Shown here one piece after another: positions 1-64,000 of a DNA stretch of 64,000 nucleotides; the first letter of the stretch is position 1, and the number at the start of each line of letters is the position of its first letter. The notes below the pieces were generated by a model. That model did no database searches, was not told where the DNA came from, and saw only the letters and a list, made by a program, of their open reading frames with translations. Source of the stretch: Thermococcus argininiproducens. Lineage in GTDB: Archaea > Methanobacteriota_B > Thermococci > Thermococcales > Thermococcaceae. The stretch spans positions 124,001 through 188,000 of the forward strand of contig NZ_CP080572.1 of assembly GCF_023746595.1 (NCBI RefSeq), written 5' to 3'. The translations under genes and the position numbers were made by a program.

Positions 1-369
1 GTCAGCTTTAATCTAGCTCAGAGACCAGAGACAACTATAGTTTTTGACTGTTTTAACGTTGGTTTTGTGGAGTTAGACTCTCCAGCAGTATATAGAGACG
101 TTTCAAATGGAATAAACCAACAGCGCAGAATAACCGGGGCTGTTTTGAATGATGCCGTTCTTTTGGATTATTCGGGCCTAAATAGGAGTAATCCGGAATG
201 CCGTCAAAAATCGAGTAAAGAGGGCAATTCAGCGTCTAACCTGGAGGTGGACACAATGAACACGAACGTTGCAAATGGAGTAATCCCAGAAATTGACCCA
301 ATAGAGTGGGATGAACTCTGGGTCGAGGAGATAAGAATCAATACCATTCCCACGTTATTCAGGAAATGA
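1..369 (+). CDS. Partial reading frame open from window edge, unknown
   Basis: The frame is open from base 1 to a TGA at 367-369, so it could be the C-terminal 122 residues of an upstream gene. I recognise no family. Inside it, a good ribosome site (GGAGGTGG at 243-250) precedes an ATG at 256, which would give a 37-residue product beginning MNTNVANGVIPEIDPIEWDE. That start resembles the first residues of Thermococcales SAM-methyltransferases, so 256-369 may instead be the broken 5' end of such a gene. The frame ends about 110 bases before lysW. Both readings are inference. Confidence 0.25.
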   Translation, partial: VSFNLAQRPETTIVFDCFNVGFVELDSPAVYRDVSNGINQQRRITGAVLNDAVLLDYSGLNRSNPECRQKSSKEGNSASNLEVDTMNTNVANGVIPEIDPIEWDELWVEEIRINTIPTLFRK

Positions 370-419
370 TGTTATATTTAGAACAGAATATAGAAATTTA
401 AAATTAGATGTTACAAAAG

Positions 420-430
420 AAATTTAAATC
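420..430 (+). promoter_or_regulatory. Probable TATA element of the lysine operon
   Basis: An A/T-only TTTAAAT core at 423-429 follows an A-rich BRE-like stretch (ACAAAAGAA) and lies about 50 bases before the lysW ATG at 478. That leaves room for a start site near 450 and the ribosome site GGAGGTGG at 466-473. It is the only strong candidate upstream of the operon. Confidence 0.5.
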
Positions 431-477
431 TTCCAAATCTCGTGCAAATTAAAGAGATAGAAAATGGAGGTGGAAAA

Positions 478-639
478 ATGATTGAATGCCCTGTTTGTGG
501 AGTTGAACTGGAAATCGGTAGTGTGGAAATACATGAGATAGTTGAATGCCCTGTTTGCAGTTCAGAACTTGAAGTGGTTAGTTTAGAACCGGTGATCTTA
601 GAGGAACTCCCTGAGGTGGAAGAAGACTGGGGAGAGTAA
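478..639 (+). CDS. lysW: LysW amino-group carrier protein
   Basis: LysW is the small acidic carrier whose C-terminal glutamate is joined to the amino group of 2-aminoadipate (or glutamate), protecting and presenting the intermediates of lysine (or ornithine) synthesis. The 53-residue product has two CPVC motifs forming a zinc knuckle (residues 4-7 and 22-25), an acidic second half and the diagnostic EDWGE C-terminus. The start at 478 is chosen because GGAGGTGG lies just upstream; an in-frame GTG at 442 has no ribosome site. It is first of six tightly packed lys genes. Confidence 0.95.
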   Translation: MIECPVCGVELEIGSVEIHEIVECPVCSSELEVVSLEPVILEELPEVEEDWGE

Positions 640-682
640 CATTCCCAAATTAAAGCTTTCATACCGTCTTGGAGGCCAAACA

Positions 683-1504
683 ATGAAAATAGGCATAACA
701 TACACAATAATGCGCAAAGAGGAAATAATGCTTAGAGATAGAGCAAAAGAATATGGAGAAGTCTTTATGCTTCACGATAGAGAAACGATATTCCCAGAGA
801 ACTTTGACCTAGACGTCGTGATAATAAGAAACGTTAGCCACTTCAAAGCTCTGTACATGGCAAAGCTTTTTGAAAGTCATGGAATCCCAACGGTTAATCC
901 ATTCAATATAATTCTTGAAGCCGGCGATAAACTCTTTGCAACACTAAAACTTAGCGAAAAAGTCCAAGTGCCAAGATGGGCTGCCGCATTTGATAAAGAA
1001 AGTGCAATACAAGCAATGGAGAGAATTGGATATCCTGTGGTCATAAAACCTGTCTTTGGAAGCTGGGGAAGGATGGTTAGCAAAATAAACGATTTAGATG
1101 CAGCTGAAGGAATTGTCGAACATCGACAATGGATGGGAAATCCCCTTTACAAAGTTTATTACATCCAAGAATACGTTGAAAAACCTGGTAGAGACATCAG
1201 GAGCCATGTTATCGGAGGAGAATTCGTAACCGCTATTTACAGGTATTCTGACCATTGGGTAACTAACACTGCAAGAGGAGGAAAAGCTATTCCATGTGAA
1301 GATGAAGAAGTTAAAGAGATCTCAATCAAAGCATGGGAAGCTTTTGGAGAGGGGGCATTGGCAATAGACATATTTGAGAGCGATAGAGGATTGCTCGTTA
1401 ATGAAGTCAATCCTGCCATGGAGTTCAAAAACGTGGTGAGAGTTACCGGTGTTGATGTAGCTAAAAAAATCGTTGAATATGCCGTTGAGGTGGCTAAGAA
1501 ATGA
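683..1504 (+). CDS. lysX: LysW--2-aminoadipate (or glutamate) ligase LysX
   Basis: This ATP-grasp ligase couples the alpha-amino group of 2-aminoadipate to the C-terminal glutamate of LysW. At 273 residues it has normal length. Visible features are the ATP-grasp core around VVIKPVFGSWGR (near residue 120) and the metal/ATP-binding NEVNPAMEFKN near residue 245, a LysX hallmark. GGAGG lies 8 bases before the ATG. Its end overlaps the start of lysY by 4 bases (ATGA), implying coupled translation. Thermococcales LysX enzymes are known to serve both lysine and arginine synthesis; which substrates this one takes cannot be read from sequence. Confidence 0.93.
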   Translation: MKIGITYTIMRKEEIMLRDRAKEYGEVFMLHDRETIFPENFDLDVVIIRNVSHFKALYMAKLFESHGIPTVNPFNIILEAGDKLFATLKLSEKVQVPRWAAAFDKESAIQAMERIGYPVVIKPVFGSWGRMVSKINDLDAAEGIVEHRQWMGNPLYKVYYIQEYVEKPGRDIRSHVIGGEFVTAIYRYSDHWVTNTARGGKAIPCEDEEVKEISIKAWEAFGEGALAIDIFESDRGLLVNEVNPAMEFKNVVRVTGVDVAKKIVEYAVEVAKK

Positions 1505-2493
1505 TAAAAGCAGCTGTTATCGGTGCAAGTGGTTACATTGGAGGAGAACTAGTTAGACTTTTGGCCATGCACCCAGAAGTTGAGATAAGTGCAGTAACCT
1601 CAAGACACCACAATGGGAAGAAAATCCACAAAGTTCATCCAAATTTAAGAGGACTAGACCTTAGGTTTACCAATAACTACAACTTTGATGCAGATGTGGT
1701 ATTTTTAGCCGTTCCACACGGAACTTCAATGAAAATAATAGACGATTATGTGGAGAGTGCTAAGATAATTGACCTAAGCGCAGATTTTAGAGTAAGCTTA
1801 AATCTCTACAAAGAGTATTATGGAGAGCATTTAAAACCAGAGCTTATAGATGAGTTCGTTTATGGTTTGCCAGAAATTCATAGAGAGGAAATCAGAAGAG
1901 CAGAACTTATCGCAAATCCTGGTTGCAATGCAACAGCCGTAATTTTAGCGTTGTATCCATTTAAAGGAGAAATTAGTGAGGCCATAGTGGATTTAAAGGT
2001 TAGTTCAAGCGCCGGAGGAAGAAGGGAAAACGTAGCAAGCATTCATCCTGAAAGGAGTAACGTTGTTAGGATTTACAAACCATCTCACCATAGGCACGAA
2101 GCAGAAGTAAGACAAGAAACCAAAGTTAATGCCCAGTTTACAGTACATTCCGTTGATCTAATAAGGGGGCTTCTAGCAACGATCTACTTTAAGATGGAGA
2201 TCAATGAAAAAGAGCTTTATAAAAAATATTTCCGCTATTTAAAAGAGCCATTTGTAAGGATAGTTAAGGAAAAAGGAGGAATGCAGAGGTTACCTGATCC
2301 AAAATATGTGATAGGGAGCAACTTCGCTGATATTGGCTTCACTTACGATGAGAGAAATCAAAGGGTGGTTCTCTTTTCAGCACTAGACAATTTGATTAAA
2401 GGTGGTGCTGGACAAGCGGTGCAAAACATGAATATAGCTTTTGGATTAGATGAAACTCTCGGCTTAAACTATTTACCGGTTTATCCCGTTTAG
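1501..2493 (+). CDS. lysY: LysW-aminoadipyl-phosphate reductase LysY
   Basis: LysY is an NADPH-dependent reductase, homologous to ArgC, that turns LysW-bound aminoadipyl phosphate into the semialdehyde. The 330-residue protein opens with a Rossmann motif (GASGYIGGELVRLL, residues 8-21). The nucleophilic cysteine lies in NPGCNATAV near residue 142, and a His-rich HHRHEAE stretch follows near residue 200, all as in the N-acetyl-gamma-glutamyl-phosphate reductase family. It overlaps lysX by 4 bases and abuts lysZ. Context rather than sequence makes it LysY instead of ArgC. Confidence 0.93.
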   Translation: MIKAAVIGASGYIGGELVRLLAMHPEVEISAVTSRHHNGKKIHKVHPNLRGLDLRFTNNYNFDADVVFLAVPHGTSMKIIDDYVESAKIIDLSADFRVSLNLYKEYYGEHLKPELIDEFVYGLPEIHREEIRRAELIANPGCNATAVILALYPFKGEISEAIVDLKVSSSAGGRRENVASIHPERSNVVRIYKPSHHRHEAEVRQETKVNAQFTVHSVDLIRGLLATIYFKMEINEKELYKKYFRYLKEPFVRIVKEKGGMQRLPDPKYVIGSNFADIGFTYDERNQRVVLFSALDNLIKGGAGQAVQNMNIAFGLDETLGLNYLPVYPV

Positions 2494-2502
2494 GTGGGAA
2501 AG

Positions 2503-3225
2503 ATGAATATCCTTAAAATCGGAGGAAGCGTTTTAAATAAACTCGAAGAATTTGAACTTAAAGCAGATTTAATCGTTCATGGTGGCTCGGATTATGTTGA
2601 TGCCCTATGTGAAAGGCTTGGAATTGAGATTAAGAAACTAACAAGCCCATCTGGAGTGGAGTTTAGATACACCCCAAAGGAAGTTCTGGAAGTTTATTTA
2701 ATGGCTGTAATGAAAGCCAACAAGGATATCGTGACCCATCTTCAAAGTAGGGGGATCAATGCCGTAGGCTTGAGCGGTCTCGACTTTGGGATTGTAAAAG
2801 CCAAGAGAAAAAGAATAATCAAGGCCGTAATAGATGGTAAAAAGGTTGTGATCAGGGATGATTACTCTGGAAAAATCGAGAATATCGATACTAGCACTCT
2901 AATCGAGTTAATGAATCTTGGAATCCCCGTTATAGCACCAATAGCGATGAGTGAAACCTTTGAACCCCTAAATGTTGATGGAGATAAACTCGCAAAAGAG
3001 ATAGCTCTAAGCCTAGAAGCTGATGAATTAACTTTCCTATCGGACACTGCTTTTTTAGTCAATGGAGAGGTTGTAGACAGGATAAGGGCTGAGGAACTTG
3101 AAGAGTTTCTTCCCTTTGCCGAGGGAGGTATGAAGAGGAAACTGCTAATGGCAAGGACTGCACTTGAAGGTGGTGTCAAAAAGGTCACCATTCAAGGCCT
3201 AAATGGCAGGACGGTGATTGAATGA
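2503..3225 (+). CDS. lysZ: LysW-aminoadipate kinase LysZ
   Basis: This amino-acid kinase, an ArgB homologue, phosphorylates the side-chain carboxylate of LysW-bound aminoadipate before LysY reduces it. The 240-residue product starts [10 protein letters not shown], the family's phosphate-binding N-terminus, and carries GLSGLD near residue 85 and NVDGDKLA near residue 162. The ATG at 2503 is preferred because GGTGGGAAAG sits just before it; the GTG at 2494, directly after the lysY stop, lies inside that ribosome site. The 3' end overlaps lysJ by 4 bases. Confidence 0.92.
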
Positions 3226-4313
3226 GAGAAATGAGCCTTTACAAGAAAAGACTAAAGCTCGTTAAAGGAGAAGGGGTCTATGTTTGGGATGAAAATGGAA
3301 ACAAATATCTAGATGCGATAGCTGGAATTGGCGTAGCCATATTGGGACATTCAAATGAAGAGTTAGCGAGTGCAATAAACGAGCAAATGAAAAAGCTTGT
3401 AGTTGCTGGCCCTATGTTTCACCACGAAGAGAAGGACGAAGCTCTAGAGGAGCTTTCCAGATTCCTAAGCTTTGAATATGCATATTTTGGAAATTCTGGG
3501 ACTGAGGCCGTTGAAGCAGCTTTAAAATTTGCCCGCCTTTATACCGGCAAAAAAGAGATAATAGCGATGACAAAAGCCTTTCATGGGAGGACCTTTGGTT
3601 CCCTAAGCGCAACTTGGAAGAAAAAATATAGGGAAGGTTTTGAACCGTTAGTTCCTGGATTTAAACACATTCCATTCAACAACGTCGAGGCTGCAAAAGA
3701 TGCCATAACTAAAGAGACTGCCGCTGTGATAGTTGAGCCGATTCAAGGAGAAGGCGGGATAATTCCAGCAAAAGCGGAGTTCATCAAAACTTTAAGAGAT
3801 TTAACTCAAGATAACGGAGCCCTGTTAATAGTTGATGAGGTTCAAAGTGCTTTTAGAAGTGGGAAATTCCTAGCAATAGAGCACTACAAAATCCAGCCCG
3901 ACATAGTTACAATGGGAAAAGGACTAGCAAATGGAATTCCAATTGGATTAACACTAACCAACTTTGATGTCCCAAGAGGAAAACATGGTTCAACCTTTGG
4001 AGGAAACCCTCTTGCCTGCAAGGCCATGGAAACAACATTAAAGATCTTAAGAAGAGAAAAACTCATAGAAAAAGCTGAGGAAAAGAGCATAAGTATAGAA
4101 GGTGACAAAGTAATAATGACTAGAGGAAAAGGGCTGATGCTTGGGATTCTTTTGAAGGAGAACGCTGGGAAATACGTAGAAAAGCTTCAAGAGAGAGGAT
4201 TACTGGTAAACACGGCTGGAAATAAAGTAATCAGGCTTTTACCTCCATTAATAATCACAAAAGAACAGATGCTTTGGGTCAAGGAAACCATTGAAGGTGT
4301 TCTTAATGGTTAG
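3222..4313 (+). CDS. lysJ: LysW-aminoadipate-semialdehyde aminotransferase LysJ
   Basis: This class III, PLP-dependent aminotransferase (ArgD homologue) converts LysW-bound aminoadipate semialdehyde to LysW-lysine. Family marks in the 363 residues are [16 protein letters not shown] near residue 90, [11 protein letters not shown] near residue 172, VDEVQS near residue 205 and the Schiff-base lysine in TMGKGLANG near residue 233. It overlaps lysZ by 4 bases and lysK by 8, so the operon is continuous. The N-terminus is slightly short compared with bacterial ArgD, as usual in archaea. Confidence 0.93.
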
Positions 4314-5301
4314 TGAAGAGGAAAAAATCGAGTTTTTAAAGGAGCTAGTTAGTATTTACAGCCCTAGCGGCCAGGAAGAGGAGGTTGCCAAGTTCTTAGT
4401 TGAGAGTTTCGAGAGCTTTGGAGTCGATGCATATATTGATGAAGTGGGTAATGTCATAGCTGAGAAAAAGGGTAAGGGAAATAGAATTCTCTTAGCAGGC
4501 CATATGGACACGGTTGAAGGGGTAATTCCAGTTAAGATTGAAAATAACTATCTATGGGGAAGGGGTAGTGTTGATGCTAAAGGGCCCTTGGCAACTTTTT
4601 TCTTCGCATTCATTGAGAGCAAGGCAAATCTAATATTTGCATCCCTTGTGGATGAGGAAGGATTCTCAAAGGGTGCTAAAAATTTGAGTATTCCACAGCC
4701 GAATTTTATAATAATTGGAGAGCCAAGCGGCTTTGATGGAGTTACAATCGGTTATAAAGGAAGCTTGACGATGAAGTTTATAGAAAAAGTTGAGAAATTC
4801 CATGGAAGTCTAAGTTCAAAAGGTGCTGCAGAAAAGCTAATTGAAAAGTGGTTTGAAATAAGCAAGGATTTCAACGAAGGCTTTGATAAGCCAAATGGGA
4901 GGATTTTAAGGTTTGAGGCCTATGAGAGAGATTTTGACTTTTATGGAGAAATGATAGTCAATATTAGAACACCGATTGATTATCAACCACCGATTAAAGG
5001 AGAAATCTTAGATTTTGTCCCTGCCTACGAAGTCTCCGTAAAAAGTCCATTGGTTAGGACCTTTGTTAGAGCCATAAGAGAGAATGGCATAAAGCCAAGG
5101 CTTAAAAAGAAGAGCGGAACTGCAGATATGAACATCCTAGCTCCTAAGTTTAAGGTTGATGCTGTAGCATATGGCCCCGGCGATTCCAAATTGGATCATA
5201 CTCCCCATGAACGGTTAAACCTAGAAGAATACTTGAAAGCGATAAAAGTGTTAAAAACGGCTTTGGAGGAAATTAAAATCTTACAACCCCCCAAAGAGTG
5301 A
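4306..5301 (+). CDS. lysK: LysW-lysine hydrolase LysK
   Basis: LysK is an M20-type metallopeptidase that releases free lysine (or ornithine) from LysW, closing the carrier cycle. The 331-residue product shows the metal-binding GHMDTVEG motif near residue 67 and the GRGSVDAKG and DEEG motifs near residues 87 and 113. The ATG at 4306 overlaps the end of lysJ; the longer frame starting at 4291 has no ribosome site. It is the last gene of the operon. The following 130 bases contain inverted repeats and the promoter of the next gene. Confidence 0.93.
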
Positions 5302-5372
5302 TATAAACACCTAATTAGCTTTACAAAGGTCGTTAAGAATATTTATTTTTTATGAGCAAGAGAATACTGAGA

Positions 5373-5415
5373 GTTCATTGGTGAACTTGAGGGCAGATAT
5401 GTGGTTGTAAACCAC
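5373..5415. promoter_or_regulatory. Two inverted repeats before the AAA ATPase gene
   Basis: GTTCA-TTGG-TGAAC at 5373-5386 and GTGGTT-GTA-AACCAC at 5401-5415 are perfect inverted repeats. They lie immediately upstream of a probable TATA box (TTTTTATAAG, 5418-5427) for the next gene. The position suits a regulator-binding site; the first could also act as the end of the lys transcript, although no T-run follows it. Confidence 0.35.
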
Positions 5416-5449
5416 AAGATTTTTATAAGAGTTTGTGAATAATAATCAC

Positions 5450-6724
5450 ATGCTTAGTGTTGAAGAACTGAAAAGGATTATCATAACACAGCGGGAAGAA
5501 ATGGATGAATTCTTAAACAGAGAAAGACTTATTGAAAGAGAAGTGGATGAGAAAAGACTGCTAAAGTTCCTTCAATATCCAAATATTCTGGCAATTCTTG
5601 GAGTTAGAAGATCTGGAAAATCCGTGTTAAGCTGGCTTTTGATGAGGGGCAAAAGATTTGGATATATAAACTTCTTTGATGAAAGATTGCTCGGCTTTTC
5701 ACCAGAGGATTTTGAAAAGCTTGTACAGGCATTCCATGAGCTCTACGGGGACCTAGATTATTTCGTGTTTGATGAGATACAAAGCGTGCAAGGTTGGGAG
5801 AGATTCCTCTCAAGGGTGAGGACTTCAAAGAGAGTTATAATCACTGGAAGCAGTTCAAATCTCCTCTCTGGCGAGCTTTCAACAGTCCTAACAGGTAGAT
5901 ATGTGAGCTTTGAACTTTATCCCTTTAGCTTTAAAGAATTTTTGGAATTCAGAGGAATAAAGTTGGAAAAAAACTGGATGTACTCCACAAAAGAGACTGC
6001 TAAGGTCAAGAAAGCGCTGGAAGAATACATCAAAGTCGGTGGTTTTCCGGAAGCCTTGAAATTTGGTAGGATCTATCTTCAGACCATATACAGGGATATA
6101 GTGGAAAAGGATGTACTGTTTAGATATAAAATAAGGGATATTCAAGCTCTGAGGGAATTAGCCAAATATCTCGTCTCAAACTTTTCTAAAGAGATAACTT
6201 ACGGCAAATTGAAGAATTTAATCAACATCAAGGACGTGCATACGGTGAAAAACTATGTTGAATACTTGGAGAGAGCATATTTAATTTTCCAAGTTAGAAG
6301 ATTCTCGTTTAAACTAAAAAGCCAGATGTTATCTCCAAGAAAGGTCTATGCCGTTGATACTGGGTTGATAAATACTGTTTCGTTTAAATTCAGCGAAAAC
6401 ATTGGTAGATTGATGGAAAACCTTGTTTTTTTGGAACTTTTGAGAAGGAGAAGCTACAAATTCTCAGACGATGAGATTTATTACTGGAAAGACGCTAAAG
6501 GAGAGGTAGACTTCGTCGTTAAGAACAAAAACAAAGTTACACAGTTAATACAAGTTACGTATGAACTGAACAAAGAAAACTTTGAGAGAGAAGTTGCATC
6601 TCTGCTGAAGGCTTCAAAAGAGTTGAAGTGCAAGGAGTTGCTACTCATAACATGGGATCAGGAAGATACCACGAAAGAGGGAGTCAAAATAATGCCTCTC
6701 TGGAAGTGGTTGCTTCAGCCTTAA
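5450..6724 (+). CDS. Archaeal AAA ATPase with DUF4143 domain
   Basis: This is a 424-residue P-loop ATPase of the large archaeal AAA/DUF4143 family, whose cellular role is unclear and which often varies between related genomes. The Walker A motif GVRRSGKS lies near residue 50, the Walker B FVFDEIQ near residue 105, and the sensor-like ITGSSSNLLSGE near residue 130. The C-terminal part carries the nuclease-like GEVDFVV core near residue 355. The ATG at 5450 fits a leaderless transcript, with TATA about 25 bases before; a GTG at 5435 is the alternative. It stands alone between the lys operon and a disrupted gene remnant. Confidence 0.8.
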   Translation: MLSVEELKRIIITQREEMDEFLNRERLIEREVDEKRLLKFLQYPNILAILGVRRSGKSVLSWLLMRGKRFGYINFFDERLLGFSPEDFEKLVQAFHELYGDLDYFVFDEIQSVQGWERFLSRVRTSKRVIITGSSSNLLSGELSTVLTGRYVSFELYPFSFKEFLEFRGIKLEKNWMYSTKETAKVKKALEEYIKVGGFPEALKFGRIYLQTIYRDIVEKDVLFRYKIRDIQALRELAKYLVSNFSKEITYGKLKNLINIKDVHTVKNYVEYLERAYLIFQVRRFSFKLKSQMLSPRKVYAVDTGLINTVSFKFSENIGRLMENLVFLELLRRRSYKFSDDEIYYWKDAKGEVDFVVKNKNKVTQLIQVTYELNKENFEREVASLLKASKELKCKELLLITWDQEDTTKEGVKIMPLWKWLLQP

Positions 6725-6863
6725 GCTTTATTTTTGAAGAGATTTAACAAGTTCTCTATAGCATCATTCACGTTTTTAGCATCCCTGCCAATCATCATAA
6801 ACTCAAAATCCTTTCCGTATTCCTTTTTGTAATTTTCTACCAAAAAACCATCCTTTACCTCGT
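6721..6863 (-). pseudogene. C-terminal remnant of a gene cut by the GC-rich element
   Basis: Reading leftwards from the element edge at 6863, an open frame encodes about 47 residues (HEVKDGFLVENYKKEYGKDF, continuing to a lysine-rich end) and stops at 6721, overlapping the ATPase 3' end by 4 bases. Composition and codon use look like real Thermococcales protein, and the frame upstream runs into the non-coding element. I infer the tail of a gene whose front was lost when the element arrived. I do not recognise the family. Confidence 0.5.
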
Positions 6864-7265
6864 GAAAGCCTCGTTCTTTAGGGCGGGGATGCAGGAATTC
6901 TAAAATTCGATCCTCAAGTAGAAACCTTTTTAAACTCTTACAACGTAATAAGCTCTCGAAGAGGCCACTCCAAGGGCAACCTTTAGTGAGGGTTTCACTC
7001 GTGTCCCCCTGCATGGGGGAAGACGCCGTTAGGCGTCCCCTTAAAACCGCCTTCAAGTGGTTTAAAACTTTAAGGAGTGGCCTTTGGGGCGATAACCCCG
7101 AGCCAGCTCGGGCTGGTAGGGGTAACGGGCCGAAGACCCGGCCCGCGGGCTGAACCGAAACTCGCAAGAGGAATAGGTGATGGGCCCGCAAACCAATGAA
7201 AGCCTTGAAGGGTGAGGGTTATGACTCCCGAGAGGAGCCCTCGCCCTTCAGGGCGGGGAGGAGGT
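6863..7265 (+). mobile_element. GC-rich non-autonomous element, IS605/TnpB-like end, copy 1
   Basis: This stretch of about 400 bp is far richer in G+C than its surroundings. It matches 23386-23780 (reverse strand) along its full length. The shared left edge is TGAAAGCCTC and the shared right edge is GGCGGGGAGGAGGTCAG. Internal hairpins include CCCCCTGCATGGGGG and GACGCC-GTTA-GGCGTC. Stems differ between copies while keeping pairing, which points to a structured RNA. The right end, a small stem followed by GGGGAGGAGGTCAG, resembles the tail of TnpB-type IS200/IS605 elements where the guide RNA is made. No intact tnpB or tnpA is present. The long reverse-strand frame here is unlikely to be a gene. 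Confidence 0.6.
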
Positions 7266-7286
7266 CAGCGTATCGCCAATATAAAA

Positions 7287-8627
7287 TTAGAGAATAACAG
7301 CAATAATTATCGAATTCACATTCGTTCTGGTTGGGCCTGTTAATAGCAAAGCTTTAGCTTCTTTCAATGCTTCGTATGCATTGTGGGCCTTAAGAAACTC
7401 TTCCGCATCAATGCCTCTCTCCTTCAAAGTCTCCAGTGTGTAAGAGTCCACTAATCCTCCCGCTGCATCTGTAGGCCCATCCGTTCCATCTGTATCCATT
7501 GCCAAAACTGCTACACCCCTAAGTCCAGAAATCTTTCTAGCTATACTTAAAGCGAACTCCTGATTTGGTCCTCCAAGGCCTGACTCACCCTCAATAGTTA
7601 CCGTTGTTTCCCCTCCGGCTATTAGGACACAAGGCCTCACAAAAGGCCTTCCTCTATGATAAATTTCCTCAATTATTGAACCAAAAACTATGGCAACCTC
7701 TCTGGCCTCTCCTTCAAGTGTGGTTGTTAAGATGTGAGCACTAATTCCCATCTCCTCAGCTTTTTTCTTTGCAGTTTCACATGCCAGGGCATTGCTCGCT
7801 ATCAAAAAGTTGTGCACATTGGGCAAGTCTTCCTTAAGCGTTTCCTCCTTCTCCCCTCTTATTCCTAGCTCTATGTGCCTTTTCACGCTTTCTGGAAGTT
7901 TATCCCAAACGTTGTAGAGATTTAATATTCTATAAGCATCTTGGAAAGTTGTTGGATCTTTGACCGTTGGGCCAGAGGCTATTGCCTCAAGTGGATCGCC
8001 AACAACATCAGATAGAATTAAACTTATCAGAGTGCCTTTAACGAGTTTGGCCAATTTGCCACCCTTAACCTTAGAAATATGCTTTCTTACGGTGTTTATT
8101 TCATAGATTTTAGCGCCGCTTTTAAGGAGGAGCTCATTGGTTTTCATTTTATCTTCGAGACTTATTCCCTCCTCTGGAAGCATAAAAAGGGCACTTCCAC
8201 CACCAGATATTAGAACAAGAAGAATATCATCCTCTTCAACTTTCTTCGCAAGCTCAATCCCAAGCTGGGCTCCTCTCATGGAGTTCTCATCAGGAATCGG
8301 ATGCCCTGCTTCGATAACCTTAATTTTGCTCATTGGCAAAGCATAGCCGTATTTCGTGATGGCAATTCCTTCGGTTATTTTATCACCAAGAACATCTTCA
8401 ATTGCTTTGGCCATTGCACAGGCCGCTTTTCCAAAGGCCAAAACATAGATTTTACCTTTTATTTGAAACACCTCTCCTTTGACAATAATTCTCTCATTCT
8501 CAAATTTCAGCACTCTTCTAACAGCCTCATAAGGGTCCGCACTTCTTATAGCATCTTTCATGAGGGTCAAGGCAATCGCTTTAGCTTTAACATCACCGTA
8601 GGATAAAAGCTCCTCCCGATTTACCAT
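7287..8627 (-). CDS. Glycerate 2-kinase (MOFRL family)
   Basis: The product belongs to the DUF4147/MOFRL glycerate kinases, which in archaea phosphorylate D-glycerate to 2-phosphoglycerate and feed serine or glycerate carbon into glycolysis. The 446 residues show ILVLISGGGSALF near residue 137, the SDVVGDPLEAIASGPT motif near residue 207, and the C-terminal MOFRL signature around DTDGTDGPTDAAGG near residue 378. The start at 8627 follows GGTGAG at a good distance. It is preceded on the same strand by the DUF371 gene, 41 bases away. Confidence 0.9.
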   Translation of the reverse strand: MVNREELLSYGDVKAKAIALTLMKDAIRSADPYEAVRRVLKFENERIIVKGEVFQIKGKIYVLAFGKAACAMAKAIEDVLGDKITEGIAITKYGYALPMSKIKVIEAGHPIPDENSMRGAQLGIELAKKVEEDDILLVLISGGGSALFMLPEEGISLEDKMKTNELLLKSGAKIYEINTVRKHISKVKGGKLAKLVKGTLISLILSDVVGDPLEAIASGPTVKDPTTFQDAYRILNLYNVWDKLPESVKRHIELGIRGEKEETLKEDLPNVHNFLIASNALACETAKKKAEEMGISAHILTTTLEGEAREVAIVFGSIIEEIYHRGRPFVRPCVLIAGGETTVTIEGESGLGGPNQEFALSIARKISGLRGVAVLAMDTDGTDGPTDAAGGLVDSYTLETLKERGIDAEEFLKAHNAYEALKEAKALLLTGPTRTNVNSIIIAVIL

Positions 8628-8668
8628 AAGACTCACCAGAACTAATTGTCCTTAGGATATTATAAAAG

Positions 8669-9094
8669 TTAAAGCTCATCATCCACTATCAACTCAATTA
8701 TAACTTTTTGCTCTGGGTTTTTCAGCTTTTCCACGATATCTCGCTTTATATCCTTCGCCGCTTTGTTTGCCCTAATTGCTAGGGTCCTACCATCGATGTA
8801 GGTGCTCTTTCTTATTACCATTGAAACTTCGCTCTCAAAATTCAGTCTCTCATCCCCAAAAGCCTCAAGTTCATCAACAAGCCCATCAACAATTATTCGG
8901 ATTTTAACTTTCTTTCCCCTCTTCAGAGCTTCCTTTAATTCATCACTCAACTCATTCAACCCTTTATTGGCCCTTATACATATTATACAATCGCCCTTGG
9001 GAGTCAGGTAGTCTTCTTTGGTTATTTCTAGTGTCGAGCGATGAGTAGCCCTCACATTCTCATGGCCATAGCAGATAATCCTCTCCCTAAGCAT
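8669..9094 (-). CDS. DUF371 family protein
   Basis: This 141-residue archaeal protein of the DUF371 family has unknown function. The family's opening (ICYGHENVRATHRSTLEITK), with its conserved GHENV and H-x-ST motif, is clear. The rest is rich in beta strands and charged residues with no membrane segment or known catalytic motif. It lies upstream of glycerate kinase on the same strand and divergently from rps17e; their promoters share 9095-9197, where GTATAATCCTTAAAG and TTTATAAATTTGG look like promoter elements. Confidence 0.85.
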   Translation of the reverse strand: MLRERIICYGHENVRATHRSTLEITKEDYLTPKGDCIICIRANKGLNELSDELKEALKRGKKVKIRIIVDGLVDELEAFGDERLNFESEVSMVIRKSTYIDGRTLAIRANKAAKDIKRDIVEKLKNPEQKVIIELIVDDEL

Positions 9095-9197
9095 GTATAA
9101 TCCTTAAAGGGAAGCTTTATAAATTTGGTTGGGAAAAGTTTAAAACAGCCTCACTTGAGTTGGGAGTGGTAATTCAAGATTATCGGAGGGATGAGGA

Positions 9198-9401
9198 ATG
9201 GGAAACATTAAGCAACGTTTCATTAAGAGAACTGGGAGAGAACTCTTTAACAGATATCCAAATGAATTCACAAGAGATTTCGAGCACAACAAGAAAAAGG
9301 TTGAAGAGCTCACAAATATCACAAGCAAAACCATAAGAAACAGGATAGCAGGATACGTTACAAGGCTTGTAAGGCTTAAAGAAGAAGGAAAGATCCTTTA
9401 A
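9198..9401 (+). CDS. rps17e: 30S ribosomal protein S17e
   Basis: This 67-residue basic protein of the small ribosomal subunit, present in archaea and eukaryotes, starts [17 protein letters not shown] and matches the short archaeal S17e length. A GGAGGGATGAGG ribosome site precedes the ATG. It ends 4 bases inside the convergent HTH gene end. The position is typical of a stand-alone ribosomal gene in this order. Confidence 0.95.
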
Positions 9402-10003
9402 ACACGGAACTCTTTCTTTATCCTTTTTAGATCTTCAATTATTTCTCTGGGGAGTATACCCTCAAATTCTCGTAAGAGCTCATCAAAGTGGTTCTCGCTT
9501 TCTCTGGCAACTCTTAGCATGAGATTCCGCATATAAGTTTCGGCAAGCATTCTGACTTCCTCAAGCTCGCTTTTAATTCTCATGTACTCTTCTATCCTCC
9601 CCTCAATCTCATTTAGAAAGTCTGCAAGTTCCTTCATCTTTATCTCTATGGGCTCCCTAGACTTAATGAGCTGCTTTACCTCCTCGTACTCTTTAGTGAC
9701 CCTTGGAATCTTTGGCTCATACATCTCAGTTCCAAAGGAGTACGGGGTTAAAAGTACCTCAAGTCTGATGCCGCGTTTGATCTGATAGTATTTTCTTGGC
9801 CTTCCTCTCGGGATTTTCTCTACTCTTCCCTCTATTAAACCAGCCCCCTCAAGAATCCGCAGATGTTCTAAAACAGCTTTTTGACCAACTCTCAGCTCTT
9901 TGGAAAGCTCACTCACGAAATAAGGTCTTTTAGTTAGCAGTAATAATATCCTTCGCCTAGTCTCGTTTCCGAGGACATCGAGCAATCTCCCATGCTCCTC
10001 CAT
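9398..10003 (-). CDS. ArsR-type winged-helix transcription regulator
   Basis: The 201-residue DNA-binding regulator has an N-terminal ArsR/GntR-like winged helix: [18 protein letters not shown] near residue 10, the recognition region [19 protein letters not shown], and a basic wing with [10 protein letters not shown] near residue 66. A long charged helical region (residues 100-195), likely a dimerising coiled coil, follows. The start at 10003 follows GAGGTGG; the upstream frame beginning with TTG at 10018 has none. It is divergent from the metallo-hydrolase at 10138, which it could regulate. The effector is unknown. Confidence 0.85.
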
Positions 10004-10137
10004 TCTTTCCCACCTCAAGATGATCGTGACTCTTATCTAACTTAATGTGAATAAAATTCATACTTAAATCTTTTGGTGCATTATGACCAAAAACCACTTT
10101 AAGAATGAAGTCCAATAGCAAAAATGGTGATTTCATT

Positions 10138-10785
10138 ATGAAAGTTATAGGAGACATTCACCTTGTGGATAACACGTTTGCAAACGTCTATCTCATAGTG
10201 AGAGATAACAAGCTCATAATAATAGACACCGGCCTGCCAGAAGAGTATGAGAAAATAATAAAATACATAGACAGCCTTGGCCGAATTCCGGAGGAAGTGG
10301 AGATTATTATAGCCACTCACGCTCATTATGACCATATAGGGGCACTGAAAGTCCTTAAAGAAGCCACGGGAGCAAAGGTTGCCGCTCATAAGGAGGAGAT
10401 CCCATACATAAATGGGGAGAAAGTTTTCAAAAAAGGCTACACACCAGTTTCAGAGCCTGTTGATGTCGAGATTTCTCTAGAAGATGGGGATGAAATTAAA
10501 GGGCTTAAAGTTATTCACTCTCCCGGCCACACTCCTGGAAGCATTTGTTTGCTTGATCTAGAGACAAAGGCCCTATTTGTCGGTGACTTAGTTGTGGAGC
10601 AAAAGGGGGAGCTTTACGAGGTTCCACATCATTATTCCATTGACCCAATGAAGAACAGGGAAGCTATAAAGGAGCTTTTGGAGATTGATTTCAACCATTT
10701 GCTGCCGAGTCATGGAAATCCTGTCTTAAATGAGGGGAAGGAGAAGTTGAGGGAGTTAGTGGAAAGGTTTTTAAAGAGTGATTAA
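10138..10785 (+). CDS. Metallo-beta-lactamase fold hydrolase
   Basis: The 215-residue protein belongs to the MBL-fold superfamily, glyoxalase-II-like branch, and probably hydrolyses a thioester or similar bond using two metal ions. The signature THAHYDH lies near residue 60, with further metal ligands in SPGHTPGS near residue 125, VGDLV near residue 146 and PSHGNP near residue 189. The ATG at 10138 follows GGTGAT at the right distance; an ATG at 10105 lacks one. It is divergent from the ArsR-type regulator, with an ACTTAAATCTTTT promoter at 10061-10073. Confidence 0.88.
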   Translation: MKVIGDIHLVDNTFANVYLIVRDNKLIIIDTGLPEEYEKIIKYIDSLGRIPEEVEIIIATHAHYDHIGALKVLKEATGAKVAAHKEEIPYINGEKVFKKGYTPVSEPVDVEISLEDGDEIKGLKVIHSPGHTPGSICLLDLETKALFVGDLVVEQKGELYEVPHHYSIDPMKNREAIKELLEIDFNHLLPSHGNPVLNEGKEKLRELVERFLKSD

Positions 10786-10939
10786 TTTTGAGTTTTACTT
10801 AAACTCTATGAAAAGAAAATATAAAAATCCACTAATTATTGTCTAAGTTTTGTTAATCTTTCTAATTTATTCCCAGAGAAATAAATCGATCTAATATGAT
10901 AAAGTAAAGAGAAATATTTTAATACTACTTTGAGATAGA

Positions 10940-10953
10940 GATCATTGGTGATC
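10940..10953. promoter_or_regulatory. Inverted repeat at the EVE gene ribosome site
   Basis: GATCA-TTGG-TGATC is a perfect inverted repeat containing the ribosome site GGTGATC and lying 4 bases before the ATG of the EVE gene. It shares the core TCATTGGTGA with the repeat at 5373-5386. It also holds two GATC sites, the sequence recognised by DpnII/Dam enzymes such as those encoded downstream. It could be an operator or a translation-controlling hairpin. Confidence 0.35.
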
Positions 10954-10957
10954 AATA

Positions 10958-11395
10958 ATGCCGTATTGGCTTTGTATAACAAATAGAGAAAATTGGAAAA
11001 TAATAAAGAACAATAATATCTGGGGTGTTCCAGAGAAGAGACACAAAAATACGCTCCTAAAAGTTAAACCTAAGGATAAAGTGATCATCTATATCAAGCA
11101 AGAAAAAGACCAGGAGGGAAACACTCTAGAGCCAAAGATTGTTGCTATTTACGAGGTTGTCAGTGAACCATTCAAGGACTCTAAAAAAGTGTTTAAAGCT
11201 CCAAAAAATAGTAATGAAACATATCCCTGGAGAATTAAACTTAAACTCATTAAGTCCGGCGAAATCGAATTTAAGCCTTTAATTCCAAAATTAAGTTTTA
11301 TCAAGAACAAAAAGAAATGGTCAACACACTTATTCGGAAAAGCCATGCGTGAGATCCCAGAAGAAGATTATAAATTAATTGAGAAACTCCTTTAA
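10958..11395 (+). CDS. EVE domain protein
   Basis: The 145-residue protein is a stand-alone EVE domain, a PUA/YTH-related fold thought to bind modified nucleotides and often linked to defence against modified DNA. It opens [20 protein letters not shown] and shows the typical [11 protein letters not shown] and [10 protein letters not shown] stretches. Ribosome site and ATG are clear. It is the left border gene of the AT-rich defence island. A diverged copy of its last 45 codons lies at the right border (21926-22063). Confidence 0.85.
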
Positions 11396-11432
11396 TTTCC
11401 TATTTCTTTTAAATTATACTGGAGGTAGGTAT

Positions 11433-11894
11433 GTGATAGCAGCAGAAATTGAAATAAATGATTTTAAAATTTCTACAAAAAACGGAAAGAAGAGCCCAAA
11501 TGATTTTATAATACAAGCAAAATTTCGGGGAAATAAGCGTCTTTTTACCCCCAAACACGCCCATTTTGTGATCGATTTCTACGGAAAACTTTGTTATAAT
11601 AAAGAGATTGCCAAGAAATTATTTAATGCAATTAAAAAAGTTTATAGTGGAGAATCTCCTGAGAAGGTTCTAACTGATATGAATCCTGATGATATTAAAC
11701 AGATTAACAATGCACCTGGTTACCCAATAGAGTATATTCTCTACACATTATGGTTGATTTTTGAGCAAGAAGACATTAATTATCCACGTTCTGAAGGATA
11801 TAAAGGGAGACAACAACCATATCAGATGTTCCAAGATGTTTTGAATGGCATACATCCAGTAAATGCAATGAAAAAAACTGGACTTAGAATATAG
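11433..11894 (+). CDS. Unknown protein between EVE and methyltransferase genes
   Basis: I do not recognise this 153-residue soluble, lysine-rich protein. The GTG at 11433 is chosen because GGAGG precedes it by 7 bases; the nearby ATG is out of frame, and the frame further upstream overlaps the EVE gene without a ribosome site. A possible helical domain near residue 105 (APGYPIEYILYTLWLIFEQE) is followed by a charged tail ending MKKTGLRI. The gene is AT-rich like the rest of the island and sits 46 bases before the methyltransferase, suggesting a defence-related partner. Confidence 0.6.
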   Translation: MIAAEIEINDFKISTKNGKKSPNDFIIQAKFRGNKRLFTPKHAHFVIDFYGKLCYNKEIAKKLFNAIKKVYSGESPEKVLTDMNPDDIKQINNAPGYPIEYILYTLWLIFEQEDINYPRSEGYKGRQQPYQMFQDVLNGIHPVNAMKKTGLRI

Positions 11895-11940
11895 AATAAT
11901 TTTTAAAGCTTTAGAATAGCAATAAATTCGGTGAGAAGTT

Positions 11941-12933
11941 ATGGACAGATATGTCCCAATGCGAGAAGTTCCATTTGACGAATATCTGGAATATGTAAAA
12001 ACACATGATCATGTGATTATTGAGAACAGAAAAATTACAATTGGAAAATCCCTTCATATAAATACCTTCCAACCCTCTAAGTTCGAGTTGGAAAGTTCCA
12101 CTGTGTGGAGTTTTCCTGACCGAGGAAAATGGGCCACTCATTATGCTAATGCTAAATACAGGGGGAATTGGGCCCCTCAAGTGCCAAGGAATTTGATCTT
12201 AAAATATACAAAGCCTAAAGAAGTAGTGTTAGATGCATTTTTAGGAAGTGGCACAACGTTGATAGAATGTAAGCTTTTAGGAAGACATGGAATCGGAATT
12301 GACATTAATTATGAAGCTCTAATGGTAGCATGGGATAGACTTAATTTCACATATACTCCCCAATTAGAGAAGAAAGCAGATTTAAGTGCATTTCTTCACG
12401 GAAAAGAAGAAAAAGAAGAAAAAGAGTGGATCGAACCTACAATAAAACTTTATCATGGGGATGCCAGAAATCTCGATAAAATAGATGATGAAAGTATAGA
12501 TTTGATAGCTACCCATCCACCTTATGCCAATATTATTAGTTACAGTAAAAAAGCTAAATTAGAAGTTAAAGGGGATCTTTCTAAAGTTGTCTCAGTCGAT
12601 GAATTTGTTGATGAAATGCAAAAAGTCGCTAGTGAGTTTTATAGGGTTCTAAAACCTGGCAGGCATGCTGCCATACTTATGGGAGATACAAGAAGGCACA
12701 GGCATTATGTGCCTATTGCTTTTAGAGTTATGGAAGCATTTTTGGAAGTGGGTTTTATATTGAAAGAAGACATTATAAAGTTGCAACACAATATGATTGG
12801 TACAATTCCTTGGAAAAAATGGCATCGGGATTTCCATTTAATCGCTCATGAGCACTTGTTTATATTTAGAAAGCCAGGAAAAGGAGAAAACGTTAGAAAA
12901 TTTAAAGAAAGTATAAAATGGTGGATGGGTTAG
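11941..12933 (+). CDS. Site-specific DNA methyltransferase
   Basis: This 330-residue SAM-dependent DNA amino-methyltransferase has motif I as DAFLGSGTTLIE from residue 98 and catalytic motif IV as THPPY at residues 191-195, a less common variant of (D/N/S)PPY. The motif order I then IV and the SAM-binding GIGIDINYEAL fit the N6-adenine/N4-cytosine class. No target-recognition domain can be named. It sits directly upstream of the helicase/DUF1998/PLD fusion gene, the place a DISARM methylase would occupy. It may mark self DNA for that system rather than for the DpnII pair, which has its own Dam enzyme. Confidence 0.75.
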   Translation: MDRYVPMREVPFDEYLEYVKTHDHVIIENRKITIGKSLHINTFQPSKFELESSTVWSFPDRGKWATHYANAKYRGNWAPQVPRNLILKYTKPKEVVLDAFLGSGTTLIECKLLGRHGIGIDINYEALMVAWDRLNFTYTPQLEKKADLSAFLHGKEEKEEKEWIEPTIKLYHGDARNLDKIDDESIDLIATHPPYANIISYSKKAKLEVKGDLSKVVSVDEFVDEMQKVASEFYRVLKPGRHAAILMGDTRRHRHYVPIAFRVMEAFLEVGFILKEDIIKLQHNMIGTIPWKKWHRDFHLIAHEHLFIFRKPGKGENVRKFKESIKWWMG

Positions 12934-13040
12934 TAATTAATTTATGTTTTAGTAATTACTAGAATTGATAATTAAATAGTTTAATAAGACGTAAGATATT
13001 TAACGTTTCGTTCAATAAAGAAATATAGTGGGGATACTCA

Positions 13041-16000
13041 ATGACAGGTACTGGGGAATTAAGAGAGATTTATCATGCATTATTGGAGATTGAATATAAT
13101 AAATATGAGTCCACTAAACATCTAAATGATACATTTCTTGAGGAGGCGGATTTGAAAAGGTATCCAGATGAAGTTATCTTAGAACTTTTGTCGAGAGGAT
13201 TTCTTATTAAGTTAGGAAAGAACAAGTATAGAACTATTCATATGGATATTGCAGTTAGGAGTGTTGATGTTAGATCAAGTTATTTTGGGAATAAGCGTAT
13301 TTTGGAATATCAACTATTACGCCGAAAAGTACCTGTTTTACGGAGAGACTATTTAGACTTAACGAATTCTGAGCATCCAAGGTATAAGACATTTTTTACA
13401 CTTCTTTTGAGCATTATTCATGATGAGGAATTAGTAAGGATTTTGATAGATAGTCTGGTTAAGGGGAACATTCGAGGATTGTCAAAATATCAGTTTGATT
13501 CTATTCGAACAATTCTTACGAGTAGTAACTCTCCAGTAGTTGTCTCAGCACCCACAGGTTTTGGAAAAACATTTGTTTATTTTGTTCCAATATTGGTTGA
13601 GGCATTAAAGGCAAAAAAAGATAATATTCCTGGGCCAAAGGCCGTTCTATTTTATCCGAGGAAGACACTTGAATCAGATCAAATGAGTGAGATGATATCT
13701 GTTCTGTATCACCTTAATGAAATCCTTCCGGATTCTATTGGGAAAATAACTATAGCTATTGATGATGGCAACACAAAACGATTAGATAAGATAGAAGAGG
13801 GGGAATTATTTAGAGGAATTAGGGACCCTATAACTGGAGAACAACTTAAAATTAAAAAAACGACCTCTGAAGCATTTGTTGAGATAAATGGAAAAAGAGT
13901 TGATTGGATTCTTATTGACAAGGATTCTATCCGGGAGAATCCTCCTGATATCCTAATTACTAATATTTGGGCTTATCAGTATAAACTAGTGGATAGAAGA
14001 TATTGGAAGGGATATCTTTCTGATAAGATTAAATATTTTGTATTTGATGAAGTACATACATATAGAGGTATTGGAGCAGGGATTCTTAGATACTTTATTC
14101 GCTCTATTATGTCATTAATTTCTCCTCGGGCAAAGTTAATATTATCTTCCGCTACAATTCCGAAAATAAAAGATTTTGTTGAAGAGATTACAGGGTATCC
14201 ATATATAAAATTTGCAAAAGCTGTTTATAGTGAGTCTATTCATGGGATTGATTTCTATAAGTATGAGCTATATCTTTTACTCGGGATCTCTCCAGGAATT
14301 CACTGGGGAACTTATACATATGAGTTGGCATTATATCTTGCTATATTGAATAGGCTCTATGAATATGCTAAAAAGTCCAAATTACAAACAATTACTTTCA
14401 TTGATTCTATAAAAGAAATTGATAGGCTTAAATCTCAGACTATCCAAGCTATAACTCTTGCTGATGACCGTATTCTCCCCCATTTAAACAAGGAAATGCA
14501 TTCCAATCCAGAAGACTCGTTTGTCTATTGGATATATAATCCTAATATAGTGGATGATCAAAATAGTTTAGAAAAGATAATCAAAGAGTTGGAAAAGAAG
14601 ATTGAGCATCATTATTCGAGTAGGGCAGATAGATACGAAATTGAAGAAAGATTGAAACGTAAAGACATTGATGTTATTTATGCTACTAATACTCTTGAGT
14701 TGGGAGTGAATTATAGTTCTGTATCTATTGTAGTTAATGCTGGGATACCTCTTTCTAAAGAAAGTATAATTCAAAGAATGGGGAGAGCTGGAAGAAACAG
14801 TAAGGATACATTAAATACTGCCGTAGGTATAGTGATTATTCGTAATAATCCATTAGAATATTATTATTTGTACACAGGTTTAGAGGAGTTGTTGGATATT
14901 AGTAAAGCTCCTAAGATTCCGGTCTCTTATAATAATCATTTTGTTATATTGTTTTCGGCATTACTTTACTCGGCATTTGATTTAAGTAGACGTGGGATGA
15001 AAAACAAAATTAGGGTGGGGGATGAGGATTCTCTAGTTTCAGCAATAGAAGATCTATGGATGTACTATCTTGCCAATAAGAGTGAGATTCAAAAACGATT
15101 GGGATTTCCAGAATTCCCCGAGAAATTGGAAGCTAGAGTTACTAAGCTCCTCGACTTAATTAAACAACCCGATATTGGTTCTAAATGTGATAAGTATAAA
15201 GAAAGAACTAGGATAGAATACTTGTTTTCTGAATTTGAAGAAATAAAAATTGAAATAAATAATCTCTTGAAAACTGTGGAAGAGACCAGCAGATCAATTT
15301 CTATTGACAGGAAAATTTTAGAGAGGATAATAACTGATATTAAATTATATCTTAAACAAAAATTGCCAAAAGACATCAAGGGGGTACATTCTCACTTGTT
15401 GTACTTGGATCAGAAGCTATCAGAAATGGAGGGTTATCTGGTTAGAGTTTTGATTTCTTCGGAACTGGTAAGAGATCTAGAAGAGATTAGAGAGAGAATT
15501 ATTCAATTAAATAAATTCTTACTTGGATTGGGTGACATTGTCTCAATGTCGGAAGATAGGATACCCCCTTTATTAACTATTGCCTGTGACTTTCTGGATA
15601 GGCTTAATTCTGCAAAAGATAGACGTGGGTATGTTCACATAATTAATGTCATTGAAGAACTGATGGGGTTTAAGTTTTTAGGGATTGATTTTATAGAAGA
15701 AAAAGTTAGACTTAATTATCAAAATTCTAACAGAGATGATGTAATAGAATATTTAACTTCCATTATAGCTAGAGTTCCTCCTTTTGAAGTTAGGAGTTAT
15801 CCGTATGATGAACCTGATCAGTCTAAACTAACAAGCTATGTCGGAGGAAGATATGTATGGTTTGTACGTCCCAAATTTTACAGAATATATGCTCCAGATT
15901 GTCAGACAATTGAGAACATATTACGAAATGAAGGTATTTATGATGGTATTTCTACTAAGTACTCCGATTTTGTTACCCCTCAAAGGATAGTTTTGTTGGA

Positions 16001-17843
16001 CCTTTTAGAAAATTCTCCACTTATCTTGAAAATTATTTGTAAGGATAATCGTCCATTGTTCATAAAGTATGGTTCCAACTCAATTACTAATGCTAAAATA
16101 TTTGCTGGGAGAGGAGTTTATCAGCTAGGTAACAATGTTAAAAAACTTAAGCAATTTGGGAGACAATGGAAAAATTATGATATAACCCTCAGAGCTACAC
16201 TTGAGAAACTAGAGGAACTTAAAGAAAAAAGCAAAAGCCTTCCTTATCCTGGGATAATGTTAAACTATATTTCGTATTGTGACTTAGGATATGCAATATC
16301 TACTGATCCCTGGGATATTGTGTGTCCAGAACTAATTAGAAGGGAATGTCCAGTGTTTAAGAAAAAGAAATGTGATGAAAAACAATTCTGGAATACTTTT
16401 AGAAATATTTTCCCACGTATCTATGTACAGAAAAAAGTGGAAATCCCCAAGGAAGTATTGCCTGAGGAAGATATTTCTCCATTATTTATGCGGTTTAAGG
16501 TTATTCAATACCACAAAATTGAGAATAATCCATTGGTATTCTATTATGACTCTGTTTCATTTCCAGTCCCAGTGTCTTTTGTTTCTGATTACAGAATTAG
16601 AGAATTTGACATTCAAAAAATCGGATATCATGCTATAACTTCAATGATATTGATTGAATTTAACATCACATTACTCGAACTTATTTCTAGATTCTTATTG
16701 GCGGATGGGTTAATCAAGGAATTAATTTTATTTAAGAAATTCATGCATGATTACATGCTTCGTATGCCACTTTGGAATATAACTGTAAATGATCTTGAGA
16801 AATTTGGAGAATTTAAGACCAATATATCAGATCAAGAATTGGTACACTTTACTATCAAGATATTGTTACATACTTTCGCCCATAGATTCCTTGTATTTTT
16901 GAGTTCTAGATATGGAGTTGAAATGTCCAAGTTGTTGTATCAGTTAGATGTGAAAAAAGGTAGGATTTTCATCATTGAAAATGCTAAGAGTGATGGGTTG
17001 GGAATAGTAGAGACTTTTGAAAAAGACATTCAAAAAGGATGGATAAATATCCTTAATGAATTTATAACCAAGGAAATGCTATTTTTTGATAAACATGAGA
17101 AAAATGTAAACTCTCAAAGAGTTAAGATTCAAAAAGAGTATTCTAAGAATCTCAGGGATTTATCAACTAAAAAGAAAATGATCCAAGAATTAAAAGAGGA
17201 TATTGAGGCACTTAATCAGAGAATTTCAGATATAATTCCGGTAGAATTTCTGGGATACTCTATGTATAGATATTTACTGCTAAACTCTATCAGAGGAATA
17301 ACTAATTCTGAGAAAAGACCATATTTATCATTGGTTCAAGGGAGCTTAGGAGTTCCACATTTATGTTATGATGGTTGTAATGCATGTTTGATATTTGAAA
17401 GAGGGTGTAATGAACCATTTGTACAAGAGTTTACCTTGTCTAAACAGCTATATTTGAGGTTTTTAAAGGTTTTAAGGTCAGGGTCATTTTCACTGTTAGA
17501 TATTAAAGGGTTTGGTGAGTATTTCAGGAAACTTCTACTGAATTCCAAGGAAGTAGAGATTAAGGTTCCATTTGTTGACAAGAGTGGTATTGATATACTC
17601 CGAGAGGCCTTAGAAAAGGGAGTTAAAATAAATCTTGTTACAAGGTCTGACACATTTAAATTTATACCTCCAGATATTTCAGATAAAGTTGATATAACAA
17701 TTCAGGAGGATTTTCACTCCAAAATTTACACGCTAAGACAGAATAACACAGTGGTGAGACTTTCTGGTTCGGTAAACTTGAATACATCTAGTTTGTTTGA
17801 AAAGAAAGAGAATATTACAATCGAGATTTTATTAGAGGGTTGA
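13041..17843 (+). CDS. Giant helicase-DUF1998-PLD fusion, DISARM-like (DrmA+DrmB+DrmC)
   Basis: This 1600-residue protein looks like three DISARM-type defence proteins in one chain. An SF2 helicase comes first: Walker A SAPTGFGKT from residue 168, DEVH at 336-339, SSAT near 368, and QRMGRAGR near 577. The middle includes a coiled region (about 700-860) and a cysteine group (CPELIRRECPVFKKKKC, near 1095). An MZB/DUF1998-like part begins with HTFAHRF at 1277 and has CYDGCNAC at 1441. The end is phospholipase-D-like, with HSKIY at 1559 followed by GSVNLNTSS. In known DISARM these are separate genes; the fused order matches A-B-C. The gene is very AT-rich, suggesting transfer. Domain calls are by motif only. 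Confidence 0.75.
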   Translation: MTGTGELREIYHALLEIEYNKYESTKHLNDTFLEEADLKRYPDEVILELLSRGFLIKLGKNKYRTIHMDIAVRSVDVRSSYFGNKRILEYQLLRRKVPVLRRDYLDLTNSEHPRYKTFFTLLLSIIHDEELVRILIDSLVKGNIRGLSKYQFDSIRTILTSSNSPVVVSAPTGFGKTFVYFVPILVEALKAKKDNIPGPKAVLFYPRKTLESDQMSEMISVLYHLNEILPDSIGKITIAIDDGNTKRLDKIEEGELFRGIRDPITGEQLKIKKTTSEAFVEINGKRVDWILIDKDSIRENPPDILITNIWAYQYKLVDRRYWKGYLSDKIKYFVFDEVHTYRGIGAGILRYFIRSIMSLISPRAKLILSSATIPKIKDFVEEITGYPYIKFAKAVYSESIHGIDFYKYELYLLLGISPGIHWGTYTYELALYLAILNRLYEYAKKSKLQTITFIDSIKEIDRLKSQTIQAITLADDRILPHLNKEMHSNPEDSFVYWIYNPNIVDDQNSLEKIIKELEKKIEHHYSSRADRYEIEERLKRKDIDVIYATNTLELGVNYSSVSIVVNAGIPLSKESIIQRMGRAGRNSKDTLNTAVGIVIIRNNPLEYYYLYTGLEELLDISKAPKIPVSYNNHFVILFSALLYSAFDLSRRGMKNKIRVGDEDSLVSAIEDLWMYYLANKSEIQKRLGFPEFPEKLEARVTKLLDLIKQPDIGSKCDKYKERTRIEYLFSEFEEIKIEINNLLKTVEETSRSISIDRKILERIITDIKLYLKQKLPKDIKGVHSHLLYLDQKLSEMEGYLVRVLISSELVRDLEEIRERIIQLNKFLLGLGDIVSMSEDRIPPLLTIACDFLDRLNSAKDRRGYVHIINVIEELMGFKFLGIDFIEEKVRLNYQNSNRDDVIEYLTSIIARVPPFEVRSYPYDEPDQSKLTSYVGGRYVWFVRPKFYRIYAPDCQTIENILRNEGIYDGISTKYSDFVTPQRIVLLDLLENSPLILKIICKDNRPLFIKYGSNSITNAKIFAGRGVYQLGNNVKKLKQFGRQWKNYDITLRATLEKLEELKEKSKSLPYPGIMLNYISYCDLGYAISTDPWDIVCPELIRRECPVFKKKKCDEKQFWNTFRNIFPRIYVQKKVEIPKEVLPEEDISPLFMRFKVIQYHKIENNPLVFYYDSVSFPVPVSFVSDYRIREFDIQKIGYHAITSMILIEFNITLLELISRFLLADGLIKELILFKKFMHDYMLRMPLWNITVNDLEKFGEFKTNISDQELVHFTIKILLHTFAHRFLVFLSSRYGVEMSKLLYQLDVKKGRIFIIENAKSDGLGIVETFEKDIQKGWINILNEFITKEMLFFDKHEKNVNSQRVKIQKEYSKNLRDLSTKKKMIQELKEDIEALNQRISDIIPVEFLGYSMYRYLLLNSIRGITNSEKRPYLSLVQGSLGVPHLCYDGCNACLIFERGCNEPFVQEFTLSKQLYLRFLKVLRSGSFSLLDIKGFGEYFRKLLLNSKEVEIKVPFVDKSGIDILREALEKGVKINLVTRSDTFKFIPPDISDKVDITIQEDFHSKIYTLRQNNTVVRLSGSVNLNTSSLFEKKENITIEILLEG

Positions 17844-17847
17844 TAAT

Positions 17848-19224
17848 ATGGAAACTTTAATCACATTGGAAACGAGCAAAATTAATAGTAACATTTACTT
17901 AATAAACCCCTTTATTCGTTATTATACTTTATTTAGAAAAATTAGTACACATATCATTAAGGCAAGAAAAAGGATGCCTGTAGAAGTACATAATGTATTA
18001 TATTCCTACCCAGTATATCTTCCAGAAATTGATTACATGATATTCTTGGATGTTTCTAGTAATGAGCTTAATAAAAAGATCCTTTCTGAGTTTTCTGCGT
18101 ATTCTGGGTTGAGGAGTGCCAAAGAGCTAATTTTCCAAGCTAAATTGTATAATTTCAACAAGGAAAATAGAGCTGTTACGTGGGGTAATATACAGTCTTA
18201 TGTTTTTGAGAAAAAGCTTAGAGATTTATACCAGTGTTTTTACTACTTAGTTAATTTTAGTCTGAGGATTACCCCGTCTATCATTCTTGGAAATAAATTA
18301 ATATCCCCAAATAGGTGGGCTTTGTTATCTACTGAGACACATACTCGGATATTTTCAACAAAAGTTTCTCTAAATGTCTTCCCAGTATATATTGAGAAAG
18401 AAGCCCTAAAAAATATTAAAAAAAGGCAAGTATTTTTGCCATTACCTATGACCCTTTATGAAATAAAAGCAACAGCTTTAGAGTTTTTTCCTACTGGTAA
18501 TATTCATATTTTGAATATCCCATTACATTTTGTTGATCATCCATCTAGAGAATTCATTTTATCTGAGATTGAGGGTAGTGGGGAATATTATATTGTCTAT
18601 GCTTTTTCATTTCTTGATGTTAATACTAGCGGGAATAACAAGATGATAAATATTGTTGAAAATATCATGCCCCTTTATCCAATTGATATTCTATTGGGAT
18701 TATCGGTAATGTATATGGAATCCCAAGAAATTGGCAAATTAATATGGAGAATTAACTTTAATAGAGCAAACGTAGAGCGTATAAGGCGAGTCTTGTCTAA
18801 GAGATCGGCTTCTATATATCTACATGGAGCATGGATAGATCTTATCTCTTCAAAGTTCTATCCATTCTTTAATATTGAAGAAAATGGGACTCATTTATCA
18901 GTAAGAGCCATAAATCCAGGTTTTTTGGCACATATGTTTAGAAGAATATTTTTCGAAAAAGGGCATGAAGATAATATTTTCCTATTGAAAAAGCTTCAAG
19001 AGTTATTTAGCATGTTAGAGGAGTATAATGAAATTCAACAGAAAAAAGGTAATGCTAGCATTGTAGAATTGTTAGGATATAAGAGACAATTTGAGGAGAA
19101 ATATAGAAAAAAATACGGGAAGGGAGTGTGGAACCTTTTAGTTAGAGCTTCTTCAATAGTAAGAATTCGTGAGTATGTGTTGAGGAAGTACAGAGATATT
19201 ATTCTACAACATACAAGGAGGTAG
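17848..19224 (+). CDS. Unknown defence-island protein
   Basis: I recognise no family in this 458-residue protein. It starts 4 bases after the helicase fusion and ends 5 bases before the DpnII-type gene, so it is almost certainly cotranscribed with them. It is rich in Ile, Lys, Asn and aromatic residues, with no signal peptide, clear transmembrane run, P-loop or zinc motif. Long helices are likely in the last 100 residues, with YKRQFEEKYRKKYGKGVWNL near residue 410. Given the neighbours it may be a structural or sensing partner of the fused helicase. Confidence 0.65.
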   Translation: METLITLETSKINSNIYLINPFIRYYTLFRKISTHIIKARKRMPVEVHNVLYSYPVYLPEIDYMIFLDVSSNELNKKILSEFSAYSGLRSAKELIFQAKLYNFNKENRAVTWGNIQSYVFEKKLRDLYQCFYYLVNFSLRITPSIILGNKLISPNRWALLSTETHTRIFSTKVSLNVFPVYIEKEALKNIKKRQVFLPLPMTLYEIKATALEFFPTGNIHILNIPLHFVDHPSREFILSEIEGSGEYYIVYAFSFLDVNTSGNNKMINIVENIMPLYPIDILLGLSVMYMESQEIGKLIWRINFNRANVERIRRVLSKRSASIYLHGAWIDLISSKFYPFFNIEENGTHLSVRAINPGFLAHMFRRIFFEKGHEDNIFLLKKLQELFSMLEEYNEIQQKKGNASIVELLGYKRQFEEKYRKKYGKGVWNLLVRASSIVRIREYVLRKYRDIILQHTRR

Positions 19225-19229
19225 AGGAT

Positions 19230-20135
19230 ATGGTTAAGTATTTGGAATTAAGGTATAAAACATTTGAAGAATATTTTGAGAACTTTATTGATACTTTACT
19301 CTCAACAAACAAGACTTATGAATATTTTGTTGATTGGGAAAAAGTGAAGAATGTCGTTTTGAAATATGAAAAAGAGCTGGCTCTGTTAAAACAATTGTAC
19401 GAATTGAAACCTAAAAAAGCTAAAGAGCGATTAAAATTATTGCTACAAGAGCATCCAACAATACTGCCTCTTATCCCCGCTCTAATCGCTGAAAGAACTG
19501 ATAAAGGATTATTAAGTATTTATGACCCAGATAAAATGCAATTTGTAGAATTTAATTTTAAGTCGCACTTTTTAACAGAGAGCGAAATTAATCAAATAGT
19601 TGAATTTTGTGAAAAAACGGGACTATTGGATGTCTTGATTAGTGTTCAAAATTTGAGAGATTACCTATTTGGGGTTGAGGTTGGGATTGATACAAACGCT
19701 AGGAAAGGGAGAAGTGGCACACTTTTTGAAAAAATGGTAAAAAGATTCCTTGAGAAAAATTTGCCTGAATATGTAAGAGTCATTCCTCAGGATAGAAGGT
19801 TTTCTCTCTATGAGACTATTGGAAGAACTAAAAAGGAGAAAGCTAAAAGGCATGACTTCGTATTGTATAAAGAAGAAACTCCTATTATGGCTATAGAAGT
19901 CAATTTCTACAATGTTACAGGAAGTAAACCGATAGAGATTGTTGGGAGTTATATTACTCTAAATAAGGCAGCCAAAGAAAAAGGAATTGCCTTTGTGTGG
20001 GTTACAGACGGACCAGCGTGGAAAAAGATGAGGGAGCCATTAATGAGAGGAATGAAAGAAATTGAGTGGGTTGTTAATTATTTCCAACTTCAGAAGCTTA
20101 TTCAATATTTCAACTCCATTAACTGGGAAATTTAA
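19230..20135 (+). CDS. DpnII-type restriction endonuclease (GATC)
   Basis: The 301-residue protein matches the DpnII/MboI family of type II endonucleases that cut unmethylated GATC. Family features are the helical N-terminus with LLKQLYELKPKKAKE, the NARKGRSGTLFE motif near residue 152, and a PD-(D/E)xK-type centre around RHDFVLY and AIEVNFYN (residues 207-230). A ribosome site AGGAGG precedes it. It is convergent with the Dam methylase 15 bases downstream, the usual pairing for this system. It is last in the operon with the helicase fusion. Confidence 0.87.
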   Translation: MVKYLELRYKTFEEYFENFIDTLLSTNKTYEYFVDWEKVKNVVLKYEKELALLKQLYELKPKKAKERLKLLLQEHPTILPLIPALIAERTDKGLLSIYDPDKMQFVEFNFKSHFLTESEINQIVEFCEKTGLLDVLISVQNLRDYLFGVEVGIDTNARKGRSGTLFEKMVKRFLEKNLPEYVRVIPQDRRFSLYETIGRTKKEKAKRHDFVLYKEETPIMAIEVNFYNVTGSKPIEIVGSYITLNKAAKEKGIAFVWVTDGPAWKKMREPLMRGMKEIEWVVNYFQLQKLIQYFNSINWEI

Positions 20136-20150
20136 AAAGAGGAGATGAAA

Positions 20151-21113
20151 CTACACCTTTACAAGAAACTCTGCTATAGTTATTTGTTTTTTAATTTCTC
20201 TTTTAGTCATTGACATCATTTTTGTTCCGTTTCCATTTTTTGTTAATTCAATTGCTTTTGAGATACCAACTCTAAGCTCTTTTGGCACATTGGTGACTAA
20301 TATTTCTGCTATTTTTCCTCTTTTATCTGCTTTTGAGTTTATGGCTCTGTTAGCATAAACAGTAATAACCTCAAATTCTTTGATTCCTTCATATAGCTCC
20401 CTAACTGGCTGAGCATGAGAGTTACTCAGGATAAAGTAAACTCCCATTTCATGTAATTCAATACACACATCTCTTAACCTTTCTTGATCTTTTTGAGTGA
20501 AGTCATCTTTTGAGTAGCTAGTGAAGTTAGCTGTTTTGGAAATTGGATGATACGGGGGATCGAAGTATACTAGATCCCCTGGCCGAGCAACAGTTAGGAT
20601 ATATGTAAAGTCTTCATTGTAAATTTCAAGTCTCTTCAGAACTTCACTGACTTTTCTAAGTCTCTCTTCATCTACTATTGTTGGATTTTTATATCTACCA
20701 AAAGGAACGTTGAATTCTCCTTTTCTATTTTCTCTATAGAGGCCATTATATCCTGTCTTATTTAAATACAGAAGTAAGCTTGCAAGCCTTATGTGTGGAG
20801 GTCTGAAACCTTCTCTGATTATCTTATTAAACTCTTCCCTAGCCTTATAGTAATACTCTTTTTCATTTTTATGCTGCTTTGCATCTTGTATTAGTTCTTC
20901 AACATAATCTCTAACCACAAGATAGAAGTTTATTAGTTTAAGATTAATGTCATTGATTGTTCCTCTTTTTGGCTCTAGCCAAAAAGTAACTGCTCCTCCT
21001 CCAAAAAATGGTTCATGGAATGTTCTCTCTTTGAAATCTTTTGGCATTAGTGCTACTATTTGAGGCAATATCTGTCTTTTTCCTCCAGCCCATTTTAACA
21101 CAGGTTCGGCCAT
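20151..21113 (-). CDS. Dam-type DNA adenine methylase (GATC)
   Basis: This 320-residue D12-class N6-adenine methyltransferase probably protects GATC sites from the adjacent endonuclease. It opens with the SAM-binding motif LKWAGGKRQILPQI, then FHEPFFGGGAVTFWL near residue 36, and the catalytic DPPYHP near residue 184. The start at 21113 is selected because GGAGAGGATG lies just before it; the longer frame to 21167 would place the N-terminus inside the promoter. The upstream region carries three copies of GTGCAACA, suggesting dedicated regulation. Confidence 0.9.
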   Translation of the reverse strand: MAEPVLKWAGGKRQILPQIVALMPKDFKERTFHEPFFGGGAVTFWLEPKRGTINDINLKLINFYLVVRDYVEELIQDAKQHKNEKEYYYKAREEFNKIIREGFRPPHIRLASLLLYLNKTGYNGLYRENRKGEFNVPFGRYKNPTIVDEERLRKVSEVLKRLEIYNEDFTYILTVARPGDLVYFDPPYHPISKTANFTSYSKDDFTQKDQERLRDVCIELHEMGVYFILSNSHAQPVRELYEGIKEFEVITVYANRAINSKADKRGKIAEILVTNVPKELRVGISKAIELTKNGNGTKMMSMTKREIKKQITIAEFLVKV

Positions 21114-21171
21114 TTTATCATCCTCTCCATATTCAATTCTCTTTAGCTTAATAAAGTTATTATACATTTGT

Positions 21172-21229
21172 GTGCAACAATATTATTTAAGCTTTTTGGT
21201 GCAACATTATGTGAAGATAATGTGCAACA
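21172..21229. promoter_or_regulatory. Three GTGCAACA direct repeats upstream of dam
   Basis: GTGCAACA occurs at 21172-21179, 21199-21206 and 21222-21229 in the dam promoter. The reverse complement TGTTGCAC occurs at 21871-21878, upstream of the small gene at 21362-21811. The repeat spacings of 27 and 23 bases are near whole helical turns. This arrangement suggests a shared operator through which the small ribbon-helix-helix-like protein or another factor balances the restriction-modification genes. Confidence 0.45.
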
Positions 21230-21361
21230 CAAAAACTAATTTTTTGCACATAGTGAGTAAAAATGGTATTTTAGACAATTTGTTGTGGGCATACGCTTAA
21301 TGCCTCGTTATAATTGCATATCCAAAGGGAGAAGTTGGAATAAGAAGTACTAAACGGGAGA

Positions 21362-21811
21362 TCAAACCCCATAGCTAAGCCCAAGCTTTTTTCTGATATA
21401 ATTTGAAATGTCAAGACCTTCTTTAGTAGCTTCTTCAAGAACTCGGTTATACTCTTCTTCAGTTACTCTAATTGATATCCATTTAGTTCTCTTTACTGGA
21501 CCAAAGAGGGCTTTAGCCTCTGCCTCCCAGAGCGCCTTTAGGGCTTTAGCTTTAGTTTTAATAATCCTTGCTCTAGTAAATCCTGAAAATTCTCTCTCAA
21601 GTATCTCCTTAAACTCTTGAAGTGTTTCTTCATTTCCATTATTATACCTCAAAAATTCAGAAAGTGCTATTTTAACTGCTTCATTCCATTCTTTAAACCC
21701 TTTATACTTGAGAATTGCTTCAAATGCCTTTATACCAGCTGCAGGGACTTTAGATTTCCCAATTACTGGAGCATTCACTTCATTCAACTTTTTGAGAATA
21801 CTCTCAAACAT
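21362..21811 (-). CDS. Ribbon-helix-helix-like protein, possible controller
   Basis: The 149-residue charged protein has a C-terminal segment resembling a ribbon-helix-helix DNA-binding motif: KWISIRVTEEEYNRVLEEAT followed by GLDISNYIRKKLGL (residues 108-147). The N-terminal two-thirds is helical and unknown. It lies upstream of dam on the same strand. Its promoter holds the reverse complement of the octamer repeated three times before dam, so it could be the controller of the restriction-modification cassette. That role is inferred from position and the motif only. Confidence 0.6.
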   Translation of the reverse strand: MFESILKKLNEVNAPVIGKSKVPAAGIKAFEAILKYKGFKEWNEAVKIALSEFLRYNNGNEETLQEFKEILEREFSGFTRARIIKTKAKALKALWEAEAKALFGPVKRTKWISIRVTEEEYNRVLEEATKEGLDISNYIRKKLGLSYGV

Positions 21812-21925
21812 TTTTTCTTCACCTAGTCTGTTCTTAATTGATTTTAATGTTTCACCATTTAAATAAATTATGTTGCACTATGATTTTTATTACTCTGTAG
21901 ATTTCCAAGGAGCATAGGCGAGTAA

Positions 21926-22063
21926 ATGAAATTTAAACCCTTAATTCCAAAACTAAACTTCATCACAAACAAAAAGAAGTGGAGCGGCCACTTAATGGGC
22001 AAAGCTATGAGAGAAATTCCAGAAGACGATTACAAACTAATTGAAAGTCTCATAAAAGAATAA
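21926..22063 (+). pseudogene. Displaced 3' end of an EVE-domain gene
   Basis: Forty-five codons ending at 22061-22063 encode [20 protein letters not shown] and then [18 protein letters not shown]. They align residue by residue with the last 42 residues of the intact EVE protein at 10958-11395, but the DNA has clearly diverged. It has no front part and no evident ribosome site, so it is a remnant. It marks the right border of the AT-rich island, with higher-GC housekeeping sequence resuming at trpB2. Confidence 0.8.
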
Positions 22064-22070
22064 AAGAAGA

Positions 22071-23330
22071 TCATATCATCCCATTCAACGCCGGAATCTC
22101 TTCAGGTTCGTAATCCTGCAGTTTTCCCTCCAAGAAGTCATCATACCCCTTAAGATCAAGGAGACCATGGCCGCTTAGATTGAATAGTATAACCCTCTCT
22201 TCTCCCTTCTCCTTTGCCTGAAGAGCTAAATCTATTGCGGCCTTTATTGCGTGTGCACTCTCAGGGGCCGGTACTATTCCTTCGCTCCTTGCAAATGTTA
22301 GAGCGGCTTCAAAAACTTCTGTTTGGTGATAAGCTACAGGTTTAACGATGCCATGGTTAAGGAGCACGCTGAGTGTGGGGGCTAGGCCGTGATACCTCAA
22401 GCCTCCAGCGTGAATGGGTGGGACATAGTATGTATGACCTAGAGTGTGCATTTTCATTTTTGGAGTTAGTTTTCCTGAATCTCCGTAGTCATATGTGTAA
22501 ATTCCCGATGTCATGCTCGGAGCGGCTTTTGGTTCAACCGCTATAAACTCATATTCTGCTTTACCATCTAGAACATCTTTGACAAATGGATAAGCTAAAC
22601 CTGCAAAGTTGCTTCCTCCACCAACGCATCCAATTATAACGTCCGGCTCCTCAAACTCCTTCATCTGTTCCTTAGCCTCAAGGCCTATGACAGTCTGGTG
22701 CATAAGGACGTGGTTCAACACACTGCCAAGGGAATAGCGTGCACTTTCATTCCTCAAAACATCTTCAATGGCCTCACTTATTGCTATCCCCAAGCCACCG
22801 GGATGATTTGGGTCCTCCTTTAGAAACCTTTTACCTACCTCAGTCCTATTACTTGGGCTGGGGTAGACCTCCGCTCCATAGACATTCATTAAGACTCTCC
22901 TATATGGCTTCTGCTGAAAACTGGCCCTTGCCATATAAACACGAACCTTTAAGCCAAGCAGGGCTCCAGCAAGCGAAAGGGCCGTTCCCCACTGGCCTGC
23001 TCCAGTTTCCGTTACTAGCCTTTCAATACCCTGTTTCTTAGCGTAATACGCCTGTGCTAGGGCCGTGTTTATCTTGTGACTTCCCGTTGTCGTTGCACCC
23101 TCGTATTTGAAGTATATCCTTGCCGGGGTGCCTAACTTTTTCTCAAGGTTTGTGGCCCTGAACAACGGTGTGGGTCGACCTATCTTTGCATAGAGCTCCC
23201 TAATTTCCCCTGGAATCTCAACATAACGTTCCTTGCTCATCTCTTGCTTCACAAGTTCTCCCGCGAAAATTCTCAAGAGCTTTTCAGGTTTTATTGGTTC
23301 CTCTGTCTCCGGATCTAAGGGAGGCGCCAA
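22071..23330 (-). CDS. trpB2: Tryptophan synthase beta chain 2 (TrpB2), start lost
   Basis: TrpB2 is the stand-alone PLP-dependent beta-type tryptophan synthase of archaea, making tryptophan from indole and serine. The PLP lysine lies in [10 protein letters not shown], and [11 protein letters not shown] and [11 protein letters not shown] (phosphate loop) are intact. The frame is open and homologous up to about 23385 ([18 protein letters not shown]), where it runs directly into the right end of the GC-rich element. The usual first handful of codons and the ATG are missing, and no ATG or GTG occurs in frame. Only a TTG at 23328-23330 could serve, costing about 25 residues. The gene may be silent or poorly expressed. 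Confidence 0.85.
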
Positions 23331-23385
23331 AGCCTCCGGGAGGTCTGGTAGGATGTTGTACCAAACCCTAGGTATTTTTCCATCC

Positions 23386-23780
23386 CTGACCTCCTCCCCG
23401 CCGTGAACAACGAGGGTTCCAACGAATTAACCCCTCGCCAGTGGCGGAGAGGTTTGCGGGCCCATCACTTACTCCCGTTGCCGGTTTCAGTTCAGCCCGC
23501 GGGCCCGGTCTTAGGCCCATTACCCCTACCGCAAAGCGGTTCGGGGTTATCGTTTTAGAGGCCACTCTTCAAGGTTTCAACCACCTCAGCGGTGGTATTA
23601 TAAAGGACGCCTAACGGCGTCTTCCCCCATGCAGGGGGACACGAGTGAAACTCTCACTAAAGGTTGCCCTTGGGGTGGCCTCTTCGAGATCCTATTACGT
23701 TGCAAGAGTTTAAAAAGATTTCTACTTGAGGACTAAATTTTAGAATTCCTGCATCCTCACCCCAAAGAGAGAGGCTTTCA
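23386..23780 (-). mobile_element. GC-rich non-autonomous element, IS605/TnpB-like end, copy 2
   Basis: This is the reverse-strand counterpart of 6863-7265, with the same edges: TGAAAGCC at its left end (23773-23780 here) and GGCGGGGAGGAGGTCAG at its right end (23386 side). Between the copies, stem sequences change together. For example, the loop region between CCCCGA and TAGGGG holds ACCGC/GCGGT here and AGCC/GGCT in copy 1, which indicates selection for RNA structure. The right end lies where the first codons of trpB2 should be. No transposase gene is included. Confidence 0.6.
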
Positions 23781-23833
23781 AAAAAATGTGACTATCCATA
23801 GGCTCCTCGAGATTTTCCGCAAGATTCATATGG

Positions 23834-23858
23834 GAGGTACCCCATAATGGGATACCTC
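23834..23858. terminator. Long inverted repeat 10 bases after the CGP-CTERM gene
   Basis: Arms of 12 bases (GAGGTACCCCAT and ATGGGATACCTC) around one base pair with a single mismatch. It sits directly past the stop of the CGP-CTERM gene at 23869 and faces the GC-rich element. The position suggests a transcript-end hairpin, although archaeal termination usually relies on T-runs and none is evident. Confidence 0.4.
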
Positions 23859-23868
23859 TAGTAAAAGA

Positions 23869-25053
23869 TCATTTCCTAAAAACCCTCACCATCAATAGCA
23901 AACCCAAGATAAGGCCTGGCCCACAGACACTCTCTGTTTGTTGTGATGTTGTGGAAGTTGTACTAGTTTGAGGAAGCTCAACCTGGCTCGGAGGAAGCTT
24001 AAGCTTAAAAGGTTGGCCAACACACCTCAACAAAAGTGGACTGTCACTTTCGTCATAAGCAACCCATGAATACTTCCCATCTTTCTCGTACCAGCCTATA
24101 TGGGAGTTATAACCCGCTTTTCCCATTTTTGCAACCTTTGCAATCATTTCAATGTCCTCTTCGTTGATCCTGACTATCCCATTATCCCTAAGCCACACGA
24201 GCTCTGTTCTAAGGGCCTCGGTGAAGTTAAAGGAATAAGGATCAACCACCCCTGTAGGACTTTCCACAGTCTCGCTTTCGAAACTCAAGTTTTCAAGCAT
24301 GCACGAGATTCCAAAAACATCAAAAAGGGCCTTCATTTCATTCAAATCCTCTTCACTTGGCTTTTCTTTCCCATAGTCTGCTATCCAGACCTCAGCATTT
24401 GGTACCTTAACAACTTTTGATGGGTCCATGTTGTGCTCTCTTAAACACTTTTCAAATTCCTCATTTGATTTCCATGTGCAGAAACCATTGACACAGCCGC
24501 ATTGAGTTAATCTTAAGCAATCATACCATTCCGCATATATGCATGGGGTGATTACTTCTTTTGCTTTATCTCTAGTAGTACAAACTTCTCCAGAGCATCC
24601 TCCTGTAGCACACTCCGAGTCATTTTGACATTCATCTCCCCTTGATAGATTTATTTGCACAAGCAGATTCTTCTTTTTGAATGTAAACCCTTCAACTTCC
24701 CATCCAAGCTCTTTGGCTTTCTCAACCATCTCTTCAGAAATTAGCAAAGGAGTTACAAGTGAAGCATGAGCATAGGTGGAGCTAAAACTCTTTGCCGGTA
24801 TCTGGACCCTAACCCTAAGAAAGCCATTATCCTCACTTAAAATTACCGCAACGCTTTCATCATGGTGTGAACGATAGATTATGCTATCATTTTCGATTAT
24901 CACATTTTGAGCAGATTTCAATGGGGTTAAATCATAAGTAATCCCAGGTTTGTTGAGATAAACTTCAACTGCTAGAGAATCCATTGGGTTATAACACGCA
25001 TTTGCGAAAGGCACGAAGAAAAGTAAAATCCCAATGAGCAGTGACCATCGCAT
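23869..25053 (-). CDS. CGP-CTERM anchored Cys-rich surface protein
   Basis: This 394-residue secreted protein has an N-terminal signal (MRWSLLIGILLFFVPFANAC). A Thr/Ser/Gln spacer (TSTTSTTSQQTES) and the Thermococcales CGP-CTERM sorting tail (CGPGLILGLLLMV plus VFRK) end the protein, which is probably processed and lipid-anchored outside the cell. In the middle, cysteines cluster between roughly residues 155 and 215 (ECQNDSECATGGCSGEVC and CGCVNGFC), matching the eight-cysteine-cluster domain found in this family. The ligand is unknown. The start at 25053 is taken for its spacing to GGTG; an ATG at 25059 is equally possible. Confidence 0.87.
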   Translation of the reverse strand: MRWSLLIGILLFFVPFANACYNPMDSLAVEVYLNKPGITYDLTPLKSAQNVIIENDSIIYRSHHDESVAVILSEDNGFLRVRVQIPAKSFSSTYAHASLVTPLLISEEMVEKAKELGWEVEGFTFKKKNLLVQINLSRGDECQNDSECATGGCSGEVCTTRDKAKEVITPCIYAEWYDCLRLTQCGCVNGFCTWKSNEEFEKCLREHNMDPSKVVKVPNAEVWIADYGKEKPSEEDLNEMKALFDVFGISCMLENLSFESETVESPTGVVDPYSFNFTEALRTELVWLRDNGIVRINEEDIEMIAKVAKMGKAGYNSHIGWYEKDGKYSWVAYDESDSPLLLRCVGQPFKLKLPPSQVELPQTSTTSTTSQQTESVCGPGLILGLLLMVRVFRK

Positions 25054-25137
25054 TTTCATACACCGTAAGTGTATAGAGTTCAAAGTATATACGCCTATCG
25101 AGAACTTCAAACCCATTTGAAGTTATTCGTTGGCAAA

Positions 25138-25662
25138 CTATCTTTTCCTAATCCGTGCGGTCACATAGTCGTTTGGGGGATAAATTATCTCTACCACATA
25201 TTTATCCCGTGGAATTTCATCTATGGCCCGTTTAACTCCAGGAAACCCATAATTATGAACAAAAACTACCGTATGATCTCCCAGTAGTTTTTTACAATTT
25301 TCCCAGTCGCTTTTTGCAGTTTCATAGGATTTTCCACCATCAATAAATATAAGATCCATTATTGGAAGCTCATTTATATGCTGAGGAAGGGTGACCTTAG
25401 AATCCCCTTTAAAAAGCTTAAATTTAGAGCCTGTCTCTTTCAGCTTTTTGTAGACTTTCTGATAGTGAGCCTCACTTTCAAAGTAGTCGAATCCATAGTA
25501 TTCTATCTCTTCCGGAGGAAAGTTCTTCTTAGCTGCTTCAATCATGTTCTTTGCATTTTCACCATCATATACTCCTATTTCCATTAATCTTTTACATTTG
25601 TTCTTTTTTATGTGTTCATTCAAAAAAGAATGATAACCAAACCCAAACACTCTCACCACCAT
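25138..25662 (-). CDS. Class I SAM-dependent methyltransferase
   Basis: This 174-residue small methyltransferase has a SAM-binding motif I variant RLMEIGVYDGENAKN near residue 25, an acidic motif II region (YYGFDYFES, near residue 55) and a motif IV-like LIFIDGGKSYETAKSDW near residue 105. The IDGGKSYE stretch resembles the TylF/CmcI-like O-methyltransferase group. The substrate cannot be told. It stands alone, with a promoter in the AT-rich 25663-25700 segment divergent from the amidase gene. Confidence 0.75.
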   Translation of the reverse strand: MVVRVFGFGYHSFLNEHIKKNKCKRLMEIGVYDGENAKNMIEAAKKNFPPEEIEYYGFDYFESEAHYQKVYKKLKETGSKFKLFKGDSKVTLPQHINELPIMDLIFIDGGKSYETAKSDWENCKKLLGDHTVVFVHNYGFPGVKRAIDEIPRDKYVVEIIYPPNDYVTARIRKR

Positions 25663-25810
25663 ACTTTATCTAAGTTTTAGAATTTTAAATCTTTAATTAG
25701 TGATTAAAAAGTCTGTTGTGGAGGTGGGTTTATCTAATTTTGCCTATTAATTTACCAAGTATACAAAGGCTTTTATATTTCATAATTAAAATAATGCTTG
25801 GTGATTTGCA

Positions 25811-27112
25811 ATGGTTGCTGAAGAAGAAATTTTTAACGAGCTACAAACAAACGGAATTATCGGTCCCCACTCCAAAATGCTCGGGCCTGTGGCAGATGGA
25901 GGGAGAATAATCTTCGTCACAGCCCCCGGATGCTGGGGCCCAATGATAACGCCAACCATTAGAGGAGGGCACGAAGTCAACGTCCCTGTAGCTGTCGATG
26001 GCGCGAAAGTTGGTGACGGTCTAGTGATGAGGATAAAGAGCATAAAAGTGCTCTCAAAAGCGGCTTCTTCGGGCGTTGATACAGTAAGAGAAGGAGCTTT
26101 TGTCGGTGATCCTTACGTGGCCAAAAAATGTCCTTCATGTAACGATCCCTGGCCCGAGTTCGAAGTAATTGGAATTGGAGAAGATGCCATAAGGTGTAAA
26201 CACTGTGGCTCCCCTGCATCCCCATTTAAGATGGTGAACGGATACACTATGGTGCTTGACTCCAATCTTGGAGTAGGAGTTACGGTAAACAAAGAAACGG
26301 CTGAAATGATAGCTCAAGAAGCTTGGGAATGGCATGCCCTACCTAAAAACTCAAAGCAAGTACCAATTCTGATCTTTGCTAAAGCCGATATAGTTGGCGT
26401 TCCCTCAAGAATAAGGCCATTTTTAGGACAGTTTGGAACTGTCCCCGCTGTTGATATACCTGATTCACACAATGCAGGCGATTTTGGTTCGTTCTTGATA
26501 AACGCACCCCATCCCTATGCAATAACTAAAGAGGACTACGAAACCAAGCTCACAGATGGACACTTGGATATCGATGCAGTTAGAGAAGGAGCAATAATAA
26601 TAGCCCCAGTAAAAGTCGATGGAGGAGGAGTATACGCTGGAGATGCTCATGCAATGCAGGGAGATGGAGAAGTAGCGGGCCACACAACAGACATAAGTGC
26701 CGAGAGTGTTATAGAAGTCTCAGTCATTAAGAACCTTAACCTAGAAGGTCCAATTCTATTACCTCCAGAAGAGGACTTACCACCACTGGTTAAACCTTGG
26801 AGAAAAGACGAATGGGAAAGGGTGCAAACTTTAGCTAAGAAGTTTGGAATTGAACCCGAACCGGTTGCACCAGTACAGATAATAGGTTCTGGACCTACAA
26901 TAAATGAAGCTGCAATGAGAGGTTTTGAAAGGGCCGCAAAGCTATTTGGGATGAGTATTGAGGAAGTTAGAAACAGGGTAACCATAAGTGGAGCTGTAGA
27001 GATTGGTAGACTCCCAGGAATAGTGCAAGTTTCCATGCAAGTACCCCTAAGTGCCCTTGAAAAGATGGGTATAGATGAACTAGTTGTCAAACATTACAAA
27101 TTACCCTTCTAG
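25811..27112 (+). CDS. Acetamidase/formamidase family protein with zinc ribbon
   Basis: A 433-residue member of the FmdA/AmdA family, which hydrolyses short amides to the acid and ammonia. Family features are the N-terminal PVADGGRIIFVTAPGCWGP, the central DIPDSHNAGDFGS and the metal/active-site area GDAHAMQGDGEVAGH near residue 276. Unusually, residues 101-137 contain a CPSC...CKHC pair that looks like an inserted zinc ribbon. GGTGAT precedes the ATG. It is the first gene of the catabolic island; 265 non-coding bases separate it from the next gene. Confidence 0.82.
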   Translation: MVAEEEIFNELQTNGIIGPHSKMLGPVADGGRIIFVTAPGCWGPMITPTIRGGHEVNVPVAVDGAKVGDGLVMRIKSIKVLSKAASSGVDTVREGAFVGDPYVAKKCPSCNDPWPEFEVIGIGEDAIRCKHCGSPASPFKMVNGYTMVLDSNLGVGVTVNKETAEMIAQEAWEWHALPKNSKQVPILIFAKADIVGVPSRIRPFLGQFGTVPAVDIPDSHNAGDFGSFLINAPHPYAITKEDYETKLTDGHLDIDAVREGAIIIAPVKVDGGGVYAGDAHAMQGDGEVAGHTTDISAESVIEVSVIKNLNLEGPILLPPEEDLPPLVKPWRKDEWERVQTLAKKFGIEPEPVAPVQIIGSGPTINEAAMRGFERAAKLFGMSIEEVRNRVTISGAVEIGRLPGIVQVSMQVPLSALEKMGIDELVVKHYKLPF

Positions 27113-27332
27113 TTTAAACTATTTTCTTTTAAATTTTGTTCTAAAATGGTTCAATATTAAAACGTCTAAAAATATTATCCTAAAAATTGTAAAGCAATGT
27201 TACATTTATTCCTCAGACTAAGGGAAAAGATAAAAAACAAGCCGTACTTTTTGTCTTAAAAATATAAAATTTTTGTTGAAATAAGTACAGGTAATAATAA
27301 ACAAAAAGAAAGAAAAATTACAAGATATACAC

Positions 27333-27345
27333 AAAATATATAAAG
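27333..27345 (+). promoter_or_regulatory. TATA element before the DUF1097 gene
   Basis: AAAATATATAAAG lies about 33 bases before the ATG at 27378, with GGTGAG between them as ribosome site. The rest of the 27113-27377 gap is AT-rich with several short A/T runs. I see no gene or long repeat in it. Confidence 0.55.
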
Positions 27346-27377
27346 GTAGGACACATAGTAGTTAAAGGTGAGTTCAC

Positions 27378-27905
27378 ATGGCTGTTGTAAAACAAAGGAT
27401 ACCCCTTTGGATAGCCACCCCTATAACTGTAGCGGTAGCAACACCCTTTGCAACGAGATTGGGGACTTGGGGGCTCCCCGTGTGGATTAGCTTTATTGTT
27501 TGGGCTGAGTATTTTGTGTTCGGAGCAAATGTAGAAGCATTGAAAATGATAGGCTATGGTTTTCTCTATGGCTGCATTATGACGGCCTTTTGGCTAGCAT
27601 CATCCCTTGCATTGGCACCATCGCTAGGCTTTGACATTGCATTCATCATCACGAACTTCATTTGGGTTGGTATTGTAGTGTATACCCTAAAGTATCCCAG
27701 TATAGGGAAGGCGGTTCTAGCAATATTTAATGGAATTTCCATGACGCTTGCTGTATATTTCACCGGAGCATTGCCTCCAGTAGACGTTGGGCCCTATGCT
27801 GCTACTTTCGTCGCAGCTTTCTGGACAATAGTGGCAGGATATTTTGGGGCATTTCTAGGATGGTTCAACGTTACAATAACCTTCCCACAGACTGTAGAAG
27901 AGTGA
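27378..27905 (+). CDS. DUF1097 membrane protein
   Basis: The 175-residue inner-membrane protein of the DUF1097/YcdZ family has five or six hydrophobic segments (for example around residues 8-25, 30-45, 55-80, 85-105, 110-130 and 140-165). The function is not known for the family. A conserved-looking VWAEYFVFG and PPVDVGPYAATF lie in loops. Its place between an amidase and a split ATP-dependent phosphotransferase suggests it may pass the island's substrate or product across the membrane; this is inference. Confidence 0.75.
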   Translation: MAVVKQRIPLWIATPITVAVATPFATRLGTWGLPVWISFIVWAEYFVFGANVEALKMIGYGFLYGCIMTAFWLASSLALAPSLGFDIAFIITNFIWVGIVVYTLKYPSIGKAVLAIFNGISMTLAVYFTGALPPVDVGPYAATFVAAFWTIVAGYFGAFLGWFNVTITFPQTVEE

Positions 27906-28105
27906 GACCATAGTTTCCTTGTACTTTTATTTTTATATAACATAAATTGTCAACATTCTAAAGGGTATATTGTAAATGAGATGAGCATTCTGTCCATATT
28001 TTTACAAAACATGCATTTTATTATAACATTCTGTATATAAAAAGGTTTAAAAAGTTTGATATATTACATACAAATAGGTGTAGTTATACACAAGGAGTTG
28101 GGAAT

Positions 28106-29155
28106 ATGTCAACCTCTGGAAAATATAAACAAAATATCCTATGGTTTGAAGATATAAGTAAAGATGATTTAAGTATAGTTGGCGGGAAAGGGGCCAATCT
28201 TGGAGAACTAGTTTCCATAGGAATAAGAGTTCCAGAAGGGTTTGTAGTAACTTCAACGGCTTTCAAAAACTTTATGTATGAAAGCAACATTTGGGATAAA
28301 ATCCAACGTCTGTTAAGAGAAACCAAAAGCATAACTAAGCCTTCTGAAATAAAAGAAACCGCTGAAAAAATACAGGAAATGATAGTATCTACTGAACTAG
28401 ACAAGGACCTAGAAAGGGAAATAATAGAAGCTTATGAGAAACTCTGCGAGATAAAGAAAGAAAAGAATACTAAAGTGGCCATAAGAAGCTCAGCAACTGC
28501 TGAAGATCTACCAAGTGCCAGTTTTGCTGGCATGCAAGATACATATTTGTATGTCTCAACCCCAGAGAGTGTGATTAAACACGTGAAAAAGTGCTGGGCA
28601 AGCCTTTACACTCCGAGAGCTATTGTGTACAGAAATCAGATGAACATCCCCCACGAAAATGTGTATATGGCAGTAGTTGTACAAGCTATGGTGCGTTCTA
28701 AAGCTGCCGGAGTTATGTTTACTGTGAACCCAATCACTGGAAATGAGAATGAAATAGTTATTGAGGGAAGCTGGGGACTTGGAGAAGCAGTTGTAAGTGG
28801 AAGAGTAATTCCAGATCATTTTGTAGTGGATAAAAACACTAAGCGGATTATAAAGAAGCAGATTGCAGAAAAGACTATAAGAATCGACTGGGATCCTTAC
28901 ACCCAAACCGTGAAAGAGCTTCCTGTATTTCCACAATTCAAAAAAATGCCTTCAATTAATGAGAAAGAGATAGCACTACTTGTAGAATATGCCAAAAAGA
29001 TTGAAGATCATTATGGAGTCTTTATGGATATTGAATGGGCAATAGATAGATACGAAAATTTCCCGGAAAAGGTTAAAATTGTCCAAGCTAGAGCCGAGAC
29101 AGTTTGGAATGTTAAAAAGGGAAAAATCCAAAAAGCAGAAAGTACCGAAATGTGA
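28106..29155 (+). CDS. PEP-synthase-like ATP-binding subunit (PpsB-like)
   Basis: This 349-residue protein is only the N-terminal nucleotide-binding part of PEP synthase/pyruvate phosphate dikinase. It has GGKGANLGELVSIGIRVPEGF near residue 27, VAIRSSATAEDLPSASFAGM near residue 125 and the C-terminal DIEWAI...VQARAETVW. The swivelling phosphohistidine domain is absent here and is found in a second gene at 40852. Phenylphosphate synthase of Thauera is split the same way, with a subunit of nearly this size. It probably takes phosphoryl groups from ATP and hands them to the partner's histidine. The substrate is unknown. Confidence 0.8.
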   Translation: MSTSGKYKQNILWFEDISKDDLSIVGGKGANLGELVSIGIRVPEGFVVTSTAFKNFMYESNIWDKIQRLLRETKSITKPSEIKETAEKIQEMIVSTELDKDLEREIIEAYEKLCEIKKEKNTKVAIRSSATAEDLPSASFAGMQDTYLYVSTPESVIKHVKKCWASLYTPRAIVYRNQMNIPHENVYMAVVVQAMVRSKAAGVMFTVNPITGNENEIVIEGSWGLGEAVVSGRVIPDHFVVDKNTKRIIKKQIAEKTIRIDWDPYTQTVKELPVFPQFKKMPSINEKEIALLVEYAKKIEDHYGVFMDIEWAIDRYENFPEKVKIVQARAETVWNVKKGKIQKAESTEM

Positions 29156-29170
29156 ATTGAGGTGTAAAGT

Positions 29171-29464
29171 GTGAGACTAACTTTGACCTATGGAGGACCA
29201 TTTTACGAAAAAATAAAAAAACATAAGGAAACGATCGAAATAGATAAGTCGTCTCTTACCGTTCAAGAGTTAGTTGGGATTCTCTTCCAAAAATATCCAC
29301 AATTGGCAGAATTTTTTGAAAATAACCCTGAGAAGATCTTTGAGTTCTCAACTATCATTGTAAGGGGTAGGGTTCTGATACCCCAAGATTTGCCTAGGGT
29401 TCAATTAGAAGACAAGGAGGAGGTCTTCTTCCTGCCAGTAGTACATGGAGGAAGTGCAAAATAA
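29171..29464 (+). CDS. MoaD/ThiS-like ubiquitin-fold protein
   Basis: The 97-residue beta-grasp protein resembles MoaD, the sulfur carrier for molybdopterin/tungstopterin synthesis: LTVQELVGILFQKYP, LPRVQLEDKEEVFFLPVVHGG. The usual terminal Gly-Gly is followed by Ser-Ala-Lys, so it would need trimming, or it acts differently. A GTG start follows GAGGTG. It lies 15 bases after the ATP-binding subunit and upstream of two tungsten AOR genes, so dedicated cofactor supply is a fair guess. Confidence 0.75.
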   Translation: MRLTLTYGGPFYEKIKKHKETIEIDKSSLTVQELVGILFQKYPQLAEFFENNPEKIFEFSTIIVRGRVLIPQDLPRVQLEDKEEVFFLPVVHGGSAK

Positions 29465-29660
29465 ATTATTATCATTAGAAACGTTAGACTCAATTTTGCT
29501 CTTTTTTATAACTTATTATCATGAAGCATGCTCGTCTCTTTCCATTAGCTTAGTTAACTATGTATCAAAATGTTTTATATTATTAAAATTTATTTTTGAT
29601 ATGGGCCTACAAATTGCATGGAAGTCAAACCAAAAAAGTTAAATAGTTTCATGAAATATA

Positions 29661-29680
29661 CCAAGTGATCAGACACTTGG
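29661..29680. promoter_or_regulatory. Inverted repeat at the cyclase-gene ribosome site
   Basis: CCAAGTG-ATCAGA-CACTTGG is a perfect 7-base inverted repeat. Its right arm runs into the ribosome site (TTGGAGGTGG), and a TATA-like GAAATATA lies directly before it. It could be an operator or an RNA hairpin limiting translation of the cyclase-family gene. Confidence 0.45.
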
Positions 29681-29692
29681 AGGTGGCAAACC

Positions 29693-30502
29693 TTGTTTTG
29701 GGACAGAAAAAAATATCAGTTAATTGATTTAACGCTACCAATACAGCCTTTTATGCCCGACATTGTAGGCTATGTAAAAATGACTCAATGGGACCATGAA
29801 CAAGGTGCTAGGCTAAATTCAGTACCTACAGGAATAAACCCCATAGACTTCCCCCCTGGACCACCATTTTATGAGTATCATTCGCAAGCTTGGGAAGAAT
29901 TAACTCTGGCTACTCACATTGGTACTCATATGGATGCTCCCTGGCATTTCTTCCCCACAACTGAAAATGGTAAAATGAAAGCAAAAACTATCGATGAGGT
30001 TCCTCTTGAATGGTGCATTGGAAACGGAGTAGTCTTAGACATGACACATAAAGGCCCCGGAGAGCTTATAACCGAAGAAGACGTGAAAGAAGCCTTGAAA
30101 AAGATAAACTACAAACTCCAACCGTGGGATATCGTATTGATTCACACGGGATGGGACAAGAAGTGGGGAACTAGGGAATATTTCGAAGCTCACCCCGGAA
30201 TGAGTAGGGAAGCAACACTTTACATAATCGATCAAGGCGTGAAGGTCATGGGGATTGATGCATTTGGATTTGACAGGGCATTCAAAGTAATGGGAGAAGA
30301 ATACAAGAGAACTGGAGATAAGAGTGTCCTCTGGCCAGCGCACAATGTTGGAAGGGAAAGAGAATATATCCATCTGGAAAGACTGGCAAATCTAGACAAA
30401 ATACCAAAACCAACAGGTTTCGTAGTAGTTCTTTTCCCAATAAAGATTGAGAAAGCAAGTGCTGGATGGGTCAGAGCCGTTGCAATTGTTGAAAAAGAGT
30501 AA
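29693..30502 (+). CDS. Cyclase family metal-dependent hydrolase
   Basis: The 269-residue protein belongs to the cyclase family that includes kynurenine formamidase and isatin hydrolase. The metal-binding signature HIGTHMDAPWHF lies near residue 79, and IVLIHTGWDKKWG near residue 145 and GIDAFGFDRA near residue 186 are also typical. Such enzymes open cyclic or formylated amides by water attack. Its length is nearer to isatin-hydrolase-like members than to short formamidases. The start is a TTG with a strong GGAGGTGG site. Confidence 0.8.
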   Translation: MFWDRKKYQLIDLTLPIQPFMPDIVGYVKMTQWDHEQGARLNSVPTGINPIDFPPGPPFYEYHSQAWEELTLATHIGTHMDAPWHFFPTTENGKMKAKTIDEVPLEWCIGNGVVLDMTHKGPGELITEEDVKEALKKINYKLQPWDIVLIHTGWDKKWGTREYFEAHPGMSREATLYIIDQGVKVMGIDAFGFDRAFKVMGEEYKRTGDKSVLWPAHNVGREREYIHLERLANLDKIPKPTGFVVVLFPIKIEKASAGWVRAVAIVEKE

Positions 30503-30586
30503 AAGAGTGTTAGTTTTTTTCTTTTAACTTCATTTGTGTTATACCATGGGGGGATTATATAGTAAGAAAATTCCAATTTCTTTTTA

Positions 30587-30664
30587 CATAATGTTATAAT
30601 TTCTTTCATAATGTCTATACCAAAAAGCTTAAGAATTTCAATTTGTATACCATATATTGAAATT
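30587..30664. promoter_or_regulatory. Promoter and inverted repeat of the AOR operon
   Basis: Two CATAATGT direct repeats (30587-30594, 30607-30614) sit two helical turns apart, before a TATA-like AAAAAGCTTAAG (30622-30633). Then a perfect inverted repeat with 9-base arms, AATTTCAAT (30634-30642) and ATTGAAATT (30656-30664), flanks TTGTATACCATAT. The inverted repeat covers the expected transcription start and lies 20 bases before the ATG at 30684, a typical place for a repressor. Confidence 0.5.
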
Positions 30665-30683
30665 TTTAATGGAGGAAGGTTAT

Positions 30684-32603
30684 ATGAGTATACATATTGA
30701 AGGGGGATATGCAGGAAAGACCCTTTGGGTCGACTTATCTAAAAACAAAATTCTGACAAAAGACCTTGATCCTGAACTTGCCGTAAAGTACATTGGTGGG
30801 CGCGGATTTGTTGCAAAACTTCTTTTTGATCTTGTAGATCCTGAGAGAGATCCTTTAGATCCTAAAAATCCCTTGGTATTTGCTACTGGTCCTCTATCAG
30901 GAATAGCTCCTGCTTCAGGTAGATTTACTGTTGGAGCTAGATCTCCAGCCACCGGAATCCATGGAGATTCTAATTCTGGTGGAGATTTTGCCATGGAGCT
31001 AAAGCATGCTGGTTATGACTTCATAGTAATTACTGGCAAAGCCCAAGAACCTGTTTATCTCTCCATCCAAGATGATAATGTGGAGATTAAAAGTGCTAGA
31101 GATTTGTGGGGTCTAACCACTCATGAAACATTTGACCACCTTAGAGAAAAAGAAGGAGATCGGAATATAAAAGCCGTGACAATAGGGCCTGCAGGAGAAA
31201 ATTTAGTGGCAACTGCAGCCATAATAGAGACTGAAAGTCGTGCAGCTGCAAGAGCCGGAATGGGTGCTGTAATGGGCTCCAAGAACTTAAAAGCTATCTC
31301 TGTGCGTGGTACAAAAGACATTAAATTAGCAGATTATGAAGCTTGGAAAGAAGCATTTGAAGAACTGTTACAAGTATTTCTAGATGATCCAATGACATCT
31401 CAAGTAGGAAGATTGTTAGGTTCCAATTTCCTTCATAGGGTTCATTCTGCACATGGGACTCTAATTATTGAAAATGGTCACCGTGGATATGCTACTGAGG
31501 AAGAACTTGAAAAGGTAAGTGCAGAGACAATATTAAAATATCATGTCAAAGGGAGATCTTGTTTCCTTTGTCCAATAGCATGTACCAGATCAATACACAT
31601 GAAGAGTGAGAAATATGGCATAATAAAAGGGAGAGGCCCAGAGTATTATTCAATACAATCTCTCACCTATAGGGCAGGTGGATGGGATACTGAGGCAGGT
31701 ATATACTTAAACAAGCTTTGTGATGCATATGGGATTGATGCGACAACATTACCATCCAACATCGCTTTTGCAATAGATCTGTATGAAAATGGAATAATAA
31801 CAAAAGAACAGGTTGGAGGATTAGAACTTACTTGGGGGAATTTTGAAGCAATAGAGGAAATTATAAAGAGTGTAGCTTACAGAAAAGGCAAGATTGGAGA
31901 GCTCTTTGCAAAAAGTACAAAAGAATTAATCAAAGAATTCGGGCCCGAGAGTGAATGGTATGCATTAGAGGTAAAAGGATTAACAATGCCCTCCAACGAT
32001 CCCAGAGCCGGGAATGTCTACAACATGAGATATGCTATCGCCACTAGGGGTGCCGATCACTTGAGAGTTTCTGTGCTAAGTAGCGGAAGGTCTTTGAAAT
32101 GGGACGAACTTCCAGAAGATGAAGCAATGAGAGTATTTGTGCACTTTGAGACTTATGTAACATTAGTTAACCTCTTTGAAGTCTGTAATTGGGCCTATTC
32201 TTCATACACTTCTACGCCTGAAATTGCGGAAGTAAAAGAAAAAGGAATGTTTAGGATATACAACGCCGCTACGGGCCTTAATTTAACTCCTGAAGATTTC
32301 GCAAAAGCAGCTCATAGAACAATACTAACTGAGAGAGCAGAAAATGTAAGATATGGGCTCCGCAGAGAACATGACTACTTGCCAAGAAGGGTCTTCGAAG
32401 AACCTCTACCAGTAAATGAGAAAGGAGATACCAAAATCTTCCCACGTGAGAAGTTCGAGAAACTGCTTGATGCATATTATGCACTTAGAGGACTCGATCC
32501 GAAGACTACAGTACCTAAACCACAGATTCTCAGAGAACTGGAACTCCACGAAATTGAAGAGGATCTTAGAAAGAGGGGTCTTATCAAGGAGGGAGAAGAA
32601 TGA
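30684..32603 (+). CDS. Tungsten aldehyde:ferredoxin oxidoreductase family, first copy
   Basis: This 639-residue member of the AOR family binds a tungsten bis-pterin and one 4Fe-4S cluster, oxidising an aldehyde or doing related chemistry with ferredoxin. It starts GYAGKTLWVDLSKNKI, has the pterin-binding GIHGDSNSGGDFAMELKHAG and CFLCPIACTR (cluster ligands, near residue 300), and a later FEVCNWAY cysteine. The start at 30684 follows GGAGG. It overlaps the ferredoxin-like gene by 4 bases (ATGA). The N-terminal part of domain 1 is close to the second copy at 33122. The substrate is not predictable. Confidence 0.88.
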   Translation: MSIHIEGGYAGKTLWVDLSKNKILTKDLDPELAVKYIGGRGFVAKLLFDLVDPERDPLDPKNPLVFATGPLSGIAPASGRFTVGARSPATGIHGDSNSGGDFAMELKHAGYDFIVITGKAQEPVYLSIQDDNVEIKSARDLWGLTTHETFDHLREKEGDRNIKAVTIGPAGENLVATAAIIETESRAAARAGMGAVMGSKNLKAISVRGTKDIKLADYEAWKEAFEELLQVFLDDPMTSQVGRLLGSNFLHRVHSAHGTLIIENGHRGYATEEELEKVSAETILKYHVKGRSCFLCPIACTRSIHMKSEKYGIIKGRGPEYYSIQSLTYRAGGWDTEAGIYLNKLCDAYGIDATTLPSNIAFAIDLYENGIITKEQVGGLELTWGNFEAIEEIIKSVAYRKGKIGELFAKSTKELIKEFGPESEWYALEVKGLTMPSNDPRAGNVYNMRYAIATRGADHLRVSVLSSGRSLKWDELPEDEAMRVFVHFETYVTLVNLFEVCNWAYSSYTSTPEIAEVKEKGMFRIYNAATGLNLTPEDFAKAAHRTILTERAENVRYGLRREHDYLPRRVFEEPLPVNEKGDTKIFPREKFEKLLDAYYALRGLDPKTTVPKPQILRELELHEIEEDLRKRGLIKEGEE

Positions 32604-33082
32604 AGGGAATGTTGGTTTTCTATCCTGAGAAGTGTTCAGGATGTAATGTTTGTTCTACAGTTTGTTCAGCTTACCATTTGGGCGTGATAAATCCCGACAG
32701 AAGTAGGATCAGAGTTCTGAGAAAAGAACAAGAAAATTTAGACGTTGTAAATGTATGTGTCCAATGTGAAGAGAAATTCTGCATTCAAGCTTGTCCATTT
32801 GATGCATTATCTGTATATCCTGAAACTGGAGCTATAATCGTGGATCATGACAAATGCACTCGCTGTAGACTATGCATCAGAGCTTGTCCATACAATGGTA
32901 TTATCCTAGACCCAGTGCTTAACCAAATAACAATATGTGACTTGTGTGATGGAGATCCTCAATGTGCAAAATACTGCCCAACAGAGGCTATACAATTCGT
33001 GCATCCATTAGCCAGCAAAGTAGCCCATGAACAAAATAAAGCAATAATCACATTGACAAAACAAATCCTTGAGGATCCTTGA
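32600..33082 (+). CDS. Four-cluster ferredoxin-like electron carrier subunit
   Basis: This 160-residue protein is of the HycB/DmsB type. Four cysteine groups are visible: CSGCNVCSTVC (residue 13 on), CVQCEEKFCIQACP, CTRCRLCIRACP and CDLCDGDPQCAKYCP, enough for four 4Fe-4S clusters. It lies between two AOR genes with a 4-base overlap to the first, so it is most likely their shared electron-transfer subunit. Similar ferredoxin subunits accompany tungsten AORs in multi-subunit aldehyde oxidoreductases and class II benzoyl-CoA reductases. Confidence 0.88.
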   Translation: MKGMLVFYPEKCSGCNVCSTVCSAYHLGVINPDRSRIRVLRKEQENLDVVNVCVQCEEKFCIQACPFDALSVYPETGAIIVDHDKCTRCRLCIRACPYNGIILDPVLNQITICDLCDGDPQCAKYCPTEAIQFVHPLASKVAHEQNKAIITLTKQILEDP

Positions 33083-33121
33083 TTTTAGCTTTCATTTTTC
33101 TGTTTAGAAGAGGTGAAAAAG

Positions 33122-34927
33122 ATGGAATGGTTTGGATATACTGGAAAAATACTGAGTGTGGATTTGAGTGAAAACAAACTCGATATTCTAGAGGCGGATC
33201 CAAAAGTTTATGAAAAGTATATGGGTGGGACTGGATACGCTGCCCATATCATACATAAGAATCTTAAAAAGATTAAAGATCCCGAGGATGAGTCCAACAT
33301 AATGGTTTTTGCTACTGGACCTTTAACCATTGATGGAATCCCTAATGGGGGAAGAGTAACTGTCGGCTCTATTTCTCCAGAAACTGGGATATGGGGCGAA
33401 ACTCATATTGGAACATGGTTTGCGATTGAAATGAAAAAAGCAGGATTTGACGCAATAATCGTAAAAGGAAAAGCCGAGAAACCTGTTTACTTATTCCTCC
33501 ATAATAGAAACGTGGAAATTAGAGATGCGAGCAAATATTGGGGTAAAGATATACACGAAACAATAGAGTCTCTCAGAAAGGATTTAAACGACTCAACAAT
33601 AAAGGCCTTAGCTATAGGACCTGCTGGAGAGAAGAAGGTTAAAATTTCCATTATAGCAAACGAAGAGGGATTTGGAGGAAGGTGCGGTCTAGGAGCAGTA
33701 ATGGGGTCAAAGAACCTCAAGGCAATAGTGGCAAAGGGGACGCGGACAGTTCCTGTTGCCTATCCAGAGGAACTAAGAGAGTTCCTAAAAGAATTGATAA
33801 AGAAGCTGACAAAAGGTGGAACTGGACTAAGAAGATATGGAAGCGCTGGAGGAGTAAAAGGATACCATGTGCTTGGGAATCTCCCTATTAGAAACTTCCT
33901 CTGGGGTAAATGGGACGATGATAAAGTTGCTAAGATTAGTGGAGAGAGTTTAACAGAAAACTACCTTAAGAGGCCATTCGCATGCACATTATGTCCAATT
34001 GCATGTAAAAGACTCGTAGAAGTAAAGAATGGAAAATATTTCAAAGAATTTGTCGGGTTAGGACCAGAATACGAAACAGTGGGTCTTTTAGGCTCGAATT
34101 TACTAGTAGACGACTTAGAGGCAATCATAAAAGCAAATAACATGTGCGATAGATTAGGACTAGATACTATTTCAACCGGAAACGTCATTGGATTCCTTTT
34201 TGATGCAGCAGAAAGAGGAATAGTAGACAAGAATCTTGAAGGCCTCACACTAGAATGGGGAAATGCAGAAACAGTGCACAAACTAATTGAAAAAATTGCC
34301 TACAGGGAAGGAATAGGAGATATCCTAGCAGAAGGCGTCAAAAAAGCTGCAGAGAAACTAGGAGCTCCCGAACTTGCGGTAGAAATAAAGGGTCTAGAAA
34401 TGCCTGCCCATGATGGTAGAGCCTACTGGTCCCATGGACTAAGTCACGTCACTATGAATCGTGGTGCAGACCATTTAGGATGGCCCCATATGCCATTTAA
34501 AGGCATTTCTGTGCCTGAACTTGGCATAAAAGCCTTTGACAATAGATACATCGATGGCGATGAATTAATTGAAACTGTGATAAAAATGCAAAACTTAATG
34601 ATAATCTACGACTCGTTGATTATCTGCAAATATGCATTTGCCGCTGGTTTGACTGTAACAGACATAATAAAGCTTCTTTACTTTGTTACAGGAAAAGAAT
34701 ACACTCCTGAAAAATTAATGGAAATCGCAAATAGAATATGGAAAGTACAGAGGAAAATAAACAATGAACTTGGCATAACTGCTAAAGACGATAAGTTGCC
34801 CCTCAGGATGGCAACACCCCATGCAAACAGGACGGATACACAAGTCCCACCCATAGAAAAATGGCTACCGAGATACTACGAGTTAAGAGGATTAACTGAA
34901 GATGGAGTTGTAAAAGAGATCGACTGA
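33122..34927 (+). CDS. Tungsten aldehyde:ferredoxin oxidoreductase family, second copy
   Basis: This 601-residue AOR-family protein differs from the first copy. It has the N-terminal GYTGKILSVDLSENKL, the GIWGETHIGTWFAIEMKKAG pterin region, CTLCPIACKR near residue 290 for three cluster ligands and IICKYAF near residue 503 for the fourth. GAGGTG precedes the ATG at 33122. The two AORs and the ferredoxin gene between them may form a heteromeric enzyme, or act on successive substrates. It is shorter than copy one by about 40 residues, mostly at the C-terminus. Confidence 0.88.
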   Translation: MEWFGYTGKILSVDLSENKLDILEADPKVYEKYMGGTGYAAHIIHKNLKKIKDPEDESNIMVFATGPLTIDGIPNGGRVTVGSISPETGIWGETHIGTWFAIEMKKAGFDAIIVKGKAEKPVYLFLHNRNVEIRDASKYWGKDIHETIESLRKDLNDSTIKALAIGPAGEKKVKISIIANEEGFGGRCGLGAVMGSKNLKAIVAKGTRTVPVAYPEELREFLKELIKKLTKGGTGLRRYGSAGGVKGYHVLGNLPIRNFLWGKWDDDKVAKISGESLTENYLKRPFACTLCPIACKRLVEVKNGKYFKEFVGLGPEYETVGLLGSNLLVDDLEAIIKANNMCDRLGLDTISTGNVIGFLFDAAERGIVDKNLEGLTLEWGNAETVHKLIEKIAYREGIGDILAEGVKKAAEKLGAPELAVEIKGLEMPAHDGRAYWSHGLSHVTMNRGADHLGWPHMPFKGISVPELGIKAFDNRYIDGDELIETVIKMQNLMIIYDSLIICKYAFAAGLTVTDIIKLLYFVTGKEYTPEKLMEIANRIWKVQRKINNELGITAKDDKLPLRMATPHANRTDTQVPPIEKWLPRYYELRGLTEDGVVKEID

Positions 34928-34950
34928 GCTTTTTTTCTTTTTATTAGGAG

Positions 34951-35721
34951 GTGAAAGATACGAACATAAAAGAGATTTCAGAGGAACTTGAACATCGGAT
35001 CAAACCTAAAGGTGCTCCCATAGCATTTAAGATGGTAAAGACTCATGAGATCCCAAAATACAAAGCCATCAAAAAACTAAGACGGAAACTCACCCTATGC
35101 CAAGTTTTAAAGTTAGTGGCAATACATGAAAAGACATATAGAGTCGATAGCAGAAGCTTAGCTGCGTGTGTTTTTGGGCCTTATATCCTTGGATTCGAAG
35201 AACTTCCTGAGAAATTAAAAGCAAAGTGGCTTTTAGGCAAGAAATATACTGAAGAAGGTTACGAAAAAATGATAAACGATATTATACACCTCCCACATGG
35301 AGAATATCAAGAAGCCATTTTTGGACCATTAAGGGATTTCTATCATCTAAAGATTAGTCCAGATGGTGTTATACTAACAATTAATCCTACCCAAGCTTAT
35401 CTACTTCTGGGAGGTTATTATGACTCAGAGTTCAAAAAACCGATTTCTGCTTTCAATGGCCATGCCGCATGTGAGATTGTAGCGGCTCTTGTCTTAGGAG
35501 ATCATCCCTGGATCAATATTCCTTGCGGAGGAGCAAGGGCTATGGCACATGTCCAGGATGATGAAATTTGGTTTGGAATGAGTGTCGAGGAGTTAGAAAG
35601 TGCACTAACTAGGATAAAAGAAATCGATGCAAAGTATCCTCCCCAAATATATCCCCTACTCACGGCCGGCCCTCATCCACATCATCCATGGACAAAATTG
35701 CTCGGAAAGGATGATATTTAG
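34951..35721 (+). CDS. DUF169 family protein
   Basis: The 256-residue protein of the DUF169 family has an N-terminal APIAFKMVKTHEIP segment. It contains a conserved SLAACVFGPYILGFEELPE core near residue 70, and CEIVAALVLGDHPWINIPCG with GGARAMAHVQDDEIWFGM near residues 173-208. Function is unknown; family members recur in anaerobes beside redox or one-carbon genes. The GTG start lies inside AGGAGGTG, so the exact start is uncertain. It is cotranscribed with the AOR genes. Confidence 0.75.
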   Translation: MKDTNIKEISEELEHRIKPKGAPIAFKMVKTHEIPKYKAIKKLRRKLTLCQVLKLVAIHEKTYRVDSRSLAACVFGPYILGFEELPEKLKAKWLLGKKYTEEGYEKMINDIIHLPHGEYQEAIFGPLRDFYHLKISPDGVILTINPTQAYLLLGGYYDSEFKKPISAFNGHAACEIVAALVLGDHPWINIPCGGARAMAHVQDDEIWFGMSVEELESALTRIKEIDAKYPPQIYPLLTAGPHPHHPWTKLLGKDDI

Positions 35722-35745
35722 AATTGTATTATGGAGGTGATAAGA

Positions 35746-36987
35746 TTGGATTTGCCAAATAAAGAAAAATGGGATACCGAAAAATATTGGCTGACCCCTT
35801 ACAATTGGATTGAGGAAGTACGATCCAAAATAACCCCCCCTGAAAGAGTAGTACTACATGACGCCACAGTTAGAGAAGGCCAACAAATGCCTGGAGTTGC
35901 TTTTAAGAGAGATGAGATAGTGATGATTGCAAAGGCCCTAGATGAGCTTGGCATAGACAGGATAGAATTAATTCCATTCCTTTCAAAGGATGACGAAGAG
36001 GCTGCAAAAGAGTTAGTAGACATGGGGCTCAATGCAAAACTTCTCTCCTTTGTAAGCTGGAAAAAAGAAGACACAGATTTAGCTTTAAAACTTGATCTAG
36101 AGGGAATTGTCTTAGATTTTGTTGGAAATCCCTGGCAAGGAAAGGTGTTTTGGAATTTAAAGCCAGAAGAAATCATCGAGAGAGGCCTTAACGCCGCATT
36201 ATACGCAAAAGACCATGGCCTTTATGTAGTGGCAATGCCTTGGGATGATTTCAAGGCTCCCCTAGACTTTGTAGAAAAGAACGTAAAAGCATTAGTAGAG
36301 GCCCATGTAGACAGAATTACCATATGCGACACATATGGAGATGCTCTTCCTTGGGCCATGGAATACGTGATGAAACGGCTTAAAGAGGCTGCTGGCAAGA
36401 CTCCCTTAGAACTACACATACACAATGACTTTGGATTGGCAACTGCTGGTGCTTTAGTCGCCGTAGCTTCTGGGGTGGAAGGGCTTCATGTAACAGTTAA
36501 TGGACTTGGTGAGAGAGTCGGTTTGTTATCACTCGAGGAAATTGCAGTTGCATTAGAATTTCTACTTGGTGTAAAGACAAACATAAAGCTAGAAAAACTA
36601 TATGAAGTCTCGAAAATCGTTGAAGAGATCTCAAAAGTAAAAGTCGCAGTAAACAAACCTATAGTTGGGGAAAATCAATTCAAATACACAGCTGGATGGA
36701 TCACTTGGATGCACAGAAAAGCAAGAGAAGCAGGCAAGCTTACGGGAATGCTCCCATTCATGCCTGAAGCAGTTGGAAGAAAATTGGAATATGTAGTTTC
36801 AAAAGGAAGTGGAACTTCATTCGTTGCAGAAAGGTTGACAGAATTGGGGATTACAGTAGAAGATCCCGAAGTTATGAGAAAAATAGCATATAAAGTTAAA
36901 GAGACTGCTAACACCCTAAAAAGTACTGTACCAGACTCTTTATTGATAAAAATTGCAAGGGAAATTTTGGAAAAGGAGGGGAAGTAA
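35746..36987 (+). CDS. HMGL-like (DRE-TIM) carboxyltransferase/lyase
   Basis: This TIM-barrel enzyme is of the isopropylmalate/citramalate/homocitrate synthase and HMG-CoA lyase superfamily. The catalytic VLHDATVREGQQ lies near residue 36, the metal-binding LHIHNDFG near residue 223 and the GLGERVGLLSLEEI loop near residue 252. It has no C-terminal leucine-feedback domain, so it may be a lyase or an unregulated synthase. TTG at 35746 is preferred for its GGAGGTGAT site; the ATG at 35731 has none. It stops directly before the next ATG. Confidence 0.72.
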   Translation: MDLPNKEKWDTEKYWLTPYNWIEEVRSKITPPERVVLHDATVREGQQMPGVAFKRDEIVMIAKALDELGIDRIELIPFLSKDDEEAAKELVDMGLNAKLLSFVSWKKEDTDLALKLDLEGIVLDFVGNPWQGKVFWNLKPEEIIERGLNAALYAKDHGLYVVAMPWDDFKAPLDFVEKNVKALVEAHVDRITICDTYGDALPWAMEYVMKRLKEAAGKTPLELHIHNDFGLATAGALVAVASGVEGLHVTVNGLGERVGLLSLEEIAVALEFLLGVKTNIKLEKLYEVSKIVEEISKVKVAVNKPIVGENQFKYTAGWITWMHRKAREAGKLTGMLPFMPEAVGRKLEYVVSKGSGTSFVAERLTELGITVEDPEVMRKIAYKVKETANTLKSTVPDSLLIKIAREILEKEGK

Positions 36988-37878
36988 ATGGAAGTTAAGA
37001 TTCGCGAATTTGAAACCGCAGGTGTTAGGTTAAGAGTAGACCTAATTTCAAGAACTCAAGAAGATCTTATTGGAGATCTAAGCTTTATTCAATACAGACT
37101 TGGAGGCCTAAAGGAGGTTCAAGATATAAAAGAAATCCAACCAGATATAGTGTGGTATGCAGATGTAGAAAAAATAGACATCAGTTATAACCCAAATGGG
37201 AAGGTTTTGATGTTATACGGACAACTGCCACCGGGAGATATACAAAAATTAATGCTTGCAATGATAGTCAGAAAACTCCAAGAGAATGGCATATACAATT
37301 TCCACTCTACAGCCGTGAATTACAAAGGGAAAAACATACTCTTTATGGCCGGTGAAGAAAACCACGGAAAGACGATGAGTTTAATTGAAGCCGTCAGAAG
37401 AGGAGGCGCAATTATAGGCACGGAGAGTGTATTAGTTAACGAAGATCTAAAAGTAGTAGAAGGCAGTCGGGATGTCTTTATAACAAAGAGAGTGAAGGGC
37501 ACAGAAAGATCAGACTTACCTCCTGCAACCGCGGGAGTATGGAAGTTCTTTGATAAACTACCAGAATGGAGATGGGTAGAAGAGTTTGGAAAGTTAGACC
37601 TCATAATAATTCCAGATATCGATGGCAATTTTGACACATTTGTCAAAGAACTCGACACTTACGAGAAAATGTATCAGACCTTCATATGCCTTACAGAAAC
37701 CTATTTCATGGCCCATTATATGCTTTCTAGTAAACGGCCATTCCCACTTATCGACTATCAAGAACTACGGGAAAGAAGGCTGAGATTTGTTAAGAAAGTT
37801 GCAGATGAGCTGGATGTATATTTAATTCGGGCCAAAAACCCGCAAATTATTATGGATGAAATTGAAAAAATTATTTGA
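36988..37878 (+). CDS. HprK-like P-loop protein
   Basis: The 296-residue protein has a central P-loop-like AGEENHGKT near residue 122, preceded by NFHSTAVNYKGKNILF, which resembles the C-terminal kinase domain of HPr kinase. A downstream acidic LDLIIIPDID is near residue 203. Thermococcales lack the usual PTS, so the protein target must be something else. It may act as a kinase or phosphorylase regulating the island's enzymes. It is cotranscribed with the AOR operon. Confidence 0.5.
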   Translation: MEVKIREFETAGVRLRVDLISRTQEDLIGDLSFIQYRLGGLKEVQDIKEIQPDIVWYADVEKIDISYNPNGKVLMLYGQLPPGDIQKLMLAMIVRKLQENGIYNFHSTAVNYKGKNILFMAGEENHGKTMSLIEAVRRGGAIIGTESVLVNEDLKVVEGSRDVFITKRVKGTERSDLPPATAGVWKFFDKLPEWRWVEEFGKLDLIIIPDIDGNFDTFVKELDTYEKMYQTFICLTETYFMAHYMLSSKRPFPLIDYQELRERRLRFVKKVADELDVYLIRAKNPQIIMDEIEKII

Positions 37879-37892
37879 AGGAGGTAGAAGGC

Positions 37893-38291
37893 ATGGCTGC
37901 CATAAAAATTTGGGAGGTTCCGGGAGTAACTGTTCCAAAACCAAATGAAAGAGTACTAAAAGTACTGTTTTCTCCCAATGTCGGCAACAAAGATCTTACT
38001 CTATTAGTATCCCTGATATACCCACACAGCACTACTGGGGCCCACACACACGATGTAGATGAATACATGTATATTGCCTCAGGACATGGAGTAGCAATTT
38101 CAGAAGAAGGTGAAGTAGAAGTCCACCCCGATATGCTCGTATATGCCCCAGCAGGAGTAAAACACGAGATGAAAAACACCAGCGACGAAACACTAAAATT
38201 GATCTGTGTTTACGTACCAGCACTAAAGGCATCGGGATATTTTGAAGAGGCCGAAAAGAGGGCTAAGGAGTTCCTTAGCGATAAGATTTAG
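37893..38291 (+). CDS. Small cupin protein
   Basis: This 132-residue single-domain cupin shows the metal-binding motifs HSTTGAHTHDVDEYMYIASG near residue 50 and APAGVKHEMKNTSDE near residue 86. Cupins of this size are isomerases, epimerases, dioxygenase-like enzymes or ligand sensors; none can be chosen. The ATG at 37893 follows GGAGGTAG. It ends the long operon; the next gene is convergent. Confidence 0.8.
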   Translation: MAAIKIWEVPGVTVPKPNERVLKVLFSPNVGNKDLTLLVSLIYPHSTTGAHTHDVDEYMYIASGHGVAISEEGEVEVHPDMLVYAPAGVKHEMKNTSDETLKLICVYVPALKASGYFEEAEKRAKEFLSDKI

Positions 38292-38307
38292 CTTATTTCT
38301 TTTTTAT

Positions 38308-39195
38308 TTAATATCCTAGTTCTTTTAATTTTTCTTTTAGCAAATTTGCAGAGTTTCTTAGGTTTTCTAAGTCCTCTTGAGTAAGCTCATATTCCACAAT
38401 TTTTTCCACGCCATTTTTCCCGAGAATAATAGGAACACCTATTGCAATATCCTTAAGCCCAAATTCCCCATCTAGCACTACACTAGCAGGTATTTCTTCC
38501 TTTGTATCATTTAGAACAGCGTTTATCATCCTATATGCTGCGATTGCTGGACCGTAAAATGTGGCTCCTTTTTTTCTTATAACCTCTGCTGCTGCAAATC
38601 TGACGTTAGAGAGTATTTTGTCCAAATCAGGGAAGCTCTCAACATCTATCAAACCTTTCGATATAAACATGCTATTTCCATGTTCTCCCAGTATCCAAGC
38701 TTTTTTTATCTTTTTAGTAGTAAATTCATAGAGGATCCTTTTAAGACGCATTGAATCTAGTGTATTTCCCATCCCAAAGACTTCATTTCGTGATTTTCCA
38801 CTCTCCTTCCACATAATATATGTCATTAGGTCAACAGGATTCGTTATCACCAGTATTTTACTTTTAGGAGAATTCTGCACTATTTTCTTCGCCACACCTT
38901 TAATGATACCTGCATTCTTTGTAGCTAAATCAAGTCTTGTCATATCAGGTGTTCTTCCCAATCCTGCGGTTACTACTATTATATCACTGCCTCTAAGGAG
39001 TTTATAGTCACTCCCTCCTATAATTTTTGGATATTTATCGAGACCAGCTGCAGCATGGCTTAAATCCATAGCTTCCCCAATAGCCAAGTTTTCAACGATA
39101 TCGATGAGGGCAATTTCATCCACATCTAATTGTTGAATACAAGTAAACGCTATTGTTGAGCCCACCCTACCTGTACCCACAAATCCAATTTTCAC
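38308..39195 (-). CDS. Malate/lactate dehydrogenase family
   Basis: This NAD-dependent 2-hydroxyacid dehydrogenase has 295 residues, with Rossmann GFVGTGRVGSTIAF at the N-terminus, the substrate loop GLGRTPDMTRLDL near residue 83, VITNPVDLMTY near residue 115 and the catalytic histidine in ILGEHGNSMF near residue 168. Substrate choice between malate and lactate is not safe from these motifs. The GTG at 39195 follows GAGGTGATT; the GTG at 39204 lies inside that site. It is divergent from the UPF0261 gene. Confidence 0.85.
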   Translation of the reverse strand: MKIGFVGTGRVGSTIAFTCIQQLDVDEIALIDIVENLAIGEAMDLSHAAAGLDKYPKIIGGSDYKLLRGSDIIVVTAGLGRTPDMTRLDLATKNAGIIKGVAKKIVQNSPKSKILVITNPVDLMTYIMWKESGKSRNEVFGMGNTLDSMRLKRILYEFTTKKIKKAWILGEHGNSMFISKGLIDVESFPDLDKILSNVRFAAAEVIRKKGATFYGPAIAAYRMINAVLNDTKEEIPASVVLDGEFGLKDIAIGVPIILGKNGVEKIVEYELTQEDLENLRNSANLLKEKLKELGY

Positions 39196-39224
39196 CTTAA
39201 TCACCTCAAGATATTTTTTACAAA

Positions 39225-39290
39225 ATTAAAATAGAAAGAAAGATATTTAAATATTTCTTAATAACATATTTTTGATATATTTCTATTACA
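39225..39290. promoter_or_regulatory. Divergent promoter region with palindromic A/T core
   Basis: Between mdh and the UPF0261 gene lies an A/T-rich stretch. ATATTTAAATAT (39242-39253) is palindromic and can serve as a TATA element in both directions; GATATATTTC follows nearer the rightward gene. Both genes have close ribosome sites. It probably drives both. Confidence 0.4.
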
Positions 39291-39305
39291 GAGGTGACAA
39301 ATGTT

Positions 39306-40739
39306 ATGGAAATAAGTGGGACAAGGGTATGTGTCATTGGTACATTTGATACAAAAGGTATAGAAGCCAAGTATTTGAAAGAGAGAATAAAACTTTATGC
39401 CGGAGTGCCTATTTTAATTGACATTTCTCTCAAAAAACACAGTTCCTCCATAGTATCCCCTGATATCCCTAACTACACTGTGGCCCAAGAAGGGGGCAGT
39501 ACAATTGAGGAAGTTTCTAGGAAAAATCGAATAGAAGCCCAAGAGATTATGATCAAAGGAGCTGTAAAGATACTGAATAATCTCCTAAGGGAAAAGAAAA
39601 TAGATGGTGTTATCGCATTTGGAGGTTCAGTGGGGACAGGCATGGGTATCAAGATACTCAAAAGTTTACCCTTATTTATTCCTAAATATTTAATAACCAC
39701 GTTACCTCAAGAAGTTTCCTCCAAGATCGCTGGAAGCGACATTAGGGTCTGGTGGTCTGTCTCAGACATCTCTGGAGGAGACTCAATAAACACTATAGAA
39801 GCAACAGTGCTTAATCAAGTTGCAGCTGCTATTATGGGAGAACTAAAAGCAAAACCAGTAGAGATTCCCAGAAAACCAATTATTGTAGCAACCCAGTTTG
39901 GAACCACAACACAACACTTATTGATGGGCAAAAGTATCCTAGAAAATGAGTTTGAAGTGATTTCTTTCCATGCTGTGGGACTTTCTGGTGGATATACTAT
40001 GGAAGAGTTTGTTAGAGGTGAAGAAAGAGTAGTTGCAGTTTATGATCTAACAACCCATGAGATAATAGATGAGATTGCAGGTGGAATTTTAATAGCAAGT
40101 CATGATGGAAAACTAAGACTAAGAGCTGCCATTGAAAGAAAGATCCCTCATATAATCCTTCCAGGAGGGCTGGATCAAATTGTTTTTGGGCCTCCCGATA
40201 CCATTCCCCGTAAATACAGAAAACGCCTTTTTTACGAACATAGTAGAGGAATGGTAACCTTGATGCGAGCAAATGAAAGAGAAATGTATCAATCAGGAAA
40301 ATTGATTGCAGAACGAGTCAACGATGCTGAAGCTCCTGTAATAATCATAATTCCAATACGTGGGTTCAGTGCCTATGACCAAGACCCTCTTCTTCCCAAC
40401 TCCTCGGGAGTTTACTGCCAAAAAATCAAAAATTGTGAATTAGTACAAACCACCATACCATGGTGGGATCCCCATTCTGATATGATGCTCTGGAAAGGAA
40501 TAATGGAAAATATAGACCTAACAAACCCAAATGTAACCATCATCCCATTGGATGCCCATATCAATGATCCAGAGCTTGTACATTTTGTTACACAGATTCT
40601 AATAGAAACTATAAAAGATAAATGGAAAGGGCGGAAATACCAAAACAATAAGTTATACATAAATGACCCATACCCTAAGTTTCAAGCATTGGTATCATAT
40701 TATAAAGGTTATTTTAAGATGAAAAATAACAAAAAATGA
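39306..40739 (+). CDS. Tm-1/UPF0261 family protein
   Basis: This 477-residue protein belongs to the Tm-1-like ATP-binding (UPF0261) family: VCVIGTFDTKGIEAKYLKER at the start, GVIAFGGSVGTGMG near residue 99, and VSSKIAGSDIRVWWSVSDIS near residue 138. In bacteria it often sits beside a PEP-hydrolase-like TIM barrel, with unknown metabolic role; no such barrel is here. The C-terminal 30 residues are unusually basic. GAGGTG lies before the ATG at 39306; the GTG at 39294 lies within it. Confidence 0.82.
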   Translation: MEISGTRVCVIGTFDTKGIEAKYLKERIKLYAGVPILIDISLKKHSSSIVSPDIPNYTVAQEGGSTIEEVSRKNRIEAQEIMIKGAVKILNNLLREKKIDGVIAFGGSVGTGMGIKILKSLPLFIPKYLITTLPQEVSSKIAGSDIRVWWSVSDISGGDSINTIEATVLNQVAAAIMGELKAKPVEIPRKPIIVATQFGTTTQHLLMGKSILENEFEVISFHAVGLSGGYTMEEFVRGEERVVAVYDLTTHEIIDEIAGGILIASHDGKLRLRAAIERKIPHIILPGGLDQIVFGPPDTIPRKYRKRLFYEHSRGMVTLMRANEREMYQSGKLIAERVNDAEAPVIIIIPIRGFSAYDQDPLLPNSSGVYCQKIKNCELVQTTIPWWDPHSDMMLWKGIMENIDLTNPNVTIIPLDAHINDPELVHFVTQILIETIKDKWKGRKYQNNKLYINDPYPKFQALVSYYKGYFKMKNNKK

Positions 40740-40777
40740 TACATAAAGTTCAATTTTGAATTTGATATGTGTATAAC

Positions 40778-40794
40778 GTTTATATACCATAAAC
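40778..40794. promoter_or_regulatory. Inverted repeat upstream of the phosphohistidine-domain gene
   Basis: GTTTAT-ATACC-ATAAAC is perfect and lies just before a TATA-like TATTTAAG (40795-40802) about 50 bases before the GTG start. The centre TATACCAT also occurs in the inverted repeat before the AOR operon (30646-30653), suggesting one regulator for both, though the arms differ. Confidence 0.4.
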
Positions 40795-40851
40795 TATTTA
40801 AGTGTAAAGTATCATATTGCATAATGAGAATCTCTCTTGGAGGTGTATATT

Positions 40852-42681
40852 GTGGGACTGTTTTCTAGAAAAAAGGAAGAAGAGAAAAAGGAAGAGTATG
40901 CACTTGGGTCCAAAGTTATAGAAAAATTTCTAGGAGATGACTACTTTCCAGTGAAGTGGGGTGAGAACTGGGACAAAGATCTAAATGTCGAATGGGTAAC
41001 TGTTTTGAAAGAACATGAAAAGGATCTACACTGGTGGAGAAGCGATTTGCACAATCCACATCCAGCTTTACCAATAATGGAACTCTTCACTTGGTGGGAC
41101 TCAAAGCTTATAAAAAGCACTGAATACATGTATAGAAGATTCTGGTCTCCCACAGGAAGAGCATGGCCAGCAAAAGTAGTTAATGGGTATGTTTATACTA
41201 CGATAATTCCCCGAACCGATCCTGACGAGCTAAGAATCTCCGGAAAATATTTCATGAAAATCTTGCCAATATATGCCGATATCTTCTTAGATCAGTGGGA
41301 CAAAAGGTATCTCCCCGAAATCAAGAAGAACTTGGAGTTTATATTCAACTATCCCTACGAAGAAGCTTCCTTAGGGGAGCTTATGTGGCTCTTAGAAGAG
41401 ATGATAGACATTTACGACAGACATTGGAAGCTTCACTGGATATTGAACTTCGCTCAATTCGCATCCTTCCTAGACTTTAGAGAAACCGTTCGCCAGATAC
41501 TTGGTGATGAGAAATACAATACTCCCGAGGTCCAAGACTTACTTGCGAGAATATTAGTTTCCACAGATGACGTCAATTGGGACTCTCTAAAGATATTATA
41601 TGAGATCAAGGAAGCTGTTAAGGGCAACTCTGCGGTAAGAGAACTATTTGAATCTCCAAAGACTGACGAAGAGGTTTGGGAAGAACTGCAAAAATTAGAG
41701 GAAGGCAAAGAAATATATGAAAGAATCGTCAAATTCCTAAAAGAATATGGAAGGAAGTCATTGTATGTATACGAGTATGACCTTCCTACCTGGGAGGAAT
41801 ACCCACCCACAGTCATTGCCCAGCTAAGAACATACCTTGCAATGGACTACGATTTCTACGCAGATAAAGAGTGGATCATAACAGACCAAAAAGAAGCAAT
41901 AGAGAAACTAATGGAAATGATACCCGAAGATAAGAAAGAACTAGTAAAAGAAAAAATGGAGAGAGCTATTAAAATGGCACCATTAACACCAAACCACCAC
42001 TTCTACATCGATCAACAAACAAATGCAGCTGCAAAATACGTACTTAGAGAGTTAGGAAAGAAGTTTGTAAAAGAAGGCCTGTTAGAAGAGCCCTATGACA
42101 TACTTTACCTGAAGTATGATGAGATAAGAACACTATTTGCAGATCCCTCAGAAATTGACGCCAAAGCTTTAGTCAAACAGAGGAAGGAAGAGAGAGAAAA
42201 GGCTAAAGAAATTATCCCAGCTCCTTACGTAGGTACAATTACAGAATGGTCTATCAAAGAAGAACCATATAAACAGGGATTATGGGGATGGAGCCTTGAG
42301 AAGCTGCAACAAGAAAAAGAAACATACGAACTTGCAAAGACTGGTAAGGCCAAAATCTTAAAAGGTCTCGCAGCAGGAGCACCAAAGGTAATAGAAGGAG
42401 TTGTTAAAGTTGTAGAGGGGCCACATGAATTCGACAAAGTTGAAGAAGGAGACATTCTTGTTTGTGACATAACGAGTCCAGCATGGATCTCAGTATATCC
42501 AAAAATAAAGGGAGTGATAACAAACAGTGGAGGACTCTCCTCTCACCCAGCAATAGTTTCAAGAGAATTTGGTATCCCCTGTGTAGTGAGCACAAGAATA
42601 GCCACCAGGATGCTCAAAGACGGCATGAAAGTGCGTTTGGATGGAATAAATGGTATAGTGACTGTTTTGGAAGAAGAATGA
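40852..42681 (+). CDS. PEP-synthase-like phosphohistidine subunit (PpsA-like)
   Basis: This 609-residue protein ends with the swivelling domain of PEP-utilising enzymes: the phosphohistidine is in TNSGGLSSHPAIVSREFGIP at about residue 565, preceded by GDILVCDITSPAWI. The preceding 450 residues are rich in Trp, Glu and Lys, with no PEP-binding TIM barrel. Subunit 1 of phenylphosphate synthase has this size and layout. The ATP-binding half is encoded separately at 28106. Together they could phosphorylate an organic acceptor from ATP. The GTG at 40852 follows GGAGGTG. Confidence 0.78.
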   Translation: MGLFSRKKEEEKKEEYALGSKVIEKFLGDDYFPVKWGENWDKDLNVEWVTVLKEHEKDLHWWRSDLHNPHPALPIMELFTWWDSKLIKSTEYMYRRFWSPTGRAWPAKVVNGYVYTTIIPRTDPDELRISGKYFMKILPIYADIFLDQWDKRYLPEIKKNLEFIFNYPYEEASLGELMWLLEEMIDIYDRHWKLHWILNFAQFASFLDFRETVRQILGDEKYNTPEVQDLLARILVSTDDVNWDSLKILYEIKEAVKGNSAVRELFESPKTDEEVWEELQKLEEGKEIYERIVKFLKEYGRKSLYVYEYDLPTWEEYPPTVIAQLRTYLAMDYDFYADKEWIITDQKEAIEKLMEMIPEDKKELVKEKMERAIKMAPLTPNHHFYIDQQTNAAAKYVLRELGKKFVKEGLLEEPYDILYLKYDEIRTLFADPSEIDAKALVKQRKEEREKAKEIIPAPYVGTITEWSIKEEPYKQGLWGWSLEKLQQEKETYELAKTGKAKILKGLAAGAPKVIEGVVKVVEGPHEFDKVEEGDILVCDITSPAWISVYPKIKGVITNSGGLSSHPAIVSREFGIPCVVSTRIATRMLKDGMKVRLDGINGIVTVLEEE

Positions 42682-42730
42682 GTTTTTTGAATTTTTATTA
42701 TTTTTATTTATGTTTTAGGGGGCTTCTATA

Positions 42731-43153
42731 ATGTACATTAAGAGAGATAATGAGTACTTGATAGTAAAACTAGAAAGAGATGAAGATCTTCTAAATGGAT
42801 TAACAAAAGTTGCAGAAAGAGAAAACATCAAAGCCGGGATGATTATCTCAGGTATTGGAATGTTAAAAGATCTAGAAATGGGATATTACACGGGTACTAA
42901 ATACCAGCGGAAAAAATTTGAAGGAATTTATGAAATAGTCTCAATAACGGGATATCTCCAAGAAACTGCTCCCAGAGCTCACATTCACATAAGCGTTGCT
43001 GATAAAAATAATAACGTCTATGGAGGGCACTTGCTTGGTGGAAAATGCGATCCCTATGCAATCATAGCAATTATTTCATGCAATAAGCTAAGCTTCAGAA
43101 GAGTTTATGTGGAAAAAGCAAAAAGGATGGAAACAGAGGTATACGAGGTTTAA
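42731..43153 (+). CDS. DUF296/PCC-domain protein
   Basis: The 140-residue protein of the DUF296 (PPC/PCC) fold shows YLIVKLERDEDLLNGL, MIISGIGMLKDLEMGYY, PRAHIHISVADKNNNVYGGH with a likely metal-binding His pair, and LLGGKCDPYAIIAI. In prokaryotes it is a trimeric metal-binding protein of unknown role, linked to DNA in plants. It follows the phosphohistidine-subunit gene by 49 bases and is probably cotranscribed. Confidence 0.8.
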   Translation: MYIKRDNEYLIVKLERDEDLLNGLTKVAERENIKAGMIISGIGMLKDLEMGYYTGTKYQRKKFEGIYEIVSITGYLQETAPRAHIHISVADKNNNVYGGHLLGGKCDPYAIIAIISCNKLSFRRVYVEKAKRMETEVYEV

Positions 43154-43178
43154 AATGCCCATGAGATAAAATTAAGAG

Positions 43179-44162
43179 TCAAAGAACCTCCCGAATTGCC
43201 TTTTCAATTTTCTCCGTACTTGGCATCCACTCTTTTTCTAAGGCTGGGCTGAAAGGAACTGGTGTTGCTGGAGCTGTAACAAGTCTGACTGGAGCTTTCA
43301 AGCTCTCAAAGGCTTTACTAACGGCTAAGGCTGCTATATCCGTAGCAAAGCCACACCTTGGATAGGCCTCATCCACTACAACAAGCCTTCCAGTTTTCTT
43401 TATGGAATTGAGAATAGTTTCAGCATCTAACGGCACAAGAGTTCTTGGATCGATGACCTCAACACTTATCCCCTCTTCTTCAAGTTTGTTTGCAACTTCT
43501 AGGGCTCTGTGGATCATCAAAGCTGTTGCTACAACTGTGACATCCTTTCCCTCTTTCTTAATATCTGCTTCACCAAGAGGAATCGAGTAGGCTTCCTCTG
43601 GAACAGGTCCCTTAATTCCGTAAAGCATCTTATGCTCGATGAAAATCACTGGATCGTCATCCTCAATTGAAGATATTAGCAACCCTTTGGCATCATACGG
43701 AGTGGATGGCATAACTACCTTTAATCCTGGAACGTGAATGAAGAGCGCATGCAATGATTGAGAGTGTTGTGCTGCAGCGCTTGCTCCTGCTCCAGAGACC
43801 GTTCTAATCACTATTGGAATCTTGGCCTTTCCTCCAAACATGTACTTCATTTTAGCCGCCTGGTTGTAAATCTGGTCATATGCAACACCGAGGAAGTCTA
43901 TGAACATCAGTTCCACAACAGGCCTTAACAAACCGGCTGCAGCGGCTCCTACTCCCGTTCCTATAAATCCGCTTTCTGCTATTGGAGTGTCTCTAACTCT
44001 TTCTTCCCCATACTTATCAATAAGTCCCTTTGTAACGCCAAAGATACCTCCATATTTTCCCACGTCTTCACCCATCACAACAACCCTTGGATCCTTGGAC
44101 ATCTCGTAGTCTAACGCTTCATTAAGAGCTTCTGCAAAGGTTATTTCCCTTACCACTGCCAT
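43179..44162 (-). CDS. 2-oxoacid/acetoin dehydrogenase E1 beta, first set
   Basis: This beta subunit of the thiamine-diphosphate E1 component has 327 residues. It includes MGEDVGKYGGIFGVTKGL near residue 31, RDTPIAESGFIGTGVGAA, SGAGASAAAQHSQSLHA near residue 125 and the C-terminal VVVDEAYPRCGFATDI. It overlaps the alpha-subunit gene by 13 bases. With AcoX and Lin0512 across the divergent promoter, acetoin cleavage is the leading guess over branched-chain or pyruvate oxidation. Confidence 0.88.
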   Translation of the reverse strand: MAVVREITFAEALNEALDYEMSKDPRVVVMGEDVGKYGGIFGVTKGLIDKYGEERVRDTPIAESGFIGTGVGAAAAGLLRPVVELMFIDFLGVAYDQIYNQAAKMKYMFGGKAKIPIVIRTVSGAGASAAAQHSQSLHALFIHVPGLKVVMPSTPYDAKGLLISSIEDDDPVIFIEHKMLYGIKGPVPEEAYSIPLGEADIKKEGKDVTVVATALMIHRALEVANKLEEEGISVEVIDPRTLVPLDAETILNSIKKTGRLVVVDEAYPRCGFATDIAALAVSKAFESLKAPVRLVTAPATPVPFSPALEKEWMPSTEKIEKAIREVL

Positions 44163-45148
44163 ACTAACACCCCCTTTGTTGGGGTTGAGAATACATCTTC
44201 AAGAACTTCTTCCGGTTTGGGCCATGGACTTTCCTCAGCAAACCTTATAGACTCTTCAATTTCATTCCTAACTTTCTCTTTAATTTTCTCAAGTTCTTCT
44301 TTGCTCAAGAGACCTTTCTCCAAAACTGTTCTCTCAAAAATCACTATGGGATCTTTGTTCTCCCTCCACCACTTTACCTCTTCTCTTGACCTGTATATTT
44401 CGGGATCCCCCTCAAAGTGTCCTCTGAACCTGTAGGTTTTTGCCTCTATTAGAGTCGGGCCTTCTCCCCTTCTAGCCCTCTCTATTGCTTCTTTAGCAAC
44501 TTCATAAACCGCAAAAACATCTTGGCCATCTACACTAACTCCAGGAATTCCATAGGCTGCTGCCCTTTCAGCAACACTCTTTATCACTTGCTGCTTTGAG
44601 TATGGAAGAGAAATTTGATAGAGATTGTTTTCACATACAAATACAACCGGAAGCTTCCAAATCGCGGCGAGGTTTATTGCCTCGTGAAAGTTCTGCTGGT
44701 TAGATGCTCCATCTCCAAAGAACGCCACAGCAACATTGTCTAAACCATTTAGCTTTATCCCTAATGCTGCGCCTACCGCATGGGGAATTCCACCACCGAC
44801 TATACCATTTGCCCCTAGCTCGCCAACATCCAAATCAGCTATGTGCATTGATCCTCCTTTTCCTTTGCATATCCCAGTAGCTTTTCCAAATAGCTCTGCC
44901 ATTGAGGCCTTAATATTGCCTCCCTTTGCAATAAAGTGTCCATGCCCTCTGTGAGTACTCGTTATAAAATCGTCCTTTCTTAGGTGAGCCATTACTCCCG
45001 TTGCTACTGCTTCTTCTCCAATGTATAAGTGAACAAACCCTGGTATCTTGCCTTGAGCGAAAAGTTCTGCAACCCGCTCTTCATGTTCTCTTATCTTAAC
45101 CATTGCTTCATATATCCACAACAGCTTTTCTTTTGGAATCTCAGCCAT
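44150..45148 (-). CDS. 2-oxoacid/acetoin dehydrogenase E1 alpha, first set
   Basis: The 332-residue alpha subunit of E1 binds thiamine diphosphate and magnesium through the GDGASNQQNFHEAINLAAIW motif (near residue 143) with VCENN after it. THRGHGHFIAKGG near residue 63 and RFRGHFEGDPEIYRSREEV near residue 247 are conserved. GAGGGGAGG precedes the ATG. It is first in the leftward operon, divergent from the lipoyl/E2/AcoX operon. Confidence 0.9.
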   Translation of the reverse strand: MAEIPKEKLLWIYEAMVKIREHEERVAELFAQGKIPGFVHLYIGEEAVATGVMAHLRKDDFITSTHRGHGHFIAKGGNIKASMAELFGKATGICKGKGGSMHIADLDVGELGANGIVGGGIPHAVGAALGIKLNGLDNVAVAFFGDGASNQQNFHEAINLAAIWKLPVVFVCENNLYQISLPYSKQQVIKSVAERAAAYGIPGVSVDGQDVFAVYEVAKEAIERARRGEGPTLIEAKTYRFRGHFEGDPEIYRSREEVKWWRENKDPIVIFERTVLEKGLLSKEELEKIKEKVRNEIEESIRFAEESPWPKPEEVLEDVFSTPTKGVLVWQW

Positions 45149-45250
45149 CTCGCCTCCCCTCTAATCATTTATAGATTTAAAGAAGAGCTTATTTTGTGAT
45201 GAGGTTATTGGACCACAATACAACTAAACATTGTGACTTTCTTAAAGAAG

Positions 45251-45264
45251 AAGTATATATACTT
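45251..45264. promoter_or_regulatory. Perfect palindrome in the divergent E1/E2 promoter
   Basis: AAGTATATATACTT is a 14-base perfect palindrome midway between the E1 alpha start and the lipoyl-protein start. It can act as a TATA element in either orientation or as an operator controlling both operons. Confidence 0.45.
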
Positions 45265-45324
45265 TTCTATTTTTATTCCAAAACTTTATTAAGATTCAGT
45301 TAAAATAGCGATATGGTGATATAT

Positions 45325-45573
45325 ATGTCAAGCGTAAATATCATTATGCCAAAATTAGGTATGACTATGAAAAAAGGTACTATCGTGGAATGGAAAAAGA
45401 AGGTTGGAGAGAAGGTAGAGAAAGAGGAAATAATTGCCATAGTGGAGTCTGAGAAGTTAACCGGAGAAGTGAAGGCTCCAGCCTCTGGGGTTTTAGTAAA
45501 AATCCTTCACGATGTTGGTGAGGAAGTTCCTGTGGGGGAGGTTATAGCAATAATAGAAACCGAGGGGAGTTGA
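45325..45573 (+). CDS. Free-standing lipoyl-domain protein, first
   Basis: The 82-residue single lipoyl domain has the lipoylated lysine in AIVESEKLTGEVKAPASG (near residue 42). In most complexes this domain is fused to the E2 core. Here it is a separate chain, and the E2 gene starts two bases after its stop. The start at 45325 is chosen for its GGTGAT site; the ATG at 45313 lies upstream of it. Confidence 0.9.
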   Translation: MSSVNIIMPKLGMTMKKGTIVEWKKKVGEKVEKEEIIAIVESEKLTGEVKAPASGVLVKILHDVGEEVPVGEVIAIIETEGS

Positions 45574-45574
45574 A

Positions 45575-46393
45575 ATGGTGACGGAAGAGATTAGGATGAT
45601 TGCTGAGCAATATGACATTGATCTCTCAAAAATACAAGGCTCGGGGCCCAATGGGGAGGTTACACTCGAAGATCTCGAAAAATACATAAAAGAGCACTTC
45701 TTTCCAAAAGTAAAAGAAGAAAGAAGAGTGTTTGGAATCAGAAAAGTCATAGCAGAGAGACTCTCAAAAAGCTACAGAGAGGCTGTTCACGTGACCCTAA
45801 ATATGGAAACCGAGATGGACAATCTCATCGAGATGAGAAAAAAGCTTACTGAAAAACTCAATACAAAGCCCTCATATACCGTTTTAATGCTCAAATGTAT
45901 TGCAAAAGCCCTTAGGGACTTTATAGAGATTAATGCAACAATGGAAGAAGGAAGAATAGTAATTTACGAGAACATAAACATAAACGTGGCCGTAGATAGC
46001 CCAATAGGTTTAATAACTCCAGTGATCAGAGACGTCGATAAAAAGTCACTTGAGGAGCTCCTACAAGATTATGCAGACATTGTTGAAAGAGCAAAGAAAG
46101 GTGCACTTAAGGAAAAAGATTTTGTTGGAGGGACATTCACCATTACAAATCTCGGAATGCTTGGAGTTGATTCCTTTACTCCCATAATTAACCCACCCCA
46201 AATTGGAATTCTGGGCCTTAACAGAATAGTTCAAAGACCGATAGTCAAGAATGGAGAAATCAAAATAGCAAATACAATGATGCTTTCTCTCACCTTTGAT
46301 CACCGGGCTATAGATGGAGCACCTGCAGCAAGATTCTTAGGAAGAGTCAAATACTACATGGAAAATCCAGAGAAGGTGTTTGAGAGTGAGTGA
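45575..46393 (+). CDS. 2-oxoacid/acetoin dehydrogenase E2 core without lipoyl domain
   Basis: This 272-residue acyltransferase starts directly with the subunit-binding domain (EEIRMIAEQYDIDLSKIQGS, residues 5-40). It continues with the catalytic domain, ending in the active-site FDHRAIDGAPAARFLGR near residue 247. The usual N-terminal lipoyl domain is supplied by the separate protein just upstream. It should form the core to which E1 and E3 bind. No E3 gene is in the window. Confidence 0.9.
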   Translation: MVTEEIRMIAEQYDIDLSKIQGSGPNGEVTLEDLEKYIKEHFFPKVKEERRVFGIRKVIAERLSKSYREAVHVTLNMETEMDNLIEMRKKLTEKLNTKPSYTVLMLKCIAKALRDFIEINATMEEGRIVIYENININVAVDSPIGLITPVIRDVDKKSLEELLQDYADIVERAKKGALKEKDFVGGTFTITNLGMLGVDSFTPIINPPQIGILGLNRIVQRPIVKNGEIKIANTMMLSLTFDHRAIDGAPAARFLGRVKYYMENPEKVFESE

Positions 46394-46757
46394 ATGGAAA
46401 AGATACGTTATTGAGATGGGAATGGGGATAGATCAACATGGACAAGATCCAACAAAAGCTGCGATAAAAGCAGTAAAGGATGCAATAAGCAGGGTCTGTG
46501 CCGTTGGACTTGTAGAACTCTTTGATCTCAATCCCCAGAACATAAGGATAGAAAGCATTATCGGTGTTCCTTACCCTGAACGTGTGGAGATAGAGAAGGT
46601 GAAAGCTGCAATTCCTCTAGAATGCAAGAAGGATGTTAATATTATCGAAGGGGGCCTGAAAGGGCCAGGTATAGCTTTAAAAGAATTTGGAGATAAAACA
46701 GATGAGATTCTAATCGCTGTAGCATTTATAACGATCTACGTAAGGAGAGGAACCTGA
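46386..46757 (+). CDS. Lin0512 family protein
   Basis: The 123-residue protein of the Lin0512 family shows YVIEMGMGIDQHGQDPTKAA at the front and EILIAVAFITIYVRRG at the end. The family commonly accompanies AcoX in bacterial acetoin-like operons, but its biochemical role is unknown. It overlaps the E2 gene by 8 bases and the AcoX gene by 1, so coupled expression is likely. The GTG at 46386 is the best start. Confidence 0.8.
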   Translation: MSEWKRYVIEMGMGIDQHGQDPTKAAIKAVKDAISRVCAVGLVELFDLNPQNIRIESIIGVPYPERVEIEKVKAAIPLECKKDVNIIEGGLKGPGIALKEFGDKTDEILIAVAFITIYVRRGT

Positions 46758-47737
46758 TGAGAAAAATTACAGTTGGAATCATAGCAAACCCTGAATCTGG
46801 CAGGGATATAAGGCGTTTGATAGCCCATGCAAGTGTATTTGACAATATGGAAAAGGTCAACATAGTGAAAAGACTTCTGCTCATAATGCAAGAATTGGGT
46901 GTTGAGAAGGTTTTAGCAATGCCCGAAACATTTGGAATAGTACCAGCTGCATTGCATGCCGTAGGGGAGCGGCTCTCTCTAGAGGTGGAGTTGCTTCCAA
47001 TGAAGGTTTTTGGAGACTGGAGAGACACCTTAAAAGCCACAGAGCTCATGAGAGATAAAGTGAACGTCATAATTGTAATTGGAGGAGATGGAACCAACAG
47101 AGTAGTAGCAAAGGCCTCTGGAGAGACTCCTTTAATGCCCATATCCACAGGGACAAATAACGTATTTCCGTACATGATAGAGGCCACAATAGCTGGAGCA
47201 GCTGTTTCGGCCATAGCGACTGGTACAGTCAAGGCCAAAGAAGGTACATACAAGACAAAAAGAATTGAGCTTTATGAAAATGAGGAGCTTAGAGACATAG
47301 CATTAATCGATGCTGTTGCAACGTTGCACTCTTTCAAAGGCTCCAAAGCTGTTTGGAAGCCAGAGTATTTAAAAGAAGTCGTGGCAAGTGTTTCCTCACC
47401 CCACAACATTGGACTAAGTTCAATCCCGGGAATGATAATGGAGATAACAGAAAGAGATGATTTGGGAATATATGTAGAGCTTGGTGAAGGGCGATCATTA
47501 AAAGCCCCTATAGCCCCAGGGGTATTTAGAAGCATAAAAGTCAAAGAAGTACGAACTCTGGAACTAAACGAAGAAATCGAGCTAAAAACATCTCCATCTC
47601 TTTTAGCCCTTGATGGAGAAAGGGAGACCGAGATAAAAGGAAAAATAACAGCAAAAATAACGAGAAACGGCCCTCGGGTTATAGATTACAAAAAGACCCT
47701 GAAGATAGCAGCAGAAAGAGGCTTCTTTAGTGATTAA
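46757..47737 (+). CDS. acoX: AcoX-like ATP-NAD kinase family protein
   Basis: The 326-residue protein is related to NAD kinase, with VGIIANPESGRDIRRLIAHA at the start, VIIVIGGDGTNRVVAKASGE near residue 115 and PLMPISTGTNNVFPYMIE near residue 133, as in AcoX of acetoin operons. Its reaction is not established. The link with E1 and E2 genes is the same as in bacteria, suggesting that the cassette was acquired as a unit. Confidence 0.83.
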   Translation: MRKITVGIIANPESGRDIRRLIAHASVFDNMEKVNIVKRLLLIMQELGVEKVLAMPETFGIVPAALHAVGERLSLEVELLPMKVFGDWRDTLKATELMRDKVNVIIVIGGDGTNRVVAKASGETPLMPISTGTNNVFPYMIEATIAGAAVSAIATGTVKAKEGTYKTKRIELYENEELRDIALIDAVATLHSFKGSKAVWKPEYLKEVVASVSSPHNIGLSSIPGMIMEITERDDLGIYVELGEGRSLKAPIAPGVFRSIKVKEVRTLELNEEIELKTSPSLLALDGERETEIKGKITAKITRNGPRVIDYKKTLKIAAERGFFSD

Positions 47738-47739
47738 TA

Positions 47740-48528
47740 CTACACTTTTTCTATTTTCTCGTTAATCTCCCTTTCATTCACCCGGGGAGGATAGTTCAAA
47801 TTCCATTCCTTCTTTGAATACCTTTCCTCATAAAGGATCTTAGCTATCTTTAATTCTTCCTTTAATGGATCATCAAAGGTGAGATCTTCCAGTAACACCC
47901 TAGAATAGCCCCATATTAATGCATTTACAACATCTTCCATTTTAATTCCCTTCACAAAAGTGGAAAGATTGGCAACCCTATATTTAACTGGATCAAAATT
48001 GTGCCATTTTGGAATCTTAAGGAAAGAATAAAGTCTCAACAAATCAGAATTTATTAACAGAGAACCATGTAGAAAAAGAACCCCCCATCTTATACTTGCA
48101 GCAGTTCCGGAAACTTTTCTTTCATTTACGACAACATCATTAGTGTTCTTCAAATAACCCCTCAAACCGAGCTTCTTTAGAGCAAGTAAAGTTCCGCGCA
48201 GAAGAACACCGTAAAGGTACTCCAATGGATAGTTTACATCCCTCTTAATTACCAAAGAATAGTTTAAACAGCCCTTGTCATGATAAACTGTTCCTCCACC
48301 CGTAAACCGCCTTATTAGAGGAACCTTAAACCTCTTGAGGTTTTTTAAGTTAACGTCCTCTTCAACTTTCCTAAAACGCCCAAGGATTACGGATTCTTCA
48401 TTTCGCCATATCCTCAGTGTATCTCCAATTAGATCCTTTGCCCTAACCCTTGCAAGAGTTTCTTCAAATGCTAAATTCAAGTATGGATCTGAAAATTCAG
48501 TAATCAAGATTCTCAACGGCATAATCAT
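47740..48528 (-). CDS. lplA: Lipoate--protein ligase A family
   Basis: This 262-residue member of the biotin/lipoate ligase family activates lipoate and joins it to lipoyl domains. It has the NLAFEETLARV start, RRFTGGGTVYHDKGCLNYS near residue 73 with the GGGT loop, and NDVVVNERKVSGTAAS near residue 129 containing the catalytic lysine. The C-terminal accessory domain of bacterial LplA is absent, as in archaeal bipartite ligases that need LplB; no LplB is seen here. No ribosome site precedes it and a TATA-like stretch is about 25 bases upstream, so its mRNA is likely leaderless. Confidence 0.88.
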   Translation of the reverse strand: MIMPLRILITEFSDPYLNLAFEETLARVRAKDLIGDTLRIWRNEESVILGRFRKVEEDVNLKNLKRFKVPLIRRFTGGGTVYHDKGCLNYSLVIKRDVNYPLEYLYGVLLRGTLLALKKLGLRGYLKNTNDVVVNERKVSGTAASIRWGVLFLHGSLLINSDLLRLYSFLKIPKWHNFDPVKYRVANLSTFVKGIKMEDVVNALIWGYSRVLLEDLTFDDPLKEELKIAKILYEERYSKKEWNLNYPPRVNEREINEKIEKV

Positions 48529-48564
48529 TTTTGGAAAGAAAAATAATTAAAAGTTTTGAAAAAA

Positions 48565-48798
48565 CTAAACCTCTATGAGGGCTATTACTTGCCCTTGGGC
48601 GATCTCTTCGTTCTCAGGAACCAATATCTTAAGTCTTCCACTGGCTGGTGCCCTTATTGTTTCGGTTATTTTCTCTATCATGATCTCTGCTATCTCTTCA
48701 CCTTCCTCAACGTGATCTCCATCATGTTTATACCACTGATTTATCACACCCGTTTTATCCTCCTGGCTAATCCGAGGAACTTTCACCTCTACTTCCAT
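48565..48798 (-). CDS. Free-standing lipoyl-domain protein, second
   Basis: The 77-residue single lipoyl domain ends the second E1 operon. The modified lysine is in IAEIMIEKITETIRAPASG near residue 43. It is distinct from the one at 45325 and probably serves the second E1 pair, sharing the single E2 core. GGAGGAG precedes the ATG. Confidence 0.88.
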   Translation of the reverse strand: MEVEVKVPRISQEDKTGVINQWYKHDGDHVEEGEEIAEIMIEKITETIRAPASGRLKILVPENEEIAQGQVIALIEV

Positions 48799-48819
48799 CG
48801 TCTCTCCTCCAATGTCAAA

Positions 48820-49818
48820 TCAGATTATGGTCTTCACAGCATTGATTATCTTCTCCTTGTCTGGAAGGACATATCTCTCCAAAACTCTGCTGTAAGGAAC
48901 TGGGACGTCTGGATAAGCTATTCTCACAGGAGGAACTTCTAGAGATACGCCATTTTCAACAACTGTTGCAATAACCTCCCCGCTCATTCCATAGCTCCTG
49001 TAATCCTCGTCTACCACAACTAAGCGCCCGGTCTTCTTTACTGAATCCAAAATAGCTTTCCTGTCTAAGGGAACCAACGTCCTAAGATCGATTACCTCAG
49101 CACTTATACCCTCCTTTTCAAGCTCTTCTGCAGCCCATAATGCCTCATAAACCATCTTTGCAACTGCCACAATGGTAACGTCATCTCCTTCTCTAACTAT
49201 CTTTGCTTCCCCAATAGGCACCGTATAGGGCTCCTCTGGAACTTCAACTGCCGCCTCTGGTGGAGAGGGCATCCATCCAAGGCCCATAAGTCCTTTGTGG
49301 AAGAAATACATTACAGGATTGTCATCCCTAATGGCAGAAATCATTAGTCCTTTTGCATCGTAAGAGTTTGAGGGAATTACTATTTTCAAGCCCGGCACGT
49401 GAGCAAAAAGTCCGTAAAGGCATTGTGAATGCTGTGCAGCATCACTGTATCCGCCACCCATTGCAGTCATTATTACTACTGGCATTTTCACTTGACCGCC
49501 AGACATGTAGTGAGCTTTGGCTATATGGTTGTAAATCTGATCCATGGCAACTCCAAAGAAGTCAACGAACATCAACTCAACTATTGGTCTCATTCCCTTG
49601 GATGCAGCTCCTAAGGCTGCTCCTATAAAGGCAGATTCACTTATTGGCGTATCTTTAACTCTTTCAGGTCCAAACTTCTCAAGAAGACCGCTTGTTGCAC
49701 CAAAAATGCCCCCATATGCTCCAATATCCTCGCCCATGACAAATACGTTTTCATCTCTCTCCATTTCTTGGGCTATAGCCTCAGATATGGCCTTATACAT
49801 GGGGAGTTTTCTTGGCAT
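48820..49818 (-). CDS. 2-oxoacid dehydrogenase E1 beta, second set
   Basis: This 332-residue E1 beta subunit is close to the one at 43179. It has MGEDIGAYGGIFGATSGL near residue 32, KDTPISESAFIGAALGAA near residue 60 and MTAMGGGYSDAAQHSQCLYG near residue 120. It carries a 9-residue insertion, WMPSPPEAAV, near residue 189 relative to the first set, so the two pairs likely differ in substrate. GGAGGTGAG precedes the ATG at 49818. Confidence 0.9.
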   Translation of the reverse strand: MPRKLPMYKAISEAIAQEMERDENVFVMGEDIGAYGGIFGATSGLLEKFGPERVKDTPISESAFIGAALGAASKGMRPIVELMFVDFFGVAMDQIYNHIAKAHYMSGGQVKMPVVIMTAMGGGYSDAAQHSQCLYGLFAHVPGLKIVIPSNSYDAKGLMISAIRDDNPVMYFFHKGLMGLGWMPSPPEAAVEVPEEPYTVPIGEAKIVREGDDVTIVAVAKMVYEALWAAEELEKEGISAEVIDLRTLVPLDRKAILDSVKKTGRLVVVDEDYRSYGMSGEVIATVVENGVSLEVPPVRIAYPDVPVPYSRVLERYVLPDKEKIINAVKTII

Positions 49819-49819
49819 T

Positions 49820-50827
49820 TCACTCACCTCCCGCAAAAACGCCCTTTAAAGCTTCTTCTGGTTCGGGATATGGGCTGTTTACAGCAAAATCAATAGCCTC
49901 TTGAACTTCCTTAATATTCTCTTCTTTGATCTTGTTGAGTTCCTCCTCTGTGACAATACCTTTCTCCAAAAGCATTTTCTCAAAGTTCAAAAGAGGGTCT
50001 TTTTGCTTAGCCAGCTCTAAATCTTCTTTGGGCCTGTAGTGCTGAGGATCTCCTTCAAAGTGGCCCCTCAGTCTATAGACTTTTATCTCAATTAGACTTG
50101 GCCCTTCTCCTCTTCTGGCTCTTTCAATGGCCTCTTTAGCTACCTCATACACCGCTATAACATCCATTCCATCTACACTAACTCCTGGAATTCCATAGGC
50201 CGCTGCTCTTTCACTGTTCTTTGAAACTGCTGTGGACTTTTCTTTTGGAACTGATATTGCCCAGCTGTTGTCCTCTATTACAAAGATCACAGGAAGTTTC
50301 CAGATTGCCGCTAGGTTAAGGGCCTCATGAAAAGTTCCTTGGTTAGCAGCTCCATCTCCACCTACCGCAACCGCAACGTAATCCTCGCCTTTCAGCTTTG
50401 CGGCTATTCCTACACCGACCGCCTGTGGAAAGCTTGCCCCAACAATCCCACTACAGCTAAAGTTGTATTTCGCATCAAAGAGATGCATATGGCCTCCTTT
50501 GCCACCTGATAGACCAGTAGCTTTTCCAAAAATCTCAGCTGTCATCTTCTTTAGGTCCACTCCTTTAGCTATCGCAAAGTGGTGGGCCCTATGGGTCCCT
50601 ATAAGTGCGTCTTCTGGCTTTAGATGCATGCAGACTCCCACAGCGGCAGACTCTTGGCCTGAAGAAAGATGGAGTTCTCCTGGTATCGGCCCTGCAGAAA
50701 TGTCAAATCGAGGGCTTTTCTCTTTATAATACCACTCTGCAAGCGTTTCCTCGTAAGTTCTGATCTTGTGCATTCTTTTGTATATCTCCAGCAAGGTTTC
50801 TTTAGGAATCTCCTCTAATTTCGCCAT
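49820..50827 (-). CDS. 2-oxoacid dehydrogenase E1 alpha, second set
   Basis: The 335-residue E1 alpha subunit carries the thiamine-diphosphate motif GGDGAANQGTFHEALNLAAIW near residue 150, TVEDNSWAIS-like FVIEDNSWAIS, and HRAHHFAIAKGV near residue 70. The start at 50827 follows GGGGTGTG; the longer frame begins in the promoter. It is first in the operon E1 alpha, E1 beta, lipoyl protein. The promoter lies in 50873-50948, which has an ATATATTTATC element on the reverse strand. Confidence 0.88.
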   Translation of the reverse strand: MAKLEEIPKETLLEIYKRMHKIRTYEETLAEWYYKEKSPRFDISAGPIPGELHLSSGQESAAVGVCMHLKPEDALIGTHRAHHFAIAKGVDLKKMTAEIFGKATGLSGGKGGHMHLFDAKYNFSCSGIVGASFPQAVGVGIAAKLKGEDYVAVAVGGDGAANQGTFHEALNLAAIWKLPVIFVIEDNSWAISVPKEKSTAVSKNSERAAAYGIPGVSVDGMDVIAVYEVAKEAIERARRGEGPSLIEIKVYRLRGHFEGDPQHYRPKEDLELAKQKDPLLNFEKMLLEKGIVTEEELNKIKEENIKEVQEAIDFAVNSPYPEPEEALKGVFAGGE

Positions 50828-50948
50828 CTCACACACCCCTGTATACACTAACAAAAAACACAAAACAAACAAATCAGTTATATAGAATTCATTTGATAAA
50901 TATATAATTTACGGTGCAAAAAAGTTTACAAATATCGAGATAAATTTT

Positions 50949-51737
50949 CTAAATAACCTCCAACTTCACAAGATCTCCAACATCCAACTCTCCACCAATT
51001 AATTTGACCCTATCCTCATTGCAATAAACACCTATGCCCTTAATCTCCCTTTCATTGGCAAATACTCTAAAATCCGTGGTAAAAATTCCTACATCATTTT
51101 CAAGAAGGATATTAGCTCTCACTTTCTTTCCTAAAAAATCTCCTTCTAAATCTCCAAATATGGCTCCATAATGATAATGGGGCATGCCTCCTTCAATATC
51201 TCCAAATGGAGTCATTTTCTTTCTTCCTCTCCTAAGTGGCTTCAGCCAGACATAGTGTTCTCTCTTTTCAATAACCTTAAACTCCTTCCCTTTGACCATT
51301 GGAACCAATCTTCTTATCTTAGGAAAGATCATAATCCCTCCTCTAGCCCTATATCTGTCTTGACATGACCTAAATTCAAAATGCACATGTTTATCACTCC
51401 AAGGTGAAAAGAATCCGGAAAGTCTTAATTCTCCAATCTCATCACCAAGAAAAACCTTTTCACCAAGTTTAACATTTGGATTCACATGGAGAACCTTCAG
51501 ACAAAAATTTTCCACTTCGAATATCAAGAGATAATCCTCACCAACAGGAATATGCCTTGGAGTCCTTATCTTTTTTATCTCAACAAGCCTGCCCTCCTCC
51601 AATGGGAAAAGGGCCTTCTCTTCAAAGTAGACATCTACGGCAGTACCCAGTTTATGCGGGATATATGGAGTATCGAAAAAAGAATACCTCACATTCGGGA
51701 TTTCAAATGAAAGACCATTTACCCGAGCTATTTCCAT
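50949..51737 (-). CDS. M23-like (LytM-fold) protein, probably degenerate
   Basis: The 262-residue protein contains a lysostaphin/M23-like beta region: LKVLHVNPNVKLGEKVFLGD near residue 83 and WSDKHVHFEFRS near residue 113, where the HxH pair matches the peptidase's metal ligands. The first metal-binding motif is unclear and no signal peptide is present, so peptidase activity is doubtful. It follows the radical SAM gene without a gap. Confidence 0.5.
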   Translation of the reverse strand: MEIARVNGLSFEIPNVRYSFFDTPYIPHKLGTAVDVYFEEKALFPLEEGRLVEIKKIRTPRHIPVGEDYLLIFEVENFCLKVLHVNPNVKLGEKVFLGDEIGELRLSGFFSPWSDKHVHFEFRSCQDRYRARGGIMIFPKIRRLVPMVKGKEFKVIEKREHYVWLKPLRRGRKKMTPFGDIEGGMPHYHYGAIFGDLEGDFLGKKVRANILLENDVGIFTTDFRVFANEREIKGIGVYCNEDRVKLIGGELDVGDLVKLEVI

Positions 51738-52535
51738 TTATTTCACCTCTATAAATTCCCATCCTCCCTTATGGATTTCGATACCCTCTGTTTTTATGTT
51801 TAGCCCCTTTATAATTTCCATAAGCTCTTTCACAAATCTCCAGAATTTTTCGTCATTAACCATGACCCTGTAACTTTCAGGGAAAGCGTTCTTTAACATC
51901 TCTCTAAATTCTCTTCCAGCGGCGCCAAGATTAAGGACTTCAAAGAAGTAATAATCCACAAAACCTCTTGTTTCCCTAACTATGGCTTCTATATCTGTAA
52001 GTTTGGGGATTATTGGACTCACAAAGGCATAATTCTTAATCCCCTCATCTTTAAGCTTCTTAAGGGCATCAATTCTAAGCTTCTGTGAAGGCGTAAGTGG
52101 TTCTATGAAATGTTTTTCCCTTCCTTCAAAGCTATTTACTGTTAATCCAACTTCAATTTCATTAAAAAGCTTAAAGAGATCGATATCCCTTATAGCAAGG
52201 GGAGATTTCGTGAGAATGCTGAGCTTATTTCTCTTATTCATTGCCTCAAGCGTTTTTCGTGTGAGCTTTAGCTCTTTTTCTAATGGTTGATACGGGTCAC
52301 TTATACTTGACATCATTACCTCCCCATAAACTCTCTTTCTTGCAAGTTCTGGTGCGTTAATCTTTGCCTCCACCCAAGTGCCCCACTCCCCATAAGGTTT
52401 CCATTTGCAGATGAACTTGGCATAACAGTATTTACAAGCAAATTGACAGCCAACGTATTGATTTATAGCATACTCTACTCCAGGAATTCTACTTTTGGTA
52501 TAGATGTTCTTTGCTCTTGTTTTGATAACTTTCAT
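51738..52535 (-). CDS. Radical SAM protein (SplB-like, COG1533)
   Basis: This 265-residue radical SAM enzyme has the cluster-binding motif CQFACKYC (CxxxCxxC) at residues 30-37, followed by YAKFICKW. It has the SSISDPYQPLEKELKLTR stretch typical of the spore-photoproduct-lyase-like group. True photoproduct repair is unlikely in archaea; the substrate is unknown. It overlaps the upstream membrane-protein gene by 4 bases and abuts the M23-like gene. Confidence 0.82.
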   Translation of the reverse strand: MKVIKTRAKNIYTKSRIPGVEYAINQYVGCQFACKYCYAKFICKWKPYGEWGTWVEAKINAPELARKRVYGEVMMSSISDPYQPLEKELKLTRKTLEAMNKRNKLSILTKSPLAIRDIDLFKLFNEIEVGLTVNSFEGREKHFIEPLTPSQKLRIDALKKLKDEGIKNYAFVSPIIPKLTDIEAIVRETRGFVDYYFFEVLNLGAAGREFREMLKNAFPESYRVMVNDEKFWRFVKELMEIIKGLNIKTEGIEIHKGGWEFIEVK

Positions 52536-53089
52536 CTGAACACCTCTATCAATTTGAGAACTCCAAAGAATATTGAAAAAAGCATCAGTCCAAGAAAGAT
52601 CCTATAAATGGTAAAAAACTTCTCTTCTTCCTCAAATTTTCTGAGTTTAAGCAACATCCAGAACGCCCATATCCAAAGGCCTATTTGGGCAAGAAGAAGA
52701 GGAAGATCGTAGGAATAGTAGGGAGGTGAAAAAACCGATGGAATGAATAACAGTATGCTGAGGAAAAGGCCAAGGAAAATTAAGGGTGGAAGATTTAAGA
52801 TTGAAAGCGAAGGATTAACTTCTCCAACAATCATGAAGTACGTGATAAGAAGAAGCACCAAAATATGCATTCCATAAAACCCAAGAAACTTTCCACTAAT
52901 TCCTCCTCTTGTTATCACTCCATATACAAATAGAAGCACTGCTCCCCCAAGATATGATAAAATCCACGTGCTTAGATCTTTATAGAACCCATACGGGGCA
53001 TCAAAGTTGGCAAAAGCTATGGCCCCAGGCTGTGTCGCCATTAAAATTGCCAAAGTGAAAAACACGAGCCTTAACTCTTTTCTCTCCAT
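52532..53089 (-). CDS. Multi-pass membrane protein, unknown
   Basis: The 185-residue hydrophobic protein has about five membrane segments (near residues 8-25, 40-60, 73-92, 100-120 and 130-145, with another at the end). I recognise no family. It starts the leftward three-gene operon with radical SAM and M23-like genes and is divergent from the acyltransferase-like gene at 53133, with about 40 bases between. Confidence 0.7.
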   Translation of the reverse strand: MERKELRLVFFTLAILMATQPGAIAFANFDAPYGFYKDLSTWILSYLGGAVLLFVYGVITRGGISGKFLGFYGMHILVLLLITYFMIVGEVNPSLSILNLPPLIFLGLFLSILLFIPSVFSPPYYSYDLPLLLAQIGLWIWAFWMLLKLRKFEEEEKFFTIYRIFLGLMLFSIFFGVLKLIEVFR

Positions 53090-53132
53090 GACAACCCCAA
53101 ACTTAAATAAGCCTTCGGGTTTATATCCTTTG

Positions 53133-53873
53133 ATGTTCGGAAGTGAAATCTACTCAAAACGGTTTTGGGAAGTTGACTTTGCTAGAGGTATAGCATTAGT
53201 GATGATGCTTGTATCGAATTTTGTTACCGATTTGCAGTTCTTTCTTGGTTATTCAGAACATAGGATTTTCTGGAAATTTTTCGCATATGCAACTGCAGTT
53301 CTATTTGTGTCAATCTCCGGTCTCTCCTTGTGGATAAGCTATGCGAGAGGACGAAAAAGCTATAAAAAGTACTTACTAAGATTCGGAAAGCTCTTTGGCC
53401 TTGGGGCCTTGATAACCATTACTACGTATATTCTTTTAAATAGAGGAACAATATACTTTGGTATTCTTCATTTCCTTGGGATTGCGAGTTTGCTAGTAAT
53501 TCCATTCTACCGCTTAGGGTGGAAAAACCTTCTCATAGCACCGATATTTATACTGGGAAAAGAAATCACCCAGAGTATAACCACAACAACACTATTATTG
53601 CTACCCCTGGGGATAATGCCCCAAAACTTTTTTACTCTCGATTACTTCCCAATCTTCCCCTGGTTTGGTGTTTTTTTGATTGGCACTGGGATAGGGGCCT
53701 TGTTCTATCCAAGTGGATATAGAAAAACTGAGATAAAGACGCCAGATAATCCCCTTATAGACTTCATATGCTTCATCGGAAGGAACACCCTAAAGATTTA
53801 CATTCTTCACCAGCCAGTGTTCGTGGGATTGCTATTCCTACTTTACGGAGGGCTACCAAACTTAGGGGTGTGA
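53133..53873 (+). CDS. DUF1624 acyltransferase-like membrane protein
   Basis: This 246-residue membrane protein of the heparan-alpha-glucosaminide N-acetyltransferase-like (DUF1624) family has the WEVDFARGIALVMMLVSNFV opening near residue 11, with the conserved D and RG. Later come FGILHFLGIASLL near residue 107 and the C-terminal NTLKIYILHQPVF. It probably transfers acyl groups across the membrane. TATA at about 53100 suggests a leaderless mRNA starting near the ATG. The GTG of the next gene overlaps its stop. Confidence 0.78.
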   Translation: MFGSEIYSKRFWEVDFARGIALVMMLVSNFVTDLQFFLGYSEHRIFWKFFAYATAVLFVSISGLSLWISYARGRKSYKKYLLRFGKLFGLGALITITTYILLNRGTIYFGILHFLGIASLLVIPFYRLGWKNLLIAPIFILGKEITQSITTTTLLLLPLGIMPQNFFTLDYFPIFPWFGVFLIGTGIGALFYPSGYRKTEIKTPDNPLIDFICFIGRNTLKIYILHQPVFVGLLFLLYGGLPNLGV

Positions 53874-54268
53874 AAGTTGTGAAAACCTACATTAAAAACA
53901 CTTTGAAAATACTCAGTATACTTGCAGATGAGATAGTTGTGGGAATTTTTCTATTTCTAATTCTACCTAGAGCTGGAATTAAAGTGCCCTTAAAACCGGC
54001 ACTGGCTGTAATAGGATTTCTCATTTTTAAAGATGTCATCGCTGTCAAGTTTCTATGGGAGATTTTTGAGAAGAGGATTGAGGTCGGCCCTGAAGCCCTA
54101 GTTGGCAAAGAGGCTGTGGTTATAGAAGAGCTAAACCCGAAGGGTATAGTAAAAGTAGGAAATGAGCTGTGGATGGCAGAGTGCATAAATGGAATGGCAA
54201 GGAAAAACGAGAGGGTGAAAATAGTCAAAGTAAAAGGCACTAAGCTTCTCGTGGAACCCCAAGAGTAG
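53870..54268 (+). CDS. NfeD-like membrane protein
   Basis: This 132-residue short NfeD-type protein has two membrane segments (residues 12-30 and 36-52) followed by the OB-fold C-terminal domain: EALVGKEAVVIEELNPKGIV and GNELWMAECINGMARKNERV. These proteins work with membrane proteases or flotillins in membrane quality control. The GTG start at 53870 overlaps the previous stop (GTGA). The frame upstream of it is only a shadow of the neighbouring gene. Confidence 0.78.
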   Translation: MKVVKTYIKNTLKILSILADEIVVGIFLFLILPRAGIKVPLKPALAVIGFLIFKDVIAVKFLWEIFEKRIEVGPEALVGKEAVVIEELNPKGIVKVGNELWMAECINGMARKNERVKIVKVKGTKLLVEPQE

Positions 54269-54285
54269 CTGACCTCCTCCCCGCC
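54269..54285 (-). repeat. Solo right end of the GC-rich element
   Basis: CTGACCTCCTCCCCGCC is identical to the right-end sequence of the two full elements at 6863-7265 and 23386-23780. The next 80 bases to 54377 show no further match to the element. It is a relic or an unrelated use of the same terminal motif, directly after the NfeD stop. Confidence 0.5.
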
Positions 54286-54377
54286 ATAAAAGACGAGACT
54301 TTCACGAGGTAAAAAGAGCATGAGCTTGCTAAATCGTCTTTCTTCATAAAGCATAGGGCATCAAAAAGAAAGAGGGG

Positions 54378-55547
54378 TTAAAATTTAATAAAACTTTCCC
54401 ATGTCTTAGTGTCCTTAAGACCGTGTCCGGTAGCTACTACAACAACTCTTTCGTCTTTATCGATTATTCCTTCTTCCCTCATCTGCCTTGCAAGAGCAAG
54501 GGCAGTTGAAGAGGATGGCTCAACAAAAAGACCTTCCTTTCCAAGCAATAAACCAGCATTCATAGCTTCTTCATTTGTTACGATACCTAGGTGTCCTCTA
54601 CTCTCCTCTATAGCCCTTAGAACATTTTCTCCATCTACAGGTGCTTTAACAGCTATTGCCGATGCTACTGTAGGCCTCTTTTCCTTCCTTGGCTTAATAG
54701 GCATTTTCTCTTTCCAGGCCCTTACTATGGCATCGTAGCCTTCCACTTGAACTCCAGCAATCTTTGGCAACCTTTCAATAAGACCCACTTTGTAGAACTC
54801 CTTTGCAGCTTTCCAGATAGCCCTTAGGTGAGTTCCCGCCCCAATTGGAACGACAATCCAATCGGGAGGGTCAAAACGAAGTTGATCAAAGATTTCAAAT
54901 GCCGTACTCTTTTGACCCTCAACCCTGTAATGATAATTGCCCGTTAAGTAATACTCTTCTTCCCGGGCCATCCTTTCACTTTCGGCTAGTGCCTCATCAT
55001 ATGTGCTTCCATGAATCTTTATTTTTGCCCCATAAACCACAGCCTGAACTAATTTACCTACTGGGGTTCCTTCTGGAACTACTATCGTCACCTCAAGTCC
55101 CGCTTTAGAACCATAAGCAGAGATACTAGCAGCCATGTTGCCTGTGGAAGCAACCACAACTTTTCTTGCATGAAATTCCAAAGCCTTTGTTATTTCAACG
55201 CTTGAACCCCTGTCCTTAAAGGCACCCGTTGGGTTCTCTCCTTCGTTCTTTATGTAAAGCCTTCCAAAATCAAGTTTTTTCTCAAGGTTTTTTACCCTGT
55301 AAAGCCGTGTGCCCCCCTCATTTAAGCTAACGATCTTTCTTAGATTTGAAACTGGGTAGAACATCCAATATTTCCATAACCTTGGAGCTTCCCTAAACCA
55401 TGCATCGTTATCCTCTATAAGCTCCCTTATTCCTTCATAATCGTATTGAACATCAAGTGGAGCTCCACACTCCTTACATTTATAGACACCACTTGCCAGA
55501 GAATATTCCCTATCACATTTTGTGCATTTTAACATAGTTTCAAACAT
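54378..55547 (-). CDS. thrC: Threonine synthase
   Basis: This PLP-dependent enzyme makes threonine from O-phosphohomoserine. The 389-residue protein opens with a four-cysteine zinc knuckle (CTKCDRE and CKECGAP, residues 7-33), common in archaeal ThrC. It has the PLP lysine motif ENPTGAFKDRGS near residue 113, ASTGNMAASISAYG near residue 135, and PIGAGTHLRAIWK near residue 230. The ATG at 55547 follows GAGGTGG. Confidence 0.9.
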   Translation of the reverse strand: MFETMLKCTKCDREYSLASGVYKCKECGAPLDVQYDYEGIRELIEDNDAWFREAPRLWKYWMFYPVSNLRKIVSLNEGGTRLYRVKNLEKKLDFGRLYIKNEGENPTGAFKDRGSSVEITKALEFHARKVVVASTGNMAASISAYGSKAGLEVTIVVPEGTPVGKLVQAVVYGAKIKIHGSTYDEALAESERMAREEEYYLTGNYHYRVEGQKSTAFEIFDQLRFDPPDWIVVPIGAGTHLRAIWKAAKEFYKVGLIERLPKIAGVQVEGYDAIVRAWKEKMPIKPRKEKRPTVASAIAVKAPVDGENVLRAIEESRGHLGIVTNEEAMNAGLLLGKEGLFVEPSSSTALALARQMREEGIIDKDERVVVVATGHGLKDTKTWESFIKF

Positions 55548-55693
55548 TTTAACCACCTCGTATTTTACATACCGGTCCTAGATGCTCGCATTCCGCCTTA
55601 AAGACAAGCTTTCTAGAGGGTTATAAAGATTGAGCGCTAACAAACGTACGAGCATGCACTTTTATGTGCTCTCAGCCACATAAGAATAGAAAT

Positions 55694-56788
55694 TTATTTA
55701 TTATACCTCAGCACATGGATATCCCTAACCACCCGATGTCTCTCTTCAAAGTCTGTGTATCTTGCCATGACTTCAAAACCAAGCTTTTCAAGCCATTTTC
55801 TCTCTTTTCTATAAATCCTGCCATCATTGAGCTTATAGGCTGGAAAGACAAAAACAACCCTTCCATGCCTCTTCAAAACATCCCTAAACCTATCAAAAAC
55901 AGTGTAATAGAATCTATCAAGCTCATTTGCAAGTTTTATTGCTTCTCCTTTAGTAGGGTGATATTTCAAAGGCTTGCCCATATAAGGCTCTGTAACTATT
56001 GCATCAAATTTGACTCTGAAGCAACGTTTGAGTTTTCTTGCATCACAAACTTCGAGATGGGCGCTCTTTCTAACCCTAAATTCCTTTTTCAACCACTTTA
56101 AGTTCTCTTTGGCCCCATTGATAGCTTTGGGATTGGAATCACTCCCATAAGCATTAAGACCTTGAAGCAAGAACTCCTGCACTATTGTGCCTATACCACA
56201 AAATGGATCAAGAAAGTTACCTTGTCTAATTTCGGTTAGATTTACCATTATTCTAGCCAAACGTGGGGGTATTGAAAGAATCGCCCTCTGCACAGGCCTT
56301 TCAACATCGAGCTTTTTAAGCTCAAAGGGATCTGCTACAGCAATTGTCTCTCCCACATAGAGATTTCTCCCAAAGATAAAGACAAAGTCCTTAACTTCTG
56401 GAAAACCTTTTAAAACAAGTTCTGAGGGCATTGCATAGACCTTAGCAGGTTTAAAGAACTTGGAAGAACCTTGAGATTTAAAATGTTTCTTTATCCCACT
56501 CCCAAGCTTTCTCCAAAGCTTCCAATCATCTTTTCCGTAAATGCTCACGGTAAAATGCTTGGTATATTCCAGACCCCGTATCGCTTCTTCCTCCTCTCCA
56601 ACAATCTTCACAAGCTTTAAAGAGCCTCCAAGTTTATGAAAAAGCCGTTCTACGCTTTTATCACCATCAAAAACCATCCAATGTTTAGAACTCTCAATGA
56701 TTTTAATCTTTAATCCAAATCTCTTTGTAAACGCCAAGAATTCGGCTTCGCTAAGCCTCGGGTTTTTCCCATAGATGATCGCATACAT
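55694..56788 (-). CDS. TRM11/UPF0020-type RNA methyltransferase
   Basis: The 364-residue protein has an N-terminal THUMP-like part (residues 1-160) and a C-terminal SAM methyltransferase domain with motif I FLDPFCGIGTIVQEFLLQG near residue 194 and motif IV VTEPYMGKP near residue 268. This resembles TrmG10/TRM11 tRNA guanosine-N2 methylases, but the usual DPPYG is EPYMG, so it is a paralogue or acts differently. The promoter holds a 12-base palindrome next to the ATG. Confidence 0.77.
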   Translation of the reverse strand: MYAIIYGKNPRLSEAEFLAFTKRFGLKIKIIESSKHWMVFDGDKSVERLFHKLGGSLKLVKIVGEEEEAIRGLEYTKHFTVSIYGKDDWKLWRKLGSGIKKHFKSQGSSKFFKPAKVYAMPSELVLKGFPEVKDFVFIFGRNLYVGETIAVADPFELKKLDVERPVQRAILSIPPRLARIMVNLTEIRQGNFLDPFCGIGTIVQEFLLQGLNAYGSDSNPKAINGAKENLKWLKKEFRVRKSAHLEVCDARKLKRCFRVKFDAIVTEPYMGKPLKYHPTKGEAIKLANELDRFYYTVFDRFRDVLKRHGRVVFVFPAYKLNDGRIYRKERKWLEKLGFEVMARYTDFEERHRVVRDIHVLRYNK

Positions 56789-56791
56789 GAT

Positions 56792-56803
56792 GGGGAATTC
56801 CCC
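56792..56803. promoter_or_regulatory. GGGGAATTCCCC palindrome at the RNA methylase start
   Basis: The 12-base perfect palindrome lies four bases before the ATG (56788, reverse strand), directly after a reverse-strand TATA-like TTTTTAAATAC. It covers the expected transcript start, a usual site for repressor binding. Confidence 0.35.
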
Positions 56804-56883
56804 ACCGTATTTAAAAATGTTTGGAGATTAAAACACAAAATTCTTAAATTAAGCTGCCATTAATTGCTCTCTGGTGAATTTTC

Positions 56884-57675
56884 ATGAGCCTTGAAGAGCT
56901 CTATCGCTACCTCCGATGGAGGATGGACCCAGAGGATGAAAGGGCAGTAATGAGGTTTTGGAGAATAGTTAAAGCTTTTGAAGTTTTGAAAGAGAAGAAT
57001 TTACTCCCCGCCAATCCAAGAGTCTTAGACATCTGTGCTGGCACAGGAATAGCGGGAGTCGCCATGGCAAAAGCAATGAACGCAAAAGCCCTGACTGTTC
57101 TTGATGCAAGAGAAGAAGACCTCAAAAAAGTCGAAAAATGGGTTGAAATAGCAGATTTAGACTTAAAACCTGAAGTCATCGTTGGAGATGCAAGAGAGGT
57201 CTCAAAACTCGTTGGTGAGCATGACATAGCCCTTCTCTGGGGCCTAACAATGCCTCATTTTGATGCCTTTGATGCCGTAAAATTGTTCACAAATGTCGCC
57301 TTGACGTTAAGTGAGAATGGAGTCTTTCTTCTCGAGGAAACTGACAGAGTTTATGGGATATTCTATCAAGTTGGGTATAAAGATATGCTAATTGAAACCA
57401 AAACGGAAGAATATGCCCTTATATCAGTTCACGAAGGTTACGATCCAATTAGAGGTGTTTTCAAAAGAACTTACTACAAGCTTCCCGGGTTTGAAAAAGT
57501 AACAGAACAAGAACATAGACTCTGGGACATTGCCTCTCAACTTGCACTTGGAAGCATCTTCTTTAGAGAACACCGTCTTATTTCCAAAATGGAACATGGT
57601 ATAACAGGAGTCTCTAACATAATATACTTAAAAGCCCCCAGAAAGAAAATAGCAACGGAGCTGGAGGAAGGTTAA
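56884..57675 (+). CDS. Class I SAM-dependent methyltransferase
   Basis: The 263-residue methyltransferase has motif I VLDICAGTGIAGVAMAKAM near residue 45, an acidic LTVLDAREEDLKKVEKW near residue 70, and LLWGLTMPHFDAFD near residue 117. An N-terminal helical cap SLEELYRYLRWRMDPEDERA may bind the substrate, which is unknown. GGTGA precedes the ATG. The next gene begins at the base after its stop. Confidence 0.8.
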   Translation: MSLEELYRYLRWRMDPEDERAVMRFWRIVKAFEVLKEKNLLPANPRVLDICAGTGIAGVAMAKAMNAKALTVLDAREEDLKKVEKWVEIADLDLKPEVIVGDAREVSKLVGEHDIALLWGLTMPHFDAFDAVKLFTNVALTLSENGVFLLEETDRVYGIFYQVGYKDMLIETKTEEYALISVHEGYDPIRGVFKRTYYKLPGFEKVTEQEHRLWDIASQLALGSIFFREHRLISKMEHGITGVSNIIYLKAPRKKIATELEEG

Positions 57676-58077
57676 ATGCTTTTCGAGATAGAAATTCCAA
57701 CAAGGAAAGAGTTTGAACTTATTGATATAACCTCCATGATAAATGAAAAAGTAAAGGAAGCAAAGGTTAAGGAAGGAATTGCAGTTATTTTTACTAGACA
57801 TACGACCACGGCACTCTTCATTAACGAAAACGAAAGTGGCTTAGTTGCTGATGTTAAAGAGTTTTTTGAAAAGCTAGTTCCAAAGGGAGAAGGTTATCAC
57901 CATGATAGAATAGACAATAACGCCCATTCTCACCTGAGGAGCATAATCTTAAACCCGAGCATTGCAATCCCCATAAAGGACGGAAGACTTTTGCTAGGAA
58001 CATGGCAGAGTGTTATCTTTGCAGAGTTGGATGGTCCACGAAGAAGGAAGATCTTTGTGAAGATCTGTAAGTGCTAA
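57676..58077 (+). CDS. YjbQ/UPF0047 family protein
   Basis: The 133-residue protein of the secondary thiamine-phosphate-synthase-like YjbQ family shows IAVIFTRHTTTALFINENES near residue 36, HHDRIDNNAHSHLRSIIL near residue 75 with its conserved His residues, and GTWQSVIFAELDGPRRRKI at the end. The true function is uncertain. It starts one base after the methyltransferase stop, so they are likely cotranscribed. Confidence 0.88.
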   Translation: MLFEIEIPTRKEFELIDITSMINEKVKEAKVKEGIAVIFTRHTTTALFINENESGLVADVKEFFEKLVPKGEGYHHDRIDNNAHSHLRSIILNPSIAIPIKDGRLLLGTWQSVIFAELDGPRRRKIFVKICKC

Positions 58078-58121
58078 CTAAGAAACTTTTCCTCTCTTTT
58101 AATTATCCAAAGACCAAGTAG

Positions 58122-58621
58122 GGAAGTAGGTACCTCGACCTAAAGCCCCTCAATATTCTCCTCAAGCCTGATTTAACTCCCAAAATTACTGACTGGGGGT
58201 TAGCAAAGATAAGTGCAAGAAGCTCACTATCACAAAAAGTGGGTATTCTCCCCTTTATGCTGCTCCAGAACAGCTTGATGAGAAACGCGAGGAATTGAAA
58301 AAGAGCCTTGTGGAAACGAAGCAAACACTCAAGAGAAGCCACTCAAGGGAGGAGATACAAAGGCTCACAATAGAGGCCGTTGGGAAAACTGCAAAGATAG
58401 CCATTCTAAGCGCGAAGCTCAACGATAAGGCTGAACCCCTGAACGCCTTGGAGGATCTAAAGTTCTATACGAGAGAGAACCTTGACGAGCTGTTGAACAC
58501 AATAAGCCAAATAGAAATCCTGATCAAGGAGGGTATTCCCGTTAGTGACGATCTGGTTGAGATGCTCAAAGTCCTGCTTCACAGAATCGAGATGGAGATG
58601 CAGTATAGGAGAGATGTATGA
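58122..58621 (+). pseudogene. Decayed Ser/Thr protein kinase gene
   Basis: Translating 58131 onward gives YLDLKPLNILLKPDLTPKIT followed by DWGLAKIS: kinase subdomains VI and VII with DLKPxN and a DWG in place of DFG. The frame then shifts near 58240 into GYSPLYAAPEQLDEK (the APE motif), which joins the open frame to 58621, a helical C-terminal part. The N-terminal lobe with the ATP-binding loop is absent. It is clearly the relic of a kinase with a helical extension. Confidence 0.72.
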
Positions 58622-58664
58622 CAAAACTAACAAATCCTTTAAAAAGTTTAGTTATATTTATTAT

Positions 58665-59240
58665 ATGGTGATTGAAATGCGTCCACCAACGAGAAGAGAA
58701 AGGGTGTACATAGCACTTTGGGAAATTGGAAAATCAAGAATAGCCCAACTCGCAGAGATTACAGAACTCAAGTACCCGTATGTTCATCGGGAAGTTAGAA
58801 GGCTTGAAAAAGAGGGGGTTATTATAAACAACGCCGGAACTGTTGAAATCATTGACAGAAAGGCTTTCGTTATGCTCTGGAGTGAAGACAAGAGGGCCAT
58901 ATTCGAAAGAGTAAGGCCCGCGAGAGTCAAAATGATGCCATCAACCGAGGTTTTACTTTCCGGCTCTGGGGCATTGTGGGTTATTGGAAAAGTGGTAAGC
59001 CCCACGGGAGGCATAGTGTATCTTGAAAAGCCAGGCGATATTTCAAAGCTAAGGTCAGGAAGAGGGCACACGTTTTCCATCTACACTTATGATGACTTTG
59101 TCTTTCGTTTTGCAAAGGAGTTGAGGGGCTTTAGAATCCCACCATGGGGAATGGTATTGGCAGATTTACTGGCTCAGGGGATGTATACGAGGCTTTTTGA
59201 GGAAGTCTTCGAGGAGGTTGTAAGAAATGGAGGAGATTAA
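58665..59240 (+). CDS. AbiEi-like winged-helix antitoxin
   Basis: The 191-residue protein has an N-terminal winged helix: RRERVYIALWEIGKSRIAQL, ITELKYPYVHREVRRLEKEG. The mixed C-terminal domain has VLLSGSGALWVIGKVVSPTG. Followed by a nucleotidyltransferase toxin, it fits the antitoxin and autoregulator of an AbiE-like type IV toxin-antitoxin pair. ATG at 58665 or 58677 is possible; the frame upstream overlaps the kinase relic. Confidence 0.68.
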   Translation: MVIEMRPPTRRERVYIALWEIGKSRIAQLAEITELKYPYVHREVRRLEKEGVIINNAGTVEIIDRKAFVMLWSEDKRAIFERVRPARVKMMPSTEVLLSGSGALWVIGKVVSPTGGIVYLEKPGDISKLRSGRGHTFSIYTYDDFVFRFAKELRGFRIPPWGMVLADLLAQGMYTRLFEEVFEEVVRNGGD

Positions 59241-59288
59241 AACCCTGAGAACCCAGATAACCCAATCATCAAAGCTTCAATAGAAGAC

Positions 59289-60014
59289 ATGCTCAGAATA
59301 GCCAAAGATTTAGATGTAATACTTGCGGGAGGATGGGCGGTTTATCACTGGTTGAGTAAGTGGGATCTAAACGGTGTCCCCTCGGTTGATGTGGATTTCC
59401 TTGTTAGACGGGAGTCTTTTGAGGAGGTGCATTTAAAGCTGAGGGAACTGGGCTATCAAAGTTCAGGCTTCAGATACTTTAAAGTGGTTAAAGATGAGGA
59501 ACTTCCATTCCTTGAGGAGAGGTTGAATGTTGATTTGCTCTTTGACAGGAAACCCACCAAGCTGAGCTTTGAGAGTCCCTATGTGAGAGCAATATTTGAG
59601 GAAGAATACTATTCCATTGAAAGGTTTGAGTTTGAGGGGCTCTCTGGAAAAGTCAGAGTTGTCCTCCCTGAGGCTCTTATGGTACTAAAGCTCGATATAT
59701 ACTCCAACCCGACATATCCTGAGGAGAAGAGAGAAAAGCACTGGAAGGACATGGTTGACATATATTCCCTCTTTATGGATGCTCCCAGCTTGAAGACCAA
59801 AGTTTTTGAAAATCTCTACAAGGTTAAGCCGTTCTCATTTGAGCACCTTGAAATGTTCTTTTCAAAGGAAAGCAGGGAGCTTATGGATGTTACATCTATT
59901 ATTATGGAGTATGTCGGCCTTCCATTCGACAGAGAAGGTTTGTTAATGAGAATTGATGATGTTAAAGAAAGCCTTAGCCTTGGAAGGACTGAAACTCGTT
60001 TGGAGGCTGGATGA
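59289..60014 (+). CDS. AbiEii-like nucleotidyltransferase toxin
   Basis: This 241-residue nucleotidyltransferase-fold protein has the motif AGGWAVYHWLSKW near residue 14 and VDVDFLVRRESF near residue 34 holding the catalytic aspartates, then VLPEALMVLKLDIYSNPTYP near residue 124. The homologous reading continues upstream of this ATG (NPENPDNPIIKASIEDMLRI) to the antitoxin's stop. A good ATG at 59227 would join it if the A-run at 59237-59240 were one base longer. So the true start may be 59227 with a frameshift, or the gene may be damaged. Confidence 0.7.
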   Translation: MLRIAKDLDVILAGGWAVYHWLSKWDLNGVPSVDVDFLVRRESFEEVHLKLRELGYQSSGFRYFKVVKDEELPFLEERLNVDLLFDRKPTKLSFESPYVRAIFEEEYYSIERFEFEGLSGKVRVVLPEALMVLKLDIYSNPTYPEEKREKHWKDMVDIYSLFMDAPSLKTKVFENLYKVKPFSFEHLEMFFSKESRELMDVTSIIMEYVGLPFDREGLLMRIDDVKESLSLGRTETRLEAG

Positions 60015-60144
60015 AATGCCAGTTGATTTATCCGGTCCATTGTTAAGTGAATTTGAAAAAACAAAGAAGGAGTTTGATAAAGCTGTCGCCAGAGGAGATA
60101 TGGAAACTGCAAGAGAGAGCCTGCAAAACGCCTTAAAGAGATAG
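59956..60144 (+). CDS. Small helical protein overlapping the toxin 3' end
   Basis: A possible 62-residue product starts inside the last 60 bases of the toxin gene and contains MPVDLSGPLLSEFEKTKKEF. It ends with ALKR; a shift of frame near 60125 would extend it to RLKEIEDMMKE. Composition looks coding, but the boundaries are uncertain. It may be a third, damaged gene of the toxin-antitoxin operon. Confidence 0.35.
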   Translation: MMLKKALALEGLKLVWRLDEMPVDLSGPLLSEFEKTKKEFDKAVARGDMETARESLQNALKR

Positions 60145-60254
60145 AAGACATGATGAAAGAATAAATCCCTTTCTTTTTTAATTATTAAAAATGACCATTT
60201 TTGACCAGTATATCCTTGTAGTTTGAGCATTCTATTAATAATTGGTGATGTGAG

Positions 60255-60365
60255 ATGGTTAGTTTCGAGAATTTGAGAAAGTTTTGGGAGCAAGAGAGAA
60301 GACCTGAACTTCAGAGAGAGCATGCGAAATACGAGGCAATGAACTTCCAAAGAAGAATGCTTTAG
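60255..60365 (+). CDS. Small unknown protein
   Basis: The 36-residue product begins MVSFENLRKFWEQERRPELQ. A GGTGATG ribosome site and the terminator-like hairpin 20 bases after its stop support it being expressed, or being the remnant of a longer gene. No family is recognised. Confidence 0.4.
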   Translation: MVSFENLRKFWEQERRPELQREHAKYEAMNFQRRML

Positions 60366-60383
60366 CGCTCATTAAAAAATTAA

Positions 60384-60420
60384 GCCAGAGAAAAGACTCT
60401 GGCATGACCTCATTTTTTTA
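60384..60420 (+). terminator. Hairpin plus T-run
   Basis: GCCAGAG-AAAAGA-CTCTGGC forms a perfect 7-base stem, followed by a T-run at 60413-60419. It lies shortly after the small gene at 60255. The rest of 60421-60657 holds no gene I can see; it contains the promoter of the next gene, with CCCTATATGG near 60622-60631. Confidence 0.55.
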
Positions 60421-60657
60421 TTTATCTCAAAGGGCCCCAAAGAAGATATTTAGGGACGGCACCTCAATTATCTGTCAACTAGCCGGAAATCCCCCAATTC
60501 ATCATGTCTAATCCAAAATAACGAACGAAAGTTTTATTATGTCAAAAATTGAACAGAATATAAGATAATATCACTCTAATAAATTATGTCCCTCTGGTTA
60601 CTGATCATTTCTAATCAGAAACCCTATATGGTTTGAGCAATAATAGATAGTAGTGGG

Positions 60658-61110
60658 ATGAAGATGCCAGAAGACCAAGATGTGGAGAAGCTATCAGAAG
60701 AGGTCAAAACATTAAGGAAAGCCCTTAATGAACTTATGAAGAGTTTTGAACTAGTTTCTAGTCTGGCTGAGAACTATCTTCGCCTAATAAACATATACGC
60801 TCAATACGGAGGACTAGGAATAGATGTGGTCGTCCCCCAACTACGACATGATCCCATTGCAAGAGAAATTGTAAAGATTCTTTTTGATCTAAAAAGTGCC
60901 AATATAAGCCAGATAGCCCAAGAATTAAAGAAAAGAAGAGGGAAAGCATCAAGAAATACTGTTAGGGAGAAACTCCACCACTTGATTGAGCTCAACATTG
61001 TCGAGGAAGCTAAGGGAGAGAGAGGAAACACTTATGCCCTTAAGAAAGAAGTGCTCAATAAGTGGTTTGATTTGATCGGAATCCCCATTAAGTTTGACCA
61101 AACAGAATAA
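60658..61110 (+). CDS. Winged-helix regulator with N-terminal coiled coil
   Basis: The 150-residue protein has a helical coiled-coil start (residues 8-50, VEKLSEEVKTLRKALNELMK) and then a winged helix: DPIAREIVKILFDLKSANIS, QIAQELKKRRGKASRNTVRE with the recognition helix, and EAKGERGNTYALKK as the wing. It is likely a DNA-binding regulator of itself and the two genes that follow it closely. Confidence 0.75.
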   Translation: MKMPEDQDVEKLSEEVKTLRKALNELMKSFELVSSLAENYLRLINIYAQYGGLGIDVVVPQLRHDPIAREIVKILFDLKSANISQIAQELKKRRGKASRNTVREKLHHLIELNIVEEAKGERGNTYALKKEVLNKWFDLIGIPIKFDQTE

Positions 61111-61127
61111 TTATTGAGGTGATTGAT

Positions 61128-61709
61128 ATGGAATTTGATGAAAAATTTGGAGAAGAAATAAAGAAAAAAATTGAAGAAGCCATGGAAAGTGAGATAGGAG
61201 CAAAGAAATTTATTGAACAAACCATCAGAGAACTCACACGAGAACTTAAAGAAGCAAAAAGTGAAGAAGATATAGAACTTATTGAAAGAAAAATCGAGGT
61301 TTTAGATGAGATGCTACGTGAAATGAAGGGCAAAAAGGGAAAAGAAGATGCAGAAGAACTAGAAGAAGTTCTCAGTACAGTCTCAGAGCATTTACCAAAA
61401 ATAATGGACTCAATTTTTGGCCCCATAAAAGGACTTCTAAACGATGTATATGATCCAGAGAAGGCAGAAAAGTTTGGAAAGAATGTGGCCAACTTTTACA
61501 AAGAACTTGTGGGTGCGGGAATGGACCCAGATAAGGCCTTTGAACTTACAAAAGAATATATGGATAGTATGAATGTGATTAAAACCCTAGTAGGGGCATT
61601 CATGAAAGAAAAGATGGGTAAACTCGAAGGGCTCAAAGAGCTCCAAAACCTTGGAAAGAAAAAAAGAAGAGAGATAGAAGTTGAGGAGGAGTTTGAGGAG
61701 GAGCTCTGA
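61128..61709 (+). CDS. Charged helical protein, unknown
   Basis: The 193-residue protein is rich in Glu and Lys, with heptad-like patterns along residues 5-80 (for example KSEEDIELIERKIEVLDEML). It has a less charged middle (PKIMDSIFGPIKGLLNDVYD) and an acidic tail. It has no signal or membrane segment. The start at 61128 follows GAGGTGAT. Its last base is shared with the ATG of the next gene; the three genes from 60658 form an operon. Confidence 0.7.
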   Translation: MEFDEKFGEEIKKKIEEAMESEIGAKKFIEQTIRELTRELKEAKSEEDIELIERKIEVLDEMLREMKGKKGKEDAEELEEVLSTVSEHLPKIMDSIFGPIKGLLNDVYDPEKAEKFGKNVANFYKELVGAGMDPDKAFELTKEYMDSMNVIKTLVGAFMKEKMGKLEGLKELQNLGKKKRREIEVEEEFEEEL

Positions 61710-61990
61710 TGGTTCTTTCGCTCTTTTTATCCTCTCTAAGGCTAATGTTGCTTCTACCTAAAATGCTGTGGCAGTTTGCAGGAATGAAAAGAGCAATTAA
61801 TAAAGGCAAAAGAAAATTCAAAAAAAGCCTAATTAAGAATGGGATTCCCAAAGAACTTGCAGAAGAGTTTGTAAAGGACTATGCAGTTATGGACGAGTTA
61901 TTAAACACTAAAAGACTTCTAAAAATTGCAAAGACCACTACTTCCTGGCATATTGAGCATAATATGCCAAAGCCTCCAAAAGCTCGTTAA
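61709..61990 (+). CDS. Small basic protein with hydrophobic N-terminus
   Basis: The 93-residue protein begins with a hydrophobic helix (MVLSLFLSSLRLMLLLPKML) that could be a membrane anchor, then a lysine-rich stretch and GIPKELAEEFVKDYAVMDEL. Unknown family. It overlaps the convergent GTPase gene by 53 bases, which is unusual for two real genes, but both frames look coding. Confidence 0.6.
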   Translation: MVLSLFLSSLRLMLLLPKMLWQFAGMKRAINKGKRKFKKSLIKNGIPKELAEEFVKDYAVMDELLNTKRLLKIAKTTTSWHIEHNMPKPPKAR

Positions 61991-62501
61991 ACCCCTCATA
62001 TGTGACCAAAGAGAGCATTATTGGTTTTTGTTCGAGTCTTTTCTTGATGAGCTCCCCAAGTTCTTCTACCTGTTCCCTTGGAATCAAGTCTATTTTGTTT
62101 ACTACCACAATAATTGGTTTTTCATATCTAAACTTTAAGAGGTGATGAAGCTTTTCCATCCCTCTATGCAAGCCGTATTGAGCGTCTATCATATGTATAA
62201 CTACATCAGCTGAAATAATCTCACTCAAAAGTTCTTTGAATTTCTCTTCGCTCAAGACTTTTCCTCTCAATTCATGCTGGGGGTCATATAGTCCAGCTGT
62301 ATCTATTAAAACCAATTCATCCACTCCACCAAATGGATTTTTCATGCTTTTTGGTATCTTAACCTTCCCAAAAGCCCTTCTAATAACGCCCTTAGTTGTT
62401 CCAGGGATTGGCATAGTCTCAGAAATTTTTCTGCCAAGAAGGGCATTCATGAGAGTAGACTTCCCAACATTCTCAGCACCAATAATCGCAACCTTTATCA
62501 T
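61938..62501 (-). CDS. Small Era/Obg-like GTPase
   Basis: The 187-residue GTP-binding protein has G1 GAENVGKST (residues 8-16), a G2-type threonine in PIPGTTKGVI, G3 DTAG near residue 66 and G4 NKID near residue 137. It consists of the G domain alone, so no RNA-binding KH domain as in Era. Role unknown; likely regulatory or ribosome-linked. Confidence 0.85.
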   Translation of the reverse strand: MIKVAIIGAENVGKSTLMNALLGRKISETMPIPGTTKGVIRRAFGKVKIPKSMKNPFGGVDELVLIDTAGLYDPQHELRGKVLSEEKFKELLSEIISADVVIHMIDAQYGLHRGMEKLHHLLKFRYEKPIIVVVNKIDLIPREQVEELGELIKKRLEQKPIMLSLVTYEGFNELLEALAYYAQYARK

Positions 62502-62554
62502 ATCTCACCACCAAATTATCCTCACGATGACTATATTATAAGGGTGATGGAAAA

Positions 62555-62869
62555 ATGCCCAAACGAGTTAAGTTCGGTCATAACTATTATTATATCCTCA
62601 GCATCGATGAATTGAAAGATGGCAAATTTCGCGGGAAGAATATTATGATAGAAGGCATTATAGAGGATAAAGCAACTATAGAATTTCTCCCAATGGAGCT
62701 TCCAAGTTATCGAACCACTTTTCATATAGATGGTCTCAAAATAGAATTCTCTGGGACACCAAATATAGGGAAGGGAGAGCTTGTTAAGGTTTATGGACGG
62801 TTCATAGGCGATGGAATAATCGCTAGAGCCATTGAAACAGAAAAGGCCCTATACATAACGGAGGAGTAA
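62555..62869 (+). CDS. Small OB-fold-like protein
   Basis: The 104-residue beta-rich protein (NIMIEGIIEDKATIEFLP, LVKVYGRFIGDGIIARAIET) resembles a single OB-fold nucleic-acid-binding domain, though I cannot name a family. GGTGAT precedes the ATG, and the HD-domain gene starts two bases after the stop. Confidence 0.6.
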   Translation: MPKRVKFGHNYYYILSIDELKDGKFRGKNIMIEGIIEDKATIEFLPMELPSYRTTFHIDGLKIEFSGTPNIGKGELVKVYGRFIGDGIIARAIETEKALYITEE

Positions 62870-62871
62870 TA

Positions 62872-63411
62872 ATGCTCGATACGTTCATCGAGGCGGGAAA
62901 ATTGAAAAAACTTCCAAGAATGGGATGGCTACTTAGAGGGGTTCCGCATCCAGAGAGTGTTGCAGAACACTGCTTTCGTGTCGCGCTTATAACACTATTC
63001 TTAGCAGATGAACTTAAAAAAGGAGGGGTCTCAATTAACACAGAAAGGGCCCTTAAGATAGCCCTTCTTCACGACCTTGCGGAGGCGAAAATAACAGACC
63101 TACCCCTAGAGGCCCAAAACTACGTGGATAAGAAAAAAGCTGAAAGAAAAGCAATGATAGACATCCTTGGGGCCGAGAAAGTAGAATATTTCGAACTCTT
63201 TCGGGAATATGAAGAAGAAAAAAGCCTTGAGGGAAGGCTTGTAAAGTTTGCTGATAAATTAGAAATGATTCTCCAGGCTTGGGAATATGAAAAGGCCGGA
63301 ATTAAAGGGTTAGATGAATTCTGGAATGCCTTAGAATATCTAGAACAGAACGAATTCCACAAATATTTTGGAGAACTAATTGAAGAACTCAAGGAACTGA
63401 AAGGTTATTAA
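62872..63411 (+). CDS. HD-domain phosphohydrolase (YfbR-like)
   Basis: The 179-residue HD protein, related to 5'-deoxynucleotidases, has the metal ligands H in SVAEHCFRVALI near residue 27, HD in LLHDLAEAKITDLP near residue 65, and D in VKFADKLEMILQAWEY near residue 125. It probably removes phosphate from nucleoside monophosphates. Confidence 0.85.
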   Translation: MLDTFIEAGKLKKLPRMGWLLRGVPHPESVAEHCFRVALITLFLADELKKGGVSINTERALKIALLHDLAEAKITDLPLEAQNYVDKKKAERKAMIDILGAEKVEYFELFREYEEEKSLEGRLVKFADKLEMILQAWEYEKAGIKGLDEFWNALEYLEQNEFHKYFGELIEELKELKGY

Positions 63412-63441
63412 TCTCAAAAGCTATTTTTCGTGGTGGTTGTT

Positions 63442-64000
63442 ATGGCACTTGAAAAGCTTGGGGAAAATTTATATCTTTATCCCGGGAGTCCCTCTACACT
63501 GATAAAAATTGGCGATCGAACTGTAATAGCCGACCCCGGTCATGGAAGCAAGAGACACAAGGAACTTAGAAGAGAACTTAGAAAACTTGGTGTAGAGATT
63601 GGATACATGCTCGCCACCCATGGACACGCAGATCATCTAGCAATTGCCCCAAAACTCAAAAAACCCCTCTTCATTCATAGGTATGAATTCTCAATCGCTG
63701 AGAGCCCTCTTAATAGAGAACTACTAACTTTTGGCTCAAAAGCACCCAAGGGCTTTTTAGTGTACCAGTTTCCTCAAGAGGTTAAAGTTTATGGTGTTTT
63801 TGAATGGGGAGATGAACTCTTTGGACTCAGGACAATCGAACTTCCGGGACATTCTCCAGGAATGACCGGTTTCTTTGATGAGGAAAACGCGGTTCTCTAT
63901 GCTGGAGATAGTTTCTTTGGAGAGAGAGTAATCCAATCTGTTGGCTTACCCTACCTAGTAGAGCCAGACCTCTTCAAAGAGTCCATAAAAAGACTTATGG
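63442..64000 (+). CDS. Metallo-beta-lactamase fold hydrolase, cut by window end
   Basis: This is the first 186 residues of an MBL-fold enzyme. LATHGHADH near residue 55 is the metal-binding motif (His to Gly variation at the second place is normal), with LPGHSPGMTG near residue 134 and YAGDSFFG near residue 153. The 3' end lies beyond the window. GTGGTGGTTGT precedes the ATG. Confidence 0.85.
   Translation, partial: MALEKLGENLYLYPGSPSTLIKIGDRTVIADPGHGSKRHKELRRELRKLGVEIGYMLATHGHADHLAIAPKLKKPLFIHRYEFSIAESPLNRELLTFGSKAPKGFLVYQFPQEVKVYGVFEWGDELFGLRTIELPGHSPGMTGFFDEENAVLYAGDSFFGERVIQSVGLPYLVEPDLFKESIKRLM

Follow-up and report, generated by a model that had tools for sequence, protein, structure and literature searches.

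Genes between the MBL and trpB2-like genes

The window, that is, the whole 64-kb stretch of DNA analysed here, comes from a 1.95-Mb single-contig genome of the Thermococcaceae. Within it, an 11-kb stretch of low GC content (0.31-0.34, with about 0.37-0.49 in the flanks and a background of about 40%) lies between a metallo-beta-lactamase (MBL) gene (10105..10785, + strand; PF00753), its left backbone neighbour, and a trpB2-like gene (PALP; 22071..23330, - strand; PF00291), its right neighbour, whose start codon may be at 23240. The MBL flank is conserved in five relatives (G078, G079, G080, G075 and G077), and the trpB2-like gene matches those of the last three at 88-89%. The right backbone anchor is a gene for a CGP-CTERM-anchored Cys-rich protein (23869..25116, - strand); it is common to the genus (the G084 orthologue matches TIGR04292 at 2.6e-152) and adjoins an EVE gene in G084, G078 and G076. 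A dispersed, GC-rich, structured repeat of about 335 bp, which we take to resemble an IS200/IS605-type end, occurs at 23386-23720 (+) and, inverted, at 6863-7194, so that two inverted copies bracket a 16-kb segment comprising MBL gene, island and trpB2. In this genome its long copies number 11 and its short ones about 14; it is present in 13 of 13 genomes of the genus, folds with a z-score of -4.4 and has no match in Rfam.

The island opens with an intact EVE gene of a divergent lineage (10958..11395, + strand), encoding 145 amino acids, of which positions 2-145 are covered by PF01878 (E = 1.2e-22; 80.9 bits, the cut-off being 23). The next gene (11433..11894, + strand; the ORF opens at 11379, the likely start being the GTG at 11433) encodes a small protein without a match in Pfam, PADLOC or NCBIfam. 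It is related to the protein that occupies the restriction endonuclease slot of other cassettes, with homologues in those of G079, G013, G048 and G068; in the last three the small protein stands at the opposite end of the cassette, resembling a circular permutation. Then come an N4/N6 DNA methyltransferase (11941..12933, + strand; PF01555; PADLOC MTase_II, 5.8e-73), a 1600-aa DEAD/Helicase_C protein with a C-terminal PLD-like domain (13041..17843, + strand; Pfam) and, after a 4-bp gap, a 458-aa protein (17848..19224, + strand) for which searches of Pfam, PADLOC and NCBIfam gave no match. The helicase gene and its neighbour are probably co-transcribed. In PADLOC the helicase weakly resembles DrmA, DpdJ and DruE, which together with its PLD domain invites comparison with DISARM and YprA-type systems; the pair (13041-19224) is possibly an undescribed YprA-like defence system. 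Only two near-full-length homologues of the helicase, at 35-36%, occur in 115 Thermococci genomes.

Further right, a DpnII-family restriction endonuclease gene (19230..20135, + strand; PF04556, 2.1e-73) and a Dam-type D12 adenine methyltransferase gene (20151..21167, - strand; PF02086, 1.3e-74; TIGR00571, 5.5e-91) are 15 bp apart and are predicted to form a type II restriction-modification (R-M) system of the DpnII/MboI type. A NikA-like ribbon-helix-helix (RHH) protein (21362..21811, - strand; PF21983, C-terminal) is its neighbour and a probable regulator. The RHH upstream region then runs into EVE sequence at a junction (21812..21925): the first ~92 nt are homologous to DNA upstream of the G079 RHH gene, EVE homology begins at about 21905-21917, and the break falls near EVE codon 95-103. 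What follows is an EVE 3' remnant of 45 codons plus stop (21926..22063, + strand).

A standalone EVE gene that adjoins R-M genes makes this an EVE-associated defence locus in the sense of Bell et al. 2020. There is no tRNA gene within the window, so it is not a tRNA-bounded island; Pfam identifies no integrase or recombinase among the island genes, and an Rfam search of the window returned no match.

Two EVE lineages at one site

The initial annotation placed a complete EVE gene at the left border and the last 45 codons of another at the right, and both sets of coordinates are confirmed to the base. This genome has one EVE gene above the family cut-off, plus the 45-codon fragment. Among direct repeats in the region, the longest (11262-11389 and 21924-22051, in the same orientation) measures 128 nt, is 76% identical and contains the last codons of EVE; in a whole-genome search the remnant protein corresponds to residues 103-145 at 79% (E = 8e-18). 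The copies are thus, as first described, diverged in DNA and nearly colinear in protein. The remnant ORF runs from the ATG at 21926 to the TAA ending at 22063, and an in-frame TAA just upstream (21923-21925) marks it as a truncated gene. Changes unique to it number 2/0/8 by codon position, five of them nonsynonymous, exceeding those of any full copy compared; since they show no clear constraint, the idea that the ORF is under selection as a mini-gene was rejected.

At the DNA level the tail shares 83-84% identity with the EVE genes of four members of the window's genus (G083, G075, G084 and G074), 84% with that of G002 and 83.5% with that of G093, but only 74% with the intact EVE gene 10 kb away. 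It is therefore not a recent copy of the latter. The intact EVE protein, for its part, is 88% identical in amino acid sequence to that of G079 and at most 72% to every other. In a tree of 53 EVE genes, the window, G079 and G006 copies, each of which adjoins a D12 methylase, make up a divergent group, in which the G006 gene is a long branch of unsure placement. A strongly supported split between window plus G079 and the Thermococcus cassettes is also seen in the D12 and N4/N6 methylase trees, and the RHH tree does likewise separate them, the two being joined there only by the copy on plasmid pTBMP1, which at 82% is the closest to the window RHH among those compared. Since the intact EVE gene is divergent together with both methylases and the RHH gene, it appears to belong to the R-M cassette. 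A part of its divergence may reflect fast evolution of an AT-rich, long-branched gene.

Another reading is that one EVE gene underwent tandem or dispersed duplication, one copy then evolving rapidly, with no second arrival. The best tree for the 127-nt tail does join it to the intact lineage's long branch, though weakly (support 83/49), and constraining the tail with the genus's other EVE copies is not rejected (p-AU 0.26). The 74% identity of the tail to the intact copy, as against 84% to EVE genes of other species, the matching divergence of the cassette genes and the G079 flank described below make this extremely improbable. A homologous crossover inside EVE at the window site was likewise rejected: the intact gene is divergent over its whole length, with no mosaic.

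In G079, MBL is followed in turn by EVE, the small protein, the N4/N6 methylase, a 215-aa protein, the D12 methylase and RHH; in the 310 bp between RHH and the Cys-rich-protein gene there is a decayed EVE tail, which ends at the stop codon and occupies the very position of the intact EVE gene in G084. Beyond the stop codon, the DNA that follows the G079 tail and that following the G084 EVE gene are nearly identical (score 278; shuffled maximum 62). The match of tail and flank argues that in G079 the older EVE gene degenerated where it stood, alongside the same cassette, so that a cassette bringing its own EVE came to rest next to an older one. The window has the layout of G079, but its tail is better preserved and trpB2 is still there. 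Five other relatives (G078, G084, G074, G076 and G081) have EVE at the locus beside type I R-M, AbiE/SNF2 or VapBC genes, and all five are without trpB2; the presence of trpB2 here consequently calls for one extra loss or gain. As for the island-free relatives, MBL and trpB2 are 80 bp apart in G080 with no EVE between them, and a VapBC-like pair alone, again with no EVE, separates them in G075 and G077; G077 has no EVE anywhere in its genome.

The reading that we consider probable is of a layered defence island, in which an R-M cassette with its own EVE came to lie beside the EVE gene of an older island, whose tail survives. An earlier island would have brought EVE between the MBL gene and the trpB2/Cys-rich-protein gene. 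The DpnII/Dam-type R-M cassette, with its divergent EVE, would then have entered between the MBL gene and the older EVE, a step to which the gene trees and G079 point. The older EVE gene, its 5' end turned toward the new cargo, would have lost that end, and its 3' end, on the backbone side, would be the 45-codon tail. We infer both the sequence of these steps in the lineage to which the window belongs and the mode of entry, which was most likely illegitimate or homology-assisted recombination after plasmid-borne arrival.

The initial annotation had proposed a somewhat different course: an island with its own EVE, arriving at a conserved resident EVE gene that served as landing site and was reduced to its tail. 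The two EVE lineages, and the G079 decayed tail at precisely the position of the intact G084 gene, agree with it, and the part of the proposal that concerns the island's own EVE and the tail of an older one stands. The resident as conserved landing gene does not fare well: the single EVE next to trpB2 that was expected in island-free relatives is absent from G080, G075 and G077, and every EVE-bearing relative of the genus at this site has defence or toxin-antitoxin genes alongside. The remnant is indeed matched better by relatives than by the intact copy. That the island-free relatives lack EVE at the site argues that the older EVE came with an earlier island, and the absence of EVE from empty tRNA-His loci (below) adds to the reasons for thinking the resident-gene version unlikely.

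EVE genes and their tails across the Thermococcaceae

An EVE match is found in 59 of 94 Thermococcaceae genomes. An EVE gene or tail is within 2.5 kb for 13 of the 17 true D12 methylases, where 0.06 would be expected, and within 6 kb for about 10 of the 36 strong HsdR genes (0.3 expected), shared descent not being corrected for in either figure. The commonest EVE position, with 31 copies or tails, is between cargo and tRNA-His/TYW3, the 3' end of the tRNA facing EVE in all 31, in a single orientation; several further copies are near tRNA-Gln. The cargo at the tRNA-His position comprises DUF499-SNF2, type I R-M, Eco57I-type and Dam/N4 cassettes. The CobA-tRNA-His-TYW3 interval measures 293-563 bp and is EVE-free in G035, G037, G017 and G018. 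The wider suggestion that EVE genes serve as landing sites thus loses ground, the commonest landmark being the tRNA-His 3' end, which in empty genomes has no EVE, and a shared recombination core not having been found. That genomic islands are bounded by tRNA genes, and that R-M genes are linked with genome polymorphism, is well known; the 31 EVE loci on the tRNA-His 3' side are of that kind, whereas the window site has neither tRNA nor integrase.

Along the EVE tree, cargo type varies at random (34 changes, against 34.7 after shuffling), so that the notion of cargo following EVE lineage was rejected, with the exception of the D12 group (6 against 7.6; 20 of 500 shuffles). EVE position is clustered on the tree (14 against 21.4), though not significantly so inside genus g4 alone. 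EVE is also carried by plasmid pTBMP1 of T. barophilus (NC_015471.1) and by the 58-kb extrachromosomal element of M. jannaschii; a search for it in phages gave zero matches. The standalone EVE genes of the Thermococcaceae come with islands and mark their edge, and are not an ancestral landing gene. They would sit at the margin of defence islands of modular make-up, with the 3' side against a stable landmark, be it the 3' end of a tRNA or a core gene, and with cargo turning over mostly on the 5' side. The arrangement varies: in G015 (L098 10104-14876) the cassette is on the EVE 3' side (EVE-N4MT-c13-D12MT-RHH-TYW3), unlike that of G020 and others, where it is on the 5' side. A cryptic EVE tail in the G015 interval from RHH to TYW3 was considered and found not convincing. 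In several genomes, the EVE genes of SNF2-PLD/AbiE and DUF499 islands have as companion a DUF365 protein with weak similarity to EVE (L096 9296-9757).

Thirteen EVE remnants have lost the 5' part and retained the 3' part, and the reverse is not seen except in one contig-end case (a sign test gives 0.0002, or 0.008 with no more than eight taken as independent, the remnants sharing descent to some degree). An inversion splitting EVE into halves was rejected, the sole 5' half being at a contig end (G047). Most simply, the 3' side would border a stable landmark and the 5' side changing cargo, so that decay can be expected to leave 3' tails. In eight of 12 remnants the breakpoint lies between nt 289 and nt 325 of EVE (P about 0.003 when shared descent is roughly corrected for). 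One remnant belongs to Methanocaldococcus sp. SG1, whose EVE 3' tail (L214 3648-4125) stands in the order HsdR, YgjP-like, tail, carB-like, the YgjP and carB names being taken from the sequence as read and not from a library match; the HsdR-YgjP-EVE order occurs intact in G084.

Prophage e14 at icd exemplifies integration into the 3' end of a gene, with a displaced tail. Site-specific integration into the EVE 3' end, the element supplying a replacement 3' end and displacing a tail of ~130 nt, would fit the geometry of the window (direct orientation, intact copy on the left, 3' tail on the right) and could explain why breakpoints cluster. The island genes include no integrase, however; no identical direct-repeat core is found at the island ends, where the repeats are only 76% identical, or across the remnant breakpoints, which are up to 37 nt apart and have no flank in common; the divergence of the intact EVE gene is not confined to its 3' part; and most tail-only loci have no intact EVE at the opposite side. 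Progressive erosion, together with the limit of detection, would also pile up short tails. Lacking integrase and identical core, the locus favours edge erosion, and we regard site-specific integration as decidedly improbable. The clustered breaks do keep in view a broader reading, in which breakage or recombination favours the 3' third of archaeal EVE genes, defence modules are exchanged by way of it among islands, plasmids and genera, and EVE is a homing anchor for such cargo, but differing sites and flanks and gradual erosion weigh against it, and we think it quite unlikely.

Relation to known systems

The EVE family includes proteins of solved structure: PH1033 (PDB 1WMM, 2HD9, 2ZBN; E = 1.5e-66) and MJECL36 (2P5D; E = 3.8e-47), named after the M. 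jannaschii large extrachromosomal element; for both, the match supplies a structure and no function. To go by its family, the EVE protein probably serves as a modified-base reader and partner of the neighbouring systems.

The partnership of EVE with R-M systems is already known: in its account of archaeal loci, Bell et al. 2020 (PMC7641849) places standalone EVE genes beside type I R-M and COG1743-DUF499-SNF2 systems and predicts that EVE acts as a modified-DNA reader for them. The same protein class and the same partners, type I R-M and DUF499/SNF2, are recovered here; DpnII/Dam cassettes, EVE as the gene at the outer edge, tRNA-His and tRNA-Gln positions, the way cargo turns over with respect to the EVE tree and 3' tails were not found in that account. 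The same paper's treatment of Streptococcus presents EVE-bordered hotspots that are alike in that defence and mobile genes vary beside a border gene with an EVE domain. In those hotspots EVE is fused to other domains, its position is conserved and transposases are present, whereas the EVE of the window stands alone, arrives with its island and is missing from empty sites. The literature searched yielded no description of EVE at the edge with tRNA landmarks, of the turnover of its cargo or of 3' tails, which does not prove that none exists.

Stepwise replacement of an island can be followed at this site, from an intact older EVE gene (G084) through a decayed tail (G079) and a truncated tail (the window) to an empty site (G080). 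Two easily merged ideas, that EVE partners restriction systems and that EVE marks the place where they land, are thereby kept apart, and EVE genes and their 3' tails offer a cheap marker by which defence hotspots of archaeal genomes, both current and former, may be located.

Follow-up and report, generated by a model that had tools for sequence, protein, structure and literature searches.

DISARM combines a YprA-type helicase (DrmA), a DUF1998 canopy (DrmB), a PLD nuclease (DrmC) and a DNA methylase (DrmMI or DrmMII), and DrmC appears to be dispensable in this system (PMC9142583). In MrfA and in DrmAB, the DUF1998 canopy moves with RecA2 on single-stranded DNA (PMC12458937, PMC9142583). In their main text, Bell et al. 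(PMC12458937) describe the ARMADA, BRIGADE and TALON systems and mention deep Dpd-like systems. SauUSI is an ATP-dependent restriction enzyme consisting of a helicase and a PLD part (PMC7913695), and methylases of the DUF1156 kind have been described in BREX-related systems (PMC12839542). We found no paper describing the arrangement reported here; it is absent from the main text of Bell et al., whose supplement may include the proteins.

Here we compare these systems with a locus in the window, the 64,000-nucleotide stretch of Thermococcus argininiproducens DNA under study. A complete open reading frame on the plus strand (13041-17843; 1600 amino acids, no internal stops) encodes SF2 helicase motifs, a cysteine region of the DUF1998/MZB type and a PLD-type HxK motif in one chain, and it is flanked by a DNA methylase gene upstream and by a gene without any match in Pfam, PADLOC or NCBIfam downstream. 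The motifs and the gene order had been noted in an earlier reading of the sequence alone. That sequence-only reading likened the three parts to DrmA, DrmB and DrmC, and saw in the locus a compact archaeal variant of DISARM or a sister system. We propose that the fusion is probably an ATP-driven effector with helicase and nuclease functions, serving an antiviral restriction system guarded by a methylase and belonging to an archaeal branch of the YprA defence helicases next to DISARM and Dpd. The features of the locus are as follows; G009 denotes a sister species of the same genus.

11941-12933, plus strand: N6/N4 methylase upstream of the fusion (N6_N4_Mtase 1e-28; conserved flank)
13041-13475, plus strand: N-terminal region of the fusion (residues 1-145) with the family-conserved motifs YH, RGF and HMDIAxR (alignment A7)
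13476-14240, plus strand: RecA1 of the SF2 helicase (residues 146-400) with Walker A APTGFGKT, DEVH and SAT (Pfam DEAD 2e-16; alignment A7)
14562-14876, plus strand: RecA2 (residues 508-612) with motif VI QRMGRAGR (Pfam Helicase_C 3.1e-13; alignment A7)
15558-17468, plus strand: canopy region (residues 840-1476), presumed OB, connector and DUF1998 parts (alignments A5 and A10; AF2 model)
16278-16373, plus strand: four-cysteine module C1080, C1095, C1103, C1111 (alignment A11, cysteine list)
16869-17408, plus strand: DUF1998/MZB-type domain with H1277, H1281, E1313 and C1442xDGC1446xxC1449x6C1456 (alignment A10; MZB match in the homologous locus L099; hhalign to DrmB)
17475-17840, plus strand: PLD nuclease domain (residues 1479-1600) with HxK at 1559-1561 and a GSxN motif (Pfam PLDc_2, DpdK profile, Foldseek)
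17848-19224, plus strand: partner protein of 458 amino acids, 4 bp downstream of the fusion and conserved in the family
19230-20135, plus strand: DpnII-type restriction endonuclease (Pfam DpnII 2e-73), 5 bp after the partner gene and in the same block (synteny with G009)
20151-21167, minus strand: convergent Dam/DpnM-type adenine methylase, with a 94% identical counterpart in G009, which lacks the block

Pfam DEAD and Helicase_C together span residues 149-586, in the N-terminal third of the fusion, and positions 28-246 of the NCBIfam DpdJ model (NF041067) match residues 27-238 in the same register. Among PDB sequences, MrfA (YprA) ranks first (4.7e-15), and the fusion helicase, whose SF2 core is related to those of MrfA, DrmA, DpdJ and DruE, is assigned to the YprA family by sequence comparison. 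Its nearest profile families (DpdJ, DrmA and DruE) are all defence helicases. DpdJ is the best PADLOC model for helicases of the family (6e-33), followed by DrmA (2e-28) and the Druantia III models; it is the best model for the window protein as well as the top score within the family, even though the window protein reaches 81 bits against the NCBIfam DpdJ model, far under the cut-off of 800 bits. The distance from Walker A to motif VI is approximately 415 residues, compared with 435 in DpdJ, approximately 660 in two of three DrmA sequences and 465 in the other one, and approximately 1000 in Druantia III.

The stretch of approximately 640 residues between helicase and PLD has no convincing Pfam or PADLOC match in the window protein, and Pfam DUF1998/MZB is not matched by this protein itself. 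Among the 18 homologous canopies, however, one (L099) passes the curated Pfam MZB cut-off (1.4e-6; 29.3 vs 24.2 bits), and H1277, H1281, E1313, C1442, D1444, G1445, C1446, C1449 and C1456 are invariant or nearly so in the alignment of all 18. Both the histidine motif (LLHTLAH) and the CxDGCxxCx6C knuckle look like their DUF1998/MZB counterparts, hhalign aligns the canopy weakly with archaeal DrmB (E 2.2e-4) exactly at the HTLAH motif of DUF1998, and the canopy is similar to that of one haloarchaeal Dpd/BRIGADE-type helicase (8e-11). Because of the MZB match in L099, the profile-profile match to DrmB and this haloarchaeal similarity, we assign the canopy to DUF1998/MZB, so that a zinc domain of this type is predicted to follow the helicase core. 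The four-cysteine module, in which three cysteines are invariant and C1103 is nearly so among the 18 homologues, is a probable zinc site. Structure prediction, which the sequence-only reading had suggested as a check, gave a good AF2 model covering residues 840-1600 (mean pLDDT 85.5, pTM 0.82). The 50 Foldseek matches listed for it are all proteins of the PLD superfamily, and the assignment of the canopy thus comes from motif and profile rather than from fold. Searching the PDB with the canopy sequence gave nothing useful, the matches being low-complexity noise.

Pfam PLDc_2 covers residues 1502-1593 of the fusion (3.6e-6, barely above the curated cut-off), and a single HxK (H1559xK1561) provides one active-site half per chain. 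The H, K and N of the HxK and of the downstream Asn motif are invariant across the 18 homologues; the canonical Asp downstream of HxK is missing in the window protein and present in other members. While the DrmC profile does not match the PLD part, the DpdK profile does, at 1.2e-4 in the window protein and up to 2.9e-6 within the family, and MkoC, ZacB and PbeA are further profile matches. In the Foldseek comparison, SauUSI came out on top (6.4e-6), accompanied by Zucchini, NucT, Nuc, BfiI and R.NgoAVII, and the predicted PLD part is nuclease-like by fold.

The fusion belongs to a family that, on sequence comparison, is real and comprises 18 loci from the window's own phylum, two other archaeal phylum groups and a MAG assigned to Aenigmatarchaeota. 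Among 61 related genomes searched, G014 has a full-length homologue (36% identity) and G027 a two-gene version, and a canopy-PLD profile found G089, G067 and G071 among 115 genomes of the window's phylum, as well as the MAG locus (L037) in the genome collection. Further canopy-PLD relatives occur in the second phylum group (G138) and in the third (G352, G362, G473, G684, G534, G631, G423, G425, G457 and G651). A fragment in G485 and weaker matches were left out, and since genomes were partly sampled this distribution is a lower bound. The spread is sporadic, with six real matches in the 115 genomes of the phylum. The canopy-PLD profile found no relatives in the viral_contigs collection, and in plasmids the matches were limited to generic helicases of the YprA type and related ones, with nothing related to the 458-aa partner. 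All 18 loci carry the PLD on the canopy chain. Helicase and canopy-PLD are adjacent genes in 11 of them, mostly overlapping by 4-35 bp, and form a single chain in the remaining seven: the window, G014, G089, G138 (whose contig stops within the fusion gene), G352, the Aenigmatarchaeota MAG and G534. The same uninterrupted architecture in seven genomes argues against both chance and assembly error.

A maximum-likelihood tree built on 298 core columns places the family helicases in one clade (support 95), separate from archaeal DrmA, DpdJ, BRIGADE, ARMADA, Druantia, Lhr and YprA-only helicases. AU tests reject neither a union with DrmA (0.11) nor one with Dpd (0.48) or with ARMADA/BRIGADE/Druantia (0.41), and we therefore do not assign the family to DrmA, DpdJ or ARMADA/Druantia. 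With the exception of G534, the fused members group in one clade (support 93); with G534 outside it, helicase and canopy-PLD probably became one chain on two or more occasions, unless they were separated again in intervening lineages. The G534 gene (L097, 5392-10425) is a second, apparently independent helicase-canopy-PLD chain from a distant archaeon.

A DNA methylase lies near the module in all 16 other testable loci. In 15 of these its distance to a module gene or to the gene at the partner position is at most 180 bp, and in G534 it lies 2.6 kb from the fusion. Most of the methylases beside the module are DUF1156-like; nine neighbours were checked in Pfam, and an N6_N4 or D12 methylase signature is present in all except one, a weak case. 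The survey suggested by the sequence-only reading thus recovered the module in other archaea, but next to methylases of other kinds than the one upstream of the fusion in the window. At least seven further loci (L031, L045, L037, L093, L032, L046 and L047) encode a clear homologue of the 458-aa partner and G362 a probable one, the partner family spanning 404-465 aa. Genes of 418-473 aa occupy the partner position in L099, L101, L102, L098 and L097 and may be diverged partners, although BLAST does not join them to the partner; the genes c457 and c651 at this position are related to each other. An AF2 structure of the 458-aa partner was discarded (mean pLDDT 36.5).

Within this family, the window locus is unusual: a DpnII-type nuclease stands in its gene row, and we found no full DUF1156-like methylase in the genome. 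At 55694-56788, the window encodes a protein that matches a methylase motif (7e-7 against the DUF1156-like profile). The fusion, the 458-aa protein and the DpnII-type nuclease make up a 7.2-kb block (12941-20127), in whose place G009 has 0.85 kb (L048, 7362-8207, reverse strand) with a single 215-aa gene without Pfam family matches. The flanks are 83-90% identical at the DNA level; an EVE-domain gene upstream (10958-11395) is part of the conserved flank. G009 keeps both flanking methylases without the block, the Dam-type methylase occurring there without a DpnII-type endonuclease. Replacement between sister species argues that the block moved in or out as one unit, probably, and that the edge methylases belong to the site. 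In G009 and G020, orthologues of the upstream methylase are present while the fusion is missing, and in G014 and G027 they lie approximately 85 kb and 300 kb away from it, respectively, which rules out this methylase as a fixed part of the module. As an argument for DISARM in the sequence-only reading it is therefore weak, although the family as a whole is linked to methylases. Either edge methylase may have taken over a putative self-marking function in the window.

For an effector of the kind we propose, the helicase core would load on single-stranded or forked invader DNA and translocate, while the canopy, by analogy with MrfA and DrmAB, would clamp the strand and move with RecA2, and the tethered PLD domain would cut the DNA. 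In Nuc and BfiI, each chain contributes one HxK and two chains form one PLD active site. Because each chain of the fusion likewise brings one HxK, two chains probably pair in the same way. The neighbouring DNA methylase would mark host DNA as self, and the 458-aa partner is the likeliest candidate for a sensor or specificity part. The proposal is supported by the helicase, canopy and PLD signatures, the methylase link of the family, the sporadic spread and the block replacement, both usual for defence genes, as well as by overlapping genes in many loci, the defence helicases among the profile neighbours and the SauUSI-like PLD. Against it weigh the missing Asp after HxK in the window protein, the lack of a full DUF1156-like methylase in the window genome and the absence of a canopy match among the Foldseek matches listed.

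DISARM itself, in the form of a diverged DrmA-DrmB-DrmC fusion with its own methylase, would account for the three parts and the methylase next door, and the second rank of DrmA among the helicase models, the weak alignment to DrmB at the DUF1998 motif and an AU test that does not reject a union with DrmA are consistent with it. However, DrmB and DrmC profiles do not match, DpdK is best for the nuclease, the helicase core is smaller and DpdJ-like, and true DrmA and DrmB together with C5 methylase-like genes occur separately in one of the archaeal groups that also have the family. We consider DISARM membership quite unlikely, and of the two options offered by the sequence-only reading it is the sister system, with three parts in one chain and an archaeal family tied to methylases, that fits. 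A deeply branching form of Dpd, the system for 7-deazaguanine modification of DNA, with DpdJ fused to DpdK and methylation replacing the modified base, would explain why DpdJ and DpdK are the best matches and why core spacing and N-terminal register are the same as in DpdJ; the AU test is compatible with it and the main text of Bell et al. (PMC12458937) mentions deep Dpd-like systems retaining the zinc cluster. We nevertheless regard it as unlikely, given that none of the eight genes scanned (10105-21167, module included) is a deazaguanine gene, that methylases fill this place in 16 loci, and that PLD is always canopy-fused here but separate in Dpd.

The methylase link also bears on a Type IV-like enzyme acting on modified invader DNA, for which the methylases would be ordinary defence-island neighbours. 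Type IV enzymes need no methylase, yet one is present in each of the other testable loci, mostly overlapping or abutting and mostly of one kind; such an enzyme is thus very unlikely, even with SauUSI, likewise an SF2 helicase with PLD, as top structural match and with restriction genes of the DpnII type and a gene with an EVE domain around the window block. The sequence-only reading had named an ordinary Lhr/COG1205 helicase lacking DrmB or PLD similarity as the result that would speak against it. We found PLD and a weak DrmB motif alignment, but no DrmB profile match. SF2 similarity is family-wide and an 899-aa helicase of the window genome also matches the family profile, in favour of a repair helicase; the PLD domain, the partner gene and the methylase link led us to reject this candidate, and together with the patchy spread and the separate clade they leave it a negligible chance.

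If our proposal of a methylase-guarded effector is correct, a compact relative of DISARM that unites helicase, regulatory canopy and nuclease in one molecule exists in archaea, including heat-loving ones, and signal passing from a DISARM-type helicase to a nuclease could be probed with one purified protein. The covalent attachment of the nuclease in every member found argues that cutting belongs to the core mechanism of this branch, in contrast to the apparent dispensability of DrmC. There is about an even chance that the 18 loci represent a class of archaeal defence systems without a name so far, centred on YprA and guarded by a methylase, with the nuclease within the canopy chain, full fusion into an ATP-dependent restriction polypeptide in a few lineages and a partner matching no known family.

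In outline, the family resembles DISARM or Dpd, yet by sequence it appears to match neither, given the DrmB and DrmC searches and the lack of neighbouring deazaguanine genes. It shares with DISARM the YprA-type helicase, the DUF1998 canopy, the PLD nuclease and, in the 16 other testable loci, a nearby DNA methylase, and in 11 of 18 loci also the separation of helicase and canopy into two genes. It differs in the canopy-fused PLD of all loci, the single chain in seven, a partner of its own and a helicase core shorter than most DrmA; DrmB had no PADLOC match in seven members and was not among the NCBIfam matches listed for the window protein. Dpd offers the best helicase and PLD profile matches and equal core spacing, whereas the window module adjoins a methylase instead of deazaguanine genes (DpdA and others), and the family keeps a four-cysteine cluster and fuses the PLD that is separate in Dpd. 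BRIGADE of haloarchaea likewise pairs an archaeal YprA helicase with PLD and has the canopy knuckle C-x2-G-C-x2-C, and it is a BRIGADE-type helicase that shares the canopy similarity noted above; its loci, however, contain two helicases and a separate PLD gene, and tRNA-guanine transglycosylase-like genes in two of those examined. According to the main text of Bell et al. (PMC12458937), DruE of Druantia III carries a YprA helicase and a C-terminal PLD in a single chain, as the fusion does. It has 2088-2104 aa, a large insert between RecA1 and RecA2 and DruH rather than a methylase as its companion; the fusion lacks such an insert, and its partner gene has no PADLOC match. SauUSI is modification-dependent and, as far as known, has no YprA-type helicase with a DUF1998 canopy, but like the fusion it is a single chain that combines an SF2 helicase with a PLD nuclease; the two PLD parts match in structure.

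What the first reader, a model, noticed from the sequence alone, without database searches (positions are those of the whole stretch)
30684..38291. Seven-gene operon around two tungsten AORs sharing one ferredoxin subunit
AOR, four-cluster ferredoxin, AOR, DUF169, HMGL-like, HprK-like and cupin genes are packed in one direction. The combination does not match the five well-known tungsten enzymes of Pyrococcus by context. A pathway joining aldehyde or acyl redox with carbon-carbon bond making or breaking is suggested.
Basis: partly seen in the sequence, partly recalled or inferred. Interest (0 to 1): 0.75.

Follow-up and report, generated by a model that had tools for sequence, protein, structure and literature searches.

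The report
Tungsten enzymes in unknown catabolic cluster
A heat-loving archaeon carries a conserved gene cluster in which an unusual tungsten enzyme works beside a phosphate-transferring enzyme and a ring-opening-type hydrolase; related clusters in distant bacteria use either this tungsten enzyme or a molybdenum enzyme in the same place, which points to an undescribed breakdown pathway.

Summary
The seven genes are real, co-directional and tightly packed. They are the centre of a 16-gene block (window 25811-43153) that four related Thermococcaceae genomes keep in the same order. Outside the order, clusters with the same core occur in a Firmicutes MAG, other genomes of its phylum, Anaerolineae and other Chloroflexota, and a Thermomicrobium roseum plasmid. 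All 29 genomes inspected for this subfamily have a tungsten AOR (11) or a molybdenum xanthine-dehydrogenase-type enzyme (18) close by. One sister pair has one of each, so AOR1 and the Mo enzyme look interchangeable. AOR1 and its cluster orthologues lack two of four residues conserved in aldehyde-oxidising AORs (E313, Y427); AOR2 is more canonical and unrelated in descent. The ferredoxin goes with AOR1, not both. Best reading: an O2-independent route that phosphorylates, oxidises and hydrolytically opens a hydroxylated or hetero-ring. The substrate is unknown.

The parts
25811..27112 (+). acetamidase/formamidase family protein (amdA)
   Evidence: Pfam FmdA_AmdA 152 bits; kept in the three relatives whose contigs cover it
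27378..27905 (+). DUF1097 membrane protein
   Evidence: Pfam; kept in the three relatives whose contigs cover it
28106..29155 (+). ATP-grasp protein like phenylphosphate synthase beta / PEP synthase N-terminus, 39.8 kDa
   Evidence: PPDK_N 386 bits; found near 21 of 29 subfamily PEP-utiliser genes
29171..29464 (+). ThiS-like protein (WorX-like)
   Evidence: weak ThiS hit 20.2 bits, under the 22.5 cut-off; WorX described in PMC13328260
29693..30502 (+). cyclase-family metal hydrolase; nearest solved relatives isatin hydrolases
   Evidence: Pfam Cyclase 143 bits; PDB 4j0n, 5nnb; 42-60% identical homologues in clusters
30684..32603 (+). AOR1, AOR-family catalytic subunit lacking E313 and Y427 equivalents (Y322, N438)
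   Evidence: AFOR_N/AFOR_C; residues; clade
32600..33082 (+). four-cluster ferredoxin (WorS-like) paired with AOR1
   Evidence: 16 Cys, four motifs; follows AOR1 in L056 and L167
33113..34927 (+). AOR2, AOR-family protein of a different clade with E313 and H448 kept
34951..35721 (+). DUF169 protein
   Evidence: Pfam 95 bits
35731..36987 (+). HMGL-like (homocitrate / isopropylmalate synthase-like) protein
   Evidence: PDB 6ktq homocitrate synthase 157 bits; homologues in L056 43%, L183 46%
36988..37878 (+). P-loop kinase of the PEPCK/HPr-kinase fold
   Evidence: model m573c7ce0f3f9; orthologues 42-44% in L152, L154, L167, L170
37890..38291 (+). small cupin
   Evidence: Cupin_2 56 bits
38308..39204 (-). 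malate/lactate dehydrogenase family, opposite strand inside the block
   Evidence: Ldh_1; PRK06223 malate dehydrogenase 295 bits, cut-off 283
39294..40739 (+). UPF0261 (Tm-1-like) protein
   Evidence: also in L057, L151, L153, T. roseum
40837..42681 (+). PEP-utiliser phospho-histidine protein, like phenylphosphate synthase alpha, 72.2 kDa
   Evidence: PEP-utilizers 81 bits; SHPA histidine motif; separate subfamily
42731..43153 (+). PCC (DUF296) protein
   Evidence: kept in the three relatives whose contigs cover it
43179..45148 (-). pyruvate/acetoin-dehydrogenase-type E1 beta and alpha
   Evidence: E1 genes also near the core in L167, L169, L151/L152, L153/L154, L195

Best explanation
This is the Thermococcus version of an undescribed catabolic module for a hydroxylated aromatic or heteroaromatic ring, or a similar cyclic or enolic compound, that works without O2. 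Proposed mechanism: (1) the PPDK_N and PEP-utiliser proteins, perhaps controlled or helped by the HprK-like kinase, move phosphate from ATP through a histidine onto the substrate, as phenylphosphate synthase does with phenol; (2) AOR1 with its ferredoxin subunit oxidises (hydroxylates) the activated substrate and passes electrons to ferredoxin, a step that a Mo xanthine-dehydrogenase-type enzyme does in other lineages; (3) the cyclase-family hydrolase opens the ring by retro-Claisen or amide hydrolysis; (4) HMGL-like protein, MDH or fumarase/malic enzyme and the PDH-type complex take the open-chain product to pyruvate/malate-level intermediates and acetyl-CoA, while AOR2 oxidises an aldehyde by-product. 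Shown here: gene content, conservation, AOR1-Mo enzyme exchange, residue changes. Inferred: every reaction, the substrate and the order of steps.
For: AOR1 groups with AORs of matching clusters (support 0.958), and all of these lack E313 and Y427. All 29 genomes with the PEP-utiliser subfamily that I inspected have an AOR (11) or XDH-type enzyme (18) in the fetched stretch. Of seven control loci carrying other PpsA-like proteins, two have one and five have none. L167 (AOR1) and L169 (XDH) are sisters in the PEP-utiliser tree (0.976) and the PPDK_N tree (0.896), with no XDH in the first stretch and no AOR in the second. PPDK_N and PEP-utiliser match Pps beta (40 kDa) and alpha (70 kDa) in size and domains and keep the histidine. 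The cyclase is nearest isatin hydrolases, the family of the C-C hydrolase of phloroglucinol breakdown (PMC10470551). XDH large subunits are nearest 4-hydroxybenzoyl-CoA reductase. Fumarase and malic enzyme genes lie in L167, fumarase-like genes in L056, a malic enzyme match in L169 (fumarases named by eye).
Against: No biochemistry exists for any member. Xanthine-dehydrogenase and AOR families both include aldehyde oxidisers, so the shared step could be plain aldehyde oxidation. L195 has transketolase and transaldolase genes and L169 a PGK and a GAPDH-C gene nearby, which fit sugar-type metabolism better than ring breakdown. No aromatic CoA ligase, UbiD carboxylase or Bam subunit was recognised in the block. 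The cyclase was not found in 10 of 29 loci (one on a 5-kb contig), HprK not in 15 and PDH not in most Chloroflexota. The window's PPDK_N protein does not group firmly with the cluster type (48% to the Ferroglobus protein). HMGL, cupin and DUF169 are not general parts.
Confidence: 0.4

Rival explanations
1. Aldehyde pathway: AOR1 (or the XDH-type enzyme) and AOR2 both oxidise aldehydes made from a hydroxylated substrate; the dikinase-like pair phosphorylates a hydroxyl, enol or carbonyl group, and the PDH-type complex cleaves a 2-oxo or hydroxyketone intermediate to acyl-CoA plus aldehyde.
For: Aldehyde oxidation is the activity the two swapped families have in common (XDH-L also matches glyceraldehyde dehydrogenase at 455 bits against 526 for the best model); PDH-type genes near the core; transketolase/transaldolase in L195; AOR2 keeps E313 and H448.
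Against: AOR1 and all its cluster orthologues lack E313 and Y427, which PMC12096430 gives as conserved in most aldehyde-oxidising AORs; it does not explain the isatin-hydrolase-type cyclase.
Confidence: 0.3
2. N-heterocycle, amide or lactam breakdown: formamidase and cyclase are amidohydrolases, AOR1/XDH hydroxylates next to ring nitrogen, and the kinase pair activates a lactim oxygen.
For: amdA in the block; isatin hydrolases as nearest solved cyclases; XDH-family enzymes typically hydroxylate N-heterocycles (recalled); T. roseum has an amino-acid-type ABC transporter beside the cluster.
Against: amdA was used as a query and matched only in the Thermococcus blocks; no nitrogen-releasing enzyme is shared by the clusters compared here.
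Confidence: 0.17
3. Phenol-type carboxylation: the pair is a true phenylphosphate synthase and phenol is carboxylated to 4-hydroxybenzoate, with AOR1 acting later as ring reductase like BamB.
For: Subunit sizes and domains; AOR-family BamB is a ring reductase (PMC12096430); XDH-L is nearest 4-hydroxybenzoyl-CoA reductase.
Against: The PEP-utiliser is only 25-28% identical to the PpsA-like controls and lies outside their clade; the genome's single UbiD homologue is far from the block; reductive chemistry is hard to square with an aerobe such as T. roseum (aerobic growth recalled).
Confidence: 0.08
4. Two ordinary aldehyde oxidoreductases that happen to sit among unrelated metabolic genes.
For: P. 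furiosus AOR is thought to detoxify aldehydes (PMC13328260), and AOR2 has no firm cluster-specific orthologue.
Against: Order kept in five genomes and recurrence of AOR1, PPDK_N, PEP-utiliser and cyclase in distant phyla.
Confidence: 0.05

Closest known systems
Class II WOR (WorL plus four-cluster WorS), e.g. P. furiosus ASOR/WOR5
   Same: AOR-family large subunit directly followed by a 16-Cys polyferredoxin
   Different: 31% identical to the genome's own ASOR; lacks E313 and Y427; different operon
Phenylphosphate synthase (Thauera, Desulfatiglans)
   Same: Split PEP-synthase-like pair, about 40 and 70 kDa, with conserved histidine
   Different: Separate subfamily, SHPA in place of the CHAA, SHAA or AHAA motifs of the controls, no carboxylase, linked to AOR or XDH
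Phloroglucinol pathway of Clostridium scatologenes
   Same: Uses a cyclase-family C-C hydrolase after ring reduction
   Different: No phosphotransferase or AOR named in the passages read; hydrolase substrate here unknown
Class II benzoyl-CoA reductase (BamBC)
   Same: AOR-family catalytic subunit with FeS subunit acting outside aldehyde chemistry
   Different: No Bam D-I genes recognised in the block; AOR1 scores higher with PfAOR (336 bits) than BamB (198 bits)
Resorcinol/hydroxyhydroquinone pathway of Azoarcus anaerobius (recalled; the search for it found no paper)
   Same: O2-independent Mo hydroxylase plus PDH-like ring-cleaving enzyme giving malate and acetate
   Different: No phosphotransferase; Mo enzyme of another family (recalled)

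Membership tests
AOR/WOR family | AFOR_N and AFOR_C domains | tested here: met
   AOR1 265 and 311 bits, AOR2 231 and 390 bits
AOR/WOR family | Cys ligands of the [4Fe-4S] cluster | tested here: met
   AOR1 C293, C296, C300 and C501 invariant in its clade; AOR2 has the C..C...C motif at 291
AOR/WOR family | tungsten bis-metallopterin cofactor | not testable with these tools
   needs metal analysis
Aldehyde-oxidising AOR | second-shell T243, E313, Y427, H448 (PfAOR numbering) | tested here: not met
   AOR1: S, Y, N, H; AOR2: S, E, H, H, a pattern nearer the canonical one
Class II WOR (WorL+WorS) | adjacent four-cluster ferredoxin subunit | tested here: met
   for AOR1; not shown for AOR2; complex formation not tested
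Class II benzoyl-CoA reductase | protein Cys ligand to W (BamB Cys322) | tested here: inconclusive
   BamB was not in my alignment; AOR1 has Tyr at the E313 column
Class II benzoyl-CoA reductase | Bam D-I electron-transfer subunits in the cluster | tested here: not met
   none among the 16 genes scanned; rest of the genome not searched for them
Phenylphosphate synthase | alpha (about 70 kDa, His) and beta (about 40 kDa, ATP-grasp) pair | tested here: met
   72.2 and 39.8 kDa, motifs, sizes from PMC6114531
Phenylphosphate synthase | falls with PpsA-type proteins | tested here: not met
   separate from the seven control sequences, support 1.0; none of the controls has its activity tested
Phenylphosphate synthase | linked phenylphosphate carboxylase (UbiD type) | tested here: not met
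   single UbiD match about 1 Mb away
Cyclase/isatin hydrolase family | PF04199 domain and metal motif | tested here: met
   142.6 bits; HxGTHxD and H columns invariant in six homologues; activity not tested
Homocitrate/isopropylmalate synthase | curated equivalog or subfamily score | tested here: not met
   best 308 bits against a 517 cut-off

The most novel reading that the evidence does not exclude
AOR1 is the first tungsten enzyme of the AOR family that hydroxylates or otherwise oxidises a phospho-activated aromatic or heteroaromatic ring without O2, and the module is a third way, beside the CoA-thioester and carboxylation routes, to open such rings, present even in fermentative Thermococcus.
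Probability: 0.2. Interest if true: 0.88.

Novelty: new variant of a known kind. Interest (0 to 1): 0.6.

Why it matters
According to PMC13328260 only 5 of 92 WOR clades have a member with a defined physiological role. This cluster gives an uncharacterised AOR clade a specific metabolic context, a testable partner set and a natural experiment: the same partners use a molybdenum enzyme in other lineages. If the ring reading holds, it adds a new chemistry for tungsten and aromatic-compound breakdown to an order, Thermococcales, better known for sugars and peptides (recalled).

Tried and rejected
Phenol carboxylation was considered and set low. A shared ferredoxin for both AORs was rejected on gene order in L056 and L167. 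A cluster-wide upstream motif (AATGTTATA) was examined: two exact sites at 28022(-) and 30590(+), both upstream of cluster genes, but counts with one mismatch (40 against a mean of 27) are weak after picking the motif by eye; not used as evidence. The AOR1 AlphaFold model was too weak around the active site (residues 239-281 and 427-470 under pLDDT 50), so I drew nothing from it and ran no fold search on it. HprK was absent from plasmids. The search in the phylum of G117 was empty (0 of 326), which by the tool's own remark shows little.

Rows dropped: the AOR tree used 121 of 135 full-length sequences (closer than 96% removed); one search counts include near-identical rows. Of 32 Chloroflexota genomes with a match, I fetched the surroundings of 16 besides G116. 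Of 80 loci, 50 were given.

Identities recalled and not tested: G078 (1,845,800 bases) is probably Thermococcus sibiricus; L006 is probably GAPOR.
Full report
Observation. Pfam names AOR domains in genes 1 and 3, Fer4 in gene 2, DUF169, HMGL-like and cupin; gene 6 has no Pfam match. AOR1 probably starts at ATG 30684 rather than at TTG 30657. An AT-rich stretch with a TATA-like element before AOR1 is conserved in relatives, so a transcript from AOR1 to the cupin is likely but not shown.

Wider block. The genes lie in a block from amdA (25811) to a PCC gene (43153): amdA, DUF1097, PPDK_N, ThiS-like, cyclase, the seven genes, MDH on the other strand, UPF0261, PEP-utiliser, PCC. tblastn of these proteins shows the same order in G078, G079, G084 and, over two contigs, G083; contig ends cut off the PCC gene and part of the PEP-utiliser in G079 and the amdA-side genes in G083. 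Of 94 genomes of the order, five including the own one have a strong HprK match.

The own genome. Six AFOR_C genes were found. Three of the others are orthologues of PfAOR (1221 bits), FOR (1252 bits) and WOR5/ASOR (1255 bits); the sixth was not tested. AOR1 and AOR2 are 36% identical to each other; AOR1 is 35% and AOR2 38% identical to the own AOR.

Clusters elsewhere. L056, a Firmicutes MAG, has cyclase, HMGL, cupin, AOR2-like, PPDK_N, AOR1, ferredoxin and PEP-utiliser; its ORF list adds fumarase-like, ThiS-like and other genes that I named by eye, with Pfam support for AtuA and DUF4387. L057, a Chloroflexi MAG, has PEP-utiliser, AOR1, cyclase and UPF0261. Searches with the PEP-utiliser then gave G173 and G211 in the class of L057 (3 of 396 genomes), G678 and G669 in the phylum of L056 (3 of 299), one of 329 in the phylum of the Bathyarchaeota MAG of L065, 32 of 350 in the phylum of L057, 0 of 326 in the phylum of G117, and a Thermomicrobium roseum plasmid.

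What is constant. I inspected 29 genomes with this PEP-utiliser: five Thermococcaceae, G115, G678, G669, G173, G211, G116, G1062, T. roseum and 16 further Chloroflexota. All have an AOR-family gene (11) or XDH-type subunits (18) in the stretch held; for G1062 the AOR is a fragment at the end of a 5-kb contig. The cyclase is in 19 of 29, PPDK_N in 21 of 29 (one more, G1190, has a PPDK_N/PEP-utiliser fusion; a 23% match in G1467 was not counted), HprK in 14 of 29. Misses include short contigs. As a control, of seven loci with other PpsA-like proteins (L157-L163), L162 has XDH and L163 has AORs; five have neither, but several of these stretches are short.

Exchange of tungsten and molybdenum enzymes. 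G678 (AOR1 with ferredoxin) and G669 (XDH-type, three subunits) are sisters in the PEP-utiliser tree (0.976) and in the small PPDK_N tree (0.896), and their HprK proteins are 58% identical. No XDH was found in the G678 stretch and no AOR in the G669 stretch. The simplest reading is that the two enzymes do the same step. The XDH large subunits of G669 and T. roseum are 40% identical; their best curated model is 4-hydroxybenzoyl-CoA reductase alpha, at 526 and 495 bits against a cut-off of 995.

AOR1 against AOR2. PMC12096430 (passages read) lists Thr243, Glu313, Tyr427 and His448 as conserved second-shell residues of most aldehyde-oxidising AORs. From the alignment with 1aor AOR1 has S247, Y322, N438 and H459. 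The cluster orthologues have T/Y/F/H (L056), T/Y/L/H (L167) and T/S/L/H (L057, L151, L153). In an alignment of 139 AOR rows, E313 is kept in 108; the 31 without it include other groups too, so its loss is not unique to AOR1. AOR1 and these orthologues form one clade, together with L020 from another archaeal genome, in whose fetched stretch (L053) no other cluster gene was matched (support 0.958). AOR2 sits elsewhere and L056's second AOR joins it only weakly (0.463).

Phosphotransferase. PPDK_N (39.8 kDa) and PEP-utiliser (72.2 kDa) have the sizes and domains of phenylphosphate synthase beta and alpha (PMC6114531, passages). The catalytic histidine is in SHPA in the window protein; the Ferroglobus- and Archaeoglobi-type controls have CHAA or SHAA. 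The two groups are separate (support 1.0). No reaction has been shown. Against a tidy picture, the window's PPDK_N is closer to the Ferroglobus one (48%) than to cluster ones (37-42%), and one cluster-type protein (L197) has SHAA.

HprK-like protein. The model (mean pLDDT 79.9, eight sequences) matches PEPCK (best E 3.7e-8, TM 0.44) and HPr kinase (1ko7, E 4.2e-5, TM 0.26); the Walker-A motif is conserved. It is a P-loop kinase by fold; its target is unknown.

Hydrolase and downstream. The cyclase is nearest isatin hydrolases (52 bits). PMC10470551 (passages) shows a member of this family doing C-C hydrolysis of dihydrophloroglucinol. PDH-type E1 genes lie close to the core in the window and in L167, L169, L151/L152, L153/L154 and L195; malic enzyme in L167 and L169, fumarase-like genes in L056 and L167 (the fumarase name is by eye). 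T. roseum and several Chloroflexota have a fumarylacetoacetate-hydrolase-family gene instead. Against the ring reading, L195 has transketolase, transaldolase and phosphoesterase genes and L169 a PGK and a GAPDH-C gene.

Conclusion and novelty. I commit, at 0.4, to an O2-independent activation-oxidation-hydrolysis route for a hydroxylated or hetero-ring, with plain aldehyde oxidation as main rival at 0.3. In print I found no description of the combination: searches, open-access full text only; one search gave two papers and seven that hold phenylphosphate synthase with AOR or tungsten; I read passages of three of these and saw no such cluster. PMC13328260 was read as outline and parts 1-4 of 7. 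The WOR supplementary tree was not available, so the clade number of AOR1 is unknown.

Noticed in passing
window 43179-50872: PDH/acetoin-dehydrogenase-type genes (two E1 alpha/beta pairs, E2-like, AcoX-like, lipoate ligase-like) in a Thermococcaceae genome, an order that normally uses ferredoxin-dependent oxidoreductases (recalled); annotated partly by eye.
   Followed up: partly
window 11941-21167: Restriction-modification-like island: DNA methyltransferase, 1600-aa helicase with weak DpdJ/DrmA matches, unknown 458-aa protein, type II restriction enzyme (207 bits) and an orphan-type methyltransferase.
   Followed up: partly
L044:4318-6165: G078 carries a further AOR next to the block, upstream of the methyltransferase-like gene and amdA; no such ORF lies at that place in the window.
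   Followed up: no
L079, L087, L094, L096, L100, L123, L131, L133: Other AOR-family proteins with Thr at the E313 position, beside a four-cluster ferredoxin; a separate set without the usual catalytic Glu.
   Followed up: no
L166 (NC_011961.1, 45300-74952): T. roseum plasmid has the same core with a Mo XDH-type enzyme, a fumarylacetoacetate-hydrolase-family gene and an ABC transporter, a named organism in which the pathway could be tested.
   Followed up: partly
L163 (G162) and L162 (G133): Clusters with a more distant PEP-utiliser that also combine PPDK_N with AORs (L163) or XDH and FAH-family genes (L162), so the module may be broader than the subfamily counted here.
   Followed up: no
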